DNA from: Halostagnicola kamekurae
Lineage (GTDB): Archaea; Halobacteriota; Halobacteria; Halobacteriales; Natrialbaceae
DNA: 64,000 bases
Reading direction: 5' to 3'
NCBI RefSeq assembly: GCF_900116205.1
Contig: NZ_FOZS01000001.1
Coordinates: forward strand, 1,116,001-1,180,000
The notes below the pieces were generated by a model. The model was not told where the DNA came from. It saw only the letters and a program-made list of their open reading frames with translations, and ran no database searches. Both the position numbers and the translations under genes were made by a program. Below, piece by piece: positions 1-64,000 of this stretch. Each line of letters opens with the position of its first letter. Positions within the stretch are counted from its first letter, which is position 1.

Positions 1-292
1 CGGTTCGACTGGCGGATAGCTACGCTGACGAGGCGAAAACTCTCGATTCGTGATTCACAGATCGGTGATTCCAACGAATTTCTTCGTTAATCATCGGCGG
101 TATAGGCACCGCTACGATGCTCGATCCGGTGGACTTCGAGAACCGACTGACTACTGTCTCGAATGCACGCGAGACGGTACTGTCCGATGCGAAGTTTAGA
201 AAACGGGCCGCCGGTCAAGGCTCGAGAAAATCACTCCGATCGCGCCACTCGGAGTCCACAACTTCATCAAGCTTTGTAACGATTCGGTGGTC
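1..292. other. Left edge, no gene assigned
   Basis: I see no convincing complete gene here. On the minus strand a short open frame that runs out of the IS element ends near 215 with an acidic, plausible protein tail (LDEVVDSEWRDRSDF). It could be the end of a gene cut by the IS at 293, but it is too short to assign. The plus-strand frame from 117 reads into the IS and looks non-coding. Confidence 0.3.
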
Positions 293-981
293 GTGTTTAG
301 TTAAGGCTGAAGAATGAGGCGAGGTGATTTTCAGCTGGTCTATGGCGAAAATCGCTCGCCTCAGTGGTTGTAGCGACTGGATCGAATTAGACTTTGTGGA
401 GCGAGAGCGGACACCGCGTCGGCTGATGAAGCTCGGTATTCGACTCCATCTTGGCGGATTATCGTTTTCGAATACCATCTCAGAGCTTGAGAAGTTCGGT
501 GTCAACCGGTCGCGGAAAGCTGTTCACGACTGGGTGCAGAAGGCAAATCTACAGCCCGCTAGCAACGCAAGTCCGGATCACGTCGCGCTCGACGAGACGG
601 TGATCCGAATCAATGGCCAGCAGTTCTGGCTGCACGCCGCTGTCGATCCCAAGACGAACGAATTTCTGCATGTACGGCTGTTTACGACGACTACGACGGC
701 ATTGACGCAACGGTTTCTGCGAGAGCTTCGTGAGAAACACGACGTCAAAGACGCCGTGTTTCTCGTCGATCATGCACACCATCTAGCGGCTGCATTGCAA
801 CGAGCCGGGCTCCGATTTCGACCCGAACGACATGGAAATCGGAACACTGTCGAACGTGTCTTTAGAGAAATAAAACGCCGGACTTCCTCATTTAGCAATA
901 TATTTGGTCACGTCGATCCAGCGACCGCCGAAACGTGGCTACAAGCCTTTGCCGTCTGGTGGAATTCGCGTAACTAAACAC
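293..981 (+). mobile_element. IS6-family insertion sequence, intact
   Basis: The element is bounded by matching terminal inverted repeats: GTGTTTAGTTA starting at 293 and its reverse complement TAACTAAACAC ending at 981. It is about 690 bp with a single transposase gene, which fits small haloarchaeal IS6-family elements. The 8 bases on either side (CGGTGGTC and GATGCACC) do not match, so I find no target-site duplication, which suggests the flanks were rearranged after insertion. Two damaged relatives lie at 5989-7006 with the same ends. Confidence 0.85.
342..977 (+). CDS. IS6-family DDE transposase
   Basis: This 211-residue protein catalyses replicative transposition of its element. The N-terminus (ARLSGCSDWIELDFVERERT) and the helix-turn-helix-like segment ending in SRKAVHDWVQKA are typical of haloarchaeal IS6 transposases. 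The catalytic core is visible: Asp in VALDETVIRI (about residue 84), Asp in FLVDHAHH (about 143) and Glu in NTVERVFREIKRR (about 171). I chose the ATG at 342 over an in-frame GTG at 324 because family members begin with Met-Ala just before this conserved segment. No frameshift or stop is seen, so it may be active and could act on the damaged copies further right. Confidence 0.85.
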   Translation: MAKIARLSGCSDWIELDFVERERTPRRLMKLGIRLHLGGLSFSNTISELEKFGVNRSRKAVHDWVQKANLQPASNASPDHVALDETVIRINGQQFWLHAAVDPKTNEFLHVRLFTTTTTALTQRFLRELREKHDVKDAVFLVDHAHHLAAALQRAGLRFRPERHGNRNTVERVFREIKRRTSSFSNIFGHVDPATAETWLQAFAVWWNSRN

Positions 982-1250
982 GATGCACCGACCGGGCCTC
1001 GCCTTCTTCTACTGGTGGGGCCCCCATTCTGGTTCCGACTCTGGTGACGATCACCGTTTGATGCAGATTGACCGCTGGTCTTTTCTTGAACTTCGTTTGC
1101 TGAGGCAAGCAGCGCCACTCGGTAGATATCTCCTGGCGTAAGCGAGCTTCCGTCGACGAGCTCTTCTGGAATGGAAATCGTGTACTGGTCCCCCTGCTTT
1201 TCGAGTGTTGTTTCGTAGAGTAGGCGTAGCGAATCCGGAATCTCTGCCAT
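939..1250 (-). pseudogene. TRAM-type small protein, truncated by the IS element
   Basis: The frame starts MAEIPDSLRLLYETTLEKQG and continues through a TPGDIYRVALLAS segment, which I recognise from haloarchaeal TRAM-domain proteins (small putative RNA-binding proteins). In the family this N-terminal segment is followed by a short linker and a C-terminal TRAM beta-barrel. Here about 89 native residues end at the IS border (982), and the last 14 residues are encoded by the IS end, so the TRAM barrel is missing. The continuation is not found on the other side of the IS. Start chosen at the ATG at 1250, which matches the usual family N-terminus. The product is probably non-functional. Confidence 0.55.
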
Positions 1251-1448
1251 TACCCGCTGTACGGGAGGCTGACTAAAGGGAACTTGGTTGTTCAGGCGGT
1301 CTACAATCTCCCCGAGCAGCCTAATCCGTAGTTGAGGCTGGCTGTCCCAATACACACGGTTCCGATCGGTTCTGTCGGTATTCGATATATTAGAGACTGA
1401 TTGAGGTGAAACCGCTGTTAGATAGAGATGCGCGTTTCTAGAAGCTGC

Positions 1449-1800
1449 TCATGCGATATCGTCGAGGTGCGTGACGAGCGCATCAAGTGCGGACAGAAAC
1501 ATCGAATGGCTCGTATTTAGCGTCCGAACGTCTTCACAGGGAAGGCTGTCCCGCATCGTTTCCTGCGTCTCAGGGTGAGATTGCTTGGTCTTGTTGACAC
1601 CCGATGTAGACTCGTGGAACATGACCGAATTTCTCCTCGTTTGTGTCGACTGGAGTTACCAACGATGCAAGCGGTTCCGGTCTGAGTAATGAGCGAGCAA
1701 GCGTTACGTCCTCTGCCGAGCAGTCCGTGTAGAATGCTTCTTCAATCGCGTTCTCGGCGACGGTCGCGTATCCTTCTTCTTCATTAGGGACCAGGATTGG
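1449..1800 (-). pseudogene. C-terminal fragment of an alpha/beta hydrolase, frameshifted
   Basis: The minus strand encodes VAENAIEEAFYTDCSAEDV, then KFGHVPRVYIGCQQDQAISP, and after a one-base shift near 1570 it continues ETQETMRDSLPCEDV and THLDDIA before a stop at 1449. This is the C-terminal third of an alpha/beta hydrolase of the esterase/hydroxynitrile-lyase type; the HSM segment carries the catalytic-His position. The nucleophile-containing N-terminal two thirds are absent, and the sequence changes abruptly near 1800. The single-base frameshift and the missing front make it a dead gene. Confidence 0.65.
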
Positions 1801-2115
1801 CCGTGACGACGTCGAGCGACTCAACCGCTACAAGTACGTCCAGTCGCGTGACTGGCGTGTCGTCTTCACGCTCGGTATTGTCGCCGGCGCAGCACTCCTG
1901 GGATCTGTCCGGGCGCCGCCTACACGAGTGTCGGCATCGGCAACCTTCCGATCCTCTGGACGATTGGTAGCATGCTCCTCGGCGCGTGCGGGGACACTGC
2001 TGAGGCATTCGTCTTTCCCTTGTGTCCGCTGTCTCGCCGGTCGATCTGGGTGACACGGTCGCGGCCTCGATCGGTGAGCGCTACGGCACGATGCGGTGGC
2101 TGGACGCGAGAGATT
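1801..2115 (+). pseudogene. Decayed fragment of a multi-pass membrane protein
   Basis: The plus strand reads RLNRYKYVQSRDWRVVFTLG then IVAGAALLGSV, and after a frame change near 1910 reads YTSVGIGNLPILWTIGSMLL. The hydrophobic character and the pattern resemble YeeE/YedE-type (sulfur transport) membrane proteins, but this is a weak recognition. At least one frameshift is needed, and no start or complete frame is present. The right end abuts the stop of the dehydrogenase on the other strand. Confidence 0.3.
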
Positions 2116-3144
2116 TTACTCGACGGTGTGCGCCGGCGTCTCGCCATCGAGATAGTCCTCGAGCTGCGAGGCGATGATGCGCGGGCCGCCGAGGACGGCG
2201 TCGCGCGTCGAGCCGGCGACGTGCGGCGTCAGGACGACGCCGTCGAGATCGAGGAGTGGGTGGCCGTCTGGAATCGGCTCCTCCTCGAAGACGTCGAGGG
2301 CGGCGCCGTCGATTTCGCCCTCTTGGACGGCGTCGACGAGCGCGTCCGTCTCGACGAGACCGCCACGAGCGGTGTTGACGAGGAATCCCTCGTCGTTCAT
2401 CGTCGCAAACTCGTCGTGGCCGAGCATTCCCTCGGTCTCTTCGGAGAGCCGAACGTGGAGCGTGACGGCGTCCGAGTCCGCGAGCAGGCGCTCGAGATCG
2501 GCGGGTTCCGAGCCGTGCTCGCGGATCTCGTCGTCGTTGACGTACGGGTCGTGAACGAGCACGTCGGGATCGAAGCTGGCGATGCGGTCGGCGACGCCGC
2601 GGCCGATGTGGCCGAAGCCGACGATGCCGACCGTCGTTGTGCGGACGTCCGGCGGGAGTTCGTCGGGGTCGAAGACCTGGTTCCACTCGCCGCCGGAGAG
2701 GTCGGCGTGATTGAACGGGATCTCGCGCAGGCGCGAGAGAAGCATCGACACCGCGTAGTCCGCGACCGCGTCACGGTTCCGCCCCGGCGCGTGTAGGACG
2801 GTCACGTCGTTCTCGCGGCAGGCCTCGATATCGACGTTCTCGGTGCCGCCGCGTGCAGCCGCGACGATCGAGAGGTCCGCACCCTCGACGAGTTCGCGCG
2901 ACACCGGCGCTTTGTGGACGACGAGACCGTCGACGTCGTCGAGGTTCGCGGCGATCGCGTCCGTGTCGTAGCTCCCCGGCCCGTCGGTTTCCATGTCCAT
3001 TGTGACGTTCCGGAACTCCGTGGGCGAGGCGTCGCCCATCCAGTCCATGCGCTCAAACTTCACGCCGCGCGACTCGAGGCGGCCGAGGGCTTCGTACATG
3101 TACTCGCTCGGCTGCTGCGGGTCACCACAAAGTAGTAACTTCAT
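2116..3144 (-). CDS. D-2-hydroxyacid dehydrogenase (NAD-dependent)
   Basis: This 342-residue enzyme should interconvert a 2-oxoacid and a D-2-hydroxyacid with NAD(P). The Rossmann motif is VGIVGFGHIGRGVAD. The family catalytic residues are present: Arg in NTARGGLVETDAL, Glu in DVFEEEPIPD and His in LTPHVAGST. A substrate-side GGTENVD segment is also visible. It is the last gene of a minus-strand operon after the aldolase and the kinase. The chosen ATG at 3144 lies 4 nt past the kinase stop; an upstream in-frame ATG at 3162 would overlap the kinase and add six unusual residues. Substrate could be glyoxylate, hydroxypyruvate or a sugar-derived 2-ketoacid. Confidence 0.85.
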   Translation of the reverse strand: MKLLLCGDPQQPSEYMYEALGRLESRGVKFERMDWMGDASPTEFRNVTMDMETDGPGSYDTDAIAANLDDVDGLVVHKAPVSRELVEGADLSIVAAARGGTENVDIEACRENDVTVLHAPGRNRDAVADYAVSMLLSRLREIPFNHADLSGGEWNQVFDPDELPPDVRTTTVGIVGFGHIGRGVADRIASFDPDVLVHDPYVNDDEIREHGSEPADLERLLADSDAVTLHVRLSEETEGMLGHDEFATMNDEGFLVNTARGGLVETDALVDAVQEGEIDGAALDVFEEEPIPDGHPLLDLDGVVLTPHVAGSTRDAVLGGPRIIASQLEDYLDGETPAHTVE

Positions 3145-3148
3145 CACG

Positions 3149-4648
3149 CTATTCCGTCTCACCCACCCTCTTGAGTGTTTCCCACGGCCCCGCCATCGCG
3201 TCCGCGATCTGCGAGAACGCCTCGCCGAGCGTCCGATACTGGGACGCCGTCGCCGGGTCGGGCTCGTGGCGAGCCGCGGTGCCGACCGCGCGCTCGACCG
3301 CCGCGCTCGGTGTCGAATAAATGTCGGCGGCGAGTCCGCCGCAGAGCGCCGCGCCGAGCGCGCCCGTCTCGCGCTCCGACGGAACCCGTACCGGCCGGGT
3401 TGAGATGTCGGCCACCATCTGCGCCCACGCCGCGCTCTGCGCGCCGCCGCCGGTTAGCCGGATGGCGTTGAGATCGGTCGTGATCGCGTCCAGCGCCCGC
3501 GCCTGCGTCATCGCGATACCTTCGTAGACGGCGCGGAGCATGTGCGCGTCCGTGTGCTCGAGGCGGAGGCCGTAGAACCCGCCCGCGCTGTTCGGCGCGT
3601 CCGTCGCTCCCTTGAGGTAGGGGTGGAAGATGAGCCCGTTTGCCGCCGGTGGCACGTCCTCGATCACCTCCTCGTACACGACGTACGACGAGACGCCGCG
3701 TTCCTCTGCCTCGCGACGCCAGTCGCTCCCACAGTTCTCGGCGAACCACTCGAGGCAGGCCGCACCGGAGCGCACGCCCTCGTAGCGTAGCCAGCCATCG
3801 AGGTAGCGACGCGGCAATCCGGCGTCCCCGTCCGTCGGGTCGTCAAGGACGGCGACGCTCTGTCCCCATGTCCCGAGGATGACGAGGCCGTCGCCGGGCT
3901 CGATGATGCCGGCGCCGAGCGTGCACGCGGCGACGTCGTGGAGGCCCGTCGCGACCGGCGTTCCCGCGGGGAGTCCGGTCCGCGTCGCGGCCGCATCCGT
4001 TACCGTCCCGCAGGCGTCGGTGCTCGGGACGACCGGCGGTAGTGCGTCGAACGCCTCGGTGATGTCGAGCGCCTCGAACACCGCTCGGTCGTAGTCACCG
4101 TCCGGCCCGTAGAAGACGCTCCCCTCCGAGGGATCGGTCGAGCGTTCGCCGGTGAGCCGATACGTCAATACGTCCTTCGAGAACAGCACCGTCTCCAGTT
4201 GCTCGTAGGCCTCGGGGTCGTGCTCGCGGAGCCAAACGAGGAGGCTGAGCGGGTCCGCGCCGAACGGCTCCCAGCCGAGTCGCTCTGTGGCCGCCTCGTG
4301 CTGTGCGTCCGAGAGCGCGTCGAGCGCGCGGCTGTCCGTCGACTTGATCCCGCAGACCGGGTCGCCGGCTGCGTCGAGACCGTAGAGGCCGTGGCCGTGC
4401 CCGGCGACGCCGACGCCCGCGACGGCGTCCGCAGAAACCGCGTCGGACTCTACGACTGCTGCCGTCGCCTCGCAGACGACGTCCCAGAGACGGTCGTGGT
4501 CCTGCTCGTCGCGTCCGCGTACCGTCTCGACTGCCGGCGTGTCCCGGGATGCGCTCGCGAGTTCAGCGCCCGACGGGTCGAACGCCGTCACTGTGACGTT
4601 CGTCAATCCCGAGTCGATCCCGACGAGGACGGTCTCTGCCTCGCTCAT
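3149..4648 (-). CDS. FGGY-family carbohydrate kinase
   Basis: This 499-residue kinase has the two-domain FGGY layout and length. Visible family features are the N-terminal phosphate-binding segment VGIDSGLTNVTVTAFD, a GVGVAGHGHGLYGLD segment, the catalytic-Asp region ATGLHDVAAC and the C-terminal RLTGGGAQSAAWAQMVAD. It phosphorylates a sugar or polyol, with xylulokinase-like enzymes the nearest type I recognise, but the exact substrate cannot be read. Its start overlaps the end of the upstream aldolase by 4 nt (ATGA-type coupling), so the two are probably co-translated. The product would be a ketose phosphate handed to the aldolase. Confidence 0.85.
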   Translation of the reverse strand: MSEAETVLVGIDSGLTNVTVTAFDPSGAELASASRDTPAVETVRGRDEQDHDRLWDVVCEATAAVVESDAVSADAVAGVGVAGHGHGLYGLDAAGDPVCGIKSTDSRALDALSDAQHEAATERLGWEPFGADPLSLLVWLREHDPEAYEQLETVLFSKDVLTYRLTGERSTDPSEGSVFYGPDGDYDRAVFEALDITEAFDALPPVVPSTDACGTVTDAAATRTGLPAGTPVATGLHDVAACTLGAGIIEPGDGLVILGTWGQSVAVLDDPTDGDAGLPRRYLDGWLRYEGVRSGAACLEWFAENCGSDWRREAEERGVSSYVVYEEVIEDVPPAANGLIFHPYLKGATDAPNSAGGFYGLRLEHTDAHMLRAVYEGIAMTQARALDAITTDLNAIRLTGGGAQSAAWAQMVADISTRPVRVPSERETGALGAALCGGLAADIYSTPSAAVERAVGTAARHEPDPATASQYRTLGEAFSQIADAMAGPWETLKRVGETE

Positions 4649-5649
4649 CGTTCGCTGTAGCGCGTCTCGTTCGCGCTCCCGGTCAGTTCGCAGAGGTCGG
4701 CCATCACCGACGCGATGCGGTCGCGGACCGCCTCGGAGACGACGTGCGGGTGAAACTGAGCCTTCTCGGGCGACCAGTCGCTCTCCGCGAAGAACCTCTC
4801 ACGGTCGTCGGGGACGCCCTCAGGCGGGCGGATCGCGTCCGCGTGCTCGTGGTAGAAGTCCGCTTGCGTGCGTGCAAACTCGTACTGGTAGCGCGTGTTC
4901 TTGTTGAACTTGCAGACGCCGGCTTCGAGCAGCTCGTGGATGCGCTCGTCGGAGAGGCCGGACGCGCCGTGGACGACGAGGCCGGTCTCGTGACCGGCGT
5001 CGCGGAGCGCGGCGTCGATATCGGCGGCGAGGTTGGGGCGGACGTCGAGGTCGCGACCGGACGCGACGCCGTGCTGGGTGCCGATGGATACCGCGAGGAG
5101 GTCGACGCCAGTTCGCTCGACGAACTCGACGGCGTCCTCGGGGTCCGTGTAGAACGCCTCGTCGTCTGGCGTCTCCGTGCTGCCCTCGACGCCGGCGATG
5201 CGGCCGAGTTCGGCTTCGACGAGCACGTCGTCCCCGACGCGTTCGACAGCGTCAGCGGTCAACTCGACGTTGCGTTCGAAGGCCGCGTCTGAGGCGTCGA
5301 CCATCACGGAGTCGGGGACACCGGAGTCGACTGCAGCCTCGAGGAAGCTGACGCTCTCTGGGAGATGGACATGGTCGATATTGCAGTACACGTTGATGTC
5401 GTAGCGCTCGGCGAAGGCGTCGAGGCACGCGCCGAATACGCGCACGCCGACGGTCGAGTCGCCGTCACCGAAGAACGCCGCTTCCTCCTTGCCGAGTTGG
5501 ACGACGAGATCCGAGCGCGCTTGCGCACTTCCTCGCAGGAGGCCGGCGAGCACTTCGAAGTGCGTGACGTTGCTCGCGAAGAATCCGTAGTTCTCGTCTC
5601 TGGCGTGGGCGTAGCACTCGCGGAGAGTTGTGGCTGAATCGTGGTGCAT
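4645..5649 (-). CDS. Class II (zinc) ketose-bisphosphate aldolase family
   Basis: This 334-residue protein belongs to the FbaA/GatY/KbaY class II aldolases. Motifs in order are the zinc-ligand region YCNIDHVHLPES, MVDASDAAFERNVELT, VEAELGRIAGVEG, SIGTQHGV, VVHGASGLSDERI and the phosphate-binding VCKFNKNTRYQYEF, so zinc-binding histidines and the conserved Lys/Asn segment are present. It should cleave a phosphorylated ketose to a triose phosphate and an aldehyde. The start at 5649 is supported by a TATA-like element about 25 nt upstream. It heads the operon with the FGGY kinase and dehydrogenase. The natural substrate is unknown. Confidence 0.85.
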   Translation of the reverse strand: MHHDSATTLRECYAHARDENYGFFASNVTHFEVLAGLLRGSAQARSDLVVQLGKEEAAFFGDGDSTVGVRVFGACLDAFAERYDINVYCNIDHVHLPESVSFLEAAVDSGVPDSVMVDASDAAFERNVELTADAVERVGDDVLVEAELGRIAGVEGSTETPDDEAFYTDPEDAVEFVERTGVDLLAVSIGTQHGVASGRDLDVRPNLAADIDAALRDAGHETGLVVHGASGLSDERIHELLEAGVCKFNKNTRYQYEFARTQADFYHEHADAIRPPEGVPDDRERFFAESDWSPEKAQFHPHVVSEAVRDRIASVMADLCELTGSANETRYSER

Positions 5650-5988
5650 ACGGGGTACTGGAGGGGCGGGATAAATCACTCTTGTTTCTCGCGTCCGACA
5701 GGTCTCCCGCGGCGTCGAGTGATTGTTTCGGCTGTCTGTACGAGGAACGACGCTCGATCGCTCACGACTCGCCCGCCGGGTCGCCGCCGATCGGACTCGA
5801 ATCTCGAATTCGTCGGCGGTGTACTCTCCGATCTCCGCTGTCTGCGCCCGACAGTGTCCGGTATTCACTACCCATTACGAACATAGTGGTGTGAAACCTA
5901 CTTTATAATTATCTCTGAACGTATAGGGTTAATATAGTAATTTCTGGCCAAGATTTATCTACCGGTAGGTCGCGTTCCGTCCCATATC
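5650..5988. promoter_or_regulatory. Promoter region of the aldolase-kinase-dehydrogenase operon
   Basis: On the minus strand a TATA-like GATTTATCC lies at about 5668-5677, roughly 25 nt before the aldolase ATG, as in haloarchaeal leaderless promoters. Further left of the IS remnant, 5880-5955 is clearly more AT-rich than its surroundings. I see no gene in this stretch. Confidence 0.5.
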
Positions 5989-6456
5989 GTGTTTAGTTAA
6001 GTGAGTTCCCCAGACGGCGAAGGCTTGCAACCACGTTTTGGCGGTCTCCGGATCGACGTGGCCGAAACTATTGCTAAATACGGATGTATGTTGTTTTATT
6101 TCTCGGAATACATGTTCGACAGCGTTCCGATTTCCGTGACGCACGGTCTGAAATCGGAGTCCTGATTGATGTAGTGCGGCCGTGAGATGCTGGGCGTGAT
6201 CGACGAGAAACACGGCGTCTTTGACGTCGTGTTTCTCACGAATCTCCCGCAGGAACTGCTGCGCCAACGCCGTCGTAGTCGTCATAAACAGATGTACATG
6301 CATGAATTCGTTCGTCTCTGGACCAACGGCGGCGTACAGCCAGAACTGCTGGCTATTGATCCGGACTTGCATCATCTACTGGCTGTAGATCGGCTTTCTG
6401 CACCCAGTCATGAACGGCCTTCCGAGAGCGTTTGACCCCGAACCCCTCAATTATAG
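5989..6456 (-). pseudogene. IS6-family remnant, truncated and missing a catalytic Asp
   Basis: The terminal repeat GTGTTTAGTTA begins at 5989. The minus strand encodes most of an IS6 transposase (KAVHDWVQKADLQPV, INSQQFWLYAAV, VFLVDHAQHLTAAL, NAVEHVFREIKQ). Compared with the intact copy, about 30 bases are missing after GCAAGTCCGGATC (near 6370), which removes the first catalytic Asp-Glu-Thr segment and shifts in a stop. The N-terminal quarter and the outer inverted repeat are also gone. The copy ends near 6456, where it meets an oppositely oriented fragment. It diverges clearly from the other two copies, so it is an older insertion. Confidence 0.8.
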
Positions 6457-7006
6457 AGGCGGTATTCGACTCCATCTTGGCGGATTATCGCTTTCGAATA
6501 CCATCTCAGAACTTGAGAAGTTGGTGTCAACCGGTCGCAGAAAGCTGTTCACGACTGGGTGCAGAAGGCAAATCTACAGCCCGCTCGCAACGCAAGTCCG
6601 GATCACGTCGCGCTCGACGAGACGGTGATCCGAATCAATGGTCAGCAGTTCTGGCTGCACGCCGCTGTCGATCCCAAGACGAACGAATTTCTGCATTTAC
6701 GGCTGTTTACGACGACTACGACGGCATTGACGCAACGGTTTCTGCGAGAGCTTCGTGAGAAACACGACGTCGAGGACGCCGTGTTTCTCGTCGATCACGC
6801 ACACCATCTAGCGGCTGCATTGCAACGAGCCGGGCTCCGATTTCGACCCGAACGACATGGAAATCGGAACACTGTCGAACGTGTCTTTAGAGAAATAAAA
6901 CGCCGGAATCCCTCATTTAGCAATAGATTTAGTCACGTCGATCCAGCGACCGCCGAAACGTGGCTACAAGCCTTTGCCGTCTGGTGGAATTCGCGTAACT
7001 AAACAC
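6457..7006 (+). pseudogene. IS6-family remnant, 5'-truncated and frameshifted
   Basis: From about 6461 this is nearly identical to the intact IS6 gene at 342-977 and ends with the same right terminal repeat TAACTAAACAC at 7006. It lacks the left end and the first approximately 35 codons, and has a one-base deletion near 6522 (GAGAAGTTGGTG against GAGAAGTTCGGTG in the intact copy) that breaks the frame. All three catalytic residues are still encoded downstream. An internal frame of 147 residues from 6559 stays open but lacks the DNA-binding part. Confidence 0.8.
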
Positions 7007-7196
7007 GATGGTCCTCGGCGAGTTGTTACAATTTTCCGGTGGTCTCTCTCGCAATCTCTCGGAAGGATTTTCGTCTGTCCGTCCCGTATACTCGAGTTCT
7101 CGGGGCTGTGCAAGGTCTGGCGACAGGATCACCGGAGCGACCGACTGTCGAGAAAAACCGTCGGTACTTAGGTGACGTCTCACGAACCCAACCTGT

Positions 7197-8174
7197 ATGG
7201 CCATTGCTGAGGAAGCCGAGGAAACGGACGACGGGGGACAGGATCCCTCCGGAGCAGGCGACGAGCGCGGAACTGACACCGCGAGTGACGAACCGACCGC
7301 CTCGAGCGAGGACCGAGAGCGCACGACGACCGACAGCGCCGACGACCGCTACACCCGCAAGAAGTGCGTCCTCATCACCGGCTGTTCGTCGGGTATCGGG
7401 CGAGCGACCGCTCAGGCGTTCCTCGAGGAGGACTGGCAGGTCGTCGCCACGGCCCGAAACACCGACGATATCTCAGACCTCGCCGAGGCGGGGTGTACGA
7501 CCCTCGAGCTCGACGTGACCGAGCCTGATCAGGTCGCTCGAGTCGTCGAGGAGACCGTCGAGCTCGGCGGCGCGATCGACTGTCTCGTGAACAACGCGGG
7601 TTACGCCCAGATGGGGCCGATCGAGGACGTCTCCACGCTCGACCTCCACCGCCAGTTCGACGTCAACGTCTACGGTCCGCATCGACTCGCTCGCGCCGCC
7701 TTACCGCACATGCGAGCGCAGGGCGAGGGCCGGATCATCAACGTCTCGAGCGTCCTCGGCCGTCTCTCCTTTGCCGGCACCGGGCCGTACTCGGGCTCGA
7801 AACACGCCCTCGAGGCGATGAGCGACTCGCTGCGGGCGGAAGTCGAGGAGTTCGGCATCGAGGTCGTCCTGATCGAACCCGGCACCGTTGAGACGGAGTT
7901 CGTCGAACGCACGGACGACGAACTGCCCGAAAACCGGACGCCGGCCTACGAGACGCTCTACGAGATCTACGACGACGCACAGCTCATCGGTGGCGGCGGA
8001 CCGCTCGCGCTGAAGCCGACGGACGTTTCCGAGGCGATCGTCGAGGCGGGGACTGCTCGAGAGCCGCCGGCGCGATACCCCGTGGGCCCGATGGCCCAGT
8101 ACGGCTCCTACGCGCGATTCCTGCCCGATCGAATTCGCGACGCGGCCTACGGACTCCTCCAGAAATTCGTCTGA
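7197..8174 (+). CDS. SDR-family NAD(P)-dependent oxidoreductase
   Basis: This 325-residue protein has a classical short-chain dehydrogenase domain after a 55-residue acidic, Ser/Thr-rich N-terminal tail. Motifs are the cofactor loop ITGCSSGIGRATAQ, NNAGYAQ, the catalytic Ser in INVSSVLG and the YSGSKHAL Tyr-Lys pair. An EPGTVETEFVER segment follows. It is of the type often annotated as retinol or 17-beta-hydroxysteroid-like dehydrogenase, but the substrate is unknown. A TATA-like TACTTA lies about 30 nt before the ATG. The long acidic tail is unusual for the family and may be a salt adaptation. Confidence 0.88.
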   Translation: MAIAEEAEETDDGGQDPSGAGDERGTDTASDEPTASSEDRERTTTDSADDRYTRKKCVLITGCSSGIGRATAQAFLEEDWQVVATARNTDDISDLAEAGCTTLELDVTEPDQVARVVEETVELGGAIDCLVNNAGYAQMGPIEDVSTLDLHRQFDVNVYGPHRLARAALPHMRAQGEGRIINVSSVLGRLSFAGTGPYSGSKHALEAMSDSLRAEVEEFGIEVVLIEPGTVETEFVERTDDELPENRTPAYETLYEIYDDAQLIGGGGPLALKPTDVSEAIVEAGTAREPPARYPVGPMAQYGSYARFLPDRIRDAAYGLLQKFV

Positions 8175-8249
8175 GAAGTGCGACGATACCTGTCGCGGAT
8201 CGTTCGAGAATCGGCGCTCGTCTATCTGCTTGCCGTGTTCTCCTCGGAA

Positions 8250-9452
8250 TCAACGGAGACAGGCGGCGACGACCTCGAGCATGTTCTCACCGCGGACTTC
8301 GTCCGCGAACAGCGGGACCCGGCGAACGTCGGTGCCGCGGAAGAGTTCCTGTGCCTCCGTCAGCGCCTTCTGCTGGACGTCCCAGCGGCGCTGACAGAAC
8401 TCGCAGTCGTCGAGGTTCGGCTCGAGAAAGTCGCCCTCGACGTCGTCGGTAACGTTCGAGAGTGGTTCCATCACGCGGTTGACGACGAGCGTGCCGACCG
8501 GGATGTCGAACTCCCGCAGTTGCGCGCGGAGCCGTTTTGACTCGAGGACGCTCATCTCCTCGGGAACCATCACGATCCTGAAGTCGGTCCGCTGGGGATC
8601 GCTGAGCGCGTCTCGGAGGCGTTCGATCCGCTCGCGAAGCTCTTCGAGATCCTCCATCCCGGGCTCTTGCTCAGCGTCGTCCGCGCCGCCGAACATCCCC
8701 TTGACGCCCTCGAGCATCCCGCCGATCCGCTGGCGGAGCTTCATCACTTTGCCCATCATCGAGTCCATCAGCTCCGGCAATCGGAGGAGCTTGAGGGTGT
8801 GTCCGGTCGGCGCCGTGTCCACGACGACCCGATCGAATCGGTCGTCGTCCATGTACTCTAACAGGAGTTGGACGGCCGCCGCCTCGTCGGAGCCGGGCAT
8901 GTCGCCGCCGAGCATGGCGTCCATCGGGGACTCGCCGCCGAGCAATTCGCCCATGCCGCCCATCGGACCGTCGGGACCGCCGAACGGGTCGTCGGATCCG
9001 CTCGAATCGGCGGTCGTTCCGGTGGCGTCTGCTGCGGGCTCGCCGCCGCCGTCTCCCTGCGAGAAGATCGTATCGGCGTCCTCGAGCGCCGCTTCGGGAT
9101 CGATCTCGGCGGCGTACAGCGGCGCGTCGTCGCGGATCCGGGTCGGTTCCGCGGGGATATCCGTCTCGTAGGTGTCCGAGAGCGAGTGGGCGGGATCGGT
9201 CGACACGACGAGCGTGCGAACGCCGCGCTGGGCGCTGTCTAGGGCCGTCGACGCCGCCATCGTGGTCTTGCCGACGCCGCCTTTCCCCCCGTAGAGGACG
9301 TACTCCGGCCCGTCTACGGGTTCGTCGCTCGGTTCGACGTCGACCGTCCGGCGCTGGTCTTCCTCCGCGACGGAATCGGTCGGCGTCACCTCGATCGTGT
9401 GGTCGTCGTCCTCGTTCGTCTCCTCGACCGGGTCGACGTCGAGTCCGCTCAT
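8250..9452 (-). CDS. Get3/ArsA-family ATPase
   Basis: This 400-residue cytoplasmic ATPase carries the deviant P-loop GGKGGVGKTT (about residues 55-64), a switch-like STDPAHSLSD and the family signature DTAPTGHTLKLLRLPE. A CEFC pair near residue 350 matches the zinc CxxC of Get3 dimers, so a tail-anchored protein targeting role is more likely than arsenite transport. There is a 45-residue acidic N-terminal extension and a Gly/Met/Asp-rich insertion of about 60 residues (including GGPDGPMGGMGELLGG) between the P-loop region and the signature. It is a single gene with no arsenic genes beside it. Confidence 0.88.
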   Translation of the reverse strand: MSGLDVDPVEETNEDDDHTIEVTPTDSVAEEDQRRTVDVEPSDEPVDGPEYVLYGGKGGVGKTTMAASTALDSAQRGVRTLVVSTDPAHSLSDTYETDIPAEPTRIRDDAPLYAAEIDPEAALEDADTIFSQGDGGGEPAADATGTTADSSGSDDPFGGPDGPMGGMGELLGGESPMDAMLGGDMPGSDEAAAVQLLLEYMDDDRFDRVVVDTAPTGHTLKLLRLPELMDSMMGKVMKLRQRIGGMLEGVKGMFGGADDAEQEPGMEDLEELRERIERLRDALSDPQRTDFRIVMVPEEMSVLESKRLRAQLREFDIPVGTLVVNRVMEPLSNVTDDVEGDFLEPNLDDCEFCQRRWDVQQKALTEAQELFRGTDVRRVPLFADEVRGENMLEVVAACLR

Positions 9453-9661
9453 ACCTGCGGGTATCCCGTCCAGACACGAGTACCCGTCGGTCCGTTTTCA
9501 TCGCGCCGCTCACCGCAGTTGCGAGAGACGGCCTGGGCGAATCGAACCGTCTTCAAACCGCCGTTTCGCGTGAGCATACCCTCATCGATATCCCGTCGCT
9601 GAGGCGTACTAGGTGTATTAACACCGGTAAACGAACCTGTTCGTCTAGGGGATACGGTTAT

Positions 9662-10009
9662 ATGCGGGATCGTGGTCCGATGACGCGAACCGATCGTTCA
9701 ATGACGACTCCACCCATCCCCACAACGACCGACCCCAGACGCTCTACCGAATTCGAACGCGCTACCGGGCCCGACCGCGCCGCTCGAGACGCGGGCCCGT
9801 TTCCGTACGCCGGTTCCGTGTCCGAACGCGGCCTCGAGACCCCACTCGCGACTCGGACCGACACGCGGTCTCCCCGTGCTCTCCACTCGAGCGCCGGACG
9901 AGCGGGGCCGACCGGATCGACCGCCTGCCCCGACTGCGGCACCGAGACGGTCAACGGCGCCGGCCTGTTCGCGTGTTCGCAGTGTGACTGGTCGGGGTCG
10001 CTCCGATAG
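9662..10009 (+). CDS. Small CPxCG zinc-finger protein
   Basis: The 115-residue frame ends with a zinc ribbon, ACPDCGTETVNGAGLFACSQC, in which two Cys pairs should bind one zinc. The rest is low-complexity Arg/Thr/Pro/Ser-rich sequence. Such small zinc proteins are common in haloarchaea, with unknown roles. The start is uncertain: a TATA-like GTTATA overlaps 9656-9661, which would favour an in-frame ATG at 9680 or 9701 over 9662. Confidence 0.6.
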   Translation: MRDRGPMTRTDRSMTTPPIPTTTDPRRSTEFERATGPDRAARDAGPFPYAGSVSERGLETPLATRTDTRSPRALHSSAGRAGPTGSTACPDCGTETVNGAGLFACSQCDWSGSLR

Positions 10010-10043
10010 CCCGCTTCGGCGGTGGGAGCGGAGAGACGCCCGA

Positions 10044-11144
10044 TCACCCGAAGTACTCGACGAGTCGGTCGGCCGCGTCCTCGACGCGCGGCGTCACGAG
10101 CGCGAAGCGAAGCCAGTCCTCGCGCGCACTTCCGAAGGCGTTCCCCGGCATGCCGGCGACGCCCGCCTCGTCGATCAGTCGTTCGACGTTCTCGAGCGTG
10201 CCGGGGAAGCCGTCGAATCGAACCAGCACGTAGAACGAACCGCTGGGTTTCGTGTACGTCGCACCCGCCCGCTCGAGGGCGGCGGTGAACGTCTCGACGC
10301 GCTCGCGAAGACGGTCTCGATTGGCCTGGTAGTAGTCGGGGCCCGTTTCACGCAGCGCGTGCAAGACGGCGTGCTGGGCGGGCCGGCTGCCGGCGACGTT
10401 GACCAGCATGTGACGACTTCTCGCGCTCTCGACCAAATTTTTCGGGAAGACGGCGTAGCCGACTCGAAACCCCGTGATCGCCATCGACTTCGAAAACGAG
10501 TTGGTAACGATCCGGTGATCGGAGTCGACCGAGAGCGCGCTGGCGAAGGCCCCCGAGAGGTCGAAGTGATCGTAGACCTCGTCGCTCACGAGCACCGCGT
10601 CGTTTTCCTCGGCGATCGAAACCAGTTCGCGAACCGTCTCCTCGGGATAGACCGCACCGGTGGGGTTGTTCGGCGAGTTGACCACGATGGCGGCGGTCTC
10701 GGCGCTCGCCGCCGATCGAACGTCGTCCGGGTCGAGCCGTCCCGCGTCGTCGGTTTCGACGTAGGTCTGGGTCCCCTCGAGCATGGTCGTCTTCCCGGGA
10801 TAGTACGGGTAGACCGGATCGGTCAGGATGACCTCGGACCCGCTGTCCCGCTCGAGAGCACGGGCCATCGCGAGGTAGTTCGCCTCGCCGGCTCCGTTGG
10901 TGACGACGACCTGTGAAACGTCCACGTTCCGGCGCGCGGCGATCTCCTCGCGCAGCTCGCGGAGCCCGTCGCTGGGCGGGTACTGAAACTGCTCGGGGTC
11001 GGCGCCGGCGTACTCGGAGAGCCCCTCTCGAAGCGCCGCGGGTGGCTCCCAGTCCGGGTTGCCGCTAACCATGTCGATGACGTCGCCGTCGGCATCGGCC
11101 GCGTACTGCATCACGCGAAAGAAAAGCGGCGTCTCGTAGTCCAT
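10044..11144 (-). CDS. Pyridoxal-phosphate aminotransferase, class I/II
   Basis: This 366-residue enzyme has the fold-type I aminotransferase layout. The substrate segment SGNPDWEPP, the cofactor loop NGAGEANYLAMA, the NSPNNPTGAVYP motif, SDEVYDHF and the Schiff-base lysine in NSFSKSMAITGFRVGY are all present, and the C-terminal Arg in WLRFALVTPR should bind the substrate carboxylate. It transfers amino groups between an amino acid and a 2-oxoacid; the specific pair is not evident. I chose the ATG at 11144 because upstream residues are low-complexity. It is divergent from pncC with 126 nt between the starts. Confidence 0.88.
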   Translation of the reverse strand: MDYETPLFFRVMQYAADADGDVIDMVSGNPDWEPPAALREGLSEYAGADPEQFQYPPSDGLRELREEIAARRNVDVSQVVVTNGAGEANYLAMARALERDSGSEVILTDPVYPYYPGKTTMLEGTQTYVETDDAGRLDPDDVRSAASAETAAIVVNSPNNPTGAVYPEETVRELVSIAEENDAVLVSDEVYDHFDLSGAFASALSVDSDHRIVTNSFSKSMAITGFRVGYAVFPKNLVESARSRHMLVNVAGSRPAQHAVLHALRETGPDYYQANRDRLRERVETFTAALERAGATYTKPSGSFYVLVRFDGFPGTLENVERLIDEAGVAGMPGNAFGSAREDWLRFALVTPRVEDAADRLVEYFG

Positions 11145-11270
11145 GCGTTCGTGTGAGCGCCGACGGGTCGTGGATCTTTCGACACGCGGGAGGGAGGCAG
11201 GTACCGCCGAACTCGACGGCGGACCCACCTCACCGGTTCATTCAAACTGCCGGCTCTCGACCACTCGAGT

Positions 11271-11786
11271 ATGAACGACGACATCGATCGCGAGCTTCCG
11301 ATGCGGGTCGGCGACGCGCTCCGAGACGCCGAGGAGACCCTCGCCGTGGCCGAATCCTGTACCGGCGGGCTGATCGGCGCGACGATCACGGCGATTCCGG
11401 GCGCCAGCGACTACTTCGAAGCCGGGCTGACGACCTACGCGTACGACGCAAAGCGCCGCCACCTCGGGGTGAGCCGCGAGGCGCTCGACGAACACGGCGC
11501 GGTCTCCGAACCCGTCGCGCTCGAGATGGCTCGAGGCGTTCGAGACGTGACCGACGTGACGTGGGGACTCTCGGTAACGGGGGTCGCCGGCCCAACCGGC
11601 GGAACCGACGCCGACCCCGTCGGGACCGTCTACGTCGGCGTCTCCTACGCCGGACCGTGGGGAACCAATACCTCGGAGGCGACCGTCTCCCGTTACGAGT
11701 TCGACGGCGATCGGGCGGTCATTCGAGCGAAAACGGTCGAACAGGCGCTCGAGGACCTGATCGCCGCGATCGATCGAATTCACTGA
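11271..11786 (+). CDS. pncC: Nicotinamide-nucleotide amidase, CinA C-terminal domain (PncC)
   Basis: This 171-residue protein is a stand-alone CinA C-terminal domain. The AVAESCTGGLIGA segment, GLTTYAYDAKRRHLGV and SVTGVAGPTGGTDADPVGTV are strong family motifs. The enzyme deamidates nicotinamide mononucleotide to nicotinate mononucleotide in NAD recycling. The length is right for the single-domain form, and no MoaB-like N-terminal domain is present. Confidence 0.9.
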   Translation: MNDDIDRELPMRVGDALRDAEETLAVAESCTGGLIGATITAIPGASDYFEAGLTTYAYDAKRRHLGVSREALDEHGAVSEPVALEMARGVRDVTDVTWGLSVTGVAGPTGGTDADPVGTVYVGVSYAGPWGTNTSEATVSRYEFDGDRAVIRAKTVEQALEDLIAAIDRIH

Positions 11787-11863
11787 GAGTGACTCGTACA
11801 GGGTCGGCCGTGGCGCGTCTCGACAGAAAGCTATTCCGTCCGTCGGTTCCCAGCCTCCGGTAG

Positions 11864-12358
11864 ATGAACAAGAAGGGACACGTTCTCAATGCGGCCCTGT
11901 TGAGCATCGGGTTGGGGTACCTGCTCGAGCCGTCGGGGACCGAAGAGACGTTCGCGACGGTTCTGATGATCGGCGTTCCCGTCACCCTCGGGGCGCTCTT
12001 TCCCGACGTCGACACCGCGTTCGGAAAACACCGAAAGACGCTGCATAACCTGCCGATTCTGGTCGCGTTCGTCGCATTCCCGTATTTCTTCGAGAACCTC
12101 CAGTACGTCTGGATCGGGATCCTCACCCACTACGTGCTCGACGTCGCCGGGAGCAAGCGCGGTATCGCGCTCTTCTATCCGCTCTGGTCCGAGGAGTTCG
12201 GACTTCCGGTCGGCGTCGCCGTCAAGAGCAGGATGGCCGATCTGGTGACCGTCGTCGTCACCGGCGCGGAACTGGTCGTCGCCGCGATCATCATCTACCG
12301 GATTCCGCAGTTGAGTCTCGAGTTGGGCGGACAGGCGATCGGAACCGTGCTTGGATAG
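11864..12358 (+). CDS. Membrane-bound YdjM-type metal-dependent hydrolase
   Basis: This 164-residue integral membrane protein has several hydrophobic segments. The likely metal ligands of the YdjM/LexA-associated hydrolase family are visible: an early His (KKGHVLNA), LGALFPDVDTAFG, HKTLHN-like KHRKTLHNLP and a later ILTHYVLDVAG. The biological substrate of these hydrolases is not known to me. It sits alone between pncC and a DUF6498 membrane protein in the same direction. Confidence 0.8.
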   Translation: MNKKGHVLNAALLSIGLGYLLEPSGTEETFATVLMIGVPVTLGALFPDVDTAFGKHRKTLHNLPILVAFVAFPYFFENLQYVWIGILTHYVLDVAGSKRGIALFYPLWSEEFGLPVGVAVKSRMADLVTVVVTGAELVVAAIIIYRIPQLSLELGGQAIGTVLG

Positions 12359-12484
12359 CCCTCGGAACGAGGCCATCGTCGCCATCGCAGTCCTCGGCAA
12401 CGACGCTCGAGCAGAGTGGTTGTTCGCCCAGACCGAAGACCCATATCGAAACAGTTTGGTGACACGAATGCGGGCGTTGACTCA

Positions 12485-13750
12485 ATGCAGCTCTCGCGGG
12501 ACACGATGTTCGGGAGGCAGGCGCTGCTCTGGTGGGCCGTGCTCTCGAACGCGCTTTCGTTCCTCGGCGTTTTGCTCTGGAACTGGGACGTTACGACGCT
12601 GGTCTCGGTCTACTGGCTCGAGATCGGAATCGGACTGTTCTGGGCGACTCTCAAAGCCGGGTTCGCCGAGCGACCCGCCGACTATTCGTCGGAGATGTTT
12701 CTGTTCGGTGCGTTCCGGTACCGAAGGGGCGGCGTTTCGATTCCGCGAACGGATCTCGTGTGGTACCTTCACAATCTTCCGATAGTCGCCATTGCAGGGG
12801 TTGGCTTTGGCGGCGCGTGGATTACTATCGGCCTGCTGGCTATCGGACAGATGCCTGGGTTTCAGGAAGTTGTCCAACCCGGATCCGGGACCCTCTACTC
12901 GGTGCTTGTCGTCGGAATCAGTCTCTTCGTCGGTAACGGCTGGAAGACGATGTCGACCTACGTGAGTGGCCGGCGGTACCGTGAGCTAAACGCACAACAA
13001 GTCCTCCAAGATGCGCTCTGGCCGCTGTGGACTCTCGGGACTGTCATTATCGTCGTCGCACCCACCGTCGCTGGGGAAATAACGGCGCTCCTTTTTCTCG
13101 CCTCGCTACTCGTCGTGAAGTTCGCGTTCGATCTCGTCTGGACATTCTACGGGACGATGCTGTCGTTCGAGGAGGAACTCGGCGGCTCGCTCGAGGTCGA
13201 CAAGACCGGAACCGGTCACGAGTGGGACCCGCGCCCGCTCGAGGAATCACGTCCTACAGACTCGATTCGATCGCACAGACTCGGTGTTCTTCTCGGCGGG
13301 GTGACGAACGGCGTCCGGTCGCTGGCGGGCACGCTCGTGGGCCTGTTCGGCGGGTGGGTTTGCTTCGTTCTCGTGATGGGCGCCGACCTCGTGGTTCTCG
13401 AGTGGCTCGCGGTCGCCCTCGCATTGTTGGGCGGGCTCGGCGTCTTCGATCATGTCCTCAGGCACTGGTGGACGAGGTACCAATTCGACGAAACCGACGA
13501 TCTCGTCTGCTACGGCGCGCGGTCTGCCGGGCCGCACTGGCGACTCGATTTCGATCGGATCGAGTCACTCGAGCAGGACAGTTCCACCCCGGATCGACTG
13601 CTAGGAACGACGACGCTTCGCATCGATCTCGAAAACGGGGAACGGACGATTCGACTGCCACACCTCGAGAAGAGCAACGTTCAGAAGATCGAGGAGACGA
13701 TCGGCACGTCAGCGGCGGATGCGAAACGCGCCGCGATTGGTACACCCTGA
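12485..13750 (+). CDS. DUF6498-type multi-pass membrane protein
   Basis: This 421-residue protein has about seven hydrophobic segments in the first 320 residues and a soluble C-terminal part that may be PH-like (CYGARSAGPHWRLDFDRIES). The start at the ATG at 12485 precedes MQLSRDTMFGRQALLWWAV; upstream in-frame sequence is unlike protein. The front part (VYWLEIGIGLFWATLKAG) matches my recollection of DUF6498. No catalytic motif is recognised and the function is unknown. Confidence 0.75.
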   Translation: MQLSRDTMFGRQALLWWAVLSNALSFLGVLLWNWDVTTLVSVYWLEIGIGLFWATLKAGFAERPADYSSEMFLFGAFRYRRGGVSIPRTDLVWYLHNLPIVAIAGVGFGGAWITIGLLAIGQMPGFQEVVQPGSGTLYSVLVVGISLFVGNGWKTMSTYVSGRRYRELNAQQVLQDALWPLWTLGTVIIVVAPTVAGEITALLFLASLLVVKFAFDLVWTFYGTMLSFEEELGGSLEVDKTGTGHEWDPRPLEESRPTDSIRSHRLGVLLGGVTNGVRSLAGTLVGLFGGWVCFVLVMGADLVVLEWLAVALALLGGLGVFDHVLRHWWTRYQFDETDDLVCYGARSAGPHWRLDFDRIESLEQDSSTPDRLLGTTTLRIDLENGERTIRLPHLEKSNVQKIEETIGTSAADAKRAAIGTP

Positions 13751-13753
13751 GAA

Positions 13754-14689
13754 CTACTGGCTGTCCGCGTCGTGTTGGTTCGGCGTCCACTCCTGGCAAG
13801 GGTCCATGTCCTTCATCCCGCCGTCGTGGTAGCCGCAGTAGGGGACCATGCCCGAGTCGGTCCGGACGTACTCGAAGTGGTGGCAATTTCCGCAGTACCG
13901 GTCCGCCGGTTCGACCGGGCTCTCGGGCTGGACGGGGGTGTCTACGAGTTCCGCGTCCCGGCCGTCGCCCGTCTCGAGCGGCGACTCGAGCGATTCCGGT
14001 TCCGAACCGCCGTCGCTGGTCGGGACCGCCCCCGGTCCGGCTGGCGCGCCGTTCGTTCCACTCCCGCCGGCCGAGCGCATCTTCGAATCGCCGTCGACGT
14101 TCGTCTGCGTCTCGACGTCGCCGTCGGGATCGGCCCCGAAGAGGCCGACGCCGCCGAGCGCGCCGCCGCTCGAGTTGTCCACCTCGACGACTTTCGTTTC
14201 GCCCCGTCGAGTCACGTTCATCTCGAGCATCCCGCCTGGATCGTTCCGCGTCTTGAAGTTGACGACGGCGATGAACAGACAACAGACGGTGATGAACAGA
14301 CCGAGGAGATAGACGACCGAAACGTGGAGTGTGAGTTGTTCGCCGTGTCCCCGCCAGTGGTACGGATACGCGTACGCGAACATGGCGACGCCGAGCGTGC
14401 AGAGACTCGTCCCGATCGCGGCCGCTGCCTTGACCCGACGCGAGGCGGGCAAGACGATGAAGACGCCGACGAACGCGGTCGGGACGCCGATGCCGGCCAT
14501 GATTCCGGCCCCGCGAATCGGCCCCAGCGGATGGGGGAAGTACGACGAGAAAAAGTCGGTCGTCGCGACGAAGACGGCGACGACCGCCAGCATCGCCCCG
14601 AGAGCGACGAGCACCGCGCCCGCGTACAGCCGTCGGAGGCTCGACACCTCCCGTTCGTTTCCTCGATAGACCTCCGTCAGGCTGGTCAT
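13754..14689 (-). CDS. DUF7139-like membrane protein with a C-terminal zinc ribbon
   Basis: This 311-residue protein has four hydrophobic segments in the first 145 residues, then a long Gly/Ser/Pro/Asp-rich linker, and ends in a Cys-rich module: YCGNCHHFEYVR, then PYCGYHDGG and a final Cys in DPCQEW. The Cys/His set should bind zinc. The arrangement (membrane anchor plus cytoplasmic zinc knuckle) is typical of a conserved haloarchaeal family of unknown function. It converges on the DUF6498 gene with 3 nt between the stops. Confidence 0.75.
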   Translation of the reverse strand: MTSLTEVYRGNEREVSSLRRLYAGAVLVALGAMLAVVAVFVATTDFFSSYFPHPLGPIRGAGIMAGIGVPTAFVGVFIVLPASRRVKAAAAIGTSLCTLGVAMFAYAYPYHWRGHGEQLTLHVSVVYLLGLFITVCCLFIAVVNFKTRNDPGGMLEMNVTRRGETKVVEVDNSSGGALGGVGLFGADPDGDVETQTNVDGDSKMRSAGGSGTNGAPAGPGAVPTSDGGSEPESLESPLETGDGRDAELVDTPVQPESPVEPADRYCGNCHHFEYVRTDSGMVPYCGYHDGGMKDMDPCQEWTPNQHDADSQ

Positions 14690-15007
14690 GATACAGCGGT
14701 TGGTACTCGGGCCACAAAAAATGATACGTCAGACAAGTCTCGAAATTCTGGGGGAACTGACCGTCTCGATCGATCACTCGCGTTGGACGTTTGCCCGACT
14801 CGAGTCGGATTCGCTTTCCACTCGAGACGGATTCGCGTCCCGCTCGAAGACGAACCGACTGTCTGGAGACGAGACTCAGTGCTCGAGGATGGGAACCGCG
14901 CCAGTGTGGGCACTCGAGCGCGCTCGTCGCCGCGCGCGGATGCTGCGGCCCCGTCGAATACCGACCGAAGCGAAAGCTTGAATCGACGGCCTTGCCAAGT
15001 CCCACCC

Positions 15008-15292
15008 ATGAGCGACGAGGAGGAGGAGGAACCAGCGGTGACACTCGGCGAACGAACGGCGGTCGACGGAGCGCCCCTCGCCCGCGTGAGTTCTCGGCTC
15101 ACCTGGCCCAAAGAAAAGAGCGAGGTCGACCGACTCGAGGGCGACAGCGTCGTTCGGACGCCGGACGGTCCGCGGGAACTCTCCGAGATACTCGCCGACG
15201 TGGACGAGACCTACTTCGAGCGCTACCAGGAGTTCGAAACGCACGTCAGGGACGTCATCGGGACCGGCCCCATCCAGACGGCGGACGAGTAA
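15008..15292 (+). CDS. DUF5789-type small acidic protein
   Basis: This 94-residue protein begins with a run of Glu residues and contains SRLTWPKEKSEVDRLEGDS and TPDGPRELSEILADVDETYF, which I associate with the haloarchaeal DUF5789 family. It is acidic and soluble, and its function is unknown. It is followed after 6 nt by the GTG start of a CPBP membrane protein, so the two probably share a transcript. A TATA-like AAAGCTTGAA lies about 25 nt before the ATG. Confidence 0.75.
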   Translation: MSDEEEEEPAVTLGERTAVDGAPLARVSSRLTWPKEKSEVDRLEGDSVVRTPDGPRELSEILADVDETYFERYQEFETHVRDVIGTGPIQTADE

Positions 15293-15298
15293 CCACCC

Positions 15299-15994
15299 GT
15301 GGCGACCGAAGACGCGACTGCCGGTGGCTGGGTTCGCGATCAGTTCGACCGCCTCTCGTGGGTCCAGAAGTCGCTGCTACTCGGCGCGATACTGACGATC
15401 ATCTGGATGCGGGTCGTTCCGCCGGAGCTGGGCGAGCGCGTCGTCGTCGACAGCGTCCTGTTGATCGGCGGCCCGCTCGCGCTGGGGCTGACCCACGGCC
15501 GGCGCATCGGCTGGACCGTCGACCGAGCGGCGATCCGAAACGCCGTCGCGCTCTCGCTTTTCGTCCTGCCGTTTTATCTCGTGGGATCGACCCTCCCGAC
15601 GATCCGGAGCTTCTACCCGATGTGGGAGACGTCGGCCGCCCTCGGCGAGTTCGTTCCGCACGCGATCAAACTCTTCACGCTCGCGCTCGCCGCGGAAACG
15701 TACTACCGGGGACTGCTCTGTGTTGGGGTGCGAGAGCTCGGATACAAGGCGATTTTCATCAGCCCGATCGTCTACATGATTCACCACTCCTCGAAGCCGC
15801 CGATCGAGTTCTTACTCTCCGGGCCGACGGACGTCCTCTTCGGCGCAGTCGACTACAACTCTGGGTCGATACTCCCGTCGGTCATCGCCCACGGCGTCGG
15901 TCTCGTCTTCCTCGACTGGCTGGTGTTACACGAGCCGCTTTTCGACCCGGCACCACTCCTCGAGGCCATTAGCTGGCTCCCCGTTCCGCTGTGA
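15299..15994 (+). CDS. CPBP (CAAX/Abi) family membrane protein
   Basis: This 231-residue membrane protein begins with GTG, 6 nt after the DUF5789 stop. It has six to seven hydrophobic segments. The CPBP protease motifs are recognisable but altered: motif 1 reads AETYYRG instead of EExxxR, motif 2 is SPIVYMIHHSS, and the last motif is AHGVGLVFLDW. The first Glu of motif 1 is therefore missing, which may reduce or abolish peptidase activity. The family cleaves near membrane-proximal sites of prenylated or small peptides; the substrate here is unknown. Confidence 0.75.
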   Translation: MATEDATAGGWVRDQFDRLSWVQKSLLLGAILTIIWMRVVPPELGERVVVDSVLLIGGPLALGLTHGRRIGWTVDRAAIRNAVALSLFVLPFYLVGSTLPTIRSFYPMWETSAALGEFVPHAIKLFTLALAAETYYRGLLCVGVRELGYKAIFISPIVYMIHHSSKPPIEFLLSGPTDVLFGAVDYNSGSILPSVIAHGVGLVFLDWLVLHEPLFDPAPLLEAISWLPVPL

Positions 15995-16127
15995 GCGATT
16001 CGAATTCGTTTCCCGGTCGAGTTGCGTTGCCGTTGTCAACACACGGATCTGATCTCGAGCGAGGATTCGGTTCGGGAGGGTGTTCGATTCGGCACGATTT
16101 TTCAGGCCCGAACGCGAACTATCGTCC

Positions 16128-16565
16128 ATGGCGCTTCCAATCGATCCGACCGCTATCGATCCCGAAGACTACGGCGAACACAAGGCAGTCCTCGAGATGG
16201 ATCACGAGGAAGCCATCGAGCACACGCGCGAGGTCTTCGAGGCGGAGGGGTTCGGTGTCCCGGCCGAGTTCTCGCCGTCGGATCTGCTCAACGAGAAAGT
16301 CGACGCCGATCGGGACCCCTACTACGTCCTCGGTGCCTGTAATCCGAATATTGCCGATCAGGTCCTCGACGTGACCGAGAAGATGGGCGGGCTCTTTCCC
16401 TGCAACGTCGTCATCTGGGAGGAATCGCCGGGACGACAGGTCGTCTACCACATCTCGATCATGAAAATCGCTCGCCTGCTCGGCATCGCCCCCGACGACG
16501 AGAACTGGCAGGACATCGTCGACGAAACGGGCGAGATGGTCGATACCGCGTACTCGAACCTCTAG
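16128..16565 (+). CDS. DUF302 family protein
   Basis: This 145-residue soluble protein carries the DUF302 pattern: HEEAIEHTREVFEAEGFGV, EKVDADRDPYYVLGACNP, then FPCNVVIWEESPG. DUF302 proteins are small alpha/beta folds of unclear role, in some organisms linked to redox or heavy-metal systems. The ATG at 16128 is chosen over an upstream in-frame ATG at 16080 because the promoter-like TTTTTC at about 16099-16104 lies between them. The stop is followed by a T-rich run (CTTTTTTC near 16571) that may end transcription. Confidence 0.8.
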   Translation: MALPIDPTAIDPEDYGEHKAVLEMDHEEAIEHTREVFEAEGFGVPAEFSPSDLLNEKVDADRDPYYVLGACNPNIADQVLDVTEKMGGLFPCNVVIWEESPGRQVVYHISIMKIARLLGIAPDDENWQDIVDETGEMVDTAYSNL

Positions 16566-16566
16566 A

Positions 16567-16580
16567 TCGCGCTTTTTTCG
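16567..16580 (+). terminator. T-rich transcription stop after the DUF302 gene
   Basis: Just after the DUF302 stop codon there is a run of six T residues in GCGCTTTTTTCG. T-runs of this kind serve as terminators in archaea without needing a hairpin. Confidence 0.45.
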
Positions 16581-16628
16581 AACCCGTCCCCCGCCGATCG
16601 CCGTGGAGCGAGGGAGTTCAGACGAGAA

Positions 16629-16910
16629 TCACGGCTCGCTCGAGTCGGTCTCGTCCTCAGGTGTGGTGGGCTCGTCGACACCAGCGCTCGACTCCTCAGC
16701 GGGCGTGTTTGGCCCCTCAGCGGGCCCGTTCGAGCCCTCGGCGAGGCCGGCCTCTTCCTCGAGTTCCTCGATGTAGCGCTCGCCGTCGTATTGGACGTAG
16801 CCCGTGTAGAGCATGATGAGCCCGAACAGGACCAGCGGGACGCCGAACAACAGGAACAGCGCCGCGAGCGCGGTGAGGAGGTCGGGCGGGAGGGGTCCCT
16901 GAGCGATCAT
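16629..16910 (-). CDS. Small single-pass membrane protein with acidic tail
   Basis: This 93-residue protein has a hydrophobic helix at about residues 10-38 (LLTALAALFLLFGVPLVLFG), then YVQYDGERYIEELEEEAGL and a Glu/Pro/Thr-rich tail. The YDGERYIEELE segment after the membrane helix looks like a conserved haloarchaeal small-protein feature, but I cannot name a function. It is divergent from the methyltransferase gene and apparently uses the same TATA-like element. Confidence 0.7.
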   Translation of the reverse strand: MIAQGPLPPDLLTALAALFLLFGVPLVLFGLIMLYTGYVQYDGERYIEELEEEAGLAEGSNGPAEGPNTPAEESSAGVDEPTTPEDETDSSEP

Positions 16911-16926
16911 ACGCTCGTTCTGTGTC

Positions 16927-16945
16927 GAACCGGCTAAAGTAGTTC
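16927..16945. promoter_or_regulatory. Shared, near-symmetrical TATA element for a divergent gene pair
   Basis: The sequence GGCTAAAGTAGTT at about 16931-16943 reads CTAAAG on the plus strand and CTACTTTAGCC on the minus strand. It sits about 30 nt before the methyltransferase ATG (16966) and about 26 nt before the small membrane protein ATG (16910). No other TATA-like element fits either gene in this 55-nt spacer. Confidence 0.5.
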
Positions 16946-16965
16946 CGTTCGTTGACGGCCACACG

Positions 16966-17739
16966 ATGGAATTACACCGAAACGGACATGCGTGGGACCC
17001 TGACGCGTACGACGGCTCACACTCGTTCGTCTCCGAGTACGGCGAAGACCTGCTCGAGTGGCTCGATCCCGAACCTGGCGACCGGGTACTCGACGTCGGT
17101 TGTGGAACGGGACAGCTATCGGCAGAGATCGCCTCCCGAGGAGCCGGTGTCGTCGGAATTGATACCTCCGAAGCGATGATCGAGCGCGCGCGGTCGTCGC
17201 ATTCGAACTGTTCGTTCGTCCGTGCGGATGCGACCGAGTTTGATCTCGACGAGCCGTTCGACGCCGTCTTCTCGAACGCGGCGTTACACTGGATCAGCGA
17301 CCAAGACGCCGCCCTCGAATCGATTCGAAACGCGCTCCGTCCGGGCGGCCGATTCGTGGCCGAACTCGGTGGCGCTGGCAACGTCCGATCGATCGTCGAC
17401 GCGCTCGAGACGGAACTGCGCGAACGAGGCTACGAAGCCGCGAACCCATGGTACTTCCCCTCGATCGGCGAGTACGCGCCGCGACTCGAGACACACGGTT
17501 TCGAGGTTCGCTCGGCGAGGTTGTTCGACCGACCGACGGAACTCGAGAACGGCGAGGAGGGCCTCGAAGACTGGCTCACGATGTTCGGCGATTCGTTTTT
17601 CGAATCGGTTCCAGCCGACGAACGGGATGCAATCGTCGCCGCGGTCGAAGACGAACTCAGGCCGACGCTGTTTCAGGACGGCTCTTGGGTCGCAGACTAT
17701 CGGCGGCTTCGGTTCGCCGCAGTCGCGCTCGAAGAGTAG
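16966..17739 (+). CDS. Class I SAM-dependent methyltransferase
   Basis: This 257-residue enzyme has the SAM-binding motif I LDVGCGTGQLSAEIA, an acidic residue in VGIDTSEAMIERAR, motif II FDAVFSNAALHWISD and ALRPGGRFVAELGG. The order and length resemble trans-aconitate or ubiquinone-type methyltransferases of the small-molecule class. The substrate cannot be told. It probably uses a promoter shared with the divergent small membrane gene. Confidence 0.87.
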   Translation: MELHRNGHAWDPDAYDGSHSFVSEYGEDLLEWLDPEPGDRVLDVGCGTGQLSAEIASRGAGVVGIDTSEAMIERARSSHSNCSFVRADATEFDLDEPFDAVFSNAALHWISDQDAALESIRNALRPGGRFVAELGGAGNVRSIVDALETELRERGYEAANPWYFPSIGEYAPRLETHGFEVRSARLFDRPTELENGEEGLEDWLTMFGDSFFESVPADERDAIVAAVEDELRPTLFQDGSWVADYRRLRFAAVALEE

Positions 17740-17782
17740 TCACTCGAGGCTGCAGACTGATTATCGCGTTGTGCTTCGGGCG

Positions 17783-19138
17783 CTACGTCCCGCTCGAGAA
17801 GGCGTCGAGACTGGACTGCAACCCGGCGGCGAGTTCGGATTTCCTGCGGAGTCGCTGGTAGGAGACGGGCAGTTGCTGTGCGACGTGTGCGACCGCGTCG
17901 TGGAACGTTTCGGCCTCGCCGTACTCGCCGGCGATCGATTCGCGGCCGCCGGGGCCGTTCGCGTCGGCGCTGCCGGGCGCGCCCTCGAAGGCGTTCCTGA
18001 CGCTCTCGCGGACCTGCCAGACGCCGACGGGCGCCCAGTAGTCGTCGCTGACCTCGCGCAACACGAGACACTTGGCCTGTCTGCCGATCGACTCGAGGTG
18101 CTCGAGCACGCCGAGTCGCGCGGCGTAGTACGCGCCCGCGGTCTCCTCGACGTAGCCGGTTCGGCCCTCGTAGCCCTCGCTCGCGCTCGCCATCCAGACC
18201 GCGTCGTGTGGGTCGGGGTTCCAGATGCTGCCGGGGGCTTTCATCTCGACGAGTTCGAACTCCCACCGGCCGGGTGCGAGGACGATCCAGTACCGATTGC
18301 CCATGTACTCGTTGGCCCAAACCTGTACCTCGTCGATGCTCGGATTCGTCCGAATCTGCCCGCGGACGAACTGGCCGACGGTGTCGTCGACGGCGGTGAT
18401 CGACCACCGCGTCGGGACAAGTCGGCGCTGTTTGGTCTCGCCCAGCGCGCCCGCCGAGAGGATCGAGTTGATCTCGTAGACGTCGAACCCGCGGCGATAG
18501 AGGTAGGTCATCGCCCCCTGGGCCTGCCAGTCGTCGTCCTCTAAGGTCTTTTTCACTGCTCGCGGAACGTGGGGATTCTCCCGCAAGTCCGCGTCTCTGG
18601 CGTTGGCTCGAGGGCCCCGCGGCGTCGCCACGTCGGTTCCCGCGTCGAGGCCGAGATCGGGCGTGTCGTCGAGTCCGATCTCGAGGTCGACCGGCCGGTC
18701 CGAGATCGCCACCTCGCGCTGGACGCCGACGAAGCCGTCCCAGACGTCGTCGACCGACGGCGCGAGCCGACTCGCGATGCTCGGGGAGTCGACGTTGGCG
18801 GATTTGCTCGAGTTCAACAGCCCGGTTCGGCGCTGGAGGACGTCGTCGATGGCGTAGCCCTGCTGGTACCACGCCCCGTCGGTGACGTACTCCTCGGCCC
18901 GATCTTCGTCGCCGACGGGCGAGAGCAGACCGATCGGGATGTCCGGATAGTTGGATCGCCCGACGAAGATAGAGGGGGCCGTCGACCCGACGAGCGTATC
19001 GCCCGAAAGCGACTGTTCGAAGTTCCGCTCGAAGTCCTCGAGGTGGTCCGTGATCGCGTAGGACTTCTCCTTCGCGAGCCGCCGTCGCTCGGCTTCCTCG
19101 TCGGGCTCTAACTCCTCGATGTAGTCGTCGAGGCGCAT
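17783..19138 (-). CDS. nreA: NreA-type archaeal DNA repair protein
   Basis: This 451-residue protein matches the archaeal Nre family, which takes part in DNA damage repair together with PCNA. The N-terminal GSTAPSIFVGRSNYPDIPIG and the central LYRRGFDVYEINSILSAGAL and LVPTRWSITAVDDTVG blocks are characteristic. The last residues, LQSSLDAFSSGT, look like a PCNA-interacting (PIP) motif (Q-x-x-L-x-x-F) at the very C-terminus, where Nre proteins carry it. The start is set at the ATG at 19138 because the upstream codons overlap the probable promoter. It is divergent from the antiporter gene. Confidence 0.88.
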   Translation of the reverse strand: MRLDDYIEELEPDEEAERRRLAKEKSYAITDHLEDFERNFEQSLSGDTLVGSTAPSIFVGRSNYPDIPIGLLSPVGDEDRAEEYVTDGAWYQQGYAIDDVLQRRTGLLNSSKSANVDSPSIASRLAPSVDDVWDGFVGVQREVAISDRPVDLEIGLDDTPDLGLDAGTDVATPRGPRANARDADLRENPHVPRAVKKTLEDDDWQAQGAMTYLYRRGFDVYEINSILSAGALGETKQRRLVPTRWSITAVDDTVGQFVRGQIRTNPSIDEVQVWANEYMGNRYWIVLAPGRWEFELVEMKAPGSIWNPDPHDAVWMASASEGYEGRTGYVEETAGAYYAARLGVLEHLESIGRQAKCLVLREVSDDYWAPVGVWQVRESVRNAFEGAPGSADANGPGGRESIAGEYGEAETFHDAVAHVAQQLPVSYQRLRRKSELAAGLQSSLDAFSSGT

Positions 19139-19239
19139 TACCGGCTGTAGGGCCGGACCGGGTTTGAATGTTGAGTTCGCGATCGGAACTCCGAACGCGG
19201 TGGTACCATTTAACACACCGCTCGTGCTCCGCTACGGTA

Positions 19240-21093
19240 GTGGCAGACGAGATCCTCTTCGTCGCCGTCGGCATCCTCGCGTTCGGCATCGGAGCGCAGG
19301 TTCTCGCCAAGCGATTGGAGGTTCCGAGCGTGTTGTTTCTGATCGTCATCGGCGTGCTCGCCGGGCCGGAGGGGCTCTCTTTCGTGACCCCGGAGACGTT
19401 CGGGAACGGACTCTCGGCGATCGTCGGACTCAGCGTCGCCATCATCATCTTCGACGGCGCGTTTCACCTCCGGCGAGAGAAACTCGCGCTGGCGCCGAGA
19501 GCCATCTTCAGGCTGACGACGGTCGGCGCGCTGCTTACGTTCCTCGGAACCGGCGTCGCGGTCAGGTACTTCCTCGGGACCTCCTGGGGCCTCGCGTTTC
19601 TGATCGGTGCGTTGCTCGTCGCGACCGGGCCGACGGTCATCACGCCGATCCTCGAGGTGATTACCGTCAGAGAACACGTCACCTCCGCGCTCGAGGCCGA
19701 GGGGATCGTCAACGACGTGACCGCCGCCATCCTCGCGATCGTGATCTTCGAGACCGTCGTCGTCGGGGACTCGCCCGCGCTGGTCCCGCCGGCGTTCCTC
19801 CAGCGGCTCGCGGCGGGGATCGGCATCGGCATCGTCGTCGCCGGTATCGTCCGCTACCTGCTGGTTTCGGTCGACCAACCGGCCGGAAGCGCGCCGCAGA
19901 TCGCTCGGCTCGTGACCGTGACGGGCGCGATCGTCTCCTTCGGCCTCGCCGAGTCAGTGTTTCCGGAGACTGGCGTCGCCGCCGCCGCGACCGCCGGTAT
20001 CGTCCTCGGGAACGTCGATATCCCACACCGGGCGTCGGTCCTCGAGTTCAACCGCGATCTCACGCTGATCGTGCTCTCGTTCGTGTTCATCTCGCTGGCC
20101 GCGCTGATCGACTTCGACTCCCTGTTCGGACTCGGCACCGGCGGCATCGCTGTCGTCGTCGCGGTGACGCTTTTCATCCGTCCGATTCTGGTCGCGTTCT
20201 CGACGACCGATCGTCGGTTCAGCCGCGAGGAACGGCTCTTCCTCTCGTTCGTCGGCCCCCGCGGGATCGTCCCCGCGTCGGTCGCGACCCTGTTCGCGCT
20301 CGAACTCGAGGCCGCGGGCCAGTTCGAGGCCTCCCAGACGCTCGCGGGAACGGTGTTTCTGGTGATCTTCATCACCGTCGTCATCCAGGCGGGCTTCGCT
20401 CGCCAGATCGCGGAGTACTTTCAGGTGATTCCAATGCGCACGATAATCGTCGGCGGCGGCCGAATCGGTCGGGCCCTCGCCACGCGACTGGAGAAACGAG
20501 GCGAAAACGTGGTGCTGGTCGATCGGGACCCCGAGGTCGTTACCCGGTTACAGGAAGCGGGATTCGCGGCCGCCGCCGGGAACGGAACCGACGACTCCGC
20601 TCTTCGAGATGCGGGTATCGACGACGCCAAGATCGTCGTCGCGACGACCGCGGACGACGATACGAACCTGCTGGTCTCACAGCTCGCGCGGACGAAGTTC
20701 GACGTCGAAACCGTCGTCGCCCGCGTCAACGACCCCGAGAACGTCGACGCCTTCGAGACGCTCGGCGTGCGCGCGATCGACGTCTCGAGCGCGACGGCGT
20801 GGTCGATCGACAACGAGATCGAACGCCCCGCGCTGGCCCACTGGATGACCGAACTCGGCGAGGGCCACGACGCACAGGAGATTACCGTCACGGCCACGGA
20901 CCTGCCAGGCTCGACCATCGCCGAACTGGACGCCGAGATTCCCGACGGCTGTATCGTCGCTGTGCTCGCTCGAGAGGGCGAGACCTACGTTCCGAACGCG
21001 GACACCGTCCTCGAGGAGGGAGACCACGTGACCTTCATCGGTCGCGACGACGCCGTTCGATCCGCGGTGCGACGATTCCACCCGCACGATTGA
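19240..21093 (+). CDS. CPA-type Na+/H+ antiporter with TrkA domains
   Basis: This 617-residue protein has a membrane domain of about 400 residues with 12 or more hydrophobic segments (for example FLIVIGVLAGPEGLSF and ATGPTVITPILEV), followed by a TrkA-N Rossmann domain (MRTIIVGGGRIGRALATRLE) and a TrkA-C domain near the end (EGDHVTFIGRDDAVR). It should exchange Na+ or K+ for H+ under nucleotide control. The GTG at 19240 is the likely start: a TATA-like CATTTAACA is about 30 nt upstream and the next residues (VADEILFVAVGILAFG) start the first helix. Confidence 0.87.
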   Translation: MADEILFVAVGILAFGIGAQVLAKRLEVPSVLFLIVIGVLAGPEGLSFVTPETFGNGLSAIVGLSVAIIIFDGAFHLRREKLALAPRAIFRLTTVGALLTFLGTGVAVRYFLGTSWGLAFLIGALLVATGPTVITPILEVITVREHVTSALEAEGIVNDVTAAILAIVIFETVVVGDSPALVPPAFLQRLAAGIGIGIVVAGIVRYLLVSVDQPAGSAPQIARLVTVTGAIVSFGLAESVFPETGVAAAATAGIVLGNVDIPHRASVLEFNRDLTLIVLSFVFISLAALIDFDSLFGLGTGGIAVVVAVTLFIRPILVAFSTTDRRFSREERLFLSFVGPRGIVPASVATLFALELEAAGQFEASQTLAGTVFLVIFITVVIQAGFARQIAEYFQVIPMRTIIVGGGRIGRALATRLEKRGENVVLVDRDPEVVTRLQEAGFAAAAGNGTDDSALRDAGIDDAKIVVATTADDDTNLLVSQLARTKFDVETVVARVNDPENVDAFETLGVRAIDVSSATAWSIDNEIERPALAHWMTELGEGHDAQEITVTATDLPGSTIAELDAEIPDGCIVAVLAREGETYVPNADTVLEEGDHVTFIGRDDAVRSAVRRFHPHD

Positions 21094-21215
21094 CCGACGG
21101 CGTCGGCCAGTCGTGAACGCAGCTACGGTCGGGCCTCGAGAGGCCCCGTTTCGGCCGACTCGCGGGCGAGTATCGAAAGACAACCGTTAAAAGCGGCGGG
21201 CGGAAAGGTAGCGGT

Positions 21216-21395
21216 ATGAGTTCCACGGATAGACGAGAGACGCGCTCCTGTGTCTCTTGTGGGATCAACATCTCGGGAACGAACGCTGCAGCGTTCAAGT
21301 GCCCCGAATGTGGCAACCAGATTTACCGCTGTGCAAAGTGCCGGAAACAGAGCAACCTCTACGAGTGTGACGACTGCGGGTTCACCGGACCTTAA
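21216..21395 (+). CDS. Small two-knuckle zinc-ribbon protein paired with aEF1B
   Basis: The 59-residue product has four CxxC pairs: CVSCG, CPECG, CAKC and CDDCG, ending FTGP. Two zinc ions are likely. This small protein is conserved in archaea immediately before the EF-1beta gene, as here, where the next start is 8 nt downstream, so it is probably co-transcribed and translation-related. A TATA-like GTTAAAAG lies about 27 nt before the ATG. Confidence 0.85.
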
Positions 21396-21403
21396 GTACG
21401 ACA

Positions 21404-21670
21404 ATGGGGAAAGTAGCCGCCAAAATCAAGGTCATGCCGAACAGTCCCGAGATCGACCTCGACGCGCTCCAAGAGCGCCTCGAGAGCGCGCTCCCGGAGG
21501 GCGCCAAAATCAACGGCACCGAACGCGAGGAGGTCGCGTTCGGTCTCGTCGCCCTGTACGCGACGGTCATCGTCCCCGACGGCGCGGGCGGGACCGAAAC
21601 CGTCGAGGAGAGCTTCGGCGACGTCGAAGGCGTCGAGAGCGTCGGCGTGGAGAACGTCGGTCGAATCTAA
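21404..21670 (+). CDS. ef1b: Translation elongation factor 1-beta (aEF1B)
   Basis: This 88-residue protein is the archaeal guanine nucleotide exchange factor for EF-1alpha. The start [19 protein letters not shown] and the closing [12 protein letters not shown] are family hallmarks, and the [18 protein letters not shown] strand matches the exchange-factor core. Length is normal. It follows the small zinc-ribbon gene by 8 nt and is almost certainly in the same transcript. Confidence 0.93.
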
Positions 21671-21882
21671 CGCGGTAGTCGATTTCGAAACGGTACTTCG
21701 ATTTCTCGAGCGGCGGATCGTTCCATGAGCGCCCCGCTCCCGAGACAGCTGACTATCCTTCGACGGTTGCTCTCGGCCTTTAGACGGTTTCGTGTCACTG
21801 TTTTGTGATGTGTTCGTCTCCCGATCACGAAAAGCGACGGGGCGATCGAACCGGTGATTCGTGCGGCTTCGATCCGAGTCGT

Positions 21883-22314
21883 TCAGTTGTCCGGCCCTCG
21901 AGCGCCGAGGTCGGCTTCCGATACCATCTGCGCGCCGGTCGGCGAGAGGTCGACCGTGACGTCCTCGGAGACGGCCTTGCTGATCTCGTCTAGGTTTCCG
22001 GCCAGAACCGTCAGAACGTCCTGCGGATCGATGTAGATCAACATGTTGCCGTCCTGGCCTTCGGTCACGAGCTGCAGGTCGTTCAACGCGACCTGATTGT
22101 CCTGGATGGACGCGGCCACCACGGGCAGCGCGGTCGGTTTCCCCTGTTCGTCCTCGCGCACCTTTCGAATGTGGACTGCGTCGAGATCGATGATGTCCTT
22201 GTACTCTTTGATCTGTTCGGCGCAGTTGACCATGTCGTTGATGACGTCGGTCCGCTTGTCGTTGCCGTGGTCGCCGTCGAGACAGTGCTGGCAGACGCGC
22301 AGTTCGATTTGCAT
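21883..22314 (-). CDS. Conserved-looking hypothetical with N-terminal CxxC and His
   Basis: This 143-residue acidic protein starts MQIELRVCQHCLDGDHGNDK; the Cys-x-x-Cys and His could bind zinc or a cluster. It continues with DVINDMVNCAEQIKEYKDI and has a soluble alpha/beta look (LIYIDPQDVLTVLAGNLDE). I do not recognise the family. It has good codon usage and lies convergently between the aEF1B and L21e genes, with a 212-nt gap to aEF1B on its left. Confidence 0.65.
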   Translation of the reverse strand: MQIELRVCQHCLDGDHGNDKRTDVINDMVNCAEQIKEYKDIIDLDAVHIRKVREDEQGKPTALPVVAASIQDNQVALNDLQLVTEGQDGNMLIYIDPQDVLTVLAGNLDEISKAVSEDVTVDLSPTGAQMVSEADLGARGPDN

Positions 22315-22442
22315 GAGTGGTCCTATCGGGCCCGGACCGATGAGATTTCCGCTTCGCGGGTCGGGTGAGAGAGCGGGCGTGGTACTCGTCGCGCGAAGAC
22401 GTGCGTTTTATAACCGTCACCGCTCAAATCAGTCGTACGACT

Positions 22443-22733
22443 ATGCCGAAATCTAATGGGCCACGCCAAGGAACTCGGAGAAAACTCGCGAACGATCCTC
22501 GGGACCGCGGTACGTCGCCGCCACAGCGGGCGATTCAGGACTACGACGACGGACAGAAAGTCCACCTGAAGATCGACCCGAGCATTCCTGACGGACGTTT
22601 CCATCCGCGATTCGACGGGCAGACTGGACGCGTCGTCGGGAAACAGGGGAGCGCGTTCAAAGTCCAGATCAACGACGGCGGCAAGGACAAAACGGTGCTC
22701 GTCTCGGCCGCGCACATGAGCGCGCAGGAATGA
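22443..22733 (+). CDS. rpl21e: 50S ribosomal protein L21e
   Basis: The 96-residue protein [20 protein letters not shown] with [20 protein letters not shown] and [16 protein letters not shown] is a clear eukaryote-type L21 ribosomal protein. The start at 22443 is the family start, and a TATA-like TTTTATAA lies about 35 nt upstream. Its stop overlaps the start of rpoF by 4 nt (ATGA), so the two are translationally coupled. Confidence 0.95.
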
Positions 22734-23086
22734 CGATCTTCAAAGAGATCGTCGACGAGGAGTTCCTGACGGTCTCGGACGTGAAGGAACACCTCGCCGA
22801 TATCGAGACCGAACGCGCGCTCGAGGAGGACCGAGAGCTTCGCTACGAGCTCGCGCGGACGATCGAGCACGTCAACCGGTTCGCCGTCCTCGACCCCGAG
22901 GACGCACAGGCGCTGGTCGAGGATCTCCAGGACCACGAGAAAGTCGACGAGGAAACCGCCTACAAGATCACGAACCTCCTCCCACAGGACCGAGACGAAC
23001 TCCGATCGGTCTACGCACAGCAGCGCTACTCGCTGTCGGGAGACGAACTCGACGAGATTCTCAACACCATCGCCCGGTACGCCTGA
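22730..23086 (+). CDS. rpoF: RNA polymerase subunit F (Rpb4-like)
   Basis: This 118-residue protein ([40 protein letters not shown]) is the archaeal Rpb4 homologue, which pairs with RpoE (Rpb7) as the RNA polymerase stalk. Length and order match archaea, where rpl21e, rpoF and a DUF655 gene form a conserved string. It overlaps rpl21e by 4 nt. Confidence 0.93.
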
Positions 23087-23147
23087 CTCGGGAACTGTGT
23101 GATAGCGAGCCGACTCTTTAAGTACGCCGTCACCGTATCGAACCTTA

Positions 23148-23735
23148 ATGAGCGAAGCCGAGCGCGACGAGACGAACGTACGCCGGACGGTTGTGCTTGA
23201 TTACCTCGCACACGGCCTCTCCGACGACGGCCGCCCGCAGTACGCGAAGTCGCCAGCGGGGTACGCGATGGACATCGAGGACTTCTCCCTCTACGAGGTC
23301 GCGTTCGACGAGGACGAACGACTCACGATCGGAAGCGAGGTCGTCGTCGAACCCGCCGAAGAGCGGGACATCGTGGTCGAGGCGCGCGAGGTCGAGTATG
23401 ACGACCTGTCGTCGGGTGCACAGTCCGAACTCGAGTACGTCGTTCAGGACTTGGTCGCAGACCACGAAGAGCGCTTCGTCGATTTCTACAACGAGGCACA
23501 GCCGATCACGTTACGGCTCCACCAGTTGAACCTCCTGCCGGGCATCGGGAAGAAACTCAGAAACGGCATCCTCGACGAACGAAAGCGCAAGCCGTTCGAC
23601 GACTTCGAGGAACTGGCAGATCGGGTCTCCGGGTTGCACGATCCGGACGAGATCCTCGTCGAACGGATCATTCAGGAGTTGCGCGACGACGATCTGAAGT
23701 ACAAGACGTTCGTGGGCCAACGCGATCAGGAGTAG
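23148..23735 (+). CDS. DUF655 family protein
   Basis: This 195-residue protein has an N-terminal OB-like beta-rich part and a C-terminal helix-hairpin-helix segment (LNLLPGIGKKLRNGILDERK, DFEELADRVSGLHDPDEIL), which suggests nucleic-acid binding. DUF655 is found across archaea between rpoF and ksgA, as here, and is probably involved in translation or rRNA maturation, though its molecular role is unproven. A TATA-like CTTTAAGT lies about 30 nt before the ATG. Confidence 0.88.
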   Translation: MSEAERDETNVRRTVVLDYLAHGLSDDGRPQYAKSPAGYAMDIEDFSLYEVAFDEDERLTIGSEVVVEPAEERDIVVEAREVEYDDLSSGAQSELEYVVQDLVADHEERFVDFYNEAQPITLRLHQLNLLPGIGKKLRNGILDERKRKPFDDFEELADRVSGLHDPDEILVERIIQELRDDDLKYKTFVGQRDQE

Positions 23736-23795
23736 CGTCCGCTTTCTGACGCCGAGACGGTGCGTTTACACGCCGGGAACTCGAAGCGCCGAGCG

Positions 23796-24635
23796 ATGAG
23801 AGACCCAGACGGCCTGATCGCTCGAGCCGGCGTTCGGGGCGATCCGGACCGGGACCAGCACTTTCTGATCGACGACCGCGTGCTCGATCGGCTGCCGACG
23901 TATCTGACAGAAATCGACGCTGATACGTCCCACGTGCTCGAGATCGGTGGCGGAACCGGCGCGCTGACGGATCGGCTGCTCGCGGTCGCCGACGCGGTGA
24001 CCGTGATCGAGCGCGACCGGAAGCTGGCCGCGTTCCTTCGCGAGGAGTTCGCCGACGAAATCGAGGACGGACGACTGACGGTCGTCGAAGGGGACGCACT
24101 CGAGGTCGAGTTACCCGGGTTTACGGCGTCCGTTTCGAACCTCCCCTACGGCGTCTCGAGTGAGATCACGTTTCGGCTGCTGCCGGAATCCCGGCCGCTC
24201 GTGTTGATGTTCCAGCAGGAGTTCGCCGAACGGATGGTCGCCGAGCCCGGGGCGTCCGAGTACGGCCGACTGTCGGTGTCGACCCAGCACTACGCGGACG
24301 TCGAACTCGTCGAAACGATCCCGAAAGAGGCGTTTTCGCCGCCGCCCGCGGTCCAGAGCGCGGTCGTCCGGCTCGCGCCGCGCGACCCGGAGTACGAAGT
24401 CGACGACGAAGGGTTCTTCCTCCGGTTCGTCAAGGCGCTTTTCACGCAGCGCCGGAAGACGATGCGAAACGCCGTTCGGAACACGGGCCACATCTCGAGG
24501 CTCGCGGATCCCGACGCGGTCGTCGACGCGGCCGACGAGGACCTGCTTCGAAAGCGCCCCGACGCCGTGACGCCCGCCGAGTTCGCCGCGCTCGCGAACC
24601 TCGCGACGGACGTGAGCGATCGAACCGACGGCTGA
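23796..24635 (+). CDS. rsmA: 16S rRNA dimethyladenosine transferase (KsgA/Dim1)
   Basis: This 279-residue enzyme makes N6,N6-dimethyladenosine at the two conserved adenines near the 3' end of 16S rRNA. Features include the substrate-side RDQHFLIDDRVLDRL, SAM motif LEIGGGTGALTDRLL, the NLPYGVSSEI catalytic motif and FTQRRKTMRNAVRN. The start at the ATG at 23796 is chosen because a TATA-like GTTTAC lies about 30 nt upstream; an in-frame GTG at 23760 is less likely. Position after DUF655 is the usual archaeal synteny. Confidence 0.92.
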   Translation: MRDPDGLIARAGVRGDPDRDQHFLIDDRVLDRLPTYLTEIDADTSHVLEIGGGTGALTDRLLAVADAVTVIERDRKLAAFLREEFADEIEDGRLTVVEGDALEVELPGFTASVSNLPYGVSSEITFRLLPESRPLVLMFQQEFAERMVAEPGASEYGRLSVSTQHYADVELVETIPKEAFSPPPAVQSAVVRLAPRDPEYEVDDEGFFLRFVKALFTQRRKTMRNAVRNTGHISRLADPDAVVDAADEDLLRKRPDAVTPAEFAALANLATDVSDRTDG

Positions 24636-24774
24636 GTACCGAAACCGACGGCGACTGAGTATCAGAAGCGACGCTCTCACGGCAGAGTACCGACAGTTCT
24701 CGCGGACAGTTTCCACCGCGGTCGACCGACGGATACAGGTGGGTCCAACGACGAAACGATCGAAAGGGACAGAG

Positions 24775-26070
24775 ATGTTCGAGGTACTCTTCGGGCTCGA
24801 CTGGTTGGGGGAGCAGTTTTCGACGTCGACCCAGCGCCTCGTCGTGACGATCGCGACGGTTGGGGTGTTGCTCTACGTCGTGGTGTCGTACCAGCGGATA
24901 CAGAACTGGCTTTCCACCCGAACACGCGCGCTGTACGCCGATTTCGTCACGATGTTTCTCCTCTTTTGTGCCTGTGGTGTCGCGCTCGCGGTCATCCTCG
25001 GCGTCTGGCAGGAAACGACACTGATTACGAACGAATTCGAGCGTCTGAACCCCCAGTCACCGGAGATCGCTCGCGCCGTCATCTCCGCGATCCTCCTCCT
25101 GAGCGGGTTTATCGTGACGCGTTTCGTCCGGCGGGTCATACAGGAGTTGTTCAGTTCGTCGACGGCCGTCACCGACCACCAGCGCGAGGTCACCCATCGC
25201 CTTACACAGGTGGCGATCTGGGCGCTCACGATGGTCGTGATTCTGGGCGTCTGGATCGACGACTTGAACGGGCTGTTGGTCGGCGCGGGCCTGTTCGGTG
25301 CGGGGCTCGGAATGGCGGCCAAGCAGACGCTGAGTTCGGTCCTCGCGGGATTCGTCCTGATGTTCTCGCGGCCGTTCGAGATCGGCGACTGGATCGAAGT
25401 ACAGGACAGCGAGGGGACCGTGACCGACATTTCGATCTTCAACACGCGGATCCAGTCGTTCGACGGCGAGTACATCATGGTACCCAACGACATCATCGCC
25501 TCGGGCATGATCATCAACCGCTCGCGGCGGGGGCGACTGCGAGTCGAAATCGAGATCGGCGTCGACTACACCGCCGACGTCGAGCGGGCGGCCGAGCTAG
25601 CGGAACAGACGCTGCAGGACCTCGAGATCGCCCAGACGGCACCGGCTCCCCACGTGGTCTCGAAGGGGTTCGGCGACTCCGCGGTGCTTTTGAGCGCGCG
25701 ATTCTGGATCGACAAGCCGAGCGCGCGCCGACGCTGGCGCGCACGGACCGCGGGCGTTACGGCGATCAAGGACGCCTTCGACGAGGAGGGCATCAAGATC
25801 CCGTATCCACAGCGCGAACTGTCCGGACGCGCTGAACGGGGCGGGTTCGTGCTAGCCAACGACGAGGGGATCGAACCGGCGAGCGCCGATGCCGCGAACT
25901 CCGACGATGATTCGTCCGGATCGCACGCCGCACAGTACGACGAACGGACCGACGCCCGTTCGAAACGCGCCGATTCCGATTCGGGACGCGACGCGAACTC
26001 GGACGGGGACGGCTCCGATTCGGAGTCCGACGAGGACGGCGAACGAGTCGCGCCCTCGGAGGACGGATAG
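24775..26070 (+). CDS. MscS-family mechanosensitive channel
   Basis: This 431-residue channel has four or five membrane helices; the pore-lining TM3 is GLFGAGLGMAAKQTLSSVLA, followed by the beta domain starting FSRPFEIGDWIEVQDSEG and an alpha/beta cytoplasmic cage (VPNDIIASGMIINRSRRGR). It releases small solutes during hypo-osmotic shock. The last 80 residues are a highly acidic, Ser-rich, disordered tail. The ATG at 24775 is preceded by a purine-rich AAAGGGA, an SD-like sequence. It touches the start of the next gene with no spacer. Confidence 0.9.
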   Translation: MFEVLFGLDWLGEQFSTSTQRLVVTIATVGVLLYVVVSYQRIQNWLSTRTRALYADFVTMFLLFCACGVALAVILGVWQETTLITNEFERLNPQSPEIARAVISAILLLSGFIVTRFVRRVIQELFSSSTAVTDHQREVTHRLTQVAIWALTMVVILGVWIDDLNGLLVGAGLFGAGLGMAAKQTLSSVLAGFVLMFSRPFEIGDWIEVQDSEGTVTDISIFNTRIQSFDGEYIMVPNDIIASGMIINRSRRGRLRVEIEIGVDYTADVERAAELAEQTLQDLEIAQTAPAPHVVSKGFGDSAVLLSARFWIDKPSARRRWRARTAGVTAIKDAFDEEGIKIPYPQRELSGRAERGGFVLANDEGIEPASADAANSDDDSSGSHAAQYDERTDARSKRADSDSGRDANSDGDGSDSESDEDGERVAPSEDG

Positions 26071-26640
26071 ATGGATCTCGCCGACCGACGCGACCTCGAG
26101 ACCGACGTCTACCAGCCGGCGGAGGACTCGGAGCTGCTCGCCGACGCCGCCTGCGACCGGCTCGAGGAGGAGGACCTCGTGCTCGAGGTCGGCACCGGCT
26201 CGGGCTACGTCGCGAACCGACTCGCCGAGGAGACGGGTGCGCGCGTGATCGCCTCCGACGTGAACCCCCATGCCCTCGCGCAGGCTCGCAGCGAGGGCGT
26301 CGAGCCGGTTCGGGCCGATCTGGTCGAACCGTTCGCCGACGGCCGTTTCGACGCGGTCGCGTTCAACCCGCCGTACCTCCCGACGGAATCCGACACCGAG
26401 TGGGACGACTGGATGGAGCGGGCGCTCTCGGGCGGAGAGGACGGGCGCGAGGTCGTCGATCCGTTTCTGGATACGGTCGCCCGCGTGCTCGCCCCCGACG
26501 GCGTCGTGTTCCTGCTCGTGAGCAGTCTCACCGGCGTCGACGAAGTCGTCGAGCGCGCCGGCGAGAACGGCTTCAGCGCCGTCGCCGTCGCCGACGAGTC
26601 GTTTCCCTTCGAGACGCTGACCGTTCTCGAACTGCTGTAG
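26071..26640 (+). CDS. HemK2/Mtq2-type protein glutamine methyltransferase
   Basis: This 189-residue SAM enzyme has motif I LEVGTGSGYVANRLAEE, a VIASDVNPHALAQAR segment and the NPPY motif in AFNPPYLPTESDTEW that marks glutamine-amide methyltransferases. The short archaeal/eukaryotic form modifies the GGQ motif of release factor aRF1. It starts immediately after the stop of the MscS gene. The first residues (TDVYQPAEDSELLADAA) are typical of HemK2. Confidence 0.88.
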   Translation: MDLADRRDLETDVYQPAEDSELLADAACDRLEEEDLVLEVGTGSGYVANRLAEETGARVIASDVNPHALAQARSEGVEPVRADLVEPFADGRFDAVAFNPPYLPTESDTEWDDWMERALSGGEDGREVVDPFLDTVARVLAPDGVVFLLVSSLTGVDEVVERAGENGFSAVAVADESFPFETLTVLELL

Positions 26641-26806
26641 GCTGGTTCCGTCGCACGCACTGTCTCGGCGCAGCCAGAGCTGTGCTCCTTCTTCGATGGG
26701 TTCGCTCGAGCGTACTCGAGACGTCTCCCGTTTGGCGGGGACGGAGCCAGTCGATCGACCCGAGCCGTGCCACAGCGTTCAAGACAGTTCCCTCGAACGT
26801 TCGCGT

Positions 26807-28591
26807 ATGCGACTCGAGGAGTACTGGGGAGTCGGGCCGAAGACCCGCGAGACGCTGGTCGCGGAACTCGGCAGGGAACGAGCCATCAGAGCGATCGAGA
26901 GCGGCGACGTTCGGACCCTCTCGGAGGCGGGATTGCCCCGCGGTCGGGCGACCCGCATTCTCCGGCGGGCGACCGGCGGCGCGGGAATGGACGTGCTGGC
27001 GACCAGCGACGCGCGCACGGCCTACAAGGAACTGCTCGATCTGGCGGTCGAACACGCGGTCACCGAGCGCGCGGCCGATCGGATCAGAGTGCTCACGCCC
27101 CGAACCAGCCGCGAGGAGATGACCGACCGGCTCGACGGCGTTCTGGCGGCCCGCGACGCCTGGACCGATCTCGAGGAGGCGGACAAAGACCGCGTGCTCG
27201 AGGCCTACGACCGCTACGACGAGCGCGACGAGAGCGAACACGCGGCCGTCGAAGCGGCGCTCGCGCTGCTCGAGGCGGGCGTCGACTCCGGGCCGTTCGA
27301 GACGATCGCCGAACTGGACCGCGAGACGCTCGCGGAGGCCGCCGACGCGCTCGGCGCGTTGACCGGCGGGCGCGTTCGCGAGGGAGCAGACGACGAACTC
27401 GATCGGCTCCGGACCGCCCTGGGGGCGGTCGAAGACATGGACGCGAACGCGCTCGAACTCATCGAGGAGCTTCGAGACGACGGCGTCCACGACGTCGAGG
27501 GCTTCCGCGACGCGTTCGAGGATCGGCTGCTGAGCGAGACGGGGGTCACGGTCGAGCAGGTTCGGGACGCGATGCCGACCGACGCCAGCGACGCCACCGA
27601 CTTCGTCGGCGGCACGCTTCGGGAGCTTCGATCGAACCTCACCGGGGCCGTCGACGAGCGCGAGGCGGCCGTCGCGGCGGAGTTCGAGGAAACGCTCGAG
27701 GCGGCGGACGAGGCCGTCGAGAAAGCTGTCTCCGCGGTCGACGAGATCGCCTTACACCTCTCGCTCGCGCGGTTCGCGATCGCCTATGACTGTACGCGAC
27801 CGACGTTCGTCGGGGACGAAGGCGCTCGGAGCGACGACGACGCGATTTCGGTGGTAAACGCTCGAAACCTCTCGCTCGAGGCGCGCGACGACGAGTCCGT
27901 CCAGCCGGTCACGTACGGCCTCGGATCTCACGGCGTGACGAGCGTCCCCGAGGAGGTCGGCTCCGTCCCCGGCGAGGAAGACGTGGCCGTCCTCACGGGG
28001 GCCAACAGCGGCGGGAAGACGACGCTGCTCGAGACGCTCTGTCAGGTCGTGTTGCTGGCGTCGATGGGGCTGCCCGTTCCGGCCGATCGGGCGGAAGTAA
28101 CCCCCGTCGACTCGCTGGTCTTTCACCGACGCCACGCGAGTTTCAACGCCGGCGTGCTCGAGTCGACGCTGAAGTCGATCGTGCCGCCGCTTTCGTCCGG
28201 CGGCCGAACGCTGATGCTGGTCGACGAGTTCGAGGCGATCACCGAACCCGGCAGCGCGGCCGATCTATTACACGGGCTCGTCACGCTCTCGGTCGACAGG
28301 GACGCGATGGGCGTGTTCGTCACGCACCTCGCGGACGACTTAGAGCCCCTGCCAGAGGCGGCCCGCGTCGACGGTATCTTCGCGGAGGGGCTCGATCCCG
28401 ACCTCGAGTTGCTCGTCGATTACCAGCCCCGATTCAACACCGTCGGGCGCTCGACCCCGGAGTTCATCGTCTCGAGGCTGGTCGCGAACGCGACGGATCG
28501 AACCGAGCGGACGGGCTTCGAGACGCTTGCGGAGGCGGTCGGCGACGAGATCGTCCAGCGGACGCTCGCGGACGCGCGCTGGAACGAGTGA
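26807..28591 (+). CDS. HhH-MutS ATPase (archaeal MutS-like)
   Basis: This 594-residue protein begins with a helix-hairpin-helix domain (YWGVGPKTRETLVAELGRER, SEAGLPRGRATRILRRATG), then a long helical, Glu/Ala/Asp-rich core, and ends in a MutS ATPase with Walker A TGANSGGKTTLLE (about 398-410) and Walker B LMLVDEFEAI. There is no mismatch-recognition domain I and no Smr nuclease domain, so it is neither MutS1 nor full MutS2. It probably acts in recombination or repair intermediate processing. The start is the ATG at 26807; the in-frame residues upstream are not protein-like. Confidence 0.82.
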   Translation: MRLEEYWGVGPKTRETLVAELGRERAIRAIESGDVRTLSEAGLPRGRATRILRRATGGAGMDVLATSDARTAYKELLDLAVEHAVTERAADRIRVLTPRTSREEMTDRLDGVLAARDAWTDLEEADKDRVLEAYDRYDERDESEHAAVEAALALLEAGVDSGPFETIAELDRETLAEAADALGALTGGRVREGADDELDRLRTALGAVEDMDANALELIEELRDDGVHDVEGFRDAFEDRLLSETGVTVEQVRDAMPTDASDATDFVGGTLRELRSNLTGAVDEREAAVAAEFEETLEAADEAVEKAVSAVDEIALHLSLARFAIAYDCTRPTFVGDEGARSDDDAISVVNARNLSLEARDDESVQPVTYGLGSHGVTSVPEEVGSVPGEEDVAVLTGANSGGKTTLLETLCQVVLLASMGLPVPADRAEVTPVDSLVFHRRHASFNAGVLESTLKSIVPPLSSGGRTLMLVDEFEAITEPGSAADLLHGLVTLSVDRDAMGVFVTHLADDLEPLPEAARVDGIFAEGLDPDLELLVDYQPRFNTVGRSTPEFIVSRLVANATDRTERTGFETLAEAVGDEIVQRTLADARWNE

Positions 28592-28606
28592 GCTGACTGC
28601 GGTAAC

Positions 28607-28671
28607 GGACTGTAGCAGGAAAGGCTGACAGCGAAAACGGACTTGTAGCAGGAAGGATCGACAGCGAAAAC
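28607..28671. repeat. Two imperfect 32-33 bp tandem units
   Basis: The spacer between the MutS gene and ilvD holds two adjacent near-copies: 28607-28638 and 28639-28671. Both contain GGACT-TGTAGCAGGAA and end GACAGCGAAAAC, with small indels. They lie at the convergent ends of the two genes and may be a local duplication affecting 3' ends. Confidence 0.7.
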
Positions 28672-28680
28672 GAGTCGTCG

Positions 28681-30405
28681 TTACTCTTCTCTGAGGCCCG
28701 GATTCGTGACGGCGCCGTTCGCCGCCGAGCCGAAGTCCCGGGTGTACTTCGCGAGCACGCCGTTGTCGTAGGGTTGCTCTGGCTGGTCCCACTCCTCTCG
28801 TCGTGCCTCGAGTTCCGCGTCGTCGACGTCCACCTCGAGATCCCGTTCCGGGATGTCGACGGTCACCGTGTCGCCGTCCTCGAGGAACGCGATCGGGCCG
28901 CCGACGTAGGCTTCGGGGGCGACGTGGCCGATCATCGGGCCTCGAGTACCACCGGAGAAGCGTCCGTCGGTGATGAGCGCCACGTCGTCTTCGTGGCCGG
29001 CGCCGACGACGGCCGCGGTTACGCCGAGCATCTCGCGCATTCCAGGGCCGGCTTTCGGCCCCTCGTTACGGATGACGATCACGTCGCCGCTCTCGATGTG
29101 ACCCTCTTGGACGTAGGCCATCGCGTCCTCCTCGTTTTCGAAGATTCGGGCGGGACCCTCGTGGTAGAACTCGTCGTCGCCGGTCACCTTCAGGACCGCG
29201 CCGTCGGGCGCGAGGTTCCCAGAGAGGATTTTGATCGCTCCCTCGTCCTCCTTCGGCTCGTCGACCGAGTAGAGGAAGTCCGCGTCGATCTCGTCGTCGT
29301 CGGGCAGGTCGAGCGTCTCGAGTTCTTCCTCGAGGGTGCGGCCGGTCACGGTCATCGCGTCGCCGTGGAGCAGGCCGGCCTCGAGCAGCCGTCGGACGAT
29401 GACCGGGACGCCCCCGATCTCGTGGAGGTCGCTCATCATGCGGTCGCCGCCGGGCTGGAGGTCGGCGATCTTGGGCGTCTTCCGGGAAATCTCGTCGAAG
29501 TCCTCGATGTCGAGGTCGATCCCGGCTTCGCGGGCGAGCGCGAGCAGGTGGAGCACGCCGTTGGTCGAGCCGCCGATGGCCGTCTGGACGGCGATGGCGT
29601 TCTCGAAGGACTCTCGAGTGATGATATCGGAGGGCCGACGGTCCTCCTCGACGACTTCCACACCGAGTTCGCCGGCCCGCTGGGCGACTTCGTAGCGCTC
29701 CTCGTCTTCGGCCGGTGCCGAGGCGCTTCCGAGCGGGGCGAGACCGATGGCCTCCGAGATTGAGGCCATCGTGTTCGCGGTGTACATACCGCCACAGGAG
29801 CCCGCGCCGGGACAGGCCTGGCGCTCGAGTTCGTCGAGTTCGTCGGCGTCCATGTCGCCGGTGCCGTACGCCCCGACGCCCTCGAAGACCTGGACGATGC
29901 TCACGTCTCGGCCTTCGTGTTCGCCGGGCAGGATCGAACCGCCGTAGAGAAAGACCGTCGGCAGGTCGGTTCGGACCGCGGCCATCATCATTCCCGGCAG
30001 GTTCTTGTCACAGCCCGCGACCGTCACGAGGCCGTCAATCCGCTCGCCGAATGCGACGAGTTCGACGCTGTCGGCGATAACCTCTCGAGAGATGAGCGAG
30101 GCTTTCATCCCCTCTGTGCCCATCGAAATTGCGTCGGAGATGGTGATCGTGCCGAACTCGATCGGCATGCCGCCGTTCTCGTCGACGCCATCGAGCGCCG
30201 CGCCGGCGACGTCGTCGAGGTGGACGTTACACGGCGTCACGTCCGCCGCCGGGTTCGGGACGCCGATCATCGGCGAACCGAAGTCCTCGTCGTCGAAGCC
30301 CATCGCCCGGAACATCGCCCGGTGCGGGGCCTTCTCCGCACCCTCCGTCACGTCGCGGCTTTGCAGCCGTTCGTCTTTGTCGTGGTCGAACGTATCGCTG
30401 CTCAT
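28681..30405 (-). CDS. ilvD: Dihydroxy-acid dehydratase
   Basis: This 574-residue enzyme dehydrates 2,3-dihydroxy acids to 2-keto acids in valine, leucine and isoleucine synthesis. The iron-sulfur cysteines lie in AGCDKNLPGMMMAA and CPGAGSCGGMYTANTM, and the C-terminal ALITDGRFSGGTRGPMIGHV is a family signature. The start MSSDTFDHDKDERLQSRDVT and the length are normal for haloarchaea. It converges on the MutS gene and stands alone. Confidence 0.93.
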   Translation of the reverse strand: MSSDTFDHDKDERLQSRDVTEGAEKAPHRAMFRAMGFDDEDFGSPMIGVPNPAADVTPCNVHLDDVAGAALDGVDENGGMPIEFGTITISDAISMGTEGMKASLISREVIADSVELVAFGERIDGLVTVAGCDKNLPGMMMAAVRTDLPTVFLYGGSILPGEHEGRDVSIVQVFEGVGAYGTGDMDADELDELERQACPGAGSCGGMYTANTMASISEAIGLAPLGSASAPAEDEERYEVAQRAGELGVEVVEEDRRPSDIITRESFENAIAVQTAIGGSTNGVLHLLALAREAGIDLDIEDFDEISRKTPKIADLQPGGDRMMSDLHEIGGVPVIVRRLLEAGLLHGDAMTVTGRTLEEELETLDLPDDDEIDADFLYSVDEPKEDEGAIKILSGNLAPDGAVLKVTGDDEFYHEGPARIFENEEDAMAYVQEGHIESGDVIVIRNEGPKAGPGMREMLGVTAAVVGAGHEDDVALITDGRFSGGTRGPMIGHVAPEAYVGGPIAFLEDGDTVTVDIPERDLEVDVDDAELEARREEWDQPEQPYDNGVLAKYTRDFGSAANGAVTNPGLREE

Positions 30406-30502
30406 ACTCGAGTCTGCACTCGAAGGGTCATAAGTTACCCTTTCTGCTCCCGGCCGCCGGGAAGAGTGTCGCCCGTCCCTCCGTTTTCACGATTCCGATC
30501 GA

Positions 30503-31153
30503 CTACTCGACGCGCTTCTCGGCGGCCCGAAGGGATTCCCGCGTATCGATGCTCTCGAACGTTCGCTGGTCGATTCCCTCGAGGGCTCTCTCGTAGAGCG
30601 TCACGCAGTCGATTTTCTCGAGCGCCGCGAGGACGCGGTTGTCCTCGGCCCCCATCGTTTCGGCGCAGGCCCGAGCCATGGCGGCGGTTCGGTACACGGC
30701 CTGGGTCGTCTGGAGCCACCCCGACTCGAGTTCGACGACGGCACCGTCCCGCTCGCGAGCGCGGTCGAAGAGGGTCTCGATGAGCGCGGGATCGACGAAC
30801 GGCATGTCGCAGGCGACGACGGCGGCGTACTCGCGCTCGCACTCCTCGAGTCCGGCGTGGATCCCGGCGACGGGGCCCCGGTCCGGAACCGGATCGATCG
30901 CGAACCGGATCGTGGCGTCTGCGCCCGAGAGAGCCCCCTCTACGGAGTCCCGTTGGTCGGATCGGCAGTTCACGACCACGTCGTCGGTTACCGCGCCGAT
31001 CCGATCGACGACCCGGCGTATCATCGGCGTTCCCTCGAGTTCGGCGAGCGCCTTGTCGCCGTCGTCGAAGCGCCTCGAGTAGCCGCCCGCGAGAACGACG
31101 GCACCGAGAGAGCGATCGGCTGACACAGGTGGGGAGTGGGCGACGAGCGCCAT
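30503..31153 (-). CDS. mobA: Molybdenum cofactor guanylyltransferase
   Basis: This 216-residue protein attaches GMP to molybdopterin. The nucleotide motif VVLAGGYSRRFDDGDKALAE, the metal-binding ACDMPFVDPALI and PVAGIHAGL are diagnostic of MobA. The C-terminal part after residue 130 is shorter and variable, as in haloarchaea. Its start is 18 nt downstream of the stop of the flippase gene on the same strand, so they may be co-transcribed. Confidence 0.85.
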   Translation of the reverse strand: MALVAHSPPVSADRSLGAVVLAGGYSRRFDDGDKALAELEGTPMIRRVVDRIGAVTDDVVVNCRSDQRDSVEGALSGADATIRFAIDPVPDRGPVAGIHAGLEECEREYAAVVACDMPFVDPALIETLFDRARERDGAVVELESGWLQTTQAVYRTAAMARACAETMGAEDNRVLAALEKIDCVTLYERALEGIDQRTFESIDTRESLRAAEKRVE

Positions 31154-31171
31154 AACGTCACGGGTCGGAGG

Positions 31172-32752
31172 TTAGAACTTGAAGTACTGCGAGAAGAGAC
31201 CCTCACCATCGCGGTTCTGGAGTTGGCGACAGACCGGTTTCGCCTTCGACCCGATCGGATCCGGGAACTGGGCCAGAACGCGGAAGATCTCAGTGAGATC
31301 GAGCGCGCCGAACGCGACGGCGATGGCGAGGAATACTGCTAGACCGACGGGGGGAACGACGAACGCCGAGAGCGGAAGGGACCCGATGATGGGAATTGCG
31401 ATCGGGACTGAAAGCACGCTCGCCATCGCGAAAATCGGGACCGCCGCGACGAGTGCCGTTGCAAGTACGCGCGCGTATCGAGCATCGGAGACCGGATCGA
31501 AGCCGACTTGCCAGGCGCTCCAGACGTGGAACACCGCCATCGACCCGTACCCGATCGAGGTCGCGACGGCCGCTCCATGCATGCCGTACAGCGGAATCAG
31601 CACCGTATTCAGAACGACGTTGATACCCGCGGCCAGACCGGTCGCGATGATGGGGTATCGGAGCTCTCCTTTCCCCTGTCCGATGGCGAGCATCGGCCGC
31701 GCCAGCGCGAACCCGACGGCGCCCGGCAACAACAACAGGAGGGGTTCGACCGCGGGCTCCGATTCCGGCCCCCAGTAGACCGGGACGACGTCGTGGGCCA
31801 GCGCGGCCATGCCGATCGCCATGACCGCGGTGAGCAAGAACGTGTACCGCGTCGTCTTCGCCGCCAGCCTCGACACGCGTTCGTTTTCGCCCTGGGACCA
31901 CAGTTCGGACGTCGAGTGGACGAAGACGGTCTGTAACGTGATCGGCGCGAACCAGAGGAACTCCGCGAACACGAGCGCCGCTTTGTAGTGGCCGACCTCG
32001 GCCTGGGTTCCCAACGCCTGCAACATCATCACGTCGATGTGGTACAACGACATCAGCAAGAAGACGAGCACGATCGAGAGCGTGTTGAACGACATCATCT
32101 CTCGCTTGGGAAGCGCCCCGTCGTCGCGTTCGAACACGCTCCGCAGTGACTGGTGGAAGTGTAACACGACGTGGCCGAGCGCGGCGGCCAGCCCAGCCGC
32201 GATCACCTGCCCGAGCAAGGCGCCGACGACGCCGTAGCCGTAGTAGACCAGCGGTACCGCGACGACGACGAACGAGACGTTATAGAGGACCTTGAGCGGC
32301 TCCGAGTACTTCTCGAGGCCGAATCCCATCAGCGATTTGCGGGCGAACATCATGTACTGGGAGGCGATCACCATCCCGATCATCACGTAGGAGTAACGCG
32401 TGAACTCCGGCCCCCAGACGAACTCGAAGACGCCGGCGTAGGTGAGCACGCCCAGAACCGCCGAGCCGACGACCACGAGGAGCGTCGCCAGACGGAGATA
32501 GAACCCGACGACGGATCGCTCCCAGCCCTCGACCGAGCGGTCCTCTGCGACGTACTTGCGGACGCCGTCGGCGACGGCGGTGCTGACGAAGATCATGATC
32601 ACCGAGTGCGCGGAAAGCACCGTCGCGTAGGCCCCGTAATCGGCCGGACCCATCCAGCGATAGAGCAGCGGCGAGGAGATGATCCCCAGAAAGAGGGTGA
32701 TGAACTTCCCGCTTGCGACGGTGAGGATACCGCTCGTGAGGCTTCGCTTCAT
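31172..32752 (-). CDS. Polysaccharide (lipid-linked sugar) flippase, Wzx/MATE type
   Basis: This 526-residue protein has about 13 hydrophobic segments and the front motif FLGIISSPLLYRWMGPADYG typical of polysaccharide-export flippases. It should move lipid-linked oligosaccharides across the membrane for surface glycan or glycoprotein assembly. The C-terminal TSIGYGSMAVFHVWSA and VGLAVFLAIAVAFGALDL segments are also seen in the second flippase at 51525-53153, so the two are distant paralogues. No other glycan genes are directly next to it. Confidence 0.85.
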   Translation of the reverse strand: MKRSLTSGILTVASGKFITLFLGIISSPLLYRWMGPADYGAYATVLSAHSVIMIFVSTAVADGVRKYVAEDRSVEGWERSVVGFYLRLATLLVVVGSAVLGVLTYAGVFEFVWGPEFTRYSYVMIGMVIASQYMMFARKSLMGFGLEKYSEPLKVLYNVSFVVVAVPLVYYGYGVVGALLGQVIAAGLAAALGHVVLHFHQSLRSVFERDDGALPKREMMSFNTLSIVLVFLLMSLYHIDVMMLQALGTQAEVGHYKAALVFAEFLWFAPITLQTVFVHSTSELWSQGENERVSRLAAKTTRYTFLLTAVMAIGMAALAHDVVPVYWGPESEPAVEPLLLLLPGAVGFALARPMLAIGQGKGELRYPIIATGLAAGINVVLNTVLIPLYGMHGAAVATSIGYGSMAVFHVWSAWQVGFDPVSDARYARVLATALVAAVPIFAMASVLSVPIAIPIIGSLPLSAFVVPPVGLAVFLAIAVAFGALDLTEIFRVLAQFPDPIGSKAKPVCRQLQNRDGEGLFSQYFKF

Positions 32753-33324
32753 CGAATCACCGCTTGCTGTCTACAGATCATATCCTATATTCACCGGGAC
32801 GTCGACGGGCAACCACTGCGGTCTCGAGCGGCCCCATCCCGACCCGCGTTCTACGGGTCACCTCTCGTCGATCCACGACCCGAACTTTCGTCAGTTCCGG
32901 ATCCGCGCGACGCTTCGGCACTCGTCGGAGGCCCAAACGGTCCGTCACCGACACCGTCGGGGCGACCGAAACGATCCGCCGGCCGTCTCGCTCGAGACCG
33001 TTCGAGGGTTCAATCGGCGGGTAACCCCTTTCACCGAACTATCGATCGATAGCGTTCACTCCCAGTTTATTATGCGTTCGTTAGTTCGGAACGGCCGCCT
33101 TATCACACCATTAAACGGTGGCACAGCCGATCTCTCGGCGCGCTCGGAATCCGGTTCGAGGGCCGCTGCTCGTGTGACGATCCTCGGGATTCGACGTTCG
33201 AGTCCGCGCGACGGGCACCGTTCGGCGACCGGTGCGTATCTCGTCCAAGCGAGAGTCGATTCGGCTGCTGGCGGCCATTGCCACCGCCGTAACCCCCTTC
33301 CCCAACGCGTCCATAGCCGCTTTC
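32753..33324. other. Intergenic region, promoters only
   Basis: No gene is seen. The stretch is between the divergent flippase and GHMP genes. It contains a perfect 14-bp palindrome CTATCGATCGATAG at 33039-33052 and an AT-rich block at about 33065-33118 (AGTTTATTATGCG, CCTTATCACACC). Confidence 0.5.
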
Positions 33325-34290
33325 ATGGCGACCGTACGCGCAGGTGCTCGGCTTCACGTCGGCTTTCAGAACCTCTCGCTCGCTCGAGAGCGCCTCTACG
33401 GCGGGATCGGTATCGGCCTCGAGGAGCCGCGCCTGACGGTTTCTGCGGAACGAGCGGACGATATCGTCGCGGGAGATCCGCTCGTCGGCGAGTACGCGGC
33501 TCGAGCGGCCGACGTCCTCGACGTGCCGGGCGTCTCGATATCGACCGGGAACCGGCTGGATCGACACGTCGGACTGGGAAGCGGGACGCAACTCGCGCTC
33601 TCGATTCTCGCGGCGACGGCGATGGCCTACGACAAGGAACCCGAAGTCCGGGAGCGAGCGCCTGCGATGGGCCGAGGCGGCAGAAGCGGCGTCGGCGTCG
33701 CGACGTTCGAAGACGGCGGCTTCGTCGTCGACGCCGGACACCCCACTGGCCGGTTCACCACGGAACCGCCCGCCGAGGGCGAGTGGACGGTGCCGCCGGT
33801 GGTCGCCAGACACGACCTGCCGCGCGACTGGCGCTTTCTCGTCGTCGTTCCCGACGCCGACCCGGGACGGAGCGGCACCGGCGAGGACGAGAGCATGCGC
33901 ACGGTCGTCGAACGCGCGGATCCCGCGGTCGCGGACGAGCTCGCGAGCGTCGTCACCGGCCAGCTTCTTCCGGCCGCCGCTGAAGGACGACTCGAGGCCT
34001 TCGGCGACGCCGTCGCCGAAATCGGGCGCAAGAACGGTGCCTGGTACGCCGACGCCCAGGGCGGCGTCTTCCGCCCGCCCGCCGGCGAACTCGTCGAATC
34101 GCTCGAGTCCTGTCCCGTCCTGTTCGGCGTCGGTCAGTCGTCGTGGGGGCCGGTCGTCTACGGCGTCACCGACGAGAGCTACGGCCGGGAGGCCACCGCC
34201 GCCGCGCGCAGGGCGCTCGCTGAGCGCTCGCTCAAGGGCGAGGTCATCCTCGCGTCGCCGTCTCGGGCGGGTGCGACGATCGAGGAGTGA
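33325..34290 (+). CDS. Beta-RFAP synthase family GHMP protein
   Basis: This 321-residue protein is a GHMP-superfamily member of the beta-ribofuranosylaminobenzene 5'-phosphate synthase type. The GHMP motif is in HVGLGSGTQLALSILAA, preceded by LHVGFQNLSLARERLYGG and followed by GRGGRSGVGVATFEDGGF. In methanogens the enzyme makes a methanopterin precursor. Haloarchaea are not known for methanopterin, so the actual substrate here is open. Start set at the ATG at 33325, in line with the family start MATVRAGARLHVG. Confidence 0.82.
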   Translation: MATVRAGARLHVGFQNLSLARERLYGGIGIGLEEPRLTVSAERADDIVAGDPLVGEYAARAADVLDVPGVSISTGNRLDRHVGLGSGTQLALSILAATAMAYDKEPEVRERAPAMGRGGRSGVGVATFEDGGFVVDAGHPTGRFTTEPPAEGEWTVPPVVARHDLPRDWRFLVVVPDADPGRSGTGEDESMRTVVERADPAVADELASVVTGQLLPAAAEGRLEAFGDAVAEIGRKNGAWYADAQGGVFRPPAGELVESLESCPVLFGVGQSSWGPVVYGVTDESYGREATAAARRALAERSLKGEVILASPSRAGATIEE

Positions 34291-34460
34291 GTGGCGCTCG
34301 AGTCGGTAGAATACAGTATCGTAGAAACGATCATACGCCCATTCTACGCACGGTCGGATTCGGAAAGAGAGGTGAACAAAACGGTCTACGGGCCTTTCTC
34401 TGACACGTTAGGAGTATTTATTATCGGCACGTACTTGCTTAGTTAGAATGAAAACAGATT

Positions 34461-34640
34461 ATGCAGAGACGCTTTAGGGAGGCGTTCTTCTATGCCAGTA
34501 TCCTGCTCCTCCTCGCGTTTTCGGCGGACCTCGCTACCGATGGAACAACTCTCAGCGCAGGTGCGTGGTGGGTTGGGACACTCACAGTGGGTGGATTGCT
34601 GGTCTGGACGTTTCTGAACGGCGAGAAAACAAGCGCGTAA
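34461..34640 (+). CDS. Small two-helix membrane protein (59 aa)
   Basis: The 59-residue product MQRRFREAFFYASILLLLAF has two predicted helices (ASILLLLAFSADL and WVGTLTVGGLLVWTFL) and a short polar tail. A TATA-like GTATTTATTATC lies at about 34414-34425, some 40 nt upstream. I do not recognise it. It lies in an AT-richer stretch together with another small membrane gene. Confidence 0.55.
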   Translation: MQRRFREAFFYASILLLLAFSADLATDGTTLSAGAWWVGTLTVGGLLVWTFLNGEKTSA

Positions 34641-34719
34641 GATCCACGCTCTCTACTGAACGGCAACTCGGTGTGCGACTGACCCCTAAATTTATTTCAT
34701 TTGAATATGATATAGACGT

Positions 34720-34956
34720 ATGAAAGAAGGGTTGAAACGGAGGTTATTTCGATTCGATCACGAGGGGTGGAACAATCCGTGGTACGGCTTCGTTGCTGCG
34801 CCGATTGTAACAGCGCTGGGGATCTCGATCGGTGAACTGTTTGGTGTTCATCTCGTCTCATCGGCACTGGCTGAGGATCTAATCGTACTACTTTGCATGG
34901 TGGTTACGATAGTCGTTGGATTCACAGGCGTAGCGTTGATCGATATGAGTCGTTGA
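34720..34956 (+). CDS. Small two-helix membrane protein (78 aa)
   Basis: The 78-residue product starts MKEGLKRRLFRFDHEGWNNP and has helices near PIVTALGISIGELFG and LIVLLCMVVTIVVGFTGVAL. The basic-aromatic front suggests the N-terminus is cytoplasmic. A clear AT-rich promoter (AATTTATTTCATTTG) is about 30 nt upstream, which supports a leaderless start at 34720. Function unknown. Confidence 0.6.
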   Translation: MKEGLKRRLFRFDHEGWNNPWYGFVAAPIVTALGISIGELFGVHLVSSALAEDLIVLLCMVVTIVVGFTGVALIDMSR

Positions 34957-35109
34957 TCTTCCAGCGGGACGGGGAGTCCTTTCCCTGGCCTCACCCGCTG
35001 ATTCGATAGAACGAGATTATATAGATTGGCTGTGGACCGTTCTATGACACACTCTAGAAGCCGGTTTTCACGCTCGTCGCGAAACGCGAGTAGCCGATTT
35101 GGTCGTCGA

Positions 35110-36099
35110 TCACTGGGATCCGACGTTTCGGAGCATCGTTTCCGAGCGCTCCCAGACGCGGGAGGTGACGAGTCGAGTGAGCACGAGCAACCCGGTGAGT
35201 TCGACGAGCGTCTGCGTGACGACGACCGACGGGACGATGGCGTACTCCGCCGGGAGCGCGAGCGCAAGCGGCAACACGACCAGCGAGTTACGCGTAACGG
35301 ACGTGAACACGAGCGCCCGACTCTCCCCGTCGGGAAGACGGAGGGCGGTCGCCGCTAGCCGTCCGAGAACGGGCATGAGACACAGGAACGCCACGTAGAC
35401 CGGAACGACGACCGCGATTTGCTCGAGCGAGTCCCGGACGCGGGGCAGTTGCGACGCGATAACGACGAGCAGCGTGGCTCCCATCATCGGAACGGGGAGC
35501 CACCCCATGAGCTCCTCCCACCGGTGGCCAGCGTCGGCGCGCCGGCCCCACAGCTGCGTGAGCCACGCGAGCGTCAGCGGCCCGGCGATGAGAAAGAGAA
35601 ACGCCTCGAGGAACGGCCCCGGCTCGATCGCCGCCGCGATCTCCCGACCCATGAACGCCCAGAGGTATGCCGGCAACAAGAGCAATTGGACGAACATCAA
35701 CACGGGCGTCGTGGCGGTGAGCTGCCCCGCGTCGCCGCCTGCCATGTCCGTGAACGCGATCACGTAGTCGATACAAGGCGTCAGCAACACCATGTAGACG
35801 CCGACGAGGATGACCGGATCGTCCGGGAGCACTCGAGCGAGGCCGAAGACGACGACCGGGACGACGAGGAAGTTCACCGCGAGCGCACCGGCCATGAACC
35901 GCCGGTTCGTAAGCGAGTTCCGGAGTTCGACGAGCGGGATCTCGAGAAACGTCACGTAGAGCAAGACCGCCAGCACGGGATTGATGAGTCGCTCGAGTGC
36001 CGACGCCGTGTCGGGTCGCGTGAGTCCGATGCCGGCTGCAGCGCCGACTGCGAGCGCGTAGACGCCGATCTGGTGGCGTTGCAACCAGCGCTGGTCCAT
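35110..36099 (-). CDS. ACR3/bile-acid-symporter type transporter
   Basis: This 329-residue membrane protein has ten hydrophobic segments and belongs to the BASS superfamily, with an ACR3-like look: LINPVLAVLLYVTFLEIPL and VYMVLLTPCIDYVIAFTDMA, where the Cys corresponds to the transport-site Cys of arsenite exporters. A second half-site VFTSVTRNSLVVLPLALAL is present. It may export arsenite or another oxyanion. No ArsR or ArsC gene is next to it, so the arsenic link is uncertain. Confidence 0.78.
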   Translation of the reverse strand: MDQRWLQRHQIGVYALAVGAAAGIGLTRPDTASALERLINPVLAVLLYVTFLEIPLVELRNSLTNRRFMAGALAVNFLVVPVVVFGLARVLPDDPVILVGVYMVLLTPCIDYVIAFTDMAGGDAGQLTATTPVLMFVQLLLLPAYLWAFMGREIAAAIEPGPFLEAFLFLIAGPLTLAWLTQLWGRRADAGHRWEELMGWLPVPMMGATLLVVIASQLPRVRDSLEQIAVVVPVYVAFLCLMPVLGRLAATALRLPDGESRALVFTSVTRNSLVVLPLALALPAEYAIVPSVVVTQTLVELTGLLVLTRLVTSRVWERSETMLRNVGSQ

Positions 36100-36187
36100 C
36101 TGGTCGACGTTGGTCGATACTGAGGAAGTACCTTTGGATGCTCTCGCGGTTCGCTCGCTGTGTTTGCTCCTAAACCGAGAGGGGACG

Positions 36188-36406
36188 CGCCGAGAGGGAG
36201 ATTTGAACCACGCGAAGACGATCGTTTCGCCGCGCTCGAGCGCTGCGTCTTCTCTCGTTCAAACTCCTCTATACCGTTTTCACGACGACGGACGGCTCGC
36301 TTCGCTCACCGTGGTTGTCGTCGTGAAAAGCGCCGATAGGGAGATTTGAACAACGGCCAGACGTGCTCGCTATCGCTGCGCGCGACTGGTCTCGTTCAAA
36401 TCACCC
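36188..36406. repeat. Two palindromic elements copying the tRNA-Ser 3' end
   Basis: A 21-nt sequence CGCCGAGAGGGAGATTTGAAC at 36188-36208 is identical to 36476-36496, the 3' end of the adjacent tRNA-Ser. A copy with one mismatch is at 36331-36351. Each copy is followed 50-60 nt later by an inverted partner (GTTCAAACTCCTCT at 36257-36270; GTTCAAATCACCC at 36394-36406). Between them lies a further inverted repeat, GTTTTCACGACGAC at 36277-36290 against GTCGTCGTGAAAA at 36317-36329. The array fits repeated att-site remnants or a tRNA-derived palindromic element. Confidence 0.75.
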
Positions 36407-36475
36407 GGTGATCGACTTCCGCTCACGGATGCGAGCACGCGCTACGCGGTGCTCGTCAACTTGTTCGCGGAAGAA

Positions 36476-36560
36476 CGCCGAGAGGGAGATTTGAACTCCC
36501 GTGTCCGTGAGGACAGTAGATTTCGAATCTACCGCCTTGGCCGGGCTAGGCTATCTCGGC
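36476..36560 (-). tRNA. tRNA-Ser (CGA)
   Basis: On the minus strand an 85-nt cloverleaf begins GCCGAGATAGCC and ends CTCTCGGCG. The 7-bp acceptor stem GCCGAGA/TCTCGGC is perfect. The anticodon stem-loop is GTAGATTCGAAATCTAC with anticodon CGA, and a long variable arm (TGTCCTCACGGACAC) marks it as class II, matching serine. The T-arm is CGGGAGTTCAAATCTCCC. No CCA is encoded. Confidence 0.93.
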
Positions 36561-36678
36561 TCACCTCGTAGTATCCGGCTAACGTTTTTACGGGTTTCGA
36601 TTTTTCGCTCGAGGTGTTCCCGCGCCGACGTGACAAATAAACAGAAAAGCTTTGAGCGTTCCGTCGCTGCATACCGCT

Positions 36679-37629
36679 ATGGATCTCACACAGGCGAGCG
36701 CGGAGTGCGAGTCGGTTCTCGAGGAGATCGGCGACGCGGTCATCTGCGAGCGAGACTTTCTCGAGACGATCCTCGTCGGCGTCGTCGGACGGGGACACGT
36801 CCTGCTCGAGGACGTCCCCGGGACGGGAAAGACCCTGACCGCCCGCAGCGTCGCCACCGCGCTCGGGCTCTCGTTCTCGCGCATTCAGTTTACCCCCGAC
36901 CTCCTGCCCGCCGACGTCACCGGCACGCACGTGTTCAACGAACGCGAGCGCGAGTTCGAGTTCAACGAAGGCCCGATCTTCGCGAACATCGTCCTCGCCG
37001 ATGAGATCAATCGCGCGCCGCCGAAAACCCAGGCCGCGTTGCTCGAGGCGATGGAGGAGGGACAGGTCACCACCGACGGCGAAACGCGGCAGTTGCCACA
37101 GCCGTTTTTCGTCATCGCGACCCAGAACCCCGTCGAGCAGGAAGGCACCTTTCAGCTTCCGGAGGCGCAGGTCGATCGCTTCCTCGTCAAGACGTCGATG
37201 GGGTATCCGGACGAAGACGGCGAGAGAGAGCTGCTCCGACGGCGAGCCAGCCGGGACGATATGAGCCCGAGCGTCGATCCGGTGTTGGAGCCAGAAACCG
37301 TCTCGGCGATCCGCGACGTTCCCGAATCGGTTCGCGTCGACGAGGACCTCCTCGAGTACGTCGTCGCGCTCGTCCGTGAGACGCGATCGGACGGTCGAGT
37401 CGAAGTCGGCGTCTCCCCGCGGGGGACCCAGCGCCTGTTCGAGGCCGCCCGCGCTCGCGCGACCCTCGCGGGTCGCGAGTACGTCACGCCGGACGACATC
37501 AAGCGCGTGGCCGAACCAGTGCTCGCGCATCGACTCGTTCTCACCCCCGACGCGACCGTCAACGGCGTCGAAAAGTCGGCGATCGTCGAGAGCGTCCTCG
37601 AGTCCGTCCCGGTTCCGACCCTCGAGTGA
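36679..37629 (+). CDS. MoxR-family AAA+ ATPase
   Basis: This 316-residue ATPase has Walker A LLEDVPGTGKTLTAR, Walker B IVLADEINRAPPKTQ, and sensor IATQNPVEQEGTFQLPEAQ, typical of MoxR chaperone-like ATPases. These usually work with a DUF58/VWA protein to activate or insert complexes. No DUF58 or VWA gene follows here, so it is an orphan copy. Start at the ATG at 36679 (MDLTQASAECE). The stop is followed by TTTTGTTTTCG, a likely terminator near 37643. Confidence 0.87.
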   Translation: MDLTQASAECESVLEEIGDAVICERDFLETILVGVVGRGHVLLEDVPGTGKTLTARSVATALGLSFSRIQFTPDLLPADVTGTHVFNEREREFEFNEGPIFANIVLADEINRAPPKTQAALLEAMEEGQVTTDGETRQLPQPFFVIATQNPVEQEGTFQLPEAQVDRFLVKTSMGYPDEDGERELLRRRASRDDMSPSVDPVLEPETVSAIRDVPESVRVDEDLLEYVVALVRETRSDGRVEVGVSPRGTQRLFEAARARATLAGREYVTPDDIKRVAEPVLAHRLVLTPDATVNGVEKSAIVESVLESVPVPTLE

Positions 37630-37639
37630 GGCGCTCACA

Positions 37640-37655
37640 ACCGTTTTGTTTTCGA
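37640..37655 (+). terminator. T-rich stop after the MoxR gene
   Basis: CCGTTTTGTTTTCG shortly after the MoxR stop codon has two T4 runs and fits an archaeal T-rich terminator. Confidence 0.35.
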
Positions 37656-37773
37656 TGATCGACGCCAGTCAAGTTGCGGTCGCCTCGCAGAGCGCGGCGC
37701 TCACCTCGAGTTTCGGCCACTGAAACTCACTTACCGTGGGGATAGGAATCAGCGCTCATCAGTCAGTTAAGGT

Positions 37774-39471
37774 ATGACTAGATGGAGTCGACGATCGGTG
37801 TTGGGTGCCGGCAGCGCGTTCGTAGCGAGCGGGTTGCTCGCTCCGATCGGTGCCAGCGTTGCGAGCGCACAGTCGTCCGACGGAACGGTGCCAGCGGCCG
37901 ACGGCTGGTCGTCCTATCACGGCGGCCCCGGAAATACAGCGTCCGTGCCGGCAGACGAGCCGATCCCCGAACCCGGAGCAGTCGCCTGGTCGTACGGCGA
38001 AGAAGGCGACATCGCCGTCGTCGACGGGACGGTGTACCTCCGGACGAGCAACGAGGTCCACGCGATCGACGACGAGACGGGCGAAGCGCTGTGGGTTGGC
38101 GGGGAAATTGGCGCAGACGGGACCCCCGCAGTAGCGGGAGAAAGCGTCTTCGTCGGCGGCGAGCAGTTGACCGCCCTCGAGTCCGATACCGGCGACGTGC
38201 GCTGGCGAGAACAGTTCGACGACGGGGCGACCGTTCCCGACCCCACCGTCGCCTACGAGTTGGTGTACGTCGTCGTCGAAGACACCCTCTACGCGTTCGA
38301 CGCGGCAGACGGTTCGATCGCCTGGGAGCGATCGACGGTCCAACTCGAGACGGCAACCGATTCCGAGGAACTGCCTTTCGAGCCGATTCCGGTGGCCGCC
38401 GCGAACGAGCTCGTATACGCGGCGGTCGGTGACGCCGGCTTCGTCGCGCTCGATGCGACGACGGGCGAACGCGAGTGGTCGCACTGGTGGGAGTACTCGA
38501 GCGATCCTCACGGCTACCTCGTGGCGACGGGCGAGCACCTCTACACCGGAGACATCTCGGACGCGGCCGAAAATCCGGTCCTCGACGCGAAGACGGGCGA
38601 ACGGGTCGCCAACATCTCGTTTCGATTTCCGCTGGCTGTGACCGACGACGTTCGGGCCAGAACGAACCGACACAGCATGCAAGTGACACACTACGAAACC
38701 GATAAGAGCTGGTCGATCGGCGGCTCGGTCGACCAGTGGGGCCGACCCGTGATCGTCGGCGAAACAGTCGTCGTCCCCTCGCATCTGATGGCCGACGAAC
38801 CGGCGATATTCGCGTTCGATATCGCGGACGGAAGCCGTCGCTGGGCGTTCGGCGTCGGGGAGTTCGACATCAACACGCTCGACGAACTGAACTGGCCGAG
38901 CGACTCGTTCGTCACGACCGAGGAGACGGTTTACATTACCAGCCCCAACCAGGTCGTCGCGATACGGCCGTCCAACGGCGAGGAACGCGAAACAGACTCG
39001 ACGGACGCGGAGGACGAAAACGCGGGACCTGACGGCAGCGGGGAAAACGCGACCGACGAGCGCGTCGACGGCGGCGCGAACGGGGATAACGGAACCGACG
39101 ATGAGGTGACGGACCTCGAGGACATCATCGAATCAGAGACCGAAACGACCGGTTCCGAGAACGCGAGCGGACCAACGAACGCGTCGAACCGCTCGAGCGG
39201 GACGGCTGCAAACGGGAGTGAAGGGGGGATAACCGGCGGCGACGAGAGCGCGAACGAGTCGCCGCCCGCGAGTTCGAACGCGTCCGGCGAAGGCGGCGCA
39301 AACGGTTCCAACGGTGGAGACGGGGTTGGTGCCGCGAGCGACGATACCCCCGGGTTCACCGGCGGTGCCGGACTCGTCGGCGGCGGCCTCGCACTCGAGT
39401 GGCTCCGCCGTCGCAGTAGAACCGACGACTCGACGGCGGAAACCGAACGGGCCGCGAACTCAGACGATTGA
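37774..39471 (+). CDS. Exported PQQ-type beta-propeller with PGF-CTERM-like anchor
   Basis: This 565-residue protein has a Tat signal (RRSVLGAGSAFVASGLLAPI), then PQQ-enzyme-like propeller repeats each with an A-x-D-x-x-T/D-G-x-x-x-W core (AIDDETGEALW, ALESDTGDVRW, AFDAADGSIAW, ALDATTGEREW). A 130-residue Asn/Gly/Ser/Asp-rich linker with many N-x-S/T sites follows, and it ends in TPGFTGGAGLVGGGLALEWL and a basic tail, like PGF-CTERM sorting signals cut by archaeosortase A. It is probably a lipid-anchored, glycosylated surface protein. The catalytic role of the propeller is unknown; no quinone-site residues can be claimed. Confidence 0.82.
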   Translation: MTRWSRRSVLGAGSAFVASGLLAPIGASVASAQSSDGTVPAADGWSSYHGGPGNTASVPADEPIPEPGAVAWSYGEEGDIAVVDGTVYLRTSNEVHAIDDETGEALWVGGEIGADGTPAVAGESVFVGGEQLTALESDTGDVRWREQFDDGATVPDPTVAYELVYVVVEDTLYAFDAADGSIAWERSTVQLETATDSEELPFEPIPVAAANELVYAAVGDAGFVALDATTGEREWSHWWEYSSDPHGYLVATGEHLYTGDISDAAENPVLDAKTGERVANISFRFPLAVTDDVRARTNRHSMQVTHYETDKSWSIGGSVDQWGRPVIVGETVVVPSHLMADEPAIFAFDIADGSRRWAFGVGEFDINTLDELNWPSDSFVTTEETVYITSPNQVVAIRPSNGEERETDSTDAEDENAGPDGSGENATDERVDGGANGDNGTDDEVTDLEDIIESETETTGSENASGPTNASNRSSGTAANGSEGGITGGDESANESPPASSNASGEGGANGSNGGDGVGAASDDTPGFTGGAGLVGGGLALEWLRRRSRTDDSTAETERAANSDD

Positions 39472-39523
39472 TTGAATGAGCCGCCGAGTCAGATGATCGA
39501 CGATCACTGAACTGATCGGCGAA

Positions 39524-42214
39524 TTATCCGGTGTTTTTCATTCCGGCCGCGATTCCCTTGACAGTCAGTCTGAGCGTTCGCTCCTCGACGTCGGTTCTGT
39601 GGGATTGATCCAGCAGGTACGTCTGTAGCACGTTCAACGGATCGACGTAGGGGTTCCGTCGCTCCAAGTTCTCGCCGAGCCAGTCGCGAGTGTGTAACTG
39701 GTCGCGCCGACCGATCGTCGTGACGTACTCGGCGGCTTGCTCGTACTCGTCGCTGAGGCGGGAGAAGAACTCCTCGCGCAGCTCCTCGTCGGCGAGATCG
39801 GCGTACTCCGCGGCGATCTCGAGTTCGGTTCGCGACAGCGAGAGCGCGGCGTTGTCGAGCGTCGAGCGGAAGAACGGCCACTCGTCGTACATCTCCTGGA
39901 GCGTCTCCATCGAGCCGCCCTCGTCCAGGTACGCGCTCACCCCCGCGGCGATCGCGTACCAGCCGGGGAGGATACACCGCGACTGGGTCCACGAGAAGAC
40001 CCACGGGATCGCCCGCAGGTCCTCGACCGTCCGCTCGCTACTTCGGGAAGCGGGCCGCGAGCCCAGGTCCAGATCCTCGATGACGGTGATCGGCGTCGCC
40101 TGTTCGAAGTACTGGACGAAGCCGTCGCTCTCTAAGAGGTCGCGATACTCCCGTCGCGCGGCGGTCGCCATGGTCTCCATGGCCTCGAACCACTCCTCGC
40201 GGATCTCCTCTTCGGGCTGGTTAATCGCGTTTCGGCGCGCGCGAAGCTGGGCGTTTAACATCTGCTCGATGTTTCGCTCGGCGATGCGCGGGTTGCCGTA
40301 CTTCTCGGCGATCGCCTCGCCCTGTTCGGTGAACTTGACCTGCCCCGTCACGGTGCTGTTCGGCAGCGCCAGCAACGCCTCGTTCATCGGGCCGCCACCC
40401 CGAGAGATCGAGCCGCCGCGGCCGTGGAACAGCCGCATCGTCACGTCGTAATCGTCGCAGATCTCACCCAGTCGGCGTTGGTTCTTATACAGCGACCAGT
40501 TCGCCGCCAGGAAGCCGTTCTCCTTGTTCGAGTCCGAGTACCCCAGCATGATCTCCTGGGTTCGCCCGCGGGCTTTCAGGGCCTGGGCGTAGGCCTCGTT
40601 CTCGAAGAGCGTCCCCATGATGCGGCGGGCACCCGAGAGGGCGTACTCGGTCTCGAGCAGCGGGACGATGTCGATGCCGCAGTGTTCGGGCAGCGAGACG
40701 ATGCCCGACTGATCGGCCAGAAAGAGCACTTCGAGGACGTGGCTCGGTTCGTCGGTCATCGAAATGGCGTAGGTGTCGATCGCCTCGACGCCGTACTCGG
40801 TCTGCCAGTCCGCGAGTTCGTCGAAGAGGGTGAGCACGCGCGTCGAAGCGTCCGAGAGGTCTTCGACGGCCTCGAGGTCGATCACCGTCTCGTCTTGCAA
40901 GACGGCGTCAGTGAGGAACTCGACGCGCTCGTCCTCCGAGAGCCCGCGGTAGTCGATCCCCTCGCGCTCGAGGGCCTCGGCGATGGCGTCGGTGTGTTTC
41001 GCCTGGTGTTCGCGGAGGTCGAGACTGGCAAGTGAGAAGCCGAACGTCTCGACCTGCCGGAGAATCGGGTCCACGTGGGCCTCGACGACGGTTTCCGCGC
41101 CGTTTTCTCGCAGGCTGGTGGCGATCAACTCGAGGTCGCCCAGGAGTTCGTCGGCGTCCGAATACCCGCCCGGACGGACGTCACCGACCCGGTCGAGTCG
41201 CTCGCGCATCAGCTTCAACTTCTGTCGGTAGGGTTCGCCCGGATACCGGGTCTCCGCGGTCTGTGCGCTGCCGGGCAGGCGCTCGCGGTCGGTTTCGAGG
41301 CTCGCCTCGAAGGGGCCGTCGACCTCGAGGCGGCTGCCGTCCTGACTCAGGACGCCGGACAGGCGTTTGAGCTGTTCGCGGTACCGCTCTAAGACGACCG
41401 AGCGCTGGCGCTCTAAGGTGTTCGCGGTGACTTCTGGGGTCACGTAGGGGTTGCCGTCGCGGTCGCTGCCGGCCCACGACCGGAACTCGAACAGCTTCGG
41501 CAGGTCGACGTCCCCCTCGAGTTCCTCCTCGAGCGCGACGCCGAACTCGTCGTAGACTTCGCCGACGACGTCGAAGAGGGTGTTCTCGAGGTACCACTGC
41601 ACGTTTCGGGCCTCGTCTTCGGGCTCGGGCTGGCGTTTGCGAACCTGCGGCGTCTGCCAGAGGCTCGTCACCTCCGCGTCGACGTCGCGCCAGACCTGGC
41701 TTCGCTCCTTGTCGGTCAGGAGCCGTTCGTCGAGCGTCTCGAGGTGGTTCGCGACCGCCCGGAGCTTGGATTTGACGGTTTTCCGCCGCGCTTCGGTCGG
41801 GTGCGCGGTGAACGTCGGTTCGATGAGCACGTCGTCGAGGATCTGCTGTGCGGTCTCGAGATCCTCCTCGCCGAGCTCCTCGGCGACCATCTCGAGGCTG
41901 TCCGCGAGCGAGCCCTCCTGTGATCCCTCTCGGATCGACCGGACTCGCTCTCGCTCCTCGGCGAGGTTGATCAGTTCGAAGTACGTCGTAAACGCGCGGG
42001 CGACGATCCGCTGTTGGTGGGGCGAGAGCCCCTCGAGTTCGGAGATCAGCGGATCCCGACTCTCGAGATCGCCGGAGCGGTACTCGATCGCGGTCTGTCG
42101 ACACGATTCGACCGTGTCGAACGCCCGCCGTGAGGTCTGTTGCTCGAGGACGTCACCGAGCAGTGCACCCAGCTCGCGCACGTCCTGTCGGACGTCCCTG
42201 TTGTGCAGGTCCAT
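39524..42214 (-). CDS. ppc: Phosphoenolpyruvate carboxylase
   Basis: This 896-residue enzyme carboxylates PEP to oxaloacetate. The catalytic segments are FTAHPTEARRKTVKSKL (first His motif), FRSWAGSDRDGNPYVT and FHGRGGSISRGGGP (Arg/Gly loop). The protein ends FTVKG-like at LRLTVKGIAAGMKNTG, the normal PEPC C-terminus. Start at the ATG at 42214; upstream in-frame residues up to 42391 lie in AT-rich promoter DNA and are not protein-like. The length matches the bacterial-type enzyme found in haloarchaea. Confidence 0.93.
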   Translation of the reverse strand: MDLHNRDVRQDVRELGALLGDVLEQQTSRRAFDTVESCRQTAIEYRSGDLESRDPLISELEGLSPHQQRIVARAFTTYFELINLAEERERVRSIREGSQEGSLADSLEMVAEELGEEDLETAQQILDDVLIEPTFTAHPTEARRKTVKSKLRAVANHLETLDERLLTDKERSQVWRDVDAEVTSLWQTPQVRKRQPEPEDEARNVQWYLENTLFDVVGEVYDEFGVALEEELEGDVDLPKLFEFRSWAGSDRDGNPYVTPEVTANTLERQRSVVLERYREQLKRLSGVLSQDGSRLEVDGPFEASLETDRERLPGSAQTAETRYPGEPYRQKLKLMRERLDRVGDVRPGGYSDADELLGDLELIATSLRENGAETVVEAHVDPILRQVETFGFSLASLDLREHQAKHTDAIAEALEREGIDYRGLSEDERVEFLTDAVLQDETVIDLEAVEDLSDASTRVLTLFDELADWQTEYGVEAIDTYAISMTDEPSHVLEVLFLADQSGIVSLPEHCGIDIVPLLETEYALSGARRIMGTLFENEAYAQALKARGRTQEIMLGYSDSNKENGFLAANWSLYKNQRRLGEICDDYDVTMRLFHGRGGSISRGGGPMNEALLALPNSTVTGQVKFTEQGEAIAEKYGNPRIAERNIEQMLNAQLRARRNAINQPEEEIREEWFEAMETMATAARREYRDLLESDGFVQYFEQATPITVIEDLDLGSRPASRSSERTVEDLRAIPWVFSWTQSRCILPGWYAIAAGVSAYLDEGGSMETLQEMYDEWPFFRSTLDNAALSLSRTELEIAAEYADLADEELREEFFSRLSDEYEQAAEYVTTIGRRDQLHTRDWLGENLERRNPYVDPLNVLQTYLLDQSHRTDVEERTLRLTVKGIAAGMKNTG

Positions 42215-42616
42215 AACATGGTTGTGATCCTCCCCCTTGAAAAAGTCGATGGAATTGAAATCTTTACTACGATTATTGTTTGTACGGTCATTCGTCGATC
42301 GTCGAATATATGGTGCTGTGGGTGATACCTTCTCAAATCCCGTTATATGTGTTTTAGAGTTATTTCGAACAGTCTTCAGAATTGGCTGCAAAACGATTGT
42401 TGTTTATTATGTTATTTATTGTTGTACTCAATAGCGGACAAACAGCGAGTGCGTTCATTCGAAGCGTTCGGACCGAGCGGGTGACCGCGGCGCTGACGGG
42501 ACGCCGGTGTCGTCCCGTCGAACGCGTTGGAGTTCCAACGTCCAGCCGCCGAACGTATCGCGCGTGTCCCATTATCGTCCGTATAAGCAAAAACTCGGTG
42601 TGCTCATCGTGAGTCA
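42215..42616. promoter_or_regulatory. AT-rich divergent promoter region (ppc / nucleotidylyltransferase)
   Basis: The stretch is AT-rich, mainly at 42245-42430. A TATA-like GTATAAGC at 42581-42588 lies about 33 nt before the sugar nucleotidylyltransferase ATG at 42617. No gene is seen. Confidence 0.5.
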
Positions 42617-43798
42617 ATGCAAACGATCGTTCTCGCTGCGGGGCAGGGCACTCGAATGCGGCCGCTTACGGAATCGCTGCCGAAGCCGATGCTGCCGGTC
42701 GCCGACGGTTCGCTGGTCGAACACAACATGCGGGCGGCGGTTGCGGCGGGCACAGACGAGTTGATTCTCGTGGTCGGCTACGAGGGTGAGACGGTCCGCG
42801 ACGCGTTCGGCGACACGTTCGAGGGCGTGCCAGTCCGGTACGCGACACAGGATTCTCAGGAGGGGACCGCCGACGCGCTCCGGGCCGCGAGTGCGCACGT
42901 CGACGGACCCTTCGCCGTCTTGAACGGGGATATCGTCTACCGTCAGGAATCGCTCGCGGCGCTGTTCGAGGCGGCCCCGAGCGTCGGTTCGACGCGCGTT
43001 TCGAACCCCTCCAACTACGGGATTCTCGACGTGGTCGACGGCACCGTCACCGGCATCGTCGAAAAGCCGGCCGACCCGCCGGGGAACCTCGCGAACGCCG
43101 GCGCGTACGTCTTTCCCGAGCGGGCGCTCGAGCATCTCGATGTTCCCAAGAGCGAGCGCGGCGAGTTCGAGATCACCGACATCCTCGCTCGAGTGATCGA
43201 CGACGTCGCGGTCGGTCACGTCGAACTCGACGACTGGCTCGATGTCGGCCGCCCCTGGGAGCTGCTCGAGGCGAACGAGTGGAAGCTGGGACAGCTCGAG
43301 ACGGCAGTCAACGGGACGGTCAGCCCGGACGCCGAACTCTCCGGTCCGGTCGTCGTCGAGGAGGGCGCGACTGTCCGATCCGGGGTCGTCGTCGAGGGGC
43401 CGGCGCTGATTCGATCCGGCGCGACCGTCGGACCGAACGCCTACGTCCGCGGGGCAACACTGATCGACGAAGGGGCGTCCGTCGGCCATGCGGTCGAGAT
43501 CAAAAACAGCGTCCTGATGGCGGGCGCGAGCGTCAATCACCTCTCGTACGTCGGCGACAGCGTCGTCGGCCGCGACGCGAACCTCGGTGCCGGAACGACG
43601 GTCGCGAACCTCAGACACGACGAGCGCCCGGTGACGATGACGGTTTCGGGCGATCCGGTCTCGACCGACCGCCGAAAGTTCGGCGTCGTCCTCGGCGACA
43701 GGGTCAAGACGGGGATCAACACCAGTCTGAACGCCGGCGTCTCGCTCTCGGAGGGAGCGACGACGACCCCCGGCGAAACCGTCACGTTCGATCGATAA
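42617..43798 (+). CDS. GlmU-like sugar-1-phosphate nucleotidylyltransferase/acetyltransferase
   Basis: This 393-residue protein has an N-terminal nucleotidyltransferase domain (IVLAAGQGTRMRPLTESLP, then KPMLPVADG and a VLNGDIVY metal site) and a C-terminal left-handed beta-helix of hexapeptide repeats (about residues 230-390; VVVEGPALIRSGATVG and SVGHAVEIKNSVLM). This is the archaeal two-domain form that makes UDP-GlcNAc or related UDP-sugars. Its gene is followed, 153 nt later, by a phosphoglucosamine-mutase-like gene, which supplies its substrate. Confidence 0.88.
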   Translation: MQTIVLAAGQGTRMRPLTESLPKPMLPVADGSLVEHNMRAAVAAGTDELILVVGYEGETVRDAFGDTFEGVPVRYATQDSQEGTADALRAASAHVDGPFAVLNGDIVYRQESLAALFEAAPSVGSTRVSNPSNYGILDVVDGTVTGIVEKPADPPGNLANAGAYVFPERALEHLDVPKSERGEFEITDILARVIDDVAVGHVELDDWLDVGRPWELLEANEWKLGQLETAVNGTVSPDAELSGPVVVEEGATVRSGVVVEGPALIRSGATVGPNAYVRGATLIDEGASVGHAVEIKNSVLMAGASVNHLSYVGDSVVGRDANLGAGTTVANLRHDERPVTMTVSGDPVSTDRRKFGVVLGDRVKTGINTSLNAGVSLSEGATTTPGETVTFDR

Positions 43799-43891
43799 CG
43801 GGCCGATATCCGCCGGAGTGTACATCTCGGCGTGAAGAACTCGAGGACCCTTTTCTGCATCCGACTCGAGACCGGTGACACGACCATCGTT

Positions 43892-43932
43892 CGCCGGTTC
43901 GACTCTCTTAGTACCTTCATAGTAAACCGGCG
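43892..43932 (+). promoter_or_regulatory. Inverted repeat straddling the phosphomutase promoter
   Basis: CGCCGGTT at 43892-43899 and its reverse complement AACCGGCG at 43925-43932 surround the probable TATA-like TTCATAGTAAA (43917-43927), which is about 30 nt before the ATG at 43952. The position suggests an operator, but the repeat is short. Confidence 0.3.
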
Positions 43933-43951
43933 ATAGACGAACGACCACGCC

Positions 43952-45331
43952 ATGTTCGGAACGAGCGGAATACGAGGAGTCGTCGGAGACGATGTCACGG
44001 CCGCCCTCGCGCTGGCCGTCGGTCGCGCCGTCGCCTCGGAGGGGTACGACCGCGTCGTCGTCGGGCGAGACGCCCGAGCGAGCGGCGACGTGCTGTGCGA
44101 CGCGCTCACCGCGGGGCTGCGAGAGTGCGGGACGGACGTGCTCGAGGCCGGCGTCGCGCCGACGCCGACGGTCGCCAGGGCGGTCGACTGGCTCGAGGCG
44201 GATGCCGGCGTCGTCGTTACGGCCTCGCACAACCCCAAGACGGACAACGGGATCAAACTCTGGTCGGCGGACGGCTCCGCGTTCGATCCCGACCAGTGTG
44301 CGGCCGTCTCGAGGCGGATCGAGACCGAATCCTACGAGGTAGGCGGGTGGGACGAGTACGGCTCGCTCGAGTCCGCGGGCGACGTCCTCGAGCGACACGA
44401 ATCGGCGCTGCTCGAGAGCGTGTCACTCGAGGACCCGCCGAGCGTCGTCGTCGACGTCGGCAACGGGACCGGAGCGATCACCGCTCGAGCGCTCGCGAGC
44501 GCGGGCTGTGACGTCGAGACGTTGAACGGACAGCAGGACGGTCGGTTCCCGGGTCGGCCGAGCGAGCCGACCGCAGAGACGCTCTCGACGCTCGCCGCGC
44601 TCGTCGAAACGACGGACGCGCGGCTCGGAATCGCCCACGACGGCGACGCGGACCGAATGGTCGCCGTCGACGAGACGGGGTCGTTCGTCCCCAAAGACGT
44701 GCTGTTGGCGCTCTTCGCGCGCCGCGCCGCCACCGACACGGACGGCGCGTGCGTCGCCGCTCCCGTCGACACGAGTTTGGCCGTCGACGACGCCCTCGAG
44801 GGCGTCGGAGCGTCGGTGACCAGAACGCGGGTCGGTGACGTGTTCGTCGCCGAGCGAGCGACTCGAGACGACGTGGTCTTCGGCGGCGAGCCGAGCGGCG
44901 CGTGGATCTGGCCCGACGAAGCGATGTGCCCGGACGGCCCGCTCGCGGCCTGCAAACTCGTCGAGTTCGTCGCCGACCGCGGGCCGCTGTCGTCGCTCGT
45001 CGACGGCGTCGAGACGTATCCGATCCAGCGGACCTCCATCGAAACCGATCGGAAGGAAGACGTGATGGACCGCGTTCGCGACCGCGTCCGCGAGCGCTAC
45101 GACGAGGTCGATACGCTCGACGGCGTCTACGTCGACGCCGACGACGGCTGGATTCTCCTCAGAGCCAGCGGGACGGAACCGCTCGTACGGGTCACGGCCG
45201 AAGCCCGATCCGACACTCGAGCCCGGACGCTGTTCGAGGACGGCGTCGCCCTCGTCGAGGACGCGGCATCCTCGATCGGTGACTCCGCGGGTACTCCCGA
45301 GGTCGCCTCGACCGACGGGGCGGCCCACTGA
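43952..45331 (+). CDS. Phosphoglucosamine/phosphomannomutase (GlmM-like)
   Basis: This 459-residue protein is an alpha-D-phosphohexomutase. It starts MFGTSGIRGVVGDDVTAALA and has the phosphoserine loop VVVTASHNPKTDNGIK, the metal-binding IAHDGDADRMVAV, the sugar loop FGGEPSGAWIWP and the phosphate-binding RASGTEPLVRVTAEA. It interconverts sugar 6- and 1-phosphates. Next to the GlmU-like gene, a glucosamine-phosphate role is likely. Length is normal. Confidence 0.9.
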   Translation: MFGTSGIRGVVGDDVTAALALAVGRAVASEGYDRVVVGRDARASGDVLCDALTAGLRECGTDVLEAGVAPTPTVARAVDWLEADAGVVVTASHNPKTDNGIKLWSADGSAFDPDQCAAVSRRIETESYEVGGWDEYGSLESAGDVLERHESALLESVSLEDPPSVVVDVGNGTGAITARALASAGCDVETLNGQQDGRFPGRPSEPTAETLSTLAALVETTDARLGIAHDGDADRMVAVDETGSFVPKDVLLALFARRAATDTDGACVAAPVDTSLAVDDALEGVGASVTRTRVGDVFVAERATRDDVVFGGEPSGAWIWPDEAMCPDGPLAACKLVEFVADRGPLSSLVDGVETYPIQRTSIETDRKEDVMDRVRDRVRERYDEVDTLDGVYVDADDGWILLRASGTEPLVRVTAEARSDTRARTLFEDGVALVEDAASSIGDSAGTPEVASTDGAAH

Positions 45332-45347
45332 GAACTTTCAGTCTCAC

Positions 45348-45380
45348 CTGCCTGTGGGAAGACATCTGCCTGTGGGAAGA
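45348..45380 (+). repeat. Two copies of a 15-nt direct repeat
   Basis: CTGCCTGTGGGAAGA occurs at 45348-45362 and again at 45366-45380 with a 3-nt spacer, in the 272-nt gap after the phosphomutase gene. No gene is seen in that gap. Confidence 0.7.
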
Positions 45381-45603
45381 GGTTGGACAGTTGTACCGAG
45401 TCGATGTCAGCGGCTCTGACAGTCACGACTCGTGGCCGTTCGGCCGATATCTCGGCCCGTCTCCGCGGTCTGTGCGCGTTTAACGGAGTGATAATGAAGT
45501 GACCGACTTCCCAGTCTCAAACCGAGACGGCACTTCGAATCGAGTCCCCGTGTCTCAGGTTGACACCGGGACGAAGCCGCTGTGTGCGACCTATGAGCGA
45601 AGT

Positions 45604-47283
45604 ATGACTAGAGAGTCAGACCAAGACGACGGTGCATCGATCGAGAACGAGGCGTCGAGCGGGCTCGACACGCTGCTCATCGGTATCGACGCCGGTTGCA
45701 TTCCGGTTTTCGACCGCCTCTCAGATGCGGATCTCATTCCGACTATCGACCGACTCTGTGCGGACGGCGTTCGAGCGCCTCTCGAGTCCCAGATCCCGCC
45801 CTGGACGCCGAGCGCGTGGCCGTCGATCTACACCGGCGTCAATCCCGGCCAGCACGGCGTCGTCGGCTTTGTCGGCTACGACGGCTACGACTACCACGTC
45901 TCGAGCAACGAGGACGTCCGCGAACACACGATCTGGGACCTGCTGGACCGACACGGCCGCTCGAGCGTGATCGTCAACGCGCCGGTCACCCACCCGCCGG
46001 ACGAGTTCGACGGCGCGGTCATCCCCGGATTTCTTGGGCCGGAAGACCCGCCGTGTCACCCGACGGGCGTGCTCGAGGACGTCCGCGAGGTGATCGGCGA
46101 CTACCGGGTGTATCCGAACTACACCCGCGACGACGAGACGGTCTCGGACGACGAAAAGATCGCGGAGTACCTCAACCTCGTCGAGATGCGCGGGGACGCG
46201 TTTCGCTACCTCGTCGACGAGTTCGATCCCGACTTCGGGTTCCTCCAGTTCCAGAAGACGGACACGGTCTTTCACGAGTTCGAAGGCGAGCAGTCGAAAG
46301 TCGATGCGGTGTACGAGCGGACCGACGAACAGATCGCGAAGACGCTCGAGGCCTGTGACCCAGACCGGGTCTTTCTCGTGAGCGATCACGGGATGGGGCC
46401 CTACGAGGGCTACGAGTTCCGACTCAACGAGTTCCTCCGCGACGAGGGCTACATCGAGACCATGACCGGCGGGAAGGGAATGCCGTCCTGGACGCCGATG
46501 CGACGCCGACTCCGAGAGGGCGAAGACGTCGAGACCTGGGAACCCGGCGCGACCGCCCGCGCCGCGTCCATCGCCGCCCAGTTCGGCGTGACCGCGACTC
46601 GCATCAGGGAGGCCCTCGAGCGGGTCGGCCTCGCCGACATCGCGATCAAGTACGCGCCCGGTGGGGTTTCTCGAACCGCGAACGAGCAGGTCGACTTCGC
46701 GGAATCGACAGCCTATCTTCGGGCTCGCACCGAACTCGGGGTCCGGATCAACCTCGAGGGACGCGATCCGAACGGCGTCGTCCCGCCCTCGCGGTACGAA
46801 CCGCTCCGCGAGGAACTGATCGACGCACTCGAGGACGTCGAGACGCCCGACGGGGAACCGATTTTCGAAACGGTGGCGCCTCGAGAGGAGTACTTCCACG
46901 GCGACTGCGTCGAGGAGACCGTCGACATCGTCACGATACCCGCGGACTTCGAGCACGCGCTGACCGAGCAGCTGGGCGGTGACGGCTACTTCGGCCCGGC
47001 CGAGCCATGGAATCACAAACTCGACGGTATCTTCGCCGCCACCGGTGCCGGCATCGACGACGAGGCGACGATCGACCGCGCTCACCTCTACGACGTCGCA
47101 CCGACCGTGCTGGCGGCGATGGGGATTCCACACAGCGACCGCATGGACGGGGACGTCGTGCCGGTCGTCGATCCGGTCGAGCCAGTCTCGTACCCCGACT
47201 ACTCGGAGACGGAATCCGTAGATCGACCTGGGACGGACGAAGACGTAACGGAACGTCTCGCTGATCTCGGTTACATGGACTAA
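45604..47283 (+). CDS. Alkaline-phosphatase-superfamily phosphodiesterase
   Basis: This 559-residue protein is of the type I phosphodiesterase/nucleotide pyrophosphatase family. Metal and nucleophile sites are visible: Asp in LLIGIDAGCIPVFDRL, the nucleophile Thr in IPPWTPSAWPSIYTG, Asp/His in KTDTVFHEFEG, and Asp-His in FLVSDHGMGPYEG. No signal peptide is present (an acidic 25-residue front), so it is cytoplasmic or on the inner face. In haloarchaea such enzymes often lie beside glycosyltransferase genes. The start is set at the ATG at 45604. The substrate could be a sugar nucleotide or lipid-linked sugar, which is not proven. Confidence 0.8.
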   Translation: MTRESDQDDGASIENEASSGLDTLLIGIDAGCIPVFDRLSDADLIPTIDRLCADGVRAPLESQIPPWTPSAWPSIYTGVNPGQHGVVGFVGYDGYDYHVSSNEDVREHTIWDLLDRHGRSSVIVNAPVTHPPDEFDGAVIPGFLGPEDPPCHPTGVLEDVREVIGDYRVYPNYTRDDETVSDDEKIAEYLNLVEMRGDAFRYLVDEFDPDFGFLQFQKTDTVFHEFEGEQSKVDAVYERTDEQIAKTLEACDPDRVFLVSDHGMGPYEGYEFRLNEFLRDEGYIETMTGGKGMPSWTPMRRRLREGEDVETWEPGATARAASIAAQFGVTATRIREALERVGLADIAIKYAPGGVSRTANEQVDFAESTAYLRARTELGVRINLEGRDPNGVVPPSRYEPLREELIDALEDVETPDGEPIFETVAPREEYFHGDCVEETVDIVTIPADFEHALTEQLGGDGYFGPAEPWNHKLDGIFAATGAGIDDEATIDRAHLYDVAPTVLAAMGIPHSDRMDGDVVPVVDPVEPVSYPDYSETESVDRPGTDEDVTERLADLGYMD

Positions 47284-47390
47284 CGCCGGCAGTTTCACTC
47301 ACCGAAAGTACGTTGCGTTCACTGAAACTGTCTTAATGCGTCTATAGGTATACTCGATCGATAGACAGCCGGAACCGGGCAGGGATCTGA

Positions 47391-48047
47391 ATGGGATTTA
47401 TCTCCGAGGTGCACGTCGTCCACGACGACTTGCTGTTAGTGCCAACGATAAAGCGACATCCGGAGGCGACGATCAAGTACAAGCACGACACCGTCGTCGA
47501 CGGCTCGAGGCTATACTTCGTGTCGGTGTTCACCGAAGACTACGACGCGCTCGAGGAGACGATGGTCACAGACGAGACAGTGGCAGCGTCCGAGCGCGTC
47601 GCCACGTTCGAAAACCGAGCGATCTATCGCGTCACGGCCGACGCGGGCCCCGATATCGTTCCCGATGCATGTATCAAACGCGGTATCTACGTCTTCTCGA
47701 TCGTCAGCGGCGATCCCGGCTGGATCGTTCGACTCCACCTTCCGGACCGATCGGCGCTGGCCGATTTTCAGGAGTACTGCCGGGAGTACGGCGTCTCCTT
47801 TCGGATCAAACAGCTCTACGAATCGACGGCCTCGACCGGAGAGTCCTACCTTCTTACCGAACAACAACGTGAGATCCTTTCGATAGCGTACTTCTCCGGC
47901 TACTACGACATCCCCAGATCCGTTTCACAGGACTACCTCGCCGAGCGACTCGAGATTTCGAACTCCGCGGTGTCACAGCGCCTTCGGCGTGCGATCGCAC
48001 AGTTACTCCGTGTCGTGCTCGAGGAGCAACAGCGACCGCGTTCGTAG
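47391..48047 (+). CDS. Bat-type (HTH_10) transcription regulator
   Basis: This 218-residue regulator has an N-terminal sensor-like alpha/beta domain (residues 1-150) and a C-terminal helix-turn-helix of the bacterio-opsin-activator type: LTEQQREILSIAYFSGYYDI, then VSQDYLAERLEISNSAVSQR. Such proteins are haloarchaeal-specific activators or repressors. It sits between the phosphodiesterase and the first beta-helix gene, and may control the surface-glycan genes. A TATA-like CTATAGGTATAC lies at about 47342-47353. Confidence 0.83.
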   Translation: MGFISEVHVVHDDLLLVPTIKRHPEATIKYKHDTVVDGSRLYFVSVFTEDYDALEETMVTDETVAASERVATFENRAIYRVTADAGPDIVPDACIKRGIYVFSIVSGDPGWIVRLHLPDRSALADFQEYCREYGVSFRIKQLYESTASTGESYLLTEQQREILSIAYFSGYYDIPRSVSQDYLAERLEISNSAVSQRLRRAIAQLLRVVLEEQQRPRS

Positions 48048-48408
48048 CGTCGTTTCGTCGTCGATCTTCGAAGTACCGTGTGAGGCCGGCACGTGCTACG
48101 TTCCGCGGTCTCCTCGAGACACTCTCCCGTCGCACAACGGGCTGTTCTGAGACGACTGCAAGGCGAGTTCCGGTCTCTGGTCGATACGACTAACCAATAT
48201 CGGTTCGAACTGTAGCCGTCGCTTCTCTTCGAGCACAGCCATCGGCAAGAAATATCACATTACTCACCGGATTTTAGAGAGAGAAACCGTTTCATAGAGT
48301 GCGACTATCGATTGATCCTGTCAGTGGAGTATTATTTAATACTTAAACGCTGGATATCCGAATCCACAGATACTGGGGACGGTGTTACTCTTGTTAAAGT
48401 GAACATCA
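48048..48408. promoter_or_regulatory. AT-rich promoter region of the first beta-helix gene
   Basis: No gene is seen. The stretch becomes AT-rich from about 48230. GTATTATTTAATAC at 48329-48342 has 6-nt inverted arms and lies about 67 nt before the ATG at 48409, as a possible binding site or TATA region. Confidence 0.4.
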
Positions 48409-50043
48409 ATGGCGAAACGAAGCGGTTACCAATTTTCGAACCACGAAAAAACATCGACCCATCCCTCACACACCGACGATTCGGAGTCGACTGTACAGGA
48501 ATCTACAACGAGCCAATCCAGACGATCATTCCTTCGTGCCAGTGCGGTTGCCGGTATCGCGTCGCTGGGAGCACTCACAGCGGCCAGCGGGGCCGCGAGC
48601 GCACACCACGAGGAATACGACGACATCGTAAACGTCGTCGACGCTGGGGCCGATCCGACCGGATCGGAGTCGATTACGCCCGTTCTCGAGGACATCCGAG
48701 CGGACAACACCGCGTTCGAGTTTCCGGAAGGCGAGTACTACATGGACGAGCAGTTCCGGTTTACGAACTACGAAAACATCGGGTTTTTCGGCCACGGTGC
48801 GACGATAATTCCGGCAGACTTCTACGACTTCCACGGACCGCAGTTCCGACTGTTTCGGCTCGGGACGTACCTCAACCCGGGGAAACGGCTCCGGTTCGAG
48901 GGCTTCGATATCGACCAGACCGCGCCCGATACGGGTATTCGAGTGATCGGGACGAACGTCACCGATCAGTTCGAAGTGCGTGATATTACGATTCACGGAC
49001 AACACGAGAGCGGGACGTGGGGGCCGGCCCTGTTCGGGATTTCCGACCCGAACGGCAAGGGCATCGTCGAACGATTCCGCGCGCCCGACGGCGGTCTCTT
49101 CGGCGACTACACGCCGAATGCGGGAAACACCTGGAAGGGGCCGATCGGGATCGAGGCGAACATGAACCAGGGGACCCTCGAGTTCATCGACTGCGAGCTC
49201 GACGGTTTCCCGAGTACCGGACTATACGCGTCCGGCAGTGACGGAAGAGTCCTCGTCGAGGGAGGAACGTACCGAAACAACGGCACCGCGAGTCTCCGCA
49301 TCGGCGGTAGAGACAGCGAGGTCAGGGACGTGACGATCGAAGTCGACGAGGAGCCATCGTACGGTCTCGGCCAGCGCGGGCTTCGTATCGAAAACAGCGA
49401 CGGCGTATACGTCGACAACGTCGACATCTCGATCACGGCCCCGCACCCGAACAGTCACGCCGTTTCGGTGATGAACACGTGCAACGGCTTACAGCTCGAG
49501 AACTGTTCGATCGACATGCGGGGCGATCGGGTGAACCACGGCATCGTCGTCTCCCCACAGGCAGGCGAAGCGTGGATTAACAAGGTCGATATCGTCCACG
49601 AGACCTTGGGCGGCTATCCGATCTGGATTCGCGATTCCGAAAGCGACGACCGCATTCTCGTCGAGCGAGTCGACATCTCGGGAGAGGCCGGCGTCGAAGG
49701 CGGGTTCCGCGACGGCATCTGGTGTGGCAGAAACAACTGTCGGTTCAGCACCTTCGTCGTCGATCAGCCCGGACGCGGCGACGTCAACCGAAACGGCATC
49801 ATGATAACGGGCGACGACACGGAGATCTATCGCGGCGAGTTCTACGCGAGTCAGTACCCCTACATCGATCAGGGCCACAACAACCACATTCGCAACTCGG
49901 TCATGATCTCCGACGACGAGGACCTCGAGGGGGCGCGCCTGTACTCGACCGCCTCGGAACCGACGCTCCAGTACAATAAGATCGCCAACGGAATCGACGA
50001 CCTCGGAGCCTCGTCGGTCAGCAGTTGGCACAACGAGCCATAG
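48409..50043 (+). CDS. Tat-exported right-handed beta-helix protein (copy 1)
   Basis: This 544-residue protein has an N-terminal polar stretch, a Tat signal (RRSFLRASAVAGIASLGALT) and then a parallel beta-helix of pectate-lyase type. The helix starts NVVDAGADPTGSESITPVLE, the typical opening of Pectate_lyase_3 proteins. Repeated short strands with Asn/Asp turns follow. It should act on or bind an extracellular polysaccharide, as a lyase, epimerase or hydrolase; the catalytic residues are not clear. A paralogue lies at 56061-57554, sharing MDEQ, FRLGT, GTWGP and WKGP blocks. The convergent neighbour at 50105 is a deacetylase lipoprotein. Confidence 0.8.
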   Translation: MAKRSGYQFSNHEKTSTHPSHTDDSESTVQESTTSQSRRSFLRASAVAGIASLGALTAASGAASAHHEEYDDIVNVVDAGADPTGSESITPVLEDIRADNTAFEFPEGEYYMDEQFRFTNYENIGFFGHGATIIPADFYDFHGPQFRLFRLGTYLNPGKRLRFEGFDIDQTAPDTGIRVIGTNVTDQFEVRDITIHGQHESGTWGPALFGISDPNGKGIVERFRAPDGGLFGDYTPNAGNTWKGPIGIEANMNQGTLEFIDCELDGFPSTGLYASGSDGRVLVEGGTYRNNGTASLRIGGRDSEVRDVTIEVDEEPSYGLGQRGLRIENSDGVYVDNVDISITAPHPNSHAVSVMNTCNGLQLENCSIDMRGDRVNHGIVVSPQAGEAWINKVDIVHETLGGYPIWIRDSESDDRILVERVDISGEAGVEGGFRDGIWCGRNNCRFSTFVVDQPGRGDVNRNGIMITGDDTEIYRGEFYASQYPYIDQGHNNHIRNSVMISDDEDLEGARLYSTASEPTLQYNKIANGIDDLGASSVSSWHNEP

Positions 50044-50104
50044 TCGGTCGAACGCTCGCCCGTCGAGAGCAGTCGGTCCGTTTGGACGTGGCTGGCTGTA
50101 ACGA

Positions 50105-51157
50105 CTACTCGGAGCCGTCCGCGGTCGCTCTGATCGCGTCTCGGAAGGTGACCGGCTCGAGGTCGCTGTCGTCGACCCACTCGAGAACGTCTCGAAGCTT
50201 CGATTCGGTCACGGTCTCTTTGAACGTGTGCGCGCCGATGATCGCTATCGCTTCCTGTCGTTCGACGTTTGCGAGCTGTGCTTTGGTATTCTCGGTGGTG
50301 GTGTACTCGATGAAAAAGTTCCGGTTCGTGTCGAACGGATCGAACTCGTCTTTCGGATTGAGCATCGAACCCGGGTTCACGTTCGCGATGCCGTCGTAGT
50401 GGTCGGTCGCGAACTCGAGGGCCCACTCGTCGACGATGTCGTACGGAGCGAGGAGCGTATCGACCGAGAAGTCCATCGACTCGAGTTGCTCCTTGCAGTC
50501 GCCGAGGAACTGGTTCATCAGGTCCTCGGGGTAGCGTTCGACGGTTTCGCCGGCCGCGAACGATTCTCCGATCTCCTCTTCGAACTCGATGTATGGCCCC
50601 GTCTCGTCGGTTGACGAGGCGGTGATAGTCCGACGAACGCTGTTTTCCCCGTCGGTGATCTCGAGGTCGTATATCTGGTGAAAGCCGTGGTTTCGCTTTT
50701 CGGGGTAAATTCGCGTGTCGCCAGGATCGACGTCTTCGACGAGTTCGAACTCACCGAGGGCGTTGTGCCCGGTCGTATGAGCCATGATCTCCCACCCGGC
50801 GTCGGCGAGTTCGGTGAGTTCTGATTCTCCCATCCAGTTACCGCCGTTGAAGTCCTCGCGGTCCATCCACTCCGTGACGATACCGGTGCTGGCGGGAATA
50901 TCGAACTCCTGATGGACCGGAAACGCCAGTTCGTAGTCGGACATGGGCCCGTCGTCGTAGACGAAGACGACCGCGCCGCCGTCGATGTTCGGAACGTCCC
51001 GGTTACCGTCGCTCGAGCCGTCGCCCGGCGAACCGTCGTCGCTTTCGGTTTCGGACGACCGGATTTCGTTCAACGCGTCTGTACAGCCGGCCGTCAGTGA
51101 GACGGTCCCGGCCGCGAGTGCGCCGAGAAACTGGCGACGTTTCGATTCGGAATCCAT
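50105..51157 (-). CDS. Polysaccharide-deacetylase-fold Tat lipoprotein
   Basis: This 350-residue protein has a Tat signal with lipobox (RRQFLGALAAGTVSLTAGC), an Asp/Ser/Gly-rich linker and a NodB-type domain. NodB motif 1 is present as VFVYDDGPMSDY (both Asp), motif 2 as MAHTTGHNAL (two His), motif 5 as IAIIGAHTF; motif 3 reads LLAPYD where RxPY is usual, so one Arg is missing. It is probably a membrane-anchored, outward-facing deacetylase. A TATA-like CATATAAGT lies about 35 nt upstream on its strand. It is convergent with beta-helix copy 1. Confidence 0.82.
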   Translation of the reverse strand: MDSESKRRQFLGALAAGTVSLTAGCTDALNEIRSSETESDDGSPGDGSSDGNRDVPNIDGGAVVFVYDDGPMSDYELAFPVHQEFDIPASTGIVTEWMDREDFNGGNWMGESELTELADAGWEIMAHTTGHNALGEFELVEDVDPGDTRIYPEKRNHGFHQIYDLEITDGENSVRRTITASSTDETGPYIEFEEEIGESFAAGETVERYPEDLMNQFLGDCKEQLESMDFSVDTLLAPYDIVDEWALEFATDHYDGIANVNPGSMLNPKDEFDPFDTNRNFFIEYTTTENTKAQLANVERQEAIAIIGAHTFKETVTESKLRDVLEWVDDSDLEPVTFRDAIRATADGSE

Positions 51158-51524
51158 GTACTGTTCTCCACGTCGGCCCCACCCTACCTACTTATATGTC
51201 GGTTAAGCGTCGAGTCGGTGCTCGAGCCGATCGAGCCGCCCGCCCGGACCCCGACGAGCGCGGACGAACCACGCTCGCCCGCCGTCGGTCGATCGAGCGC
51301 CGTCACCGTTCGGCGGGTACCGGTCGAGACGCGACGGTTCGAGGTCGCCCGAGGGTGATCGTCTGTTCGTTCACCCTCGGTCGTGACCGTGCGATCGCCT
51401 CGAGTCGGGCGTTTAACCCGGACATAATAAGGACCGGGTCGCGTGTAGCTCCAGCCGATACCGTGTCTGTTCCGGAACGCGACCGAACGTCGACGGTGGG
51501 GGCGATCGATCGGATCGACTTCCG
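51158..51524. other. Intergenic, no gene seen
   Basis: The stretch holds the divergent promoters of the deacetylase (TATA-like at about 51190-51200, minus strand) and the flippase. AAGGAC-type and GTTTAAC-like sequences at 51410-51435 could be flippase promoter elements. No protein-like frame is convincing. Confidence 0.4.
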
Positions 51525-53153
51525 GTGGATGAGTTCGTGACGAACGTTATCCCGGTCGGCCGCTCGAGCGTCGGCGCTCTCCTGAGTACCGTCGCTTTGT
51601 CACCGATTCTGTACCGGCTGTTAGGCACCGCCGCGTTCGGCGAGTACTCGTTTCTGCTCGCGGTGTTCGCGATCTATACCGCCGCGGTGAGCGTGGGCGT
51701 TCCCGACGGGATCCGGACCACCCTGTCCGCGAACCGACGGACGGACTCGAGCGGACGGCTCGTCGTCGCGCACGCACTCGCCGCGATCGGGCTGGCAGTG
51801 CTCGGTGCAGTCGCGCTCGCGCTCGCTACCCGAACCGCCGTCTTCGACACGATTTTCGGCGCCGGTGCGAGGCCGTATTTCTTCGTGTTCAGCGCGCTCG
51901 TGATCACGACCCAGATTAGAGAGTTCACCAGACAGACGCTGGCCGGACTCGGTCTCGAGGCCCAGGCCGAACGGCTCCCGATACTCGAGTCGGTCGCCGT
52001 CGCCGTCGTCGTCCTCCCGTTCGTCGCCGTCGGATTCGACGTCTTCGGCGCGCTCGCGGCACATCTGGTGGCGAGTGTCTTCGTCTCTATCGCGGGAGTC
52101 CGCCTCATCGCCCGACGCGTGTCGCTTTCCGAGCTGGGCGCTCGATCCAGATCCGGATCCTGGCTCGAGCAGATTCGGCTCGACCCGCTGACGGCCGTTC
52201 GCACCGTTGTGTTGGTGGCACTCGCTCACGTCGGCGTCGTGCTCCTGTACCGATTCGTCGACGCCGCAGCGGCCGGCACGTACCGCATCGCGCTTACGCT
52301 CGCGTCGATACTCTTCGTCGTTCCGCTCGTACTCCGACCGCTGTCTGCTGATTCCCGCGCCGAATCGTGGTCCCGGAACGGAGCGGGGCCCCGGTCCAAT
52401 CCCGTCGGCGTGACGATTCGATACACGTTCGTCTTGGCCGCCTGGAGCGCGGTCGTCCTCGCGTCGCTCGCGGACGTCGTGGTCCCCGCTCTCTTCGGCC
52501 CCGCGGCGACGAGTGCCGTCGGGCCGCTCGTGGTGATGCTACCCGGCGCGTTCGGGGCGGCGCTCGCCGGGCCCGTGCAAACGGCTGTCAGGGCTGACGA
52601 CGGACGCCGGTACTCGGTCGCCGCGACAGCGGGCGCGGCGGGGCTCTTCGTCGCGGCGAGTCTCGTACTGATCCCGAACTTCGGTGTACAGGGCGCAGCC
52701 GCCGCGACCAGTATCGGCTACGGATCGCTGTTCGCGTTTCACCTCGCGAGCGCTCGAGCGCTCGATCTCGAGCCGCTCGCCGGCGCTCGACTCGGGCGGA
52801 CCGCTCTGGCGAGTGCGCTCGCGGCGGTTCCGGCCGTCGGCTTCTCGGCGGCGATCACGAACGGGTGGCTCGCGGTCGCGATCGTTCCTCCGGTCGCGCT
52901 CGCGCTGGTGTTCGGCTTCGGGGTTCTCGTCGGGGCCGTCGACCTCGAGGTGCCCTTCGAAGCGCTCGCGGCGGCACCCGACCCCGTCGGCGGCTGGGCC
53001 GACGCGGCGTATCGGCGCTTCGACGGACTCGATGCCGACGCGATCCCGATAAACTGGGTTCAGCGCCTGCTCATCCTGGTCGGGGTCTCCCTGCTCGTGA
53101 CCGGCCTCTTCGTCGGCCTGCTCGGATCCGGCATCGAAAGCCTGCGATTCTGA
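51525..53153 (+). CDS. Polysaccharide flippase (second copy)
   Basis: This 542-residue protein has 12-14 hydrophobic segments and the family front ALSPILYRLLGTAAFGEYSF. The C-terminal ATSIGYGSLFAFHLASA matches the flippase at 31172-32752 (ATSIGYGSMAVFHVW), so the two are paralogues. It should flip lipid-linked glycan intermediates. The start is GTG at 51525; the overlapping ATG at 51529 is out of frame with an early stop. It lies inside the glycan cluster between a deacetylase and a glycosyltransferase. Confidence 0.83.
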   Translation: MDEFVTNVIPVGRSSVGALLSTVALSPILYRLLGTAAFGEYSFLLAVFAIYTAAVSVGVPDGIRTTLSANRRTDSSGRLVVAHALAAIGLAVLGAVALALATRTAVFDTIFGAGARPYFFVFSALVITTQIREFTRQTLAGLGLEAQAERLPILESVAVAVVVLPFVAVGFDVFGALAAHLVASVFVSIAGVRLIARRVSLSELGARSRSGSWLEQIRLDPLTAVRTVVLVALAHVGVVLLYRFVDAAAAGTYRIALTLASILFVVPLVLRPLSADSRAESWSRNGAGPRSNPVGVTIRYTFVLAAWSAVVLASLADVVVPALFGPAATSAVGPLVVMLPGAFGAALAGPVQTAVRADDGRRYSVAATAGAAGLFVAASLVLIPNFGVQGAAAATSIGYGSLFAFHLASARALDLEPLAGARLGRTALASALAAVPAVGFSAAITNGWLAVAIVPPVALALVFGFGVLVGAVDLEVPFEALAAAPDPVGGWADAAYRRFDGLDADAIPINWVQRLLILVGVSLLVTGLFVGLLGSGIESLRF

Positions 53154-53315
53154 TTCGAATCTCCCCGGCGTTCGCCGGGCGGATCAACGAGCAGTTCGAG
53201 ACGAGCGCGAGAAAAGAGAGTGGAAGCGATCGTGTTCGAAGCGGCCGTGCGTCGAAGCCATCGCGTGCTCGTTTACGCGATGGCAGTCATCACTGCGGAA
53301 ACTATCGTTCTAACC

Positions 53316-54470
53316 TCACTGCGGAAACTGTTGTTCCAACTGCTCGCTCTCTGCCATGTCGAACACCATCGCAAACAGCAACAGCGAAACGCCGAGACAG
53401 CAGACGAGCGCGCTCGTGATACCGCTCGCGAGTACCGGGCCGTTCTGTCCGACGGCATCGACGACCGTCAGGCACGCGGCGACGACGCCGAGTGCGGTCG
53501 TCCCCGCACCGAAGAGGTAGAACAGCGCCAACGGGTGGAAATCGGTCACGAGATGCTTCGTCTTCAACCGCCAGAGGAAGTCCCGAAGCAGCATCAACGA
53601 CACGTTCGGAATGTACGTCGAGTACTCGATGCTCGACTCCTCGTCGCCGTAGACCGCCGGCATTCCGACGTCCGCGACCCGCATCTCGTCGACGTTGAGT
53701 TTGACTAGCAGGTCGTTACAGTAGCCGTAGTACTCGTAGAGCGAGGGGACGTCGACGGCCTCGAGTGCCTCGTGAGAGATCGCGGTGTAGCCGTTCTGTG
53801 GGTCCATCGTCTTCCAGTACCCCGAGGCGACCTTCGTCAGGAACGTCAACATCGAGTTCCCGACGAACCGGAACCGCGGCATCGCCGCGCGGTACTCTCG
53901 GTCGAGCAACCGGTTCCCCTTCGCGTAATCGGCGCGTCCCTCGACGATCGGATCGAGCAGTCGCGGGAGCTGCGAGAGGTCCATCTGCCCGTCGGCGTCG
54001 ATCGTCGCCGTCACGGTCACGCCCTCCTCGAGCGCGGCGAGGTAGCCGGTTTTGATCGCGCCGCCGGCTCCCATGTTCTCTCGGTGCTGAATCGGGAGGA
54101 CCCGCCCGATCGAATCGTGGAGGGTCGCCCGGGTGGTAAGCGGCTCCGGCCCGCCGTCGGCTCGGGGTTGATCGTCCTCGGTGCCGGGCTGATTGGCCGC
54201 GGCGCGGGAGTGGTCGTCCGCGGCGTGGGGCTGATCGTCCCCTCCGCGAGAGTGATCGCCGTCGACGACTGTCGACGAGATCGCTCCGGTCTGCGCTCCG
54301 GACTCCGCTCGAGCGGCCGCGAGGATCTCCTCCCACGTCCCGTCGGTCGACTGGTCGTCGATCGCGTAGATCCGATCGACGTACTCGGGGATCTCCCGGA
54401 TGACGTCGCCGACGAACCCCTCCTCGTTGTACGCGGGGAGGACGACGCCGACGGTGGCTTCGCGGTACAT
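53316..54470 (-). CDS. GT2 glycosyltransferase with two C-terminal membrane helices
   Basis: This 384-residue enzyme starts TVGVVLPAYNEEGFVGDVIR and has the AIDDQSTDGTWEEIL segment and the metal-binding DADGQMD (about 158-164), typical of GT-A fold, dolichyl-phosphate-sugar-synthase-like enzymes. The end has two hydrophobic helices (FYLFGAGTTALGVVAA; LVCCLGVSLLLFAMVF). An unusual insertion of about 60 low-complexity residues (roughly 55-118) sits within the catalytic domain. It probably transfers a sugar to a lipid carrier. It follows the lipoprotein gene at 54532 by 61 nt on the same strand. Confidence 0.83.
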   Translation of the reverse strand: MYREATVGVVLPAYNEEGFVGDVIREIPEYVDRIYAIDDQSTDGTWEEILAAARAESGAQTGAISSTVVDGDHSRGGDDQPHAADDHSRAAANQPGTEDDQPRADGGPEPLTTRATLHDSIGRVLPIQHRENMGAGGAIKTGYLAALEEGVTVTATIDADGQMDLSQLPRLLDPIVEGRADYAKGNRLLDREYRAAMPRFRFVGNSMLTFLTKVASGYWKTMDPQNGYTAISHEALEAVDVPSLYEYYGYCNDLLVKLNVDEMRVADVGMPAVYGDEESSIEYSTYIPNVSLMLLRDFLWRLKTKHLVTDFHPLALFYLFGAGTTALGVVAACLTVVDAVGQNGPVLASGITSALVCCLGVSLLLFAMVFDMAESEQLEQQFPQ

Positions 54471-54531
54471 CAGCGCTCACCGATCGCGCCGGTGCGAACG
54501 GTCCTCGAGCGAGCGATCGGAACCCAATTGG

Positions 54532-55800
54532 TCATGTCTCGAGCAGGTCACTCGCCGTCACGACTTCGACGTCCTGTTCGTCGATGTACGTCAGGAGATC
54601 CTCGAACTCGGTGGCGGCCATCCCGCCGTCGCCGATCTGTTCGAAGCGAAGGACCGCGAGCTGGCCGTACTCGGCAGCGTATCCGACGTACTCTCTGGTC
54701 ACGTCGCCTTCGTTGCCGGGGAAGACACCGATGTTATGCGGATCCGTCAGGGGGAGAGCGTTCGGACTCCCGCCGTACCTGAACGCCTGTTCGTGTTGCT
54801 CTCGAAGGATGTCCATCGTGTTCGGACCGAGGACGTTGCCCGGAGTCACGAAGTGGCGCGCGCCGTCTTCGAACCCGCGGCTCTCGAGGTAGGACTGGGT
54901 CTCTCCGATCATCTGGCGTTGTTCCTCGGCCGAGTAATCGGGCAGTCGGGACGATCCCGTTCCCGGACGTGCGACCATTTCCCACCCGCCCTCGGAGAGC
55001 TCCTGTAACGACGAGTAGGAGAGTCGACCGGAGTTGTTGACCGTATCCGGGATAACGGACTCGACCCCGACGAAGTCGTGCTCCTGCATCGGTTCGAACG
55101 CCTCCGAGCGATGGCTCTCGAGCGTCCCGTCGAACAGCAACATGACCTTGCCTTTCTCCGGACGCGAGACGGACCGGAGGTCGTCTATCTGACACTCGAG
55201 TGCGCCGTCCTCGCCGCCCCGGCGGCGCGCGGCGATGCGGATCTCGTGGACGGAGCTGAGATCGGTGTGTGAATCGACGCCGGTGGTCCCGAGGTCCACG
55301 CGAACCCACCGATTGCGCGGGCCGATGAGCGATCGCGTCAACGAGTGGACGCTGTTCGAACCGGGAGCCAACAAGTCCACCGTCAGGTGGAGTTGCTCGC
55401 GGCCGGTAAACTTCACCGCCAGCGAGAGGTTGCGGCCGCTGAGATCCATTCCACCGGTGATCGTTCGCTCGATACCCGCGTACTCTGTAGACTCGTCCGC
55501 GGTGAGTTTCGCAGACTGCGAGCCCGCGTACGAGTCGTCCGAGGCGGCCTCGAGTCCGTTGTTCTCGAGCATGGGCTCCCACTGCTCGAGGTCCTCGAAG
55601 GTCGCGATCGATTCCCCGGGTAATTGCTCGTCGTCGTCGCCGTTCCCACCATCGTCGTCTTCGTCACCGTTCCCACCCGTCTCAGAGTCGTCCGTCTGGA
55701 ACGGAAGCGACTCGCGTACCTCTGAAACACACCCTGCAAGCCCTGCCGTCGCGCCGACAGCGGCCGCGGCTATGAACGATCGTCGATTGCGCTTCGTCAT
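54532..55800 (-). CDS. Deacetylase-fold Tat lipoprotein with degenerate active site
   Basis: This 422-residue protein has a Tat/lipobox signal (RRSFIAAAAVGATAGLAGC), an acidic Gly/Asp linker, a jelly-roll carbohydrate-binding-like domain (about 70-205; ATFEDLEQWEPMLENNG) and a NodB-type domain (about 215-422). It aligns with the lipoprotein at 50105 (GWEMVARPGTG against GWEIMAHTTGH), but motif 1 reads LLFDGTLES (second Asp lost) and motif 2 has lost both His. It is thus probably a glycan-binding pseudoenzyme. The start is the ATG at 55800 just before the KRNRRSF signal. It is divergent from beta-helix copy 2. Confidence 0.8.
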   Translation of the reverse strand: MTKRNRRSFIAAAAVGATAGLAGCVSEVRESLPFQTDDSETGGNGDEDDDGGNGDDDEQLPGESIATFEDLEQWEPMLENNGLEAASDDSYAGSQSAKLTADESTEYAGIERTITGGMDLSGRNLSLAVKFTGREQLHLTVDLLAPGSNSVHSLTRSLIGPRNRWVRVDLGTTGVDSHTDLSSVHEIRIAARRRGGEDGALECQIDDLRSVSRPEKGKVMLLFDGTLESHRSEAFEPMQEHDFVGVESVIPDTVNNSGRLSYSSLQELSEGGWEMVARPGTGSSRLPDYSAEEQRQMIGETQSYLESRGFEDGARHFVTPGNVLGPNTMDILREQHEQAFRYGGSPNALPLTDPHNIGVFPGNEGDVTREYVGYAAEYGQLAVLRFEQIGDGGMAATEFEDLLTYIDEQDVEVVTASDLLET

Positions 55801-56019
55801 CGACTGGGACAACGAGTCGTCTGACCTTTCTTATCCGTGTGTTAAGCGCCAGCGCGCTCCGGCCCGTTCTCCGGTCGGAACGCGACGGAGACGCGATTAT
55901 CACGATGATAACCGGGAGAATTCATCAGCGAAGCTATCGGATCGAACGATTGTTTGTTTCCCGTGAAACAGTTGCTCTCTGTTCATTCAGTGCGCCAATA
56001 ATTTCACAGAAAGTTACCA

Positions 56020-56035
56020 CTCATATATGTATAAC
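56020..56035 (+). promoter_or_regulatory. TATA box of the second beta-helix gene
   Basis: CATATATGTATAACC at about 56020-56034 lies roughly 30-35 nt before the ATG at 56061, a near-ideal spacing for a leaderless haloarchaeal transcript. A palindrome GTTTCCCGTGAAAC lies further upstream near 55956-55969. Confidence 0.55.
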
Positions 56036-56060
56036 CCCCCTCTCGTAACGCTCCGATGCG

Positions 56061-57554
56061 ATGCGAGGAAACTCACGATTTCGTTCGATAGACCGTCGAT
56101 CGTACCTGAAAGGTTGTCTCGTCGGCGTCGGATCGACACTCGCGTTCGGCGGTGTCGCTTCGGCCGACCATCTCGAGAGGGAGTACAGCAACGTCGTCGA
56201 CATCGTCGACGCCGGCGCGGATCCGACCGGCGAAACGCCGATCACACCCGTCTTGCGCGAGGTGGTCGACGACGATACGCTGATACAGTTCCCGGAAGGG
56301 CGGTACGCGATGGACGAACAGCTCCGATTGACTGACTTCGACAACGTGGGGTTCGTCGGCCACGACGCGACGCTCGTCCCAGCGAACTATTACCAGTTCG
56401 ACGGCCCGCAGTATCGACTGTTCCGACTGGGGACCCGGACAGCGCCCGGGCGAGATCTGCGGTTCGAAGGATTCGAAATCGACCAGACGGCAGCGAATAC
56501 CGGAATCCGCGTCATCAACGCCGAAGTCGAGGACGGACTGCTCGTCCGGGACGTCGTCGTCAACGGTATCCACGACGCGGGAACGTGGGGGCCGGGACTT
56601 TTCAATATCGTCGACCCCGACGGGGAGGGACACGTCGACTGCTTCAAGGCGCCCGACGGCGGCGTCCACGTGGACTCGACGCCGAACGAAGGCAATATGT
56701 GGAAGGGGCCGACCGGAATCCACGTCAACGAATACCACGATGGAACGCTTATCTTCGAAAACTGCGAACTCGGTGGCTTCCCGGGCAACGGGCTTTACGG
56801 GTTCACCGAGAACGGACAGATCGGTATCGACGGCGGCCACTTCGAAAACAGCGGTACCGCGTCGATTCGCCTCAGCGGCTCGCGCGGCGCTATCAGAAAC
56901 GCGTCGATCACCGTTGACGACAACCCCGACGACGCGTCGGGCCAGCACGCGATTCGAATCGACGACGGAGAGACGTTCCACATCGAGAACGTCACCATCG
57001 ACGCTCCGGAACCGAACGGCGAGGCGATTCGGGTCATGAGCGATGTCGAAGACGTTACGATCGAAGACACAGACGTCAGCGTCGGCGAAGGCGGAAGTTC
57101 GGCCATTCGACTCGATTCGGGGTCGGGGACTGCGACCTTCTCGGACGTCGACGTCGACATCGACGGCAGCGCCTACGCGTTCAGAATACTCGGGGACGAT
57201 CCCGGAGCCGTCACGCTCAAGGACGTCTCGGTCACGGGCGATGCCAGCGGGATCCCGATTCGTCACGCGATCCTCTGTGAGCGCGATGACGTGACCTTCC
57301 AGGGACTCACGCTCGAGCAAACAGGAAGCGACGAACGGGGAGGACTCTATCTCAGTGGGGACGACTACCGCATCGCAGACAGTAACCTCGAGACTGCGAA
57401 CACGGCGATCGCCATTACCGGTGCGAGCGACGTCACGATCGAGGATACGGTCGCCCGGTCGTCAGAGAGCAACTCCGTGCACATATACGCCGACTCGGGA
57501 TCCGTCTCGCTTGAAGACAACTCCTTCCCGGATGGCGTTCGAGACGATCGGTGA
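56061..57554 (+). CDS. Tat-exported right-handed beta-helix protein (copy 2)
   Basis: This 497-residue protein has a Tat signal (DRRSYLKGCLVGVGSTLAFG) and a parallel beta-helix closely related to the protein at 48409-50043: both share VDAGADPTG, EG-Y-MDEQ, GH-AT, GPQ-RLFRLGT, LRFEGF-IDQTA, GTWGP and GN-WKGP in the same order. Later rungs carry many D/N-x-T/S strands and differ more. It should be an extracellular polysaccharide-modifying or -binding protein. The ATG at 56061 matches a TATA box about 30 nt upstream; an earlier ATG at 56056 is out of frame. Confidence 0.8.
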   Translation: MRGNSRFRSIDRRSYLKGCLVGVGSTLAFGGVASADHLEREYSNVVDIVDAGADPTGETPITPVLREVVDDDTLIQFPEGRYAMDEQLRLTDFDNVGFVGHDATLVPANYYQFDGPQYRLFRLGTRTAPGRDLRFEGFEIDQTAANTGIRVINAEVEDGLLVRDVVVNGIHDAGTWGPGLFNIVDPDGEGHVDCFKAPDGGVHVDSTPNEGNMWKGPTGIHVNEYHDGTLIFENCELGGFPGNGLYGFTENGQIGIDGGHFENSGTASIRLSGSRGAIRNASITVDDNPDDASGQHAIRIDDGETFHIENVTIDAPEPNGEAIRVMSDVEDVTIEDTDVSVGEGGSSAIRLDSGSGTATFSDVDVDIDGSAYAFRILGDDPGAVTLKDVSVTGDASGIPIRHAILCERDDVTFQGLTLEQTGSDERGGLYLSGDDYRIADSNLETANTAIAITGASDVTIEDTVARSSESNSVHIYADSGSVSLEDNSFPDGVRDDR

Positions 57555-57713
57555 GGTCTGTCACCGGCCTGTACGGTTGCTGACCGCGTCTTGGACCTGA
57601 CCACGTCGAGGGGGGAGACGATCGACGAAGCGCTCGCGGGGGCGACGAAGCCGGCATCGAGCGGCGCTTAGCGGTGCCATAATAAACCCGCCCCGCCCGA
57701 AATCGATACCGGA

Positions 57714-58703
57714 ATGACACGCGTCAGCGTCATTATTCCGACGTACAATCGAGCCGAAACGCTTCCCCGTGCGATCGATAGCGCGCTCGAGCAGACGGTC
57801 GAGGATCTCGAGGTCGTCGTCGTCGACGACGGCTCGACCGACGATACGAGCGCCGTGCTCGCGGCGTACGACGACCCGCGAGTTCGGCCGGTCGTTCACG
57901 CGACGAATCAGGGTGCCAACGCGGCCCGAAACACCGGTATCGACCACGCGAACGGCGAGTACGTCGCCTTTCTCGACTCGGACGATACGTGGCTCCCGGC
58001 GAAACTCGAGCGACAGCTGGGGGCGCTCGAGGGCCGCTCGAGCGAGTGGGTCGGCGTCTACTGCGATTCGCGGTTCGAGCTCTCCGGGACGGACGGGCGA
58101 CTGCGAACGACCGCGGCGAGCGTGCTCGCCACCCGCGACGAGACGCCGACGCTGGAGGGAGACGACGAACTGATCGGCGAAATCCTCGCCGATAACGTCC
58201 AGCCGGGTGCGGGGTCGACGCTGCTCGTTCGGACCACCGTCGCGGACGAAGTCGGCGGCTTCTCCGAAGAACTCGATCGATTCCAGGATCCGGAGTTTTG
58301 CATCAGCGTCCTCAAGCAGGGCAAACTCGCCTACGTCGACGAGCCGCTGGTCGTCCGCGAAGAGACCGGTCATCCGCCGGCTTCCGTCGTCCACGCGGCC
58401 AGCGATCAGTACCTCGAGATGCACGAGGAAACGGTCGACCGATACGAAGATCGGGGATTCGAGATCCGCGCGAGCCACGACCTCATCGTCGCGAAACGCT
58501 ACTTCGCGGACGGGAAGCCGCTTCGAGGGCTTTGGCATCTTCGCACGGCGTCGGCCTCGCCGCGCAACTACCCGGGGCTGTGCTGGGCCGCCGGAGCGGG
58601 CCTTCGGCGCAATCCGCTCCCGGTCGTCACGACGGTGCTCGGCGGACTCGTCCTCGCGGCGGTCGCCGGTCGGACGCTTCGCTCGCGACGACGTCTCGAG
58701 TGA
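57714..58703 (+). CDS. GT2 glycosyltransferase
   Basis: This 329-residue enzyme is a GT-A family 2 transferase: VSVIIPTYNRAETLPRAIDS, VVVDDGSTDDTSAVL, AARNTGIDHANGEYVAFLDS with the DSDD metal site and a QPGAGSTLLV acceptor loop. A single hydrophobic helix closes the protein (VVTTVLGGLVLAAVAG). It should transfer a sugar from a nucleotide donor to a growing surface glycan. It follows the beta-helix gene by 159 nt. Donor and acceptor unknown. Confidence 0.87.
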   Translation: MTRVSVIIPTYNRAETLPRAIDSALEQTVEDLEVVVVDDGSTDDTSAVLAAYDDPRVRPVVHATNQGANAARNTGIDHANGEYVAFLDSDDTWLPAKLERQLGALEGRSSEWVGVYCDSRFELSGTDGRLRTTAASVLATRDETPTLEGDDELIGEILADNVQPGAGSTLLVRTTVADEVGGFSEELDRFQDPEFCISVLKQGKLAYVDEPLVVREETGHPPASVVHAASDQYLEMHEETVDRYEDRGFEIRASHDLIVAKRYFADGKPLRGLWHLRTASASPRNYPGLCWAAGAGLRRNPLPVVTTVLGGLVLAAVAGRTLRSRRRLE

Positions 58704-59190
58704 GACGATAGTTCAGGATTTCGTACGGTCGGTCGACCGAGTTTATCCGTTGTTTCGTAGCCCTCTCGAGGAATGTTTGATTTTCCTGTGGTGCGTTAGA
58801 CCGCAGTTCTGGCAGTGCTTCGGTACTCTCGGCACGGTACGTGATCCTCACGGGAAGTCGATATCGAGAACCGACTCGTTCCCAATATTCCATGATGTTT
58901 TTACCCCGTTCCACAACAGCAATTTGATATTATAGTCTCGGTAGAATATTTCCCAGTCGGTATCCGGGGTGTTCGAGGTGTCTCCAGTCACAATCAGAGC
59001 GAACGAAGACCGACGATGGTCAAAATGGCTGTTTCAGACGTTTCAATGCTTAACTGAGCCATAATTATTGGTCGCTCTCCCGATGATCAACTAACGAGGT
59101 GCACGTTTACAGGTGCTCGCCGAACGTCGGATTGACAGCGACAGGTTCGATCGACCGCTGCCCGCTCGTTCACCACGGTTGTTATAGACG
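58704..59190. other. Intergenic, possible decayed gene
   Basis: No intact gene is seen. A minus-strand frame broken by stops reads NTPDTDWEIFYRDYNIKLLL and, after a stop, VPKHCQNCGLTHHRKIKHSS, which looks protein-like. It may be the remains of a gene, but I cannot name the family. The right part, near 59165, holds the promoter of the next gene. Confidence 0.3.
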
Positions 59191-60885
59191 ATGAACAAGG
59201 AACTCTTCGGCGTATTTGGCAGTATCGAGGCGTTCAATCGGTTCCGGTCGAACGACGAGTTCGACACAATACTCGAGGGAGAACGGATCACAGCCGGTAT
59301 CAGAGACTCCGGACTCGGAGCGCCGGGATGGAGCGCGACCCACGAAACCGACGACGGCATTTGTCTCGTCTGGGGGGAGGCGTACGTGCCCGGCGCGGAA
59401 ACCAACGCCGCGCGCTGGGTCCTCGAGCAGTACCCCAGCGCCGGGACCGACGCGCTCGCGTCCCTCAACGGCTCGTACCTCGTCGTCCTCGATATCGACA
59501 GCGCCGAGCAAGCGTTCGTCGCCACCGACATGGTTCGGTCCCGATCCTGTTTTTATACCGACGAGCCGGGTGTCCGCGTCTTCGGGACCGATTCGGGCGA
59601 GGTAGGTCGAACGCTACCTGCTCCTTCGCTCGACCCGAACGGCGTTCTCGATTTCCTCCATCTGGGTGTGACTCTCGGCGAGAAAACCTGGGTCGAGCAC
59701 CTCTCTCGACTGCCGATCGACAGCCGGCTCACCGCGGATTCGGTGGACGAACTCGACCGGTTCGTCTACCGCCCGCGCGAGTTCGACTACGTCGACGAAC
59801 TGGCCGACCGGCTCGAGCGGGCACTCGAGCGGCGGTCGATACTTCCGGGCGAAGGTGCGCTCCTGTTGTCTGCCGGGTACGATTCGCGCATCATCCTCTC
59901 GCAAGTGCCGTCGATCGAACGAAGTTACACGGTCGGGTATCCGGACGGGCAGGAAGTCGACGGCGCGAAACGGCTTGCAGACCAGTACGACGTCGAGCAT
60001 ACGGCGTTTCCGCCGGACGAACGATACCTCCGCGCCGACGAATCGAAGGTCCGCTACTCACAGGGGATCAAAGAGTCGTTGCACATCCACCACGCCGGAT
60101 ACACCGACGAAATAACCGCCGACACGGTCTATCACGGCCTCCTCTGTGACACGTTCTTCCGAGGCCACTTTACCGAACAGGCGGGTATCGATGTGTTCGG
60201 CAAGCGGATCAATTTCGATCGGCTCGATCCGGACCCGGACCCGGTCGAGGTATTGCTCTCTCGATACGGGTACGTTCCCGAGACGAGTTTCGAACTCGCG
60301 GACCGAATGCCGTTCGAACACGACGTCGAGGCGTATCTCGAGAACGCGATCGAGGACGCGGTCGACGCGGTCGCGGATCGGGCGGACCAGCCCCAGAACG
60401 AACTCACCGCGTGTGGCATCGCGAACCAGCCATCAATCCCGTTCCACAACCACCTCTCGGACAACTTCTTCACCGCGTTTCTCGCGACGGACGCTGAATT
60501 GGTCGAGTGGCACCTTCAGACACCGCCAGAACACCGTACGACGGAGACGTTCCTCCGTGCGTGCGAACAAATAGACGAGGATGTCCTGCGTCATCGACCG
60601 CCGGATCGACCGTACGATTCTCCCCTCCTCAACGAGACAGAGCGGTTCATCCGGCGAAAGACGCCGTTCCTATCCTCGTTCGATCCGCCCTGGCCAAACC
60701 GCGAAACCCTCTTCGACCAGTACTATGCCGACCAGCAGTTGCTTCCCGACCTCGAGTGCGCCCACACCCTCCAACCGCGACATAAACTCCGGCTGAACGA
60801 TGTGCAGGGGTGGCTCCGAAGCTGGTCGGACAGCGACGGATCGCTGCTGTCGTGGTTCGGGGCCGGGAACCCATCTTTCGTCTAA
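59191..60885 (+). CDS. Asparagine-synthase-like protein without the N-terminal Cys
   Basis: This 564-residue protein has an N-terminal glutaminase-like fold (FGVFGSIEAF, then LNGSYLVVLDIDSAEQAFVA) and a C-terminal ATP-pyrophosphatase domain with the PP-loop ALLLSAGYDSRIILSQ (SGGxDS-like, with Ala for Gly) and a GYPDGQEVDGAKRLADQYDV segment. The start MNKELFG has no Cys at position 2, which true AsnB uses to release ammonia from glutamine. Such homologues in polysaccharide clusters of bacteria amidate uronic acids. A glycan-amidating role is therefore plausible here, with ammonia or a different donor. Confidence 0.78.
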   Translation: MNKELFGVFGSIEAFNRFRSNDEFDTILEGERITAGIRDSGLGAPGWSATHETDDGICLVWGEAYVPGAETNAARWVLEQYPSAGTDALASLNGSYLVVLDIDSAEQAFVATDMVRSRSCFYTDEPGVRVFGTDSGEVGRTLPAPSLDPNGVLDFLHLGVTLGEKTWVEHLSRLPIDSRLTADSVDELDRFVYRPREFDYVDELADRLERALERRSILPGEGALLLSAGYDSRIILSQVPSIERSYTVGYPDGQEVDGAKRLADQYDVEHTAFPPDERYLRADESKVRYSQGIKESLHIHHAGYTDEITADTVYHGLLCDTFFRGHFTEQAGIDVFGKRINFDRLDPDPDPVEVLLSRYGYVPETSFELADRMPFEHDVEAYLENAIEDAVDAVADRADQPQNELTACGIANQPSIPFHNHLSDNFFTAFLATDAELVEWHLQTPPEHRTTETFLRACEQIDEDVLRHRPPDRPYDSPLLNETERFIRRKTPFLSSFDPPWPNRETLFDQYYADQQLLPDLECAHTLQPRHKLRLNDVQGWLRSWSDSDGSLLSWFGAGNPSFV

Positions 60886-61054
60886 GCGTTCCATTTCGAC
60901 AACGGTTTTTGCCACTCCTATATACTCACGCAAGATCACAACTCCATCCCGCGGTCGGAAACGAAACTGCAACGGTTACTCAATCGACTATTTTTCGGAC
61001 GCGAGGTGCTGAAGCGTGGGAATATTTATACATCGGGGCGAATTACCAGAAACT

Positions 61055-61441
61055 ATGCGTCTGACGAGTGAAAAGGAACTGAAATATTCCGAGCCCGGGG
61101 ATCGGTTCACTGACACACCCGCATCGGAGTTTCTCCCCGCGTCAGATCCCACTCTCTGTGCGATACTCGAGGAAATGGAAACGCCAGCTACCGTGGACGA
61201 AATCACCGATCAGCTCATACAGCCGGCGAACCCGCCGATCGAAACCTGGGCCGACGTCCACGAACGGCTCTACGAAGAGCGACTACCCGACCTCGAGGCG
61301 TCGGGCGAGATCGCGTTCGATCGGGATCGGGGGACGGTGACCGTCCTCGAACCCGATGCTGATGGGCACACGATAGCCACTCGAGTGCTCGTTGGCGCCG
61401 TTTCGATTCTGGTAGTGATCGTTCTCTTCTTAGTTATCTAG
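61055..61441 (+). CDS. Winged-helix-like protein with C-terminal membrane helix
   Basis: This 128-residue protein has a helical domain (CAILEEMETPATVDEITDQL, then DVHERLYEERLPDLEASGEI) that looks like a winged helix with a final strand (DRDRGTVTVLEPDADG), followed by one hydrophobic helix (VLVGAVSILVVIVLFLVI). The start at 61055 is supported by a TATA-like AATATTTATAC at about 61021-61031, some 30 nt upstream; a GTG at 61016 would be ahead of it. It is convergent with the DUF7344 protein. It may be a membrane-tethered regulator. Confidence 0.68.
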   Translation: MRLTSEKELKYSEPGDRFTDTPASEFLPASDPTLCAILEEMETPATVDEITDQLIQPANPPIETWADVHERLYEERLPDLEASGEIAFDRDRGTVTVLEPDADGHTIATRVLVGAVSILVVIVLFLVI

Positions 61442-61462
61442 AGCGAGTCGACGGGAACTTCG

Positions 61463-62074
61463 TTACTCGAAGATTCGTCGCACGGTCAACAGCGTGAACG
61501 TCAGTAGTATGAGCGCGCTGAGCCCAATCCCAGAGATTATCGAGACGACCGGCAACTCGAACACTGCTCCCAGTAGTAACACGTAACAGAGCACTGTCGC
61601 GCCGAGGTACGAATCGTCCCAGTTCGATTCCGCTTCTTCCTCGTCGCTCTGTTCGTCCGTGGTCGGATCTACCTGCAGGTAGCGATCGACGGTGTCTGCT
61701 AGCGGTTTGCGCTCGACGATTCCGCGGTTCTGTTGATAGTCGATTATTCCCGCCTTATCGAGTTTCGAGAGGTGGGACTGGTACAGCGGGATGTAGACGC
61801 GCTGGCGCTGGGTCGACGTCAGCTCTTCGACGGTGGTCTCGTGTTCCCACGCCGCGACCTGCTCTGCAACGTCTCGCATACGTACGGGCCCCTCAGTTTG
61901 GCGCAGATACTCGAGTACGAGACGTCTGCGTTCGTTTTGCAGTAGATGGAATATTTCGTCCTTCGGGAACGACTCGTCGGCGCTCGTGACGGTATCGGTC
62001 TCCGCCTGAGCGTCACCCTCGATGTCTTCGTCCCGTTCCCCCTGTTCTTCCGAACTGATATATGTCGACTTCAT
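61463..62074 (-). CDS. DUF7344-type winged-helix protein with two membrane helices
   Basis: This 203-residue protein has a 40-residue acidic front, then the winged-helix DUF7344 block (IFHLLQNERRRLVLEYLRQT, YIPLYQSHLSKLDKAGIIDY), and a C-terminal pair of hydrophobic helices (LGATVLCYVLLLGAVFEL, ISGIGLSALILLTFTLL). In haloarchaea such proteins are found near surface-glycan and cell-envelope genes and are probably membrane-tethered transcription regulators. Its stop faces the stop of the gene at 61055. Confidence 0.8.
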   Translation of the reverse strand: MKSTYISSEEQGERDEDIEGDAQAETDTVTSADESFPKDEIFHLLQNERRRLVLEYLRQTEGPVRMRDVAEQVAAWEHETTVEELTSTQRQRVYIPLYQSHLSKLDKAGIIDYQQNRGIVERKPLADTVDRYLQVDPTTDEQSDEEEAESNWDDSYLGATVLCYVLLLGAVFELPVVSIISGIGLSALILLTFTLLTVRRIFE

Positions 62075-62461
62075 CGTAGTGATTCCCTCTAATCAGAAGG
62101 AGATAATAAAGGATTGGAACCGTACATCTCGTGGGAATTTATTTTCGTTCAGTTCATGAATGCGAATGCGATTTTCATTCATTTTATTCTACAGCTATAT
62201 CGGCTCTATCCTGTGATTACCCGGTTGATAGGATTCTCATTTCGAGTCGAATTTCGCCTATTCTGGCGATAATACGGTCGGACCTTCCTCCCGAATTTAC
62301 GGTCATTTCCGATTTCGAAACGGTACAGAACCGGCGAAACTCTTATCTGAGAAATTCCCACCATATTCCTTATATGAGATCGAATATCGACCCCCAAATA
62401 ACCATGATTTTCCGGGCTTACGAGAGTGATAATAAACCGTGTTCACGCCGTTCAGTCGTGT
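62075..62461. promoter_or_regulatory. AT-rich divergent promoter region
   Basis: The stretch is much more AT-rich than its surroundings. On the minus strand a CTTTATTATC element (about 62099-62108) precedes the DUF7344 ATG by about 30 nt. On the plus strand GATAATAAACC (about 62427-62437) precedes the DUF1616 ATG by about 30 nt. No convincing gene is seen between them. Confidence 0.5.
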
Positions 62462-63463
62462 ATGAGTGATACCAACTGGTGGTTCCTCGACCTCGCACTC
62501 GTGGTCGCGGGTGCTGGAGCTATCACGATCGGACTGTTCGCGGGGATTTCGGGCTATCTGCGTATTCTACTGGCTATTCCGCTCGTCGTCTTCTTCCCCG
62601 GATACGCACTCGTCGCAATCCTGTTCCCGGATACGGTCGGCGACGATCAGCGATCGTTCGACGACGACCGAACGGGGCTCGGACGAGCGGTTCTGCTCAG
62701 CGGGGGAATTGAGCCGATTGAGCGTCTCATTCTGTCGATCGCGTTTAGCGTCGCGCTCGTCCCCGTGGTTCCCCTTATTGCGACCGTAACCCCATGGGGT
62801 ATTACCTCCAGACCGGTGCTCCTCGGGGTTTCAATACTGACGGTCTGTCTCACGCTCGTGGCGATCGTCTCTCGGTACCGTGTTCCACCCTCGAATCGAT
62901 TCGTTCCGTCGAACATGTTAGTCTTACCCGTGCTAACTGGTGGGGATCACTCGTCGCCGTACACGAAAACGAACACCCGGCCGTACAACGTCGCCCTCGC
63001 GCTGGGGCTGGTCCTGCTGGTCGCAAGTGCCGGGTTCGCGGTCGCGAATCCGGTCCAACACGACGGCTTCACCGAGTTTTCCGTCGAAGGATCGGAGCTA
63101 GACGGTGAGATGCAGACGATGTACGATTCGACGGCGACCGCCGGCGAACCGTACACCGTTCCGCTCTCGATCACGAACCAGGAACACAGCGATCAGACCT
63201 ACACCGTAGTCGCGCTCTTCGAACAGGTCGAGTACGGCAACGGGACCGAGAACTCGGCGTCGGTCACGGAGCGGTCGGTCCTCACCAACGAGTCGATCAG
63301 CGTCGCCGACGGCGAAACCCGAAACGAATCGCTCGAGGTCACGCCGCCGTCGGCGGGTGAGGACCGGCGGCTCACCCTCCTGTTGTACACCGGCGACCCG
63401 CCGGCGAACCCGACTCCCGAAAACGCGTACGAATCCCTCCGGCTTCCGATCGAAGTGCAATAA
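62462..63463 (+). CDS. DUF1616 membrane protein with exported domain
   Basis: This 333-residue protein has four or more membrane helices in the first 160 residues, the DUF1616 block ILLAIPLVVFFPGYALVAIL, an additional helix near residue 185 (VALALGLVLLVASAGFAV), and a beta-rich C-terminal domain with several N-x-S/T sites (GNGTENSASV, NESISV), likely outside the cell. DUF1616 proteins are frequent in haloarchaeal cell-surface loci, function unknown. The ATG at 62462 is set by the TATA-like element 30 nt upstream. Confidence 0.8.
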   Translation: MSDTNWWFLDLALVVAGAGAITIGLFAGISGYLRILLAIPLVVFFPGYALVAILFPDTVGDDQRSFDDDRTGLGRAVLLSGGIEPIERLILSIAFSVALVPVVPLIATVTPWGITSRPVLLGVSILTVCLTLVAIVSRYRVPPSNRFVPSNMLVLPVLTGGDHSSPYTKTNTRPYNVALALGLVLLVASAGFAVANPVQHDGFTEFSVEGSELDGEMQTMYDSTATAGEPYTVPLSITNQEHSDQTYTVVALFEQVEYGNGTENSASVTERSVLTNESISVADGETRNESLEVTPPSAGEDRRLTLLLYTGDPPANPTPENAYESLRLPIEVQ

Positions 63464-64000
63464 GTATCGCTCGAGACGTACCAGTATTCGACGTTCGACG
63501 GGCCGATTCTATTTCGAGGAGCCAATCCGGTCGGACTCCATCCCGGCGACCGTATCCGTCGTTTATCGGGGTCGGGGTTCGACACGGCTGCTATCGAGCA
63601 TTCGAAGCGTGATTCTCGGTTTTCGAGCGATCGCCGTATCGTAGATCCGGATTCGTGCGAGCCATCGGTCACGAGCCGCGAACGAAGAGCGGTAATCATC
63701 CGTCTGTGAAACCCGGTGCTTTCTCGAGTTCTTCCCGCGAACCGAGCGGCCTCAAGGCGAGTCGTCGCCGACCGCAGGCGACACAATGCAGTCGAACGAG
63801 CGGGCGACTGGCCCGGCTAGCTGCGACAACCGGTACGCTAACAACCGAATAAGCGCAGCTCGGTACCAGTCCACACTATTTGCGAATTCGTCGCTCCGAT
63901 TTCGGGGATCGGAGTCGCGTTCTGCGGCGGACGGCGCTGTCTGACGATCGGACTGTCGTCCTGTAGCGGCTGTAGTTCGAAGGATTCTCAGCGCTCTGGA
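63464..64000. other. Right edge, no gene seen
   Basis: I find no protein-like frame with good codon usage on either strand and no RNA gene. Open frames at about 63199-63786 (minus) and 63655-63852 (plus) are Arg/Ser-rich shadows. A further gene may begin beyond the edge. Confidence 0.35.

Follow-up and report, generated by a model that had tools for sequence, protein, structure and literature searches.

A conserved haloarchaeal locus predicted to make, export and trim an acidic surface polysaccharide

Extent and conservation of the locus

The gene block at positions 45604-60885 of the window (the whole 64,000-nucleotide stretch of Halostagnicola kamekurae DNA analysed here) forms the left-hand portion of a locus of about 45 kb that is widespread in salt-loving archaea. 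This locus probably makes, exports and trims an acidic surface polysaccharide of the exopolysaccharide or capsule type (estimated probability about 0.65). Haloarchaeal exopolysaccharides are known chemically, while their gene pathways are almost unknown; the locus delimited here is conserved across genera, and its precursor can be predicted (N-acetylamino-uronate). It also holds a putative polymerase or transferase that belongs to no named family, and a beta-helix family of its own whose members are exported.

All ten genes of the block are open frames at the positions first given, and nine of them were assigned Pfam families (Table 1; genes are named by their first coordinate). The block had initially been described as 15 kb long. 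Its right edge does not lie at 60885: it continues via the DUF1616 gene (62426) beyond the right end of the window, where mem663 (a 14-TM, GT-C-like membrane protein), a DUF354 transferase, a TviB-like nucleotide-sugar dehydrogenase and GlmS sit just outside. This mem663-DUF354-UGD-GlmS module follows the block in 20/20 relatives checked, from five families. The initial annotation had proposed looking for this gene order elsewhere in the Halobacteria, and it was found in relatives from five families; this conservation and the linkage with synthesis genes bear out the earlier assignment as a surface-glycan export and remodelling locus. Each of the 109 genomes in which a beta-helix gene was strongly matched also has mem663, and the two genes lie within 35 kb of each other in 65 of 67 measured pairs (median 14 kb). 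GlmU is tied to the locus in several Natrialbaceae, and GlmU/GlmM are linked to it in 12 Natrialbaceae loci. The accessory genes (50105-type, beta-helix B, ATP-grasp and deacylase) are variably present among relatives.

Table 1. Features of the locus within the window.
Position	Strand	Feature	Evidence
42617..43798	+	GlmU-type sugar-1-P nucleotidylyltransferase/acetyltransferase (UDP-GlcNAc supply)	TIGR03992 526 bits vs cut-off 292
43952..45331	+	GlmM-type phosphoglucosamine mutase	TIGR03990 487 bits vs cut-off 439
45604..47283	+	Cytosolic type I phosphodiesterase, alkaline-phosphatase superfamily	PF01663 1e-34
47391..48047	+	Bat-type HTH regulator	PF04967, PF15915
48409..50043	+	Beta-helix A, Tat-exported, right-handed; probable lyase/epimerase/hydrolase	PF13229; AF2 pLDDT 87
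50105..51157	-	Tat lipoprotein polysaccharide deacetylase, NodB/CE4 fold, metal site intact	PF01522 6e-8
51525..53153	+	Wzx-type flippase	PF01943 28.4 bits vs cut-off 28.2
53316..54470	-	AglJ/DPM-synthase-like GT2, two C-terminal TM helices	PF00535
54532..55800	-	Tat lipoprotein, galactose-binding-like and degenerate NodB domains; HFTV1 gp31 relative	Homology searches, fold comparison
56061..57554	+	Beta-helix B, Tat-exported paralogue of A	PF13229; falls in B clade
57714..58703	+	GT2 glycosyltransferase, one C-terminal TM helix	PF00535 1.4e-38
59191..60885	+	Asparagine-synthase-like amide-forming enzyme, no glutaminase Cys	PF00733
61016..61441	+	DUF7344-like small protein	3' of Asn-synthase-like gene in several relatives
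61463..62074	-	DUF7344 protein, winged-helix-like, putative regulator	PF24035 3e-30; position conserved
62426..63463	+	DUF1616 membrane protein	PF07760 5e-86; position conserved

Precursor, transfer and export genes

The GlmU- and GlmM-like genes noted before the block both score above the NCBIfam cut-offs. The phosphodiesterase 45604 has zero predicted TM helices and in-place orthologues with 60-87% identity; those of the GT2 57714, also in place, share 46-85%. The Bat-type regulator lies near beta-helix A in 27/35 Natrialbaceae copies. Flippase 51525 is orthologous to the locus flippases but sits on an accelerated branch (end branch 1.05). GT2 53316 falls below the AglJ equivalog (72.8 bits vs cut-off 325) and is probably a polyprenyl-phosphate sugar transferase. 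The dehydrogenase outside the window scores 356 bits with the TviB model vs 198 with that of the UDP-Glc dehydrogenase AglM; the TviB, AglJ and GT matches all lie under equivalog cut-offs. Protein 59191 retains the SAGYDS PPi loop and lacks the N-terminal Cys; the glutaminase Cys of asparagine synthetase B is absent in 13/14 aligned members including 59191, and amidation would therefore need free ammonia or a partner. A literature search on DUF354 found nothing relevant.

The locus contains no Wzy polymerase (PF04932), the sole over-cut-off genome match being at C1:495133, about 670 kb off, and no initiating sugar-phosphate transferase (PF02397), for which the genome matches are only C2:1066224 and C1:492596. 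The absence of a canonical Wzy and initiating transferase from the block was counted against the preferred explanation, together with the sub-cut-off TviB, AglJ and GT scores, the missing glutaminase Cys and the poor matches of mem663. That protein gave no significant match in Pfam or PDB (PMT_2, E = 0.011) and might take the Wzy role in the locus; it has a conserved GIDxWTH loop, a candidate active site if the fold is GT-C. Elsewhere in the genome, a Wzy and an initiating sugar transferase sit together at C1:492-496 kb.

Proposed pathway and alternative readings

GlmS, GlmM and GlmU together with a TviB-like UDP-HexNAc dehydrogenase predict a glycan of the N-acetylamino-uronate type, so that an amino- and uronic-acid polymer, as initially suggested, is the likeliest product. 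Gene content, conservation, linkage and the state of the metal sites in 50105 and 54532 are observed; in the following scheme the sugar, each of the reactions and the place where the product ends up are proposed. GlmS, GlmM and GlmU would supply UDP-GlcNAc, which the dehydrogenase would convert to UDP-N-acetylamino-uronate. An oligosaccharide could then be assembled on a dolichol-type carrier by the GT2 and DUF354 transferases, with the uronate carboxyl perhaps amidated by the Asn-synthase-like enzyme. Flippase 51525 would export the unit, and mem663 would polymerise it or transfer it to an acceptor. Outside the cell, the two beta-helix proteins may cut or epimerise the chain, lipoprotein 50105 may take off acetyl groups, and lipoprotein 54532 may bind the glycan non-catalytically.

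A pathway of the N-glycosylation type, whose glycan is attached to S-layer or archaellum proteins, would also employ the flippase, AglJ-like GT2 and nucleotide-sugar dehydrogenase present here, and the same gene kinds occur in archaeal N-glycosylation islands (PMC13308652). However, those islands are described as aglB-anchored (PMC13308652), the locus proteins scanned gave no match to the AglB/STT3 oligosaccharyltransferase, and the export of beta-helix and deacetylase proteins that edit the glycan points to a polymer, which makes this reading unlikely. It is very improbable that the locus degrades foreign polymers with exported beta-helix lyases and deacetylases: the nearest beta-helix folds are those of lyases, epimerases and hydrolases, but the genes are strictly linked to GlmS, the dehydrogenase, the flippase and GTs, and sugar-uptake genes are absent among the conserved core genes. 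A synthase-dependent system of the alginate or poly-GlcNAc kind, to which the co-located beta-helix and deacetylase genes and weak PgaB and IcaB matches of 50105 could point, is barely credible, since PgaB reaches 35.4 bits vs a cut-off of 322 and PgaC 61.7 vs 422; the gene set is that of a flippase and lipid carrier, and no processive synthase was found, the initial annotation having seen none of alginate or Pga type. That the genes are fortuitous neighbours is suggested by the coming and going of accessory genes among relatives and can be dismissed almost entirely, as cross-family conservation (order kept in five families, beta-helix with mem663 in 109/109) refutes it for the core.

Exported beta-helix and deacetylase-fold proteins

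The preferred reading, a polysaccharide that is made, exported and trimmed, assigns the last step to the exported proteins. The description of 48409 and 56061 as paralogous Tat-exported beta-helix proteins was confirmed: they are 40% identical, both carry an RR (Tat-type) motif and no lipobox, and they are the sole two such genes in the genome. The predicted fold of beta-helix A matches lyases, epimerases and tailspikes, and the protein is a probable lyase, epimerase or hydrolase. Curated lyase or epimerase models gave no beta-helix match at cut-off, and a PDB sequence search gave no credible one. A viral tailspike origin was considered and rejected, as a search of 50,697 phage records gave no match and viral contigs yielded just two weak hits; PHROGs contained no match for the beta-helix or deacetylase-fold proteins.

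Both 50105 and 54532 carry RR and lipobox motifs and the deacetylase fold, as first proposed, but the metal site is kept in only one. In 50105 the NodB/CE4 site (DD and HxxxH) is kept, and D69, H127, H131, APYD and H310 are invariant in an alignment of 15 members. In contrast, 54532 lacks the NodB metal ligands, which are replaced by FD[GSA]TLES and ARPxTG-type motifs and are also lost in 20/20 orthologues counted. Since it matches no Pfam deacetylase model either, 54532 has kept the fold and probably lost the activity.

The initial annotation also held that a two-part beta-helix and deacetylase module had been duplicated around the flippase-GT pair, an idea rejected on the strength of trees and neighbour counts. 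The A/B split is ancient: the beta-helix duplication predates the haloarchaeal families, and the pair already stands around the flippase in other families. A very long branch separates 50105 from 54532. In most Natrialbaceae beta-helix B stands without a deacetylase; only 5/28 copies have a deacetylase-fold neighbour and 21/28 are located outside the locus. The 54532-type genes adjoin a 53316-type GT in 17/20 cases and a beta-helix gene in only 5/20.

Relationship of 54532 to Haloferax virus HFTV1

54532 is homologous to the HFTV1 turret head protein gp31 (PDB 8QPG) over the full length, including both domains (phmmer 6e-13; profile search 4.5e-45; Foldseek TM 0.77). gp31 is a coat-attacking virion protein with Zn sites, whereas 54532 is a host lipoprotein without metal ligands. 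No 54532-type gene was found in IMG/VR. It is conceivable, though quite doubtful, that the glycan of this locus family is the surface target of HFTV1-like haloviruses, edited by the turret deacetylase, and that 54532, with the same two domains and a dead metal site, would be the host's equivalent, binding this glycan too and perhaps serving as decoy or shield. The link opens a direct virus-host experiment.

Related systems

Deacetylase and Asn-synthase genes also occur together in exosortase-EPS systems; a literature search on this parallel found nothing pertinent. Haloterrigena turkmenica is a species of the Natrialbaceae. Amino sugars and glucuronic acid are constituents of its EPS, and that of Haloferax mediterranei, for which the homologous locus is a candidate source, contains 2-acetamido-2-deoxyglucuronic acid (PMC5467301, PMC6631277). 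Both compositions count in favour of the proposed polymer. The acidic, uronate-containing EPS of Haloarcula hispanica is encoded by HAH_1661-1667 and aepG (HAH_1206; PMC5467301, PMC9943897); its likeness, judged by gene kinds, lies in a flippase-type protein, GTs, a sulfatase-like protein and a DPM-synthase-like GT2, while that set has PimA-like transferases and no beta-helix or deacetylase is described there.

In Natrialba magadii, Nmag_3271-3278 comprise deacetylases, a flippase and GTs that are arranged as in the window locus, from which we infer membership in this locus family; they are listed only as putative polysaccharide genes (PMC3403918), and nothing further was found on Nmag_3271. 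The initial label 'undescribed' thus holds for experiments, none of which were found in the literature on the locus, and not for the genes, whose Natrialba magadii matches had been listed as candidates.

Homologous, megaplasmid-borne loci are found in H. mediterranei ATCC 33500 (at about 443-470 kb of pHME505) and on pHGLR2 of H. gibbonsii LR2-5, which makes the locus testable in genetically workable strains. They share the flippase, two beta-helix genes, GT2 genes, Bat-like HTH, DUF1616, a YdjM-type protein, dehydrogenases, DUF354, the GT39-type mem663, glmS, the Asn-synthase-like gene and glmU. They differ in gene order and in having two dehydrogenases as well as genes for an acyltransferase and an ATP-grasp protein; in the stretches read, lipoproteins of the 50105 or 54532 type were not found. 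H. gibbonsii LR2-5, which carries one of these loci, is the host of HFTV1.

Overall identity and genes of the locus

The block is a haloarchaeal surface-polysaccharide locus of a known kind, in an experimentally undescribed but well-defined form, and the proposal that it serves surface-glycan export and remodelling is borne out. Its description as undescribed holds experimentally; however, the corresponding genes of Natrialba magadii (Nmag_3271, 3272, 3273, 3275 and 3278) already appeared in a 2012 list of possible polysaccharide genes (PMC3403918), an assignment to this locus that rests partly on gene order. The most interesting new points are the virus-related, metal-less lipoprotein 54532 and the strict linkage of the beta-helix genes to mem663, which encodes a GT-C-like membrane protein just right of the window.

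The source genome (G000) comprises 4.1 Mb, with Halostagnicola sp. A56 and A-GB9-2 as the closest named relatives; the window covers G000:C1:1116001-1180000. The ten genes named in the initial annotation are open frames at their coordinates, and the GlmU and GlmM identities before the block were confirmed. The assigned families also matched, apart from 54532, which no Pfam model recognises and in which the NodB metal ligands are missing. The locus flippase scores barely above its family cut-off, and its branch is strongly accelerated (1.05 versus 0.36 and 0.12 in the two closest relatives), perhaps an effect of redundancy. A second flippase near mobA shares 34% identity with it. The Asn-synthase-like protein, which retains the PPi loop and has no glutaminase Cys, may amidate a uronate.

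Coordinates of the features (positions in the window unless stated)
Feature	Coordinates	Strand
Second flippase	31172-32752	-
MoxR	36652	
GlmU	42617 (start)	
GlmM	43952 (start)	
Beta-helix A	48409 (start)	
NodB/CE4 lipoprotein	50105-51157	
Locus flippase	51525-53153	+
AglJ/DPM-synthase-like GT2	53316-54470	
Degenerate NodB lipoprotein	54532-55800	
Beta-helix B	56061 (start)	
Second GT2	57714 (start)	
Asn-synthase-like	59191 (start)	
NodU-like carbamoyltransferase	L206:12968-14806 (G000:C1 about 1192968-1194806)	
mem663 homologue, genome G191	553594-555537 of that genome	
Separate polysaccharide locus, L204	G000:C1:484000-503900	

The mem663 module

The locus extends past the window into a downstream stretch (L206) that carries mem663, a DUF354 transferase, a nucleotide-sugar dehydrogenase (UGD), a DUF7343 regulator and GlmS. 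These genes sit just past the block in 20 relatives from five families; mem663 falls inside the stretch in 19 of the 20 and inside the adjoining one in G191. Of the 392 genomes searched, 109 carry a strong beta-helix match (E < 1e-60), and every one of these has a strong hit for mem663 as well (E < 1e-140). In Natrialbaceae, mem663 accompanies the beta-helix match in 59/59 genomes that have the latter, while one further genome has mem663 alone and 36 have neither. Fisher tests gave 1e-25 and 5e-87, values that are indicative only, because the cut-offs were set after the lists were seen and the genomes are non-independent. Independent of these cut-offs and values, the two genes lie within 35 kb in 65 of 67 measured pairs (median 14 kb).

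mem663 has 663 residues, approximately 14 hydrophobic segments, an invariant GIDxWTH stretch and only a marginal PMT_2 match (E = 0.011); some homologues are publicly annotated as glycosyltransferase family 39 or DUF2206. It would be the polymerase or transferase of the locus. Past GlmS lies a NodU-like carbamoyltransferase, shared with the two Halostagnicola relatives and a possible glycan-decorating enzyme.

Predicted product and homologous loci

GlmS, GlmM and GlmU would provide the UDP-GlcNAc route. UGD scores 356 bits with the TviB model versus 198 bits with the AglM model, above the general NDP-sugar dehydrogenase cut-off and below both equivalog cut-offs. TviB is a UDP-GlcNAc 6-dehydrogenase and AglM a UDP-glucose 6-dehydrogenase. 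Together, the UDP-GlcNAc route and the TviB-leaning dehydrogenase point to an N-acetylamino-uronate as the probable precursor. Homologous loci in Haloferax mediterranei (pHME505) and H. gibbonsii LR2-5 (pHGLR2) both contain two beta-helix genes, mem663, DUF354, dehydrogenases, glmS, the Asn-synthase-like gene and glmU. The H. mediterranei EPS includes 2-acetamido-2-deoxyglucuronic acid, and that of Haloterrigena turkmenica has amino sugars together with glucuronic acid (PMC5467301, PMC6631277).

Deacetylase-fold lipoproteins and HFTV1 gp31

Of the two proposed deacetylase-fold lipoproteins, 50105 has an intact metal site, whereas 54532 has lost its ligands. In 50105, D69, H127, H131, the APYD motif and H310 are kept in 15/15 aligned members, as expected for an active metal-dependent deacetylase. 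In 54532, the DD motif is replaced by FDGTLES and HxxxH by ARPxTG. The HxxxH loss occurs in 20/20 orthologues found, which were retrieved by the pattern FD[GSA]TLES and thus chosen for the DD loss. Since the surrounding residues are conserved, the site looks repurposed rather than decaying.

The homology of 54532 to gp31, the turret head protein of Haloferax tailed virus 1 (HFTV1), spans the full length, and gp31 is its sole phage-record match (single sequence, 6e-13; profile, 4.5e-45; predicted structure against 8QPG, TM 0.77). gp31 combines a galactose-binding-like domain with a Zn-containing deacetylase-like domain, for which the HFTV1 paper proposes host glycans as the target (PMC12494034). 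In contrast to 54532, which lost both metal motifs, gp31 retains both. The HFTV1 record names H. gibbonsii LR2-5 as host; this host (L230, pHGLR2) has a homologous glycan locus, and the virus (L195) bears the 54532 relative on its turret. A convincing 54532-type gene was not found in the LR2-5 locus stretch examined.

Origin of the beta-helix pair

The beta-helix family is present in 226/392 genomes of the order (61/95 genera). A structural model of good confidence (pLDDT 87) resembles, at low TM, lyases, the AlgE4 epimerase, glycosidases and tailspikes. The proteins are candidate lyases, epimerases or hydrolases.

The initial annotation viewed the two beta-helix/deacetylase pairs as a duplicated module, which is contradicted by the tree, the neighbour counts and the branch between the 50105 and 54532 groups. 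Genes were mapped and a tree built from 80 stretches (each up to 20 kb) of several families. Clades A and B each hold members of Natrialbaceae and families f4, f5 and f7, with moderate support near the root (90–94); in f4, f5 and f7, the flippase is already bracketed by the two copies, and a 50105-type gene is absent. Judged from this distribution, the pair is older than Natrialbaceae. In Natrialbaceae, beta-helix A has a flippase within 5 kb in 31/35 copies and a deacetylase-fold neighbour within 0.6 kb in 14, while 21/28 beta-helix B copies lie outside the locus and only 5/28 have a deacetylase-fold neighbour that close. 54532-type genes adjoin a 53316-type GT in 17/20 cases and a beta-helix gene in 5/20, and the branch between the 50105 and 54532 groups is 2.6 changes per column in the joint tree. 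The window arrangement does recur in other genera, but is common to a few only.

Solo beta-helix B genes of Natrialbaceae (L083-L102, L121) fall into a few neighbourhoods that recur but are otherwise unrelated. In L052, L055 and relatives, a variable cassette between the GT2 and Asn-synthase-like genes contains a sugar-transfer ATP-grasp (PF14397), an AspA-like deacylase and a second deacetylase of two domains with an intact DD motif. In Halorussus-type and f6 genomes (L104, L108, L112, L113), the locus borders a MoxR/DUF58/DUF4129/DUF7519 block; in the window, MoxR is some 9 kb to the left. The separate polysaccharide locus encodes a PF02397 initiating transferase, a Wzy-like protein, GT4 enzymes and a sulfatase.
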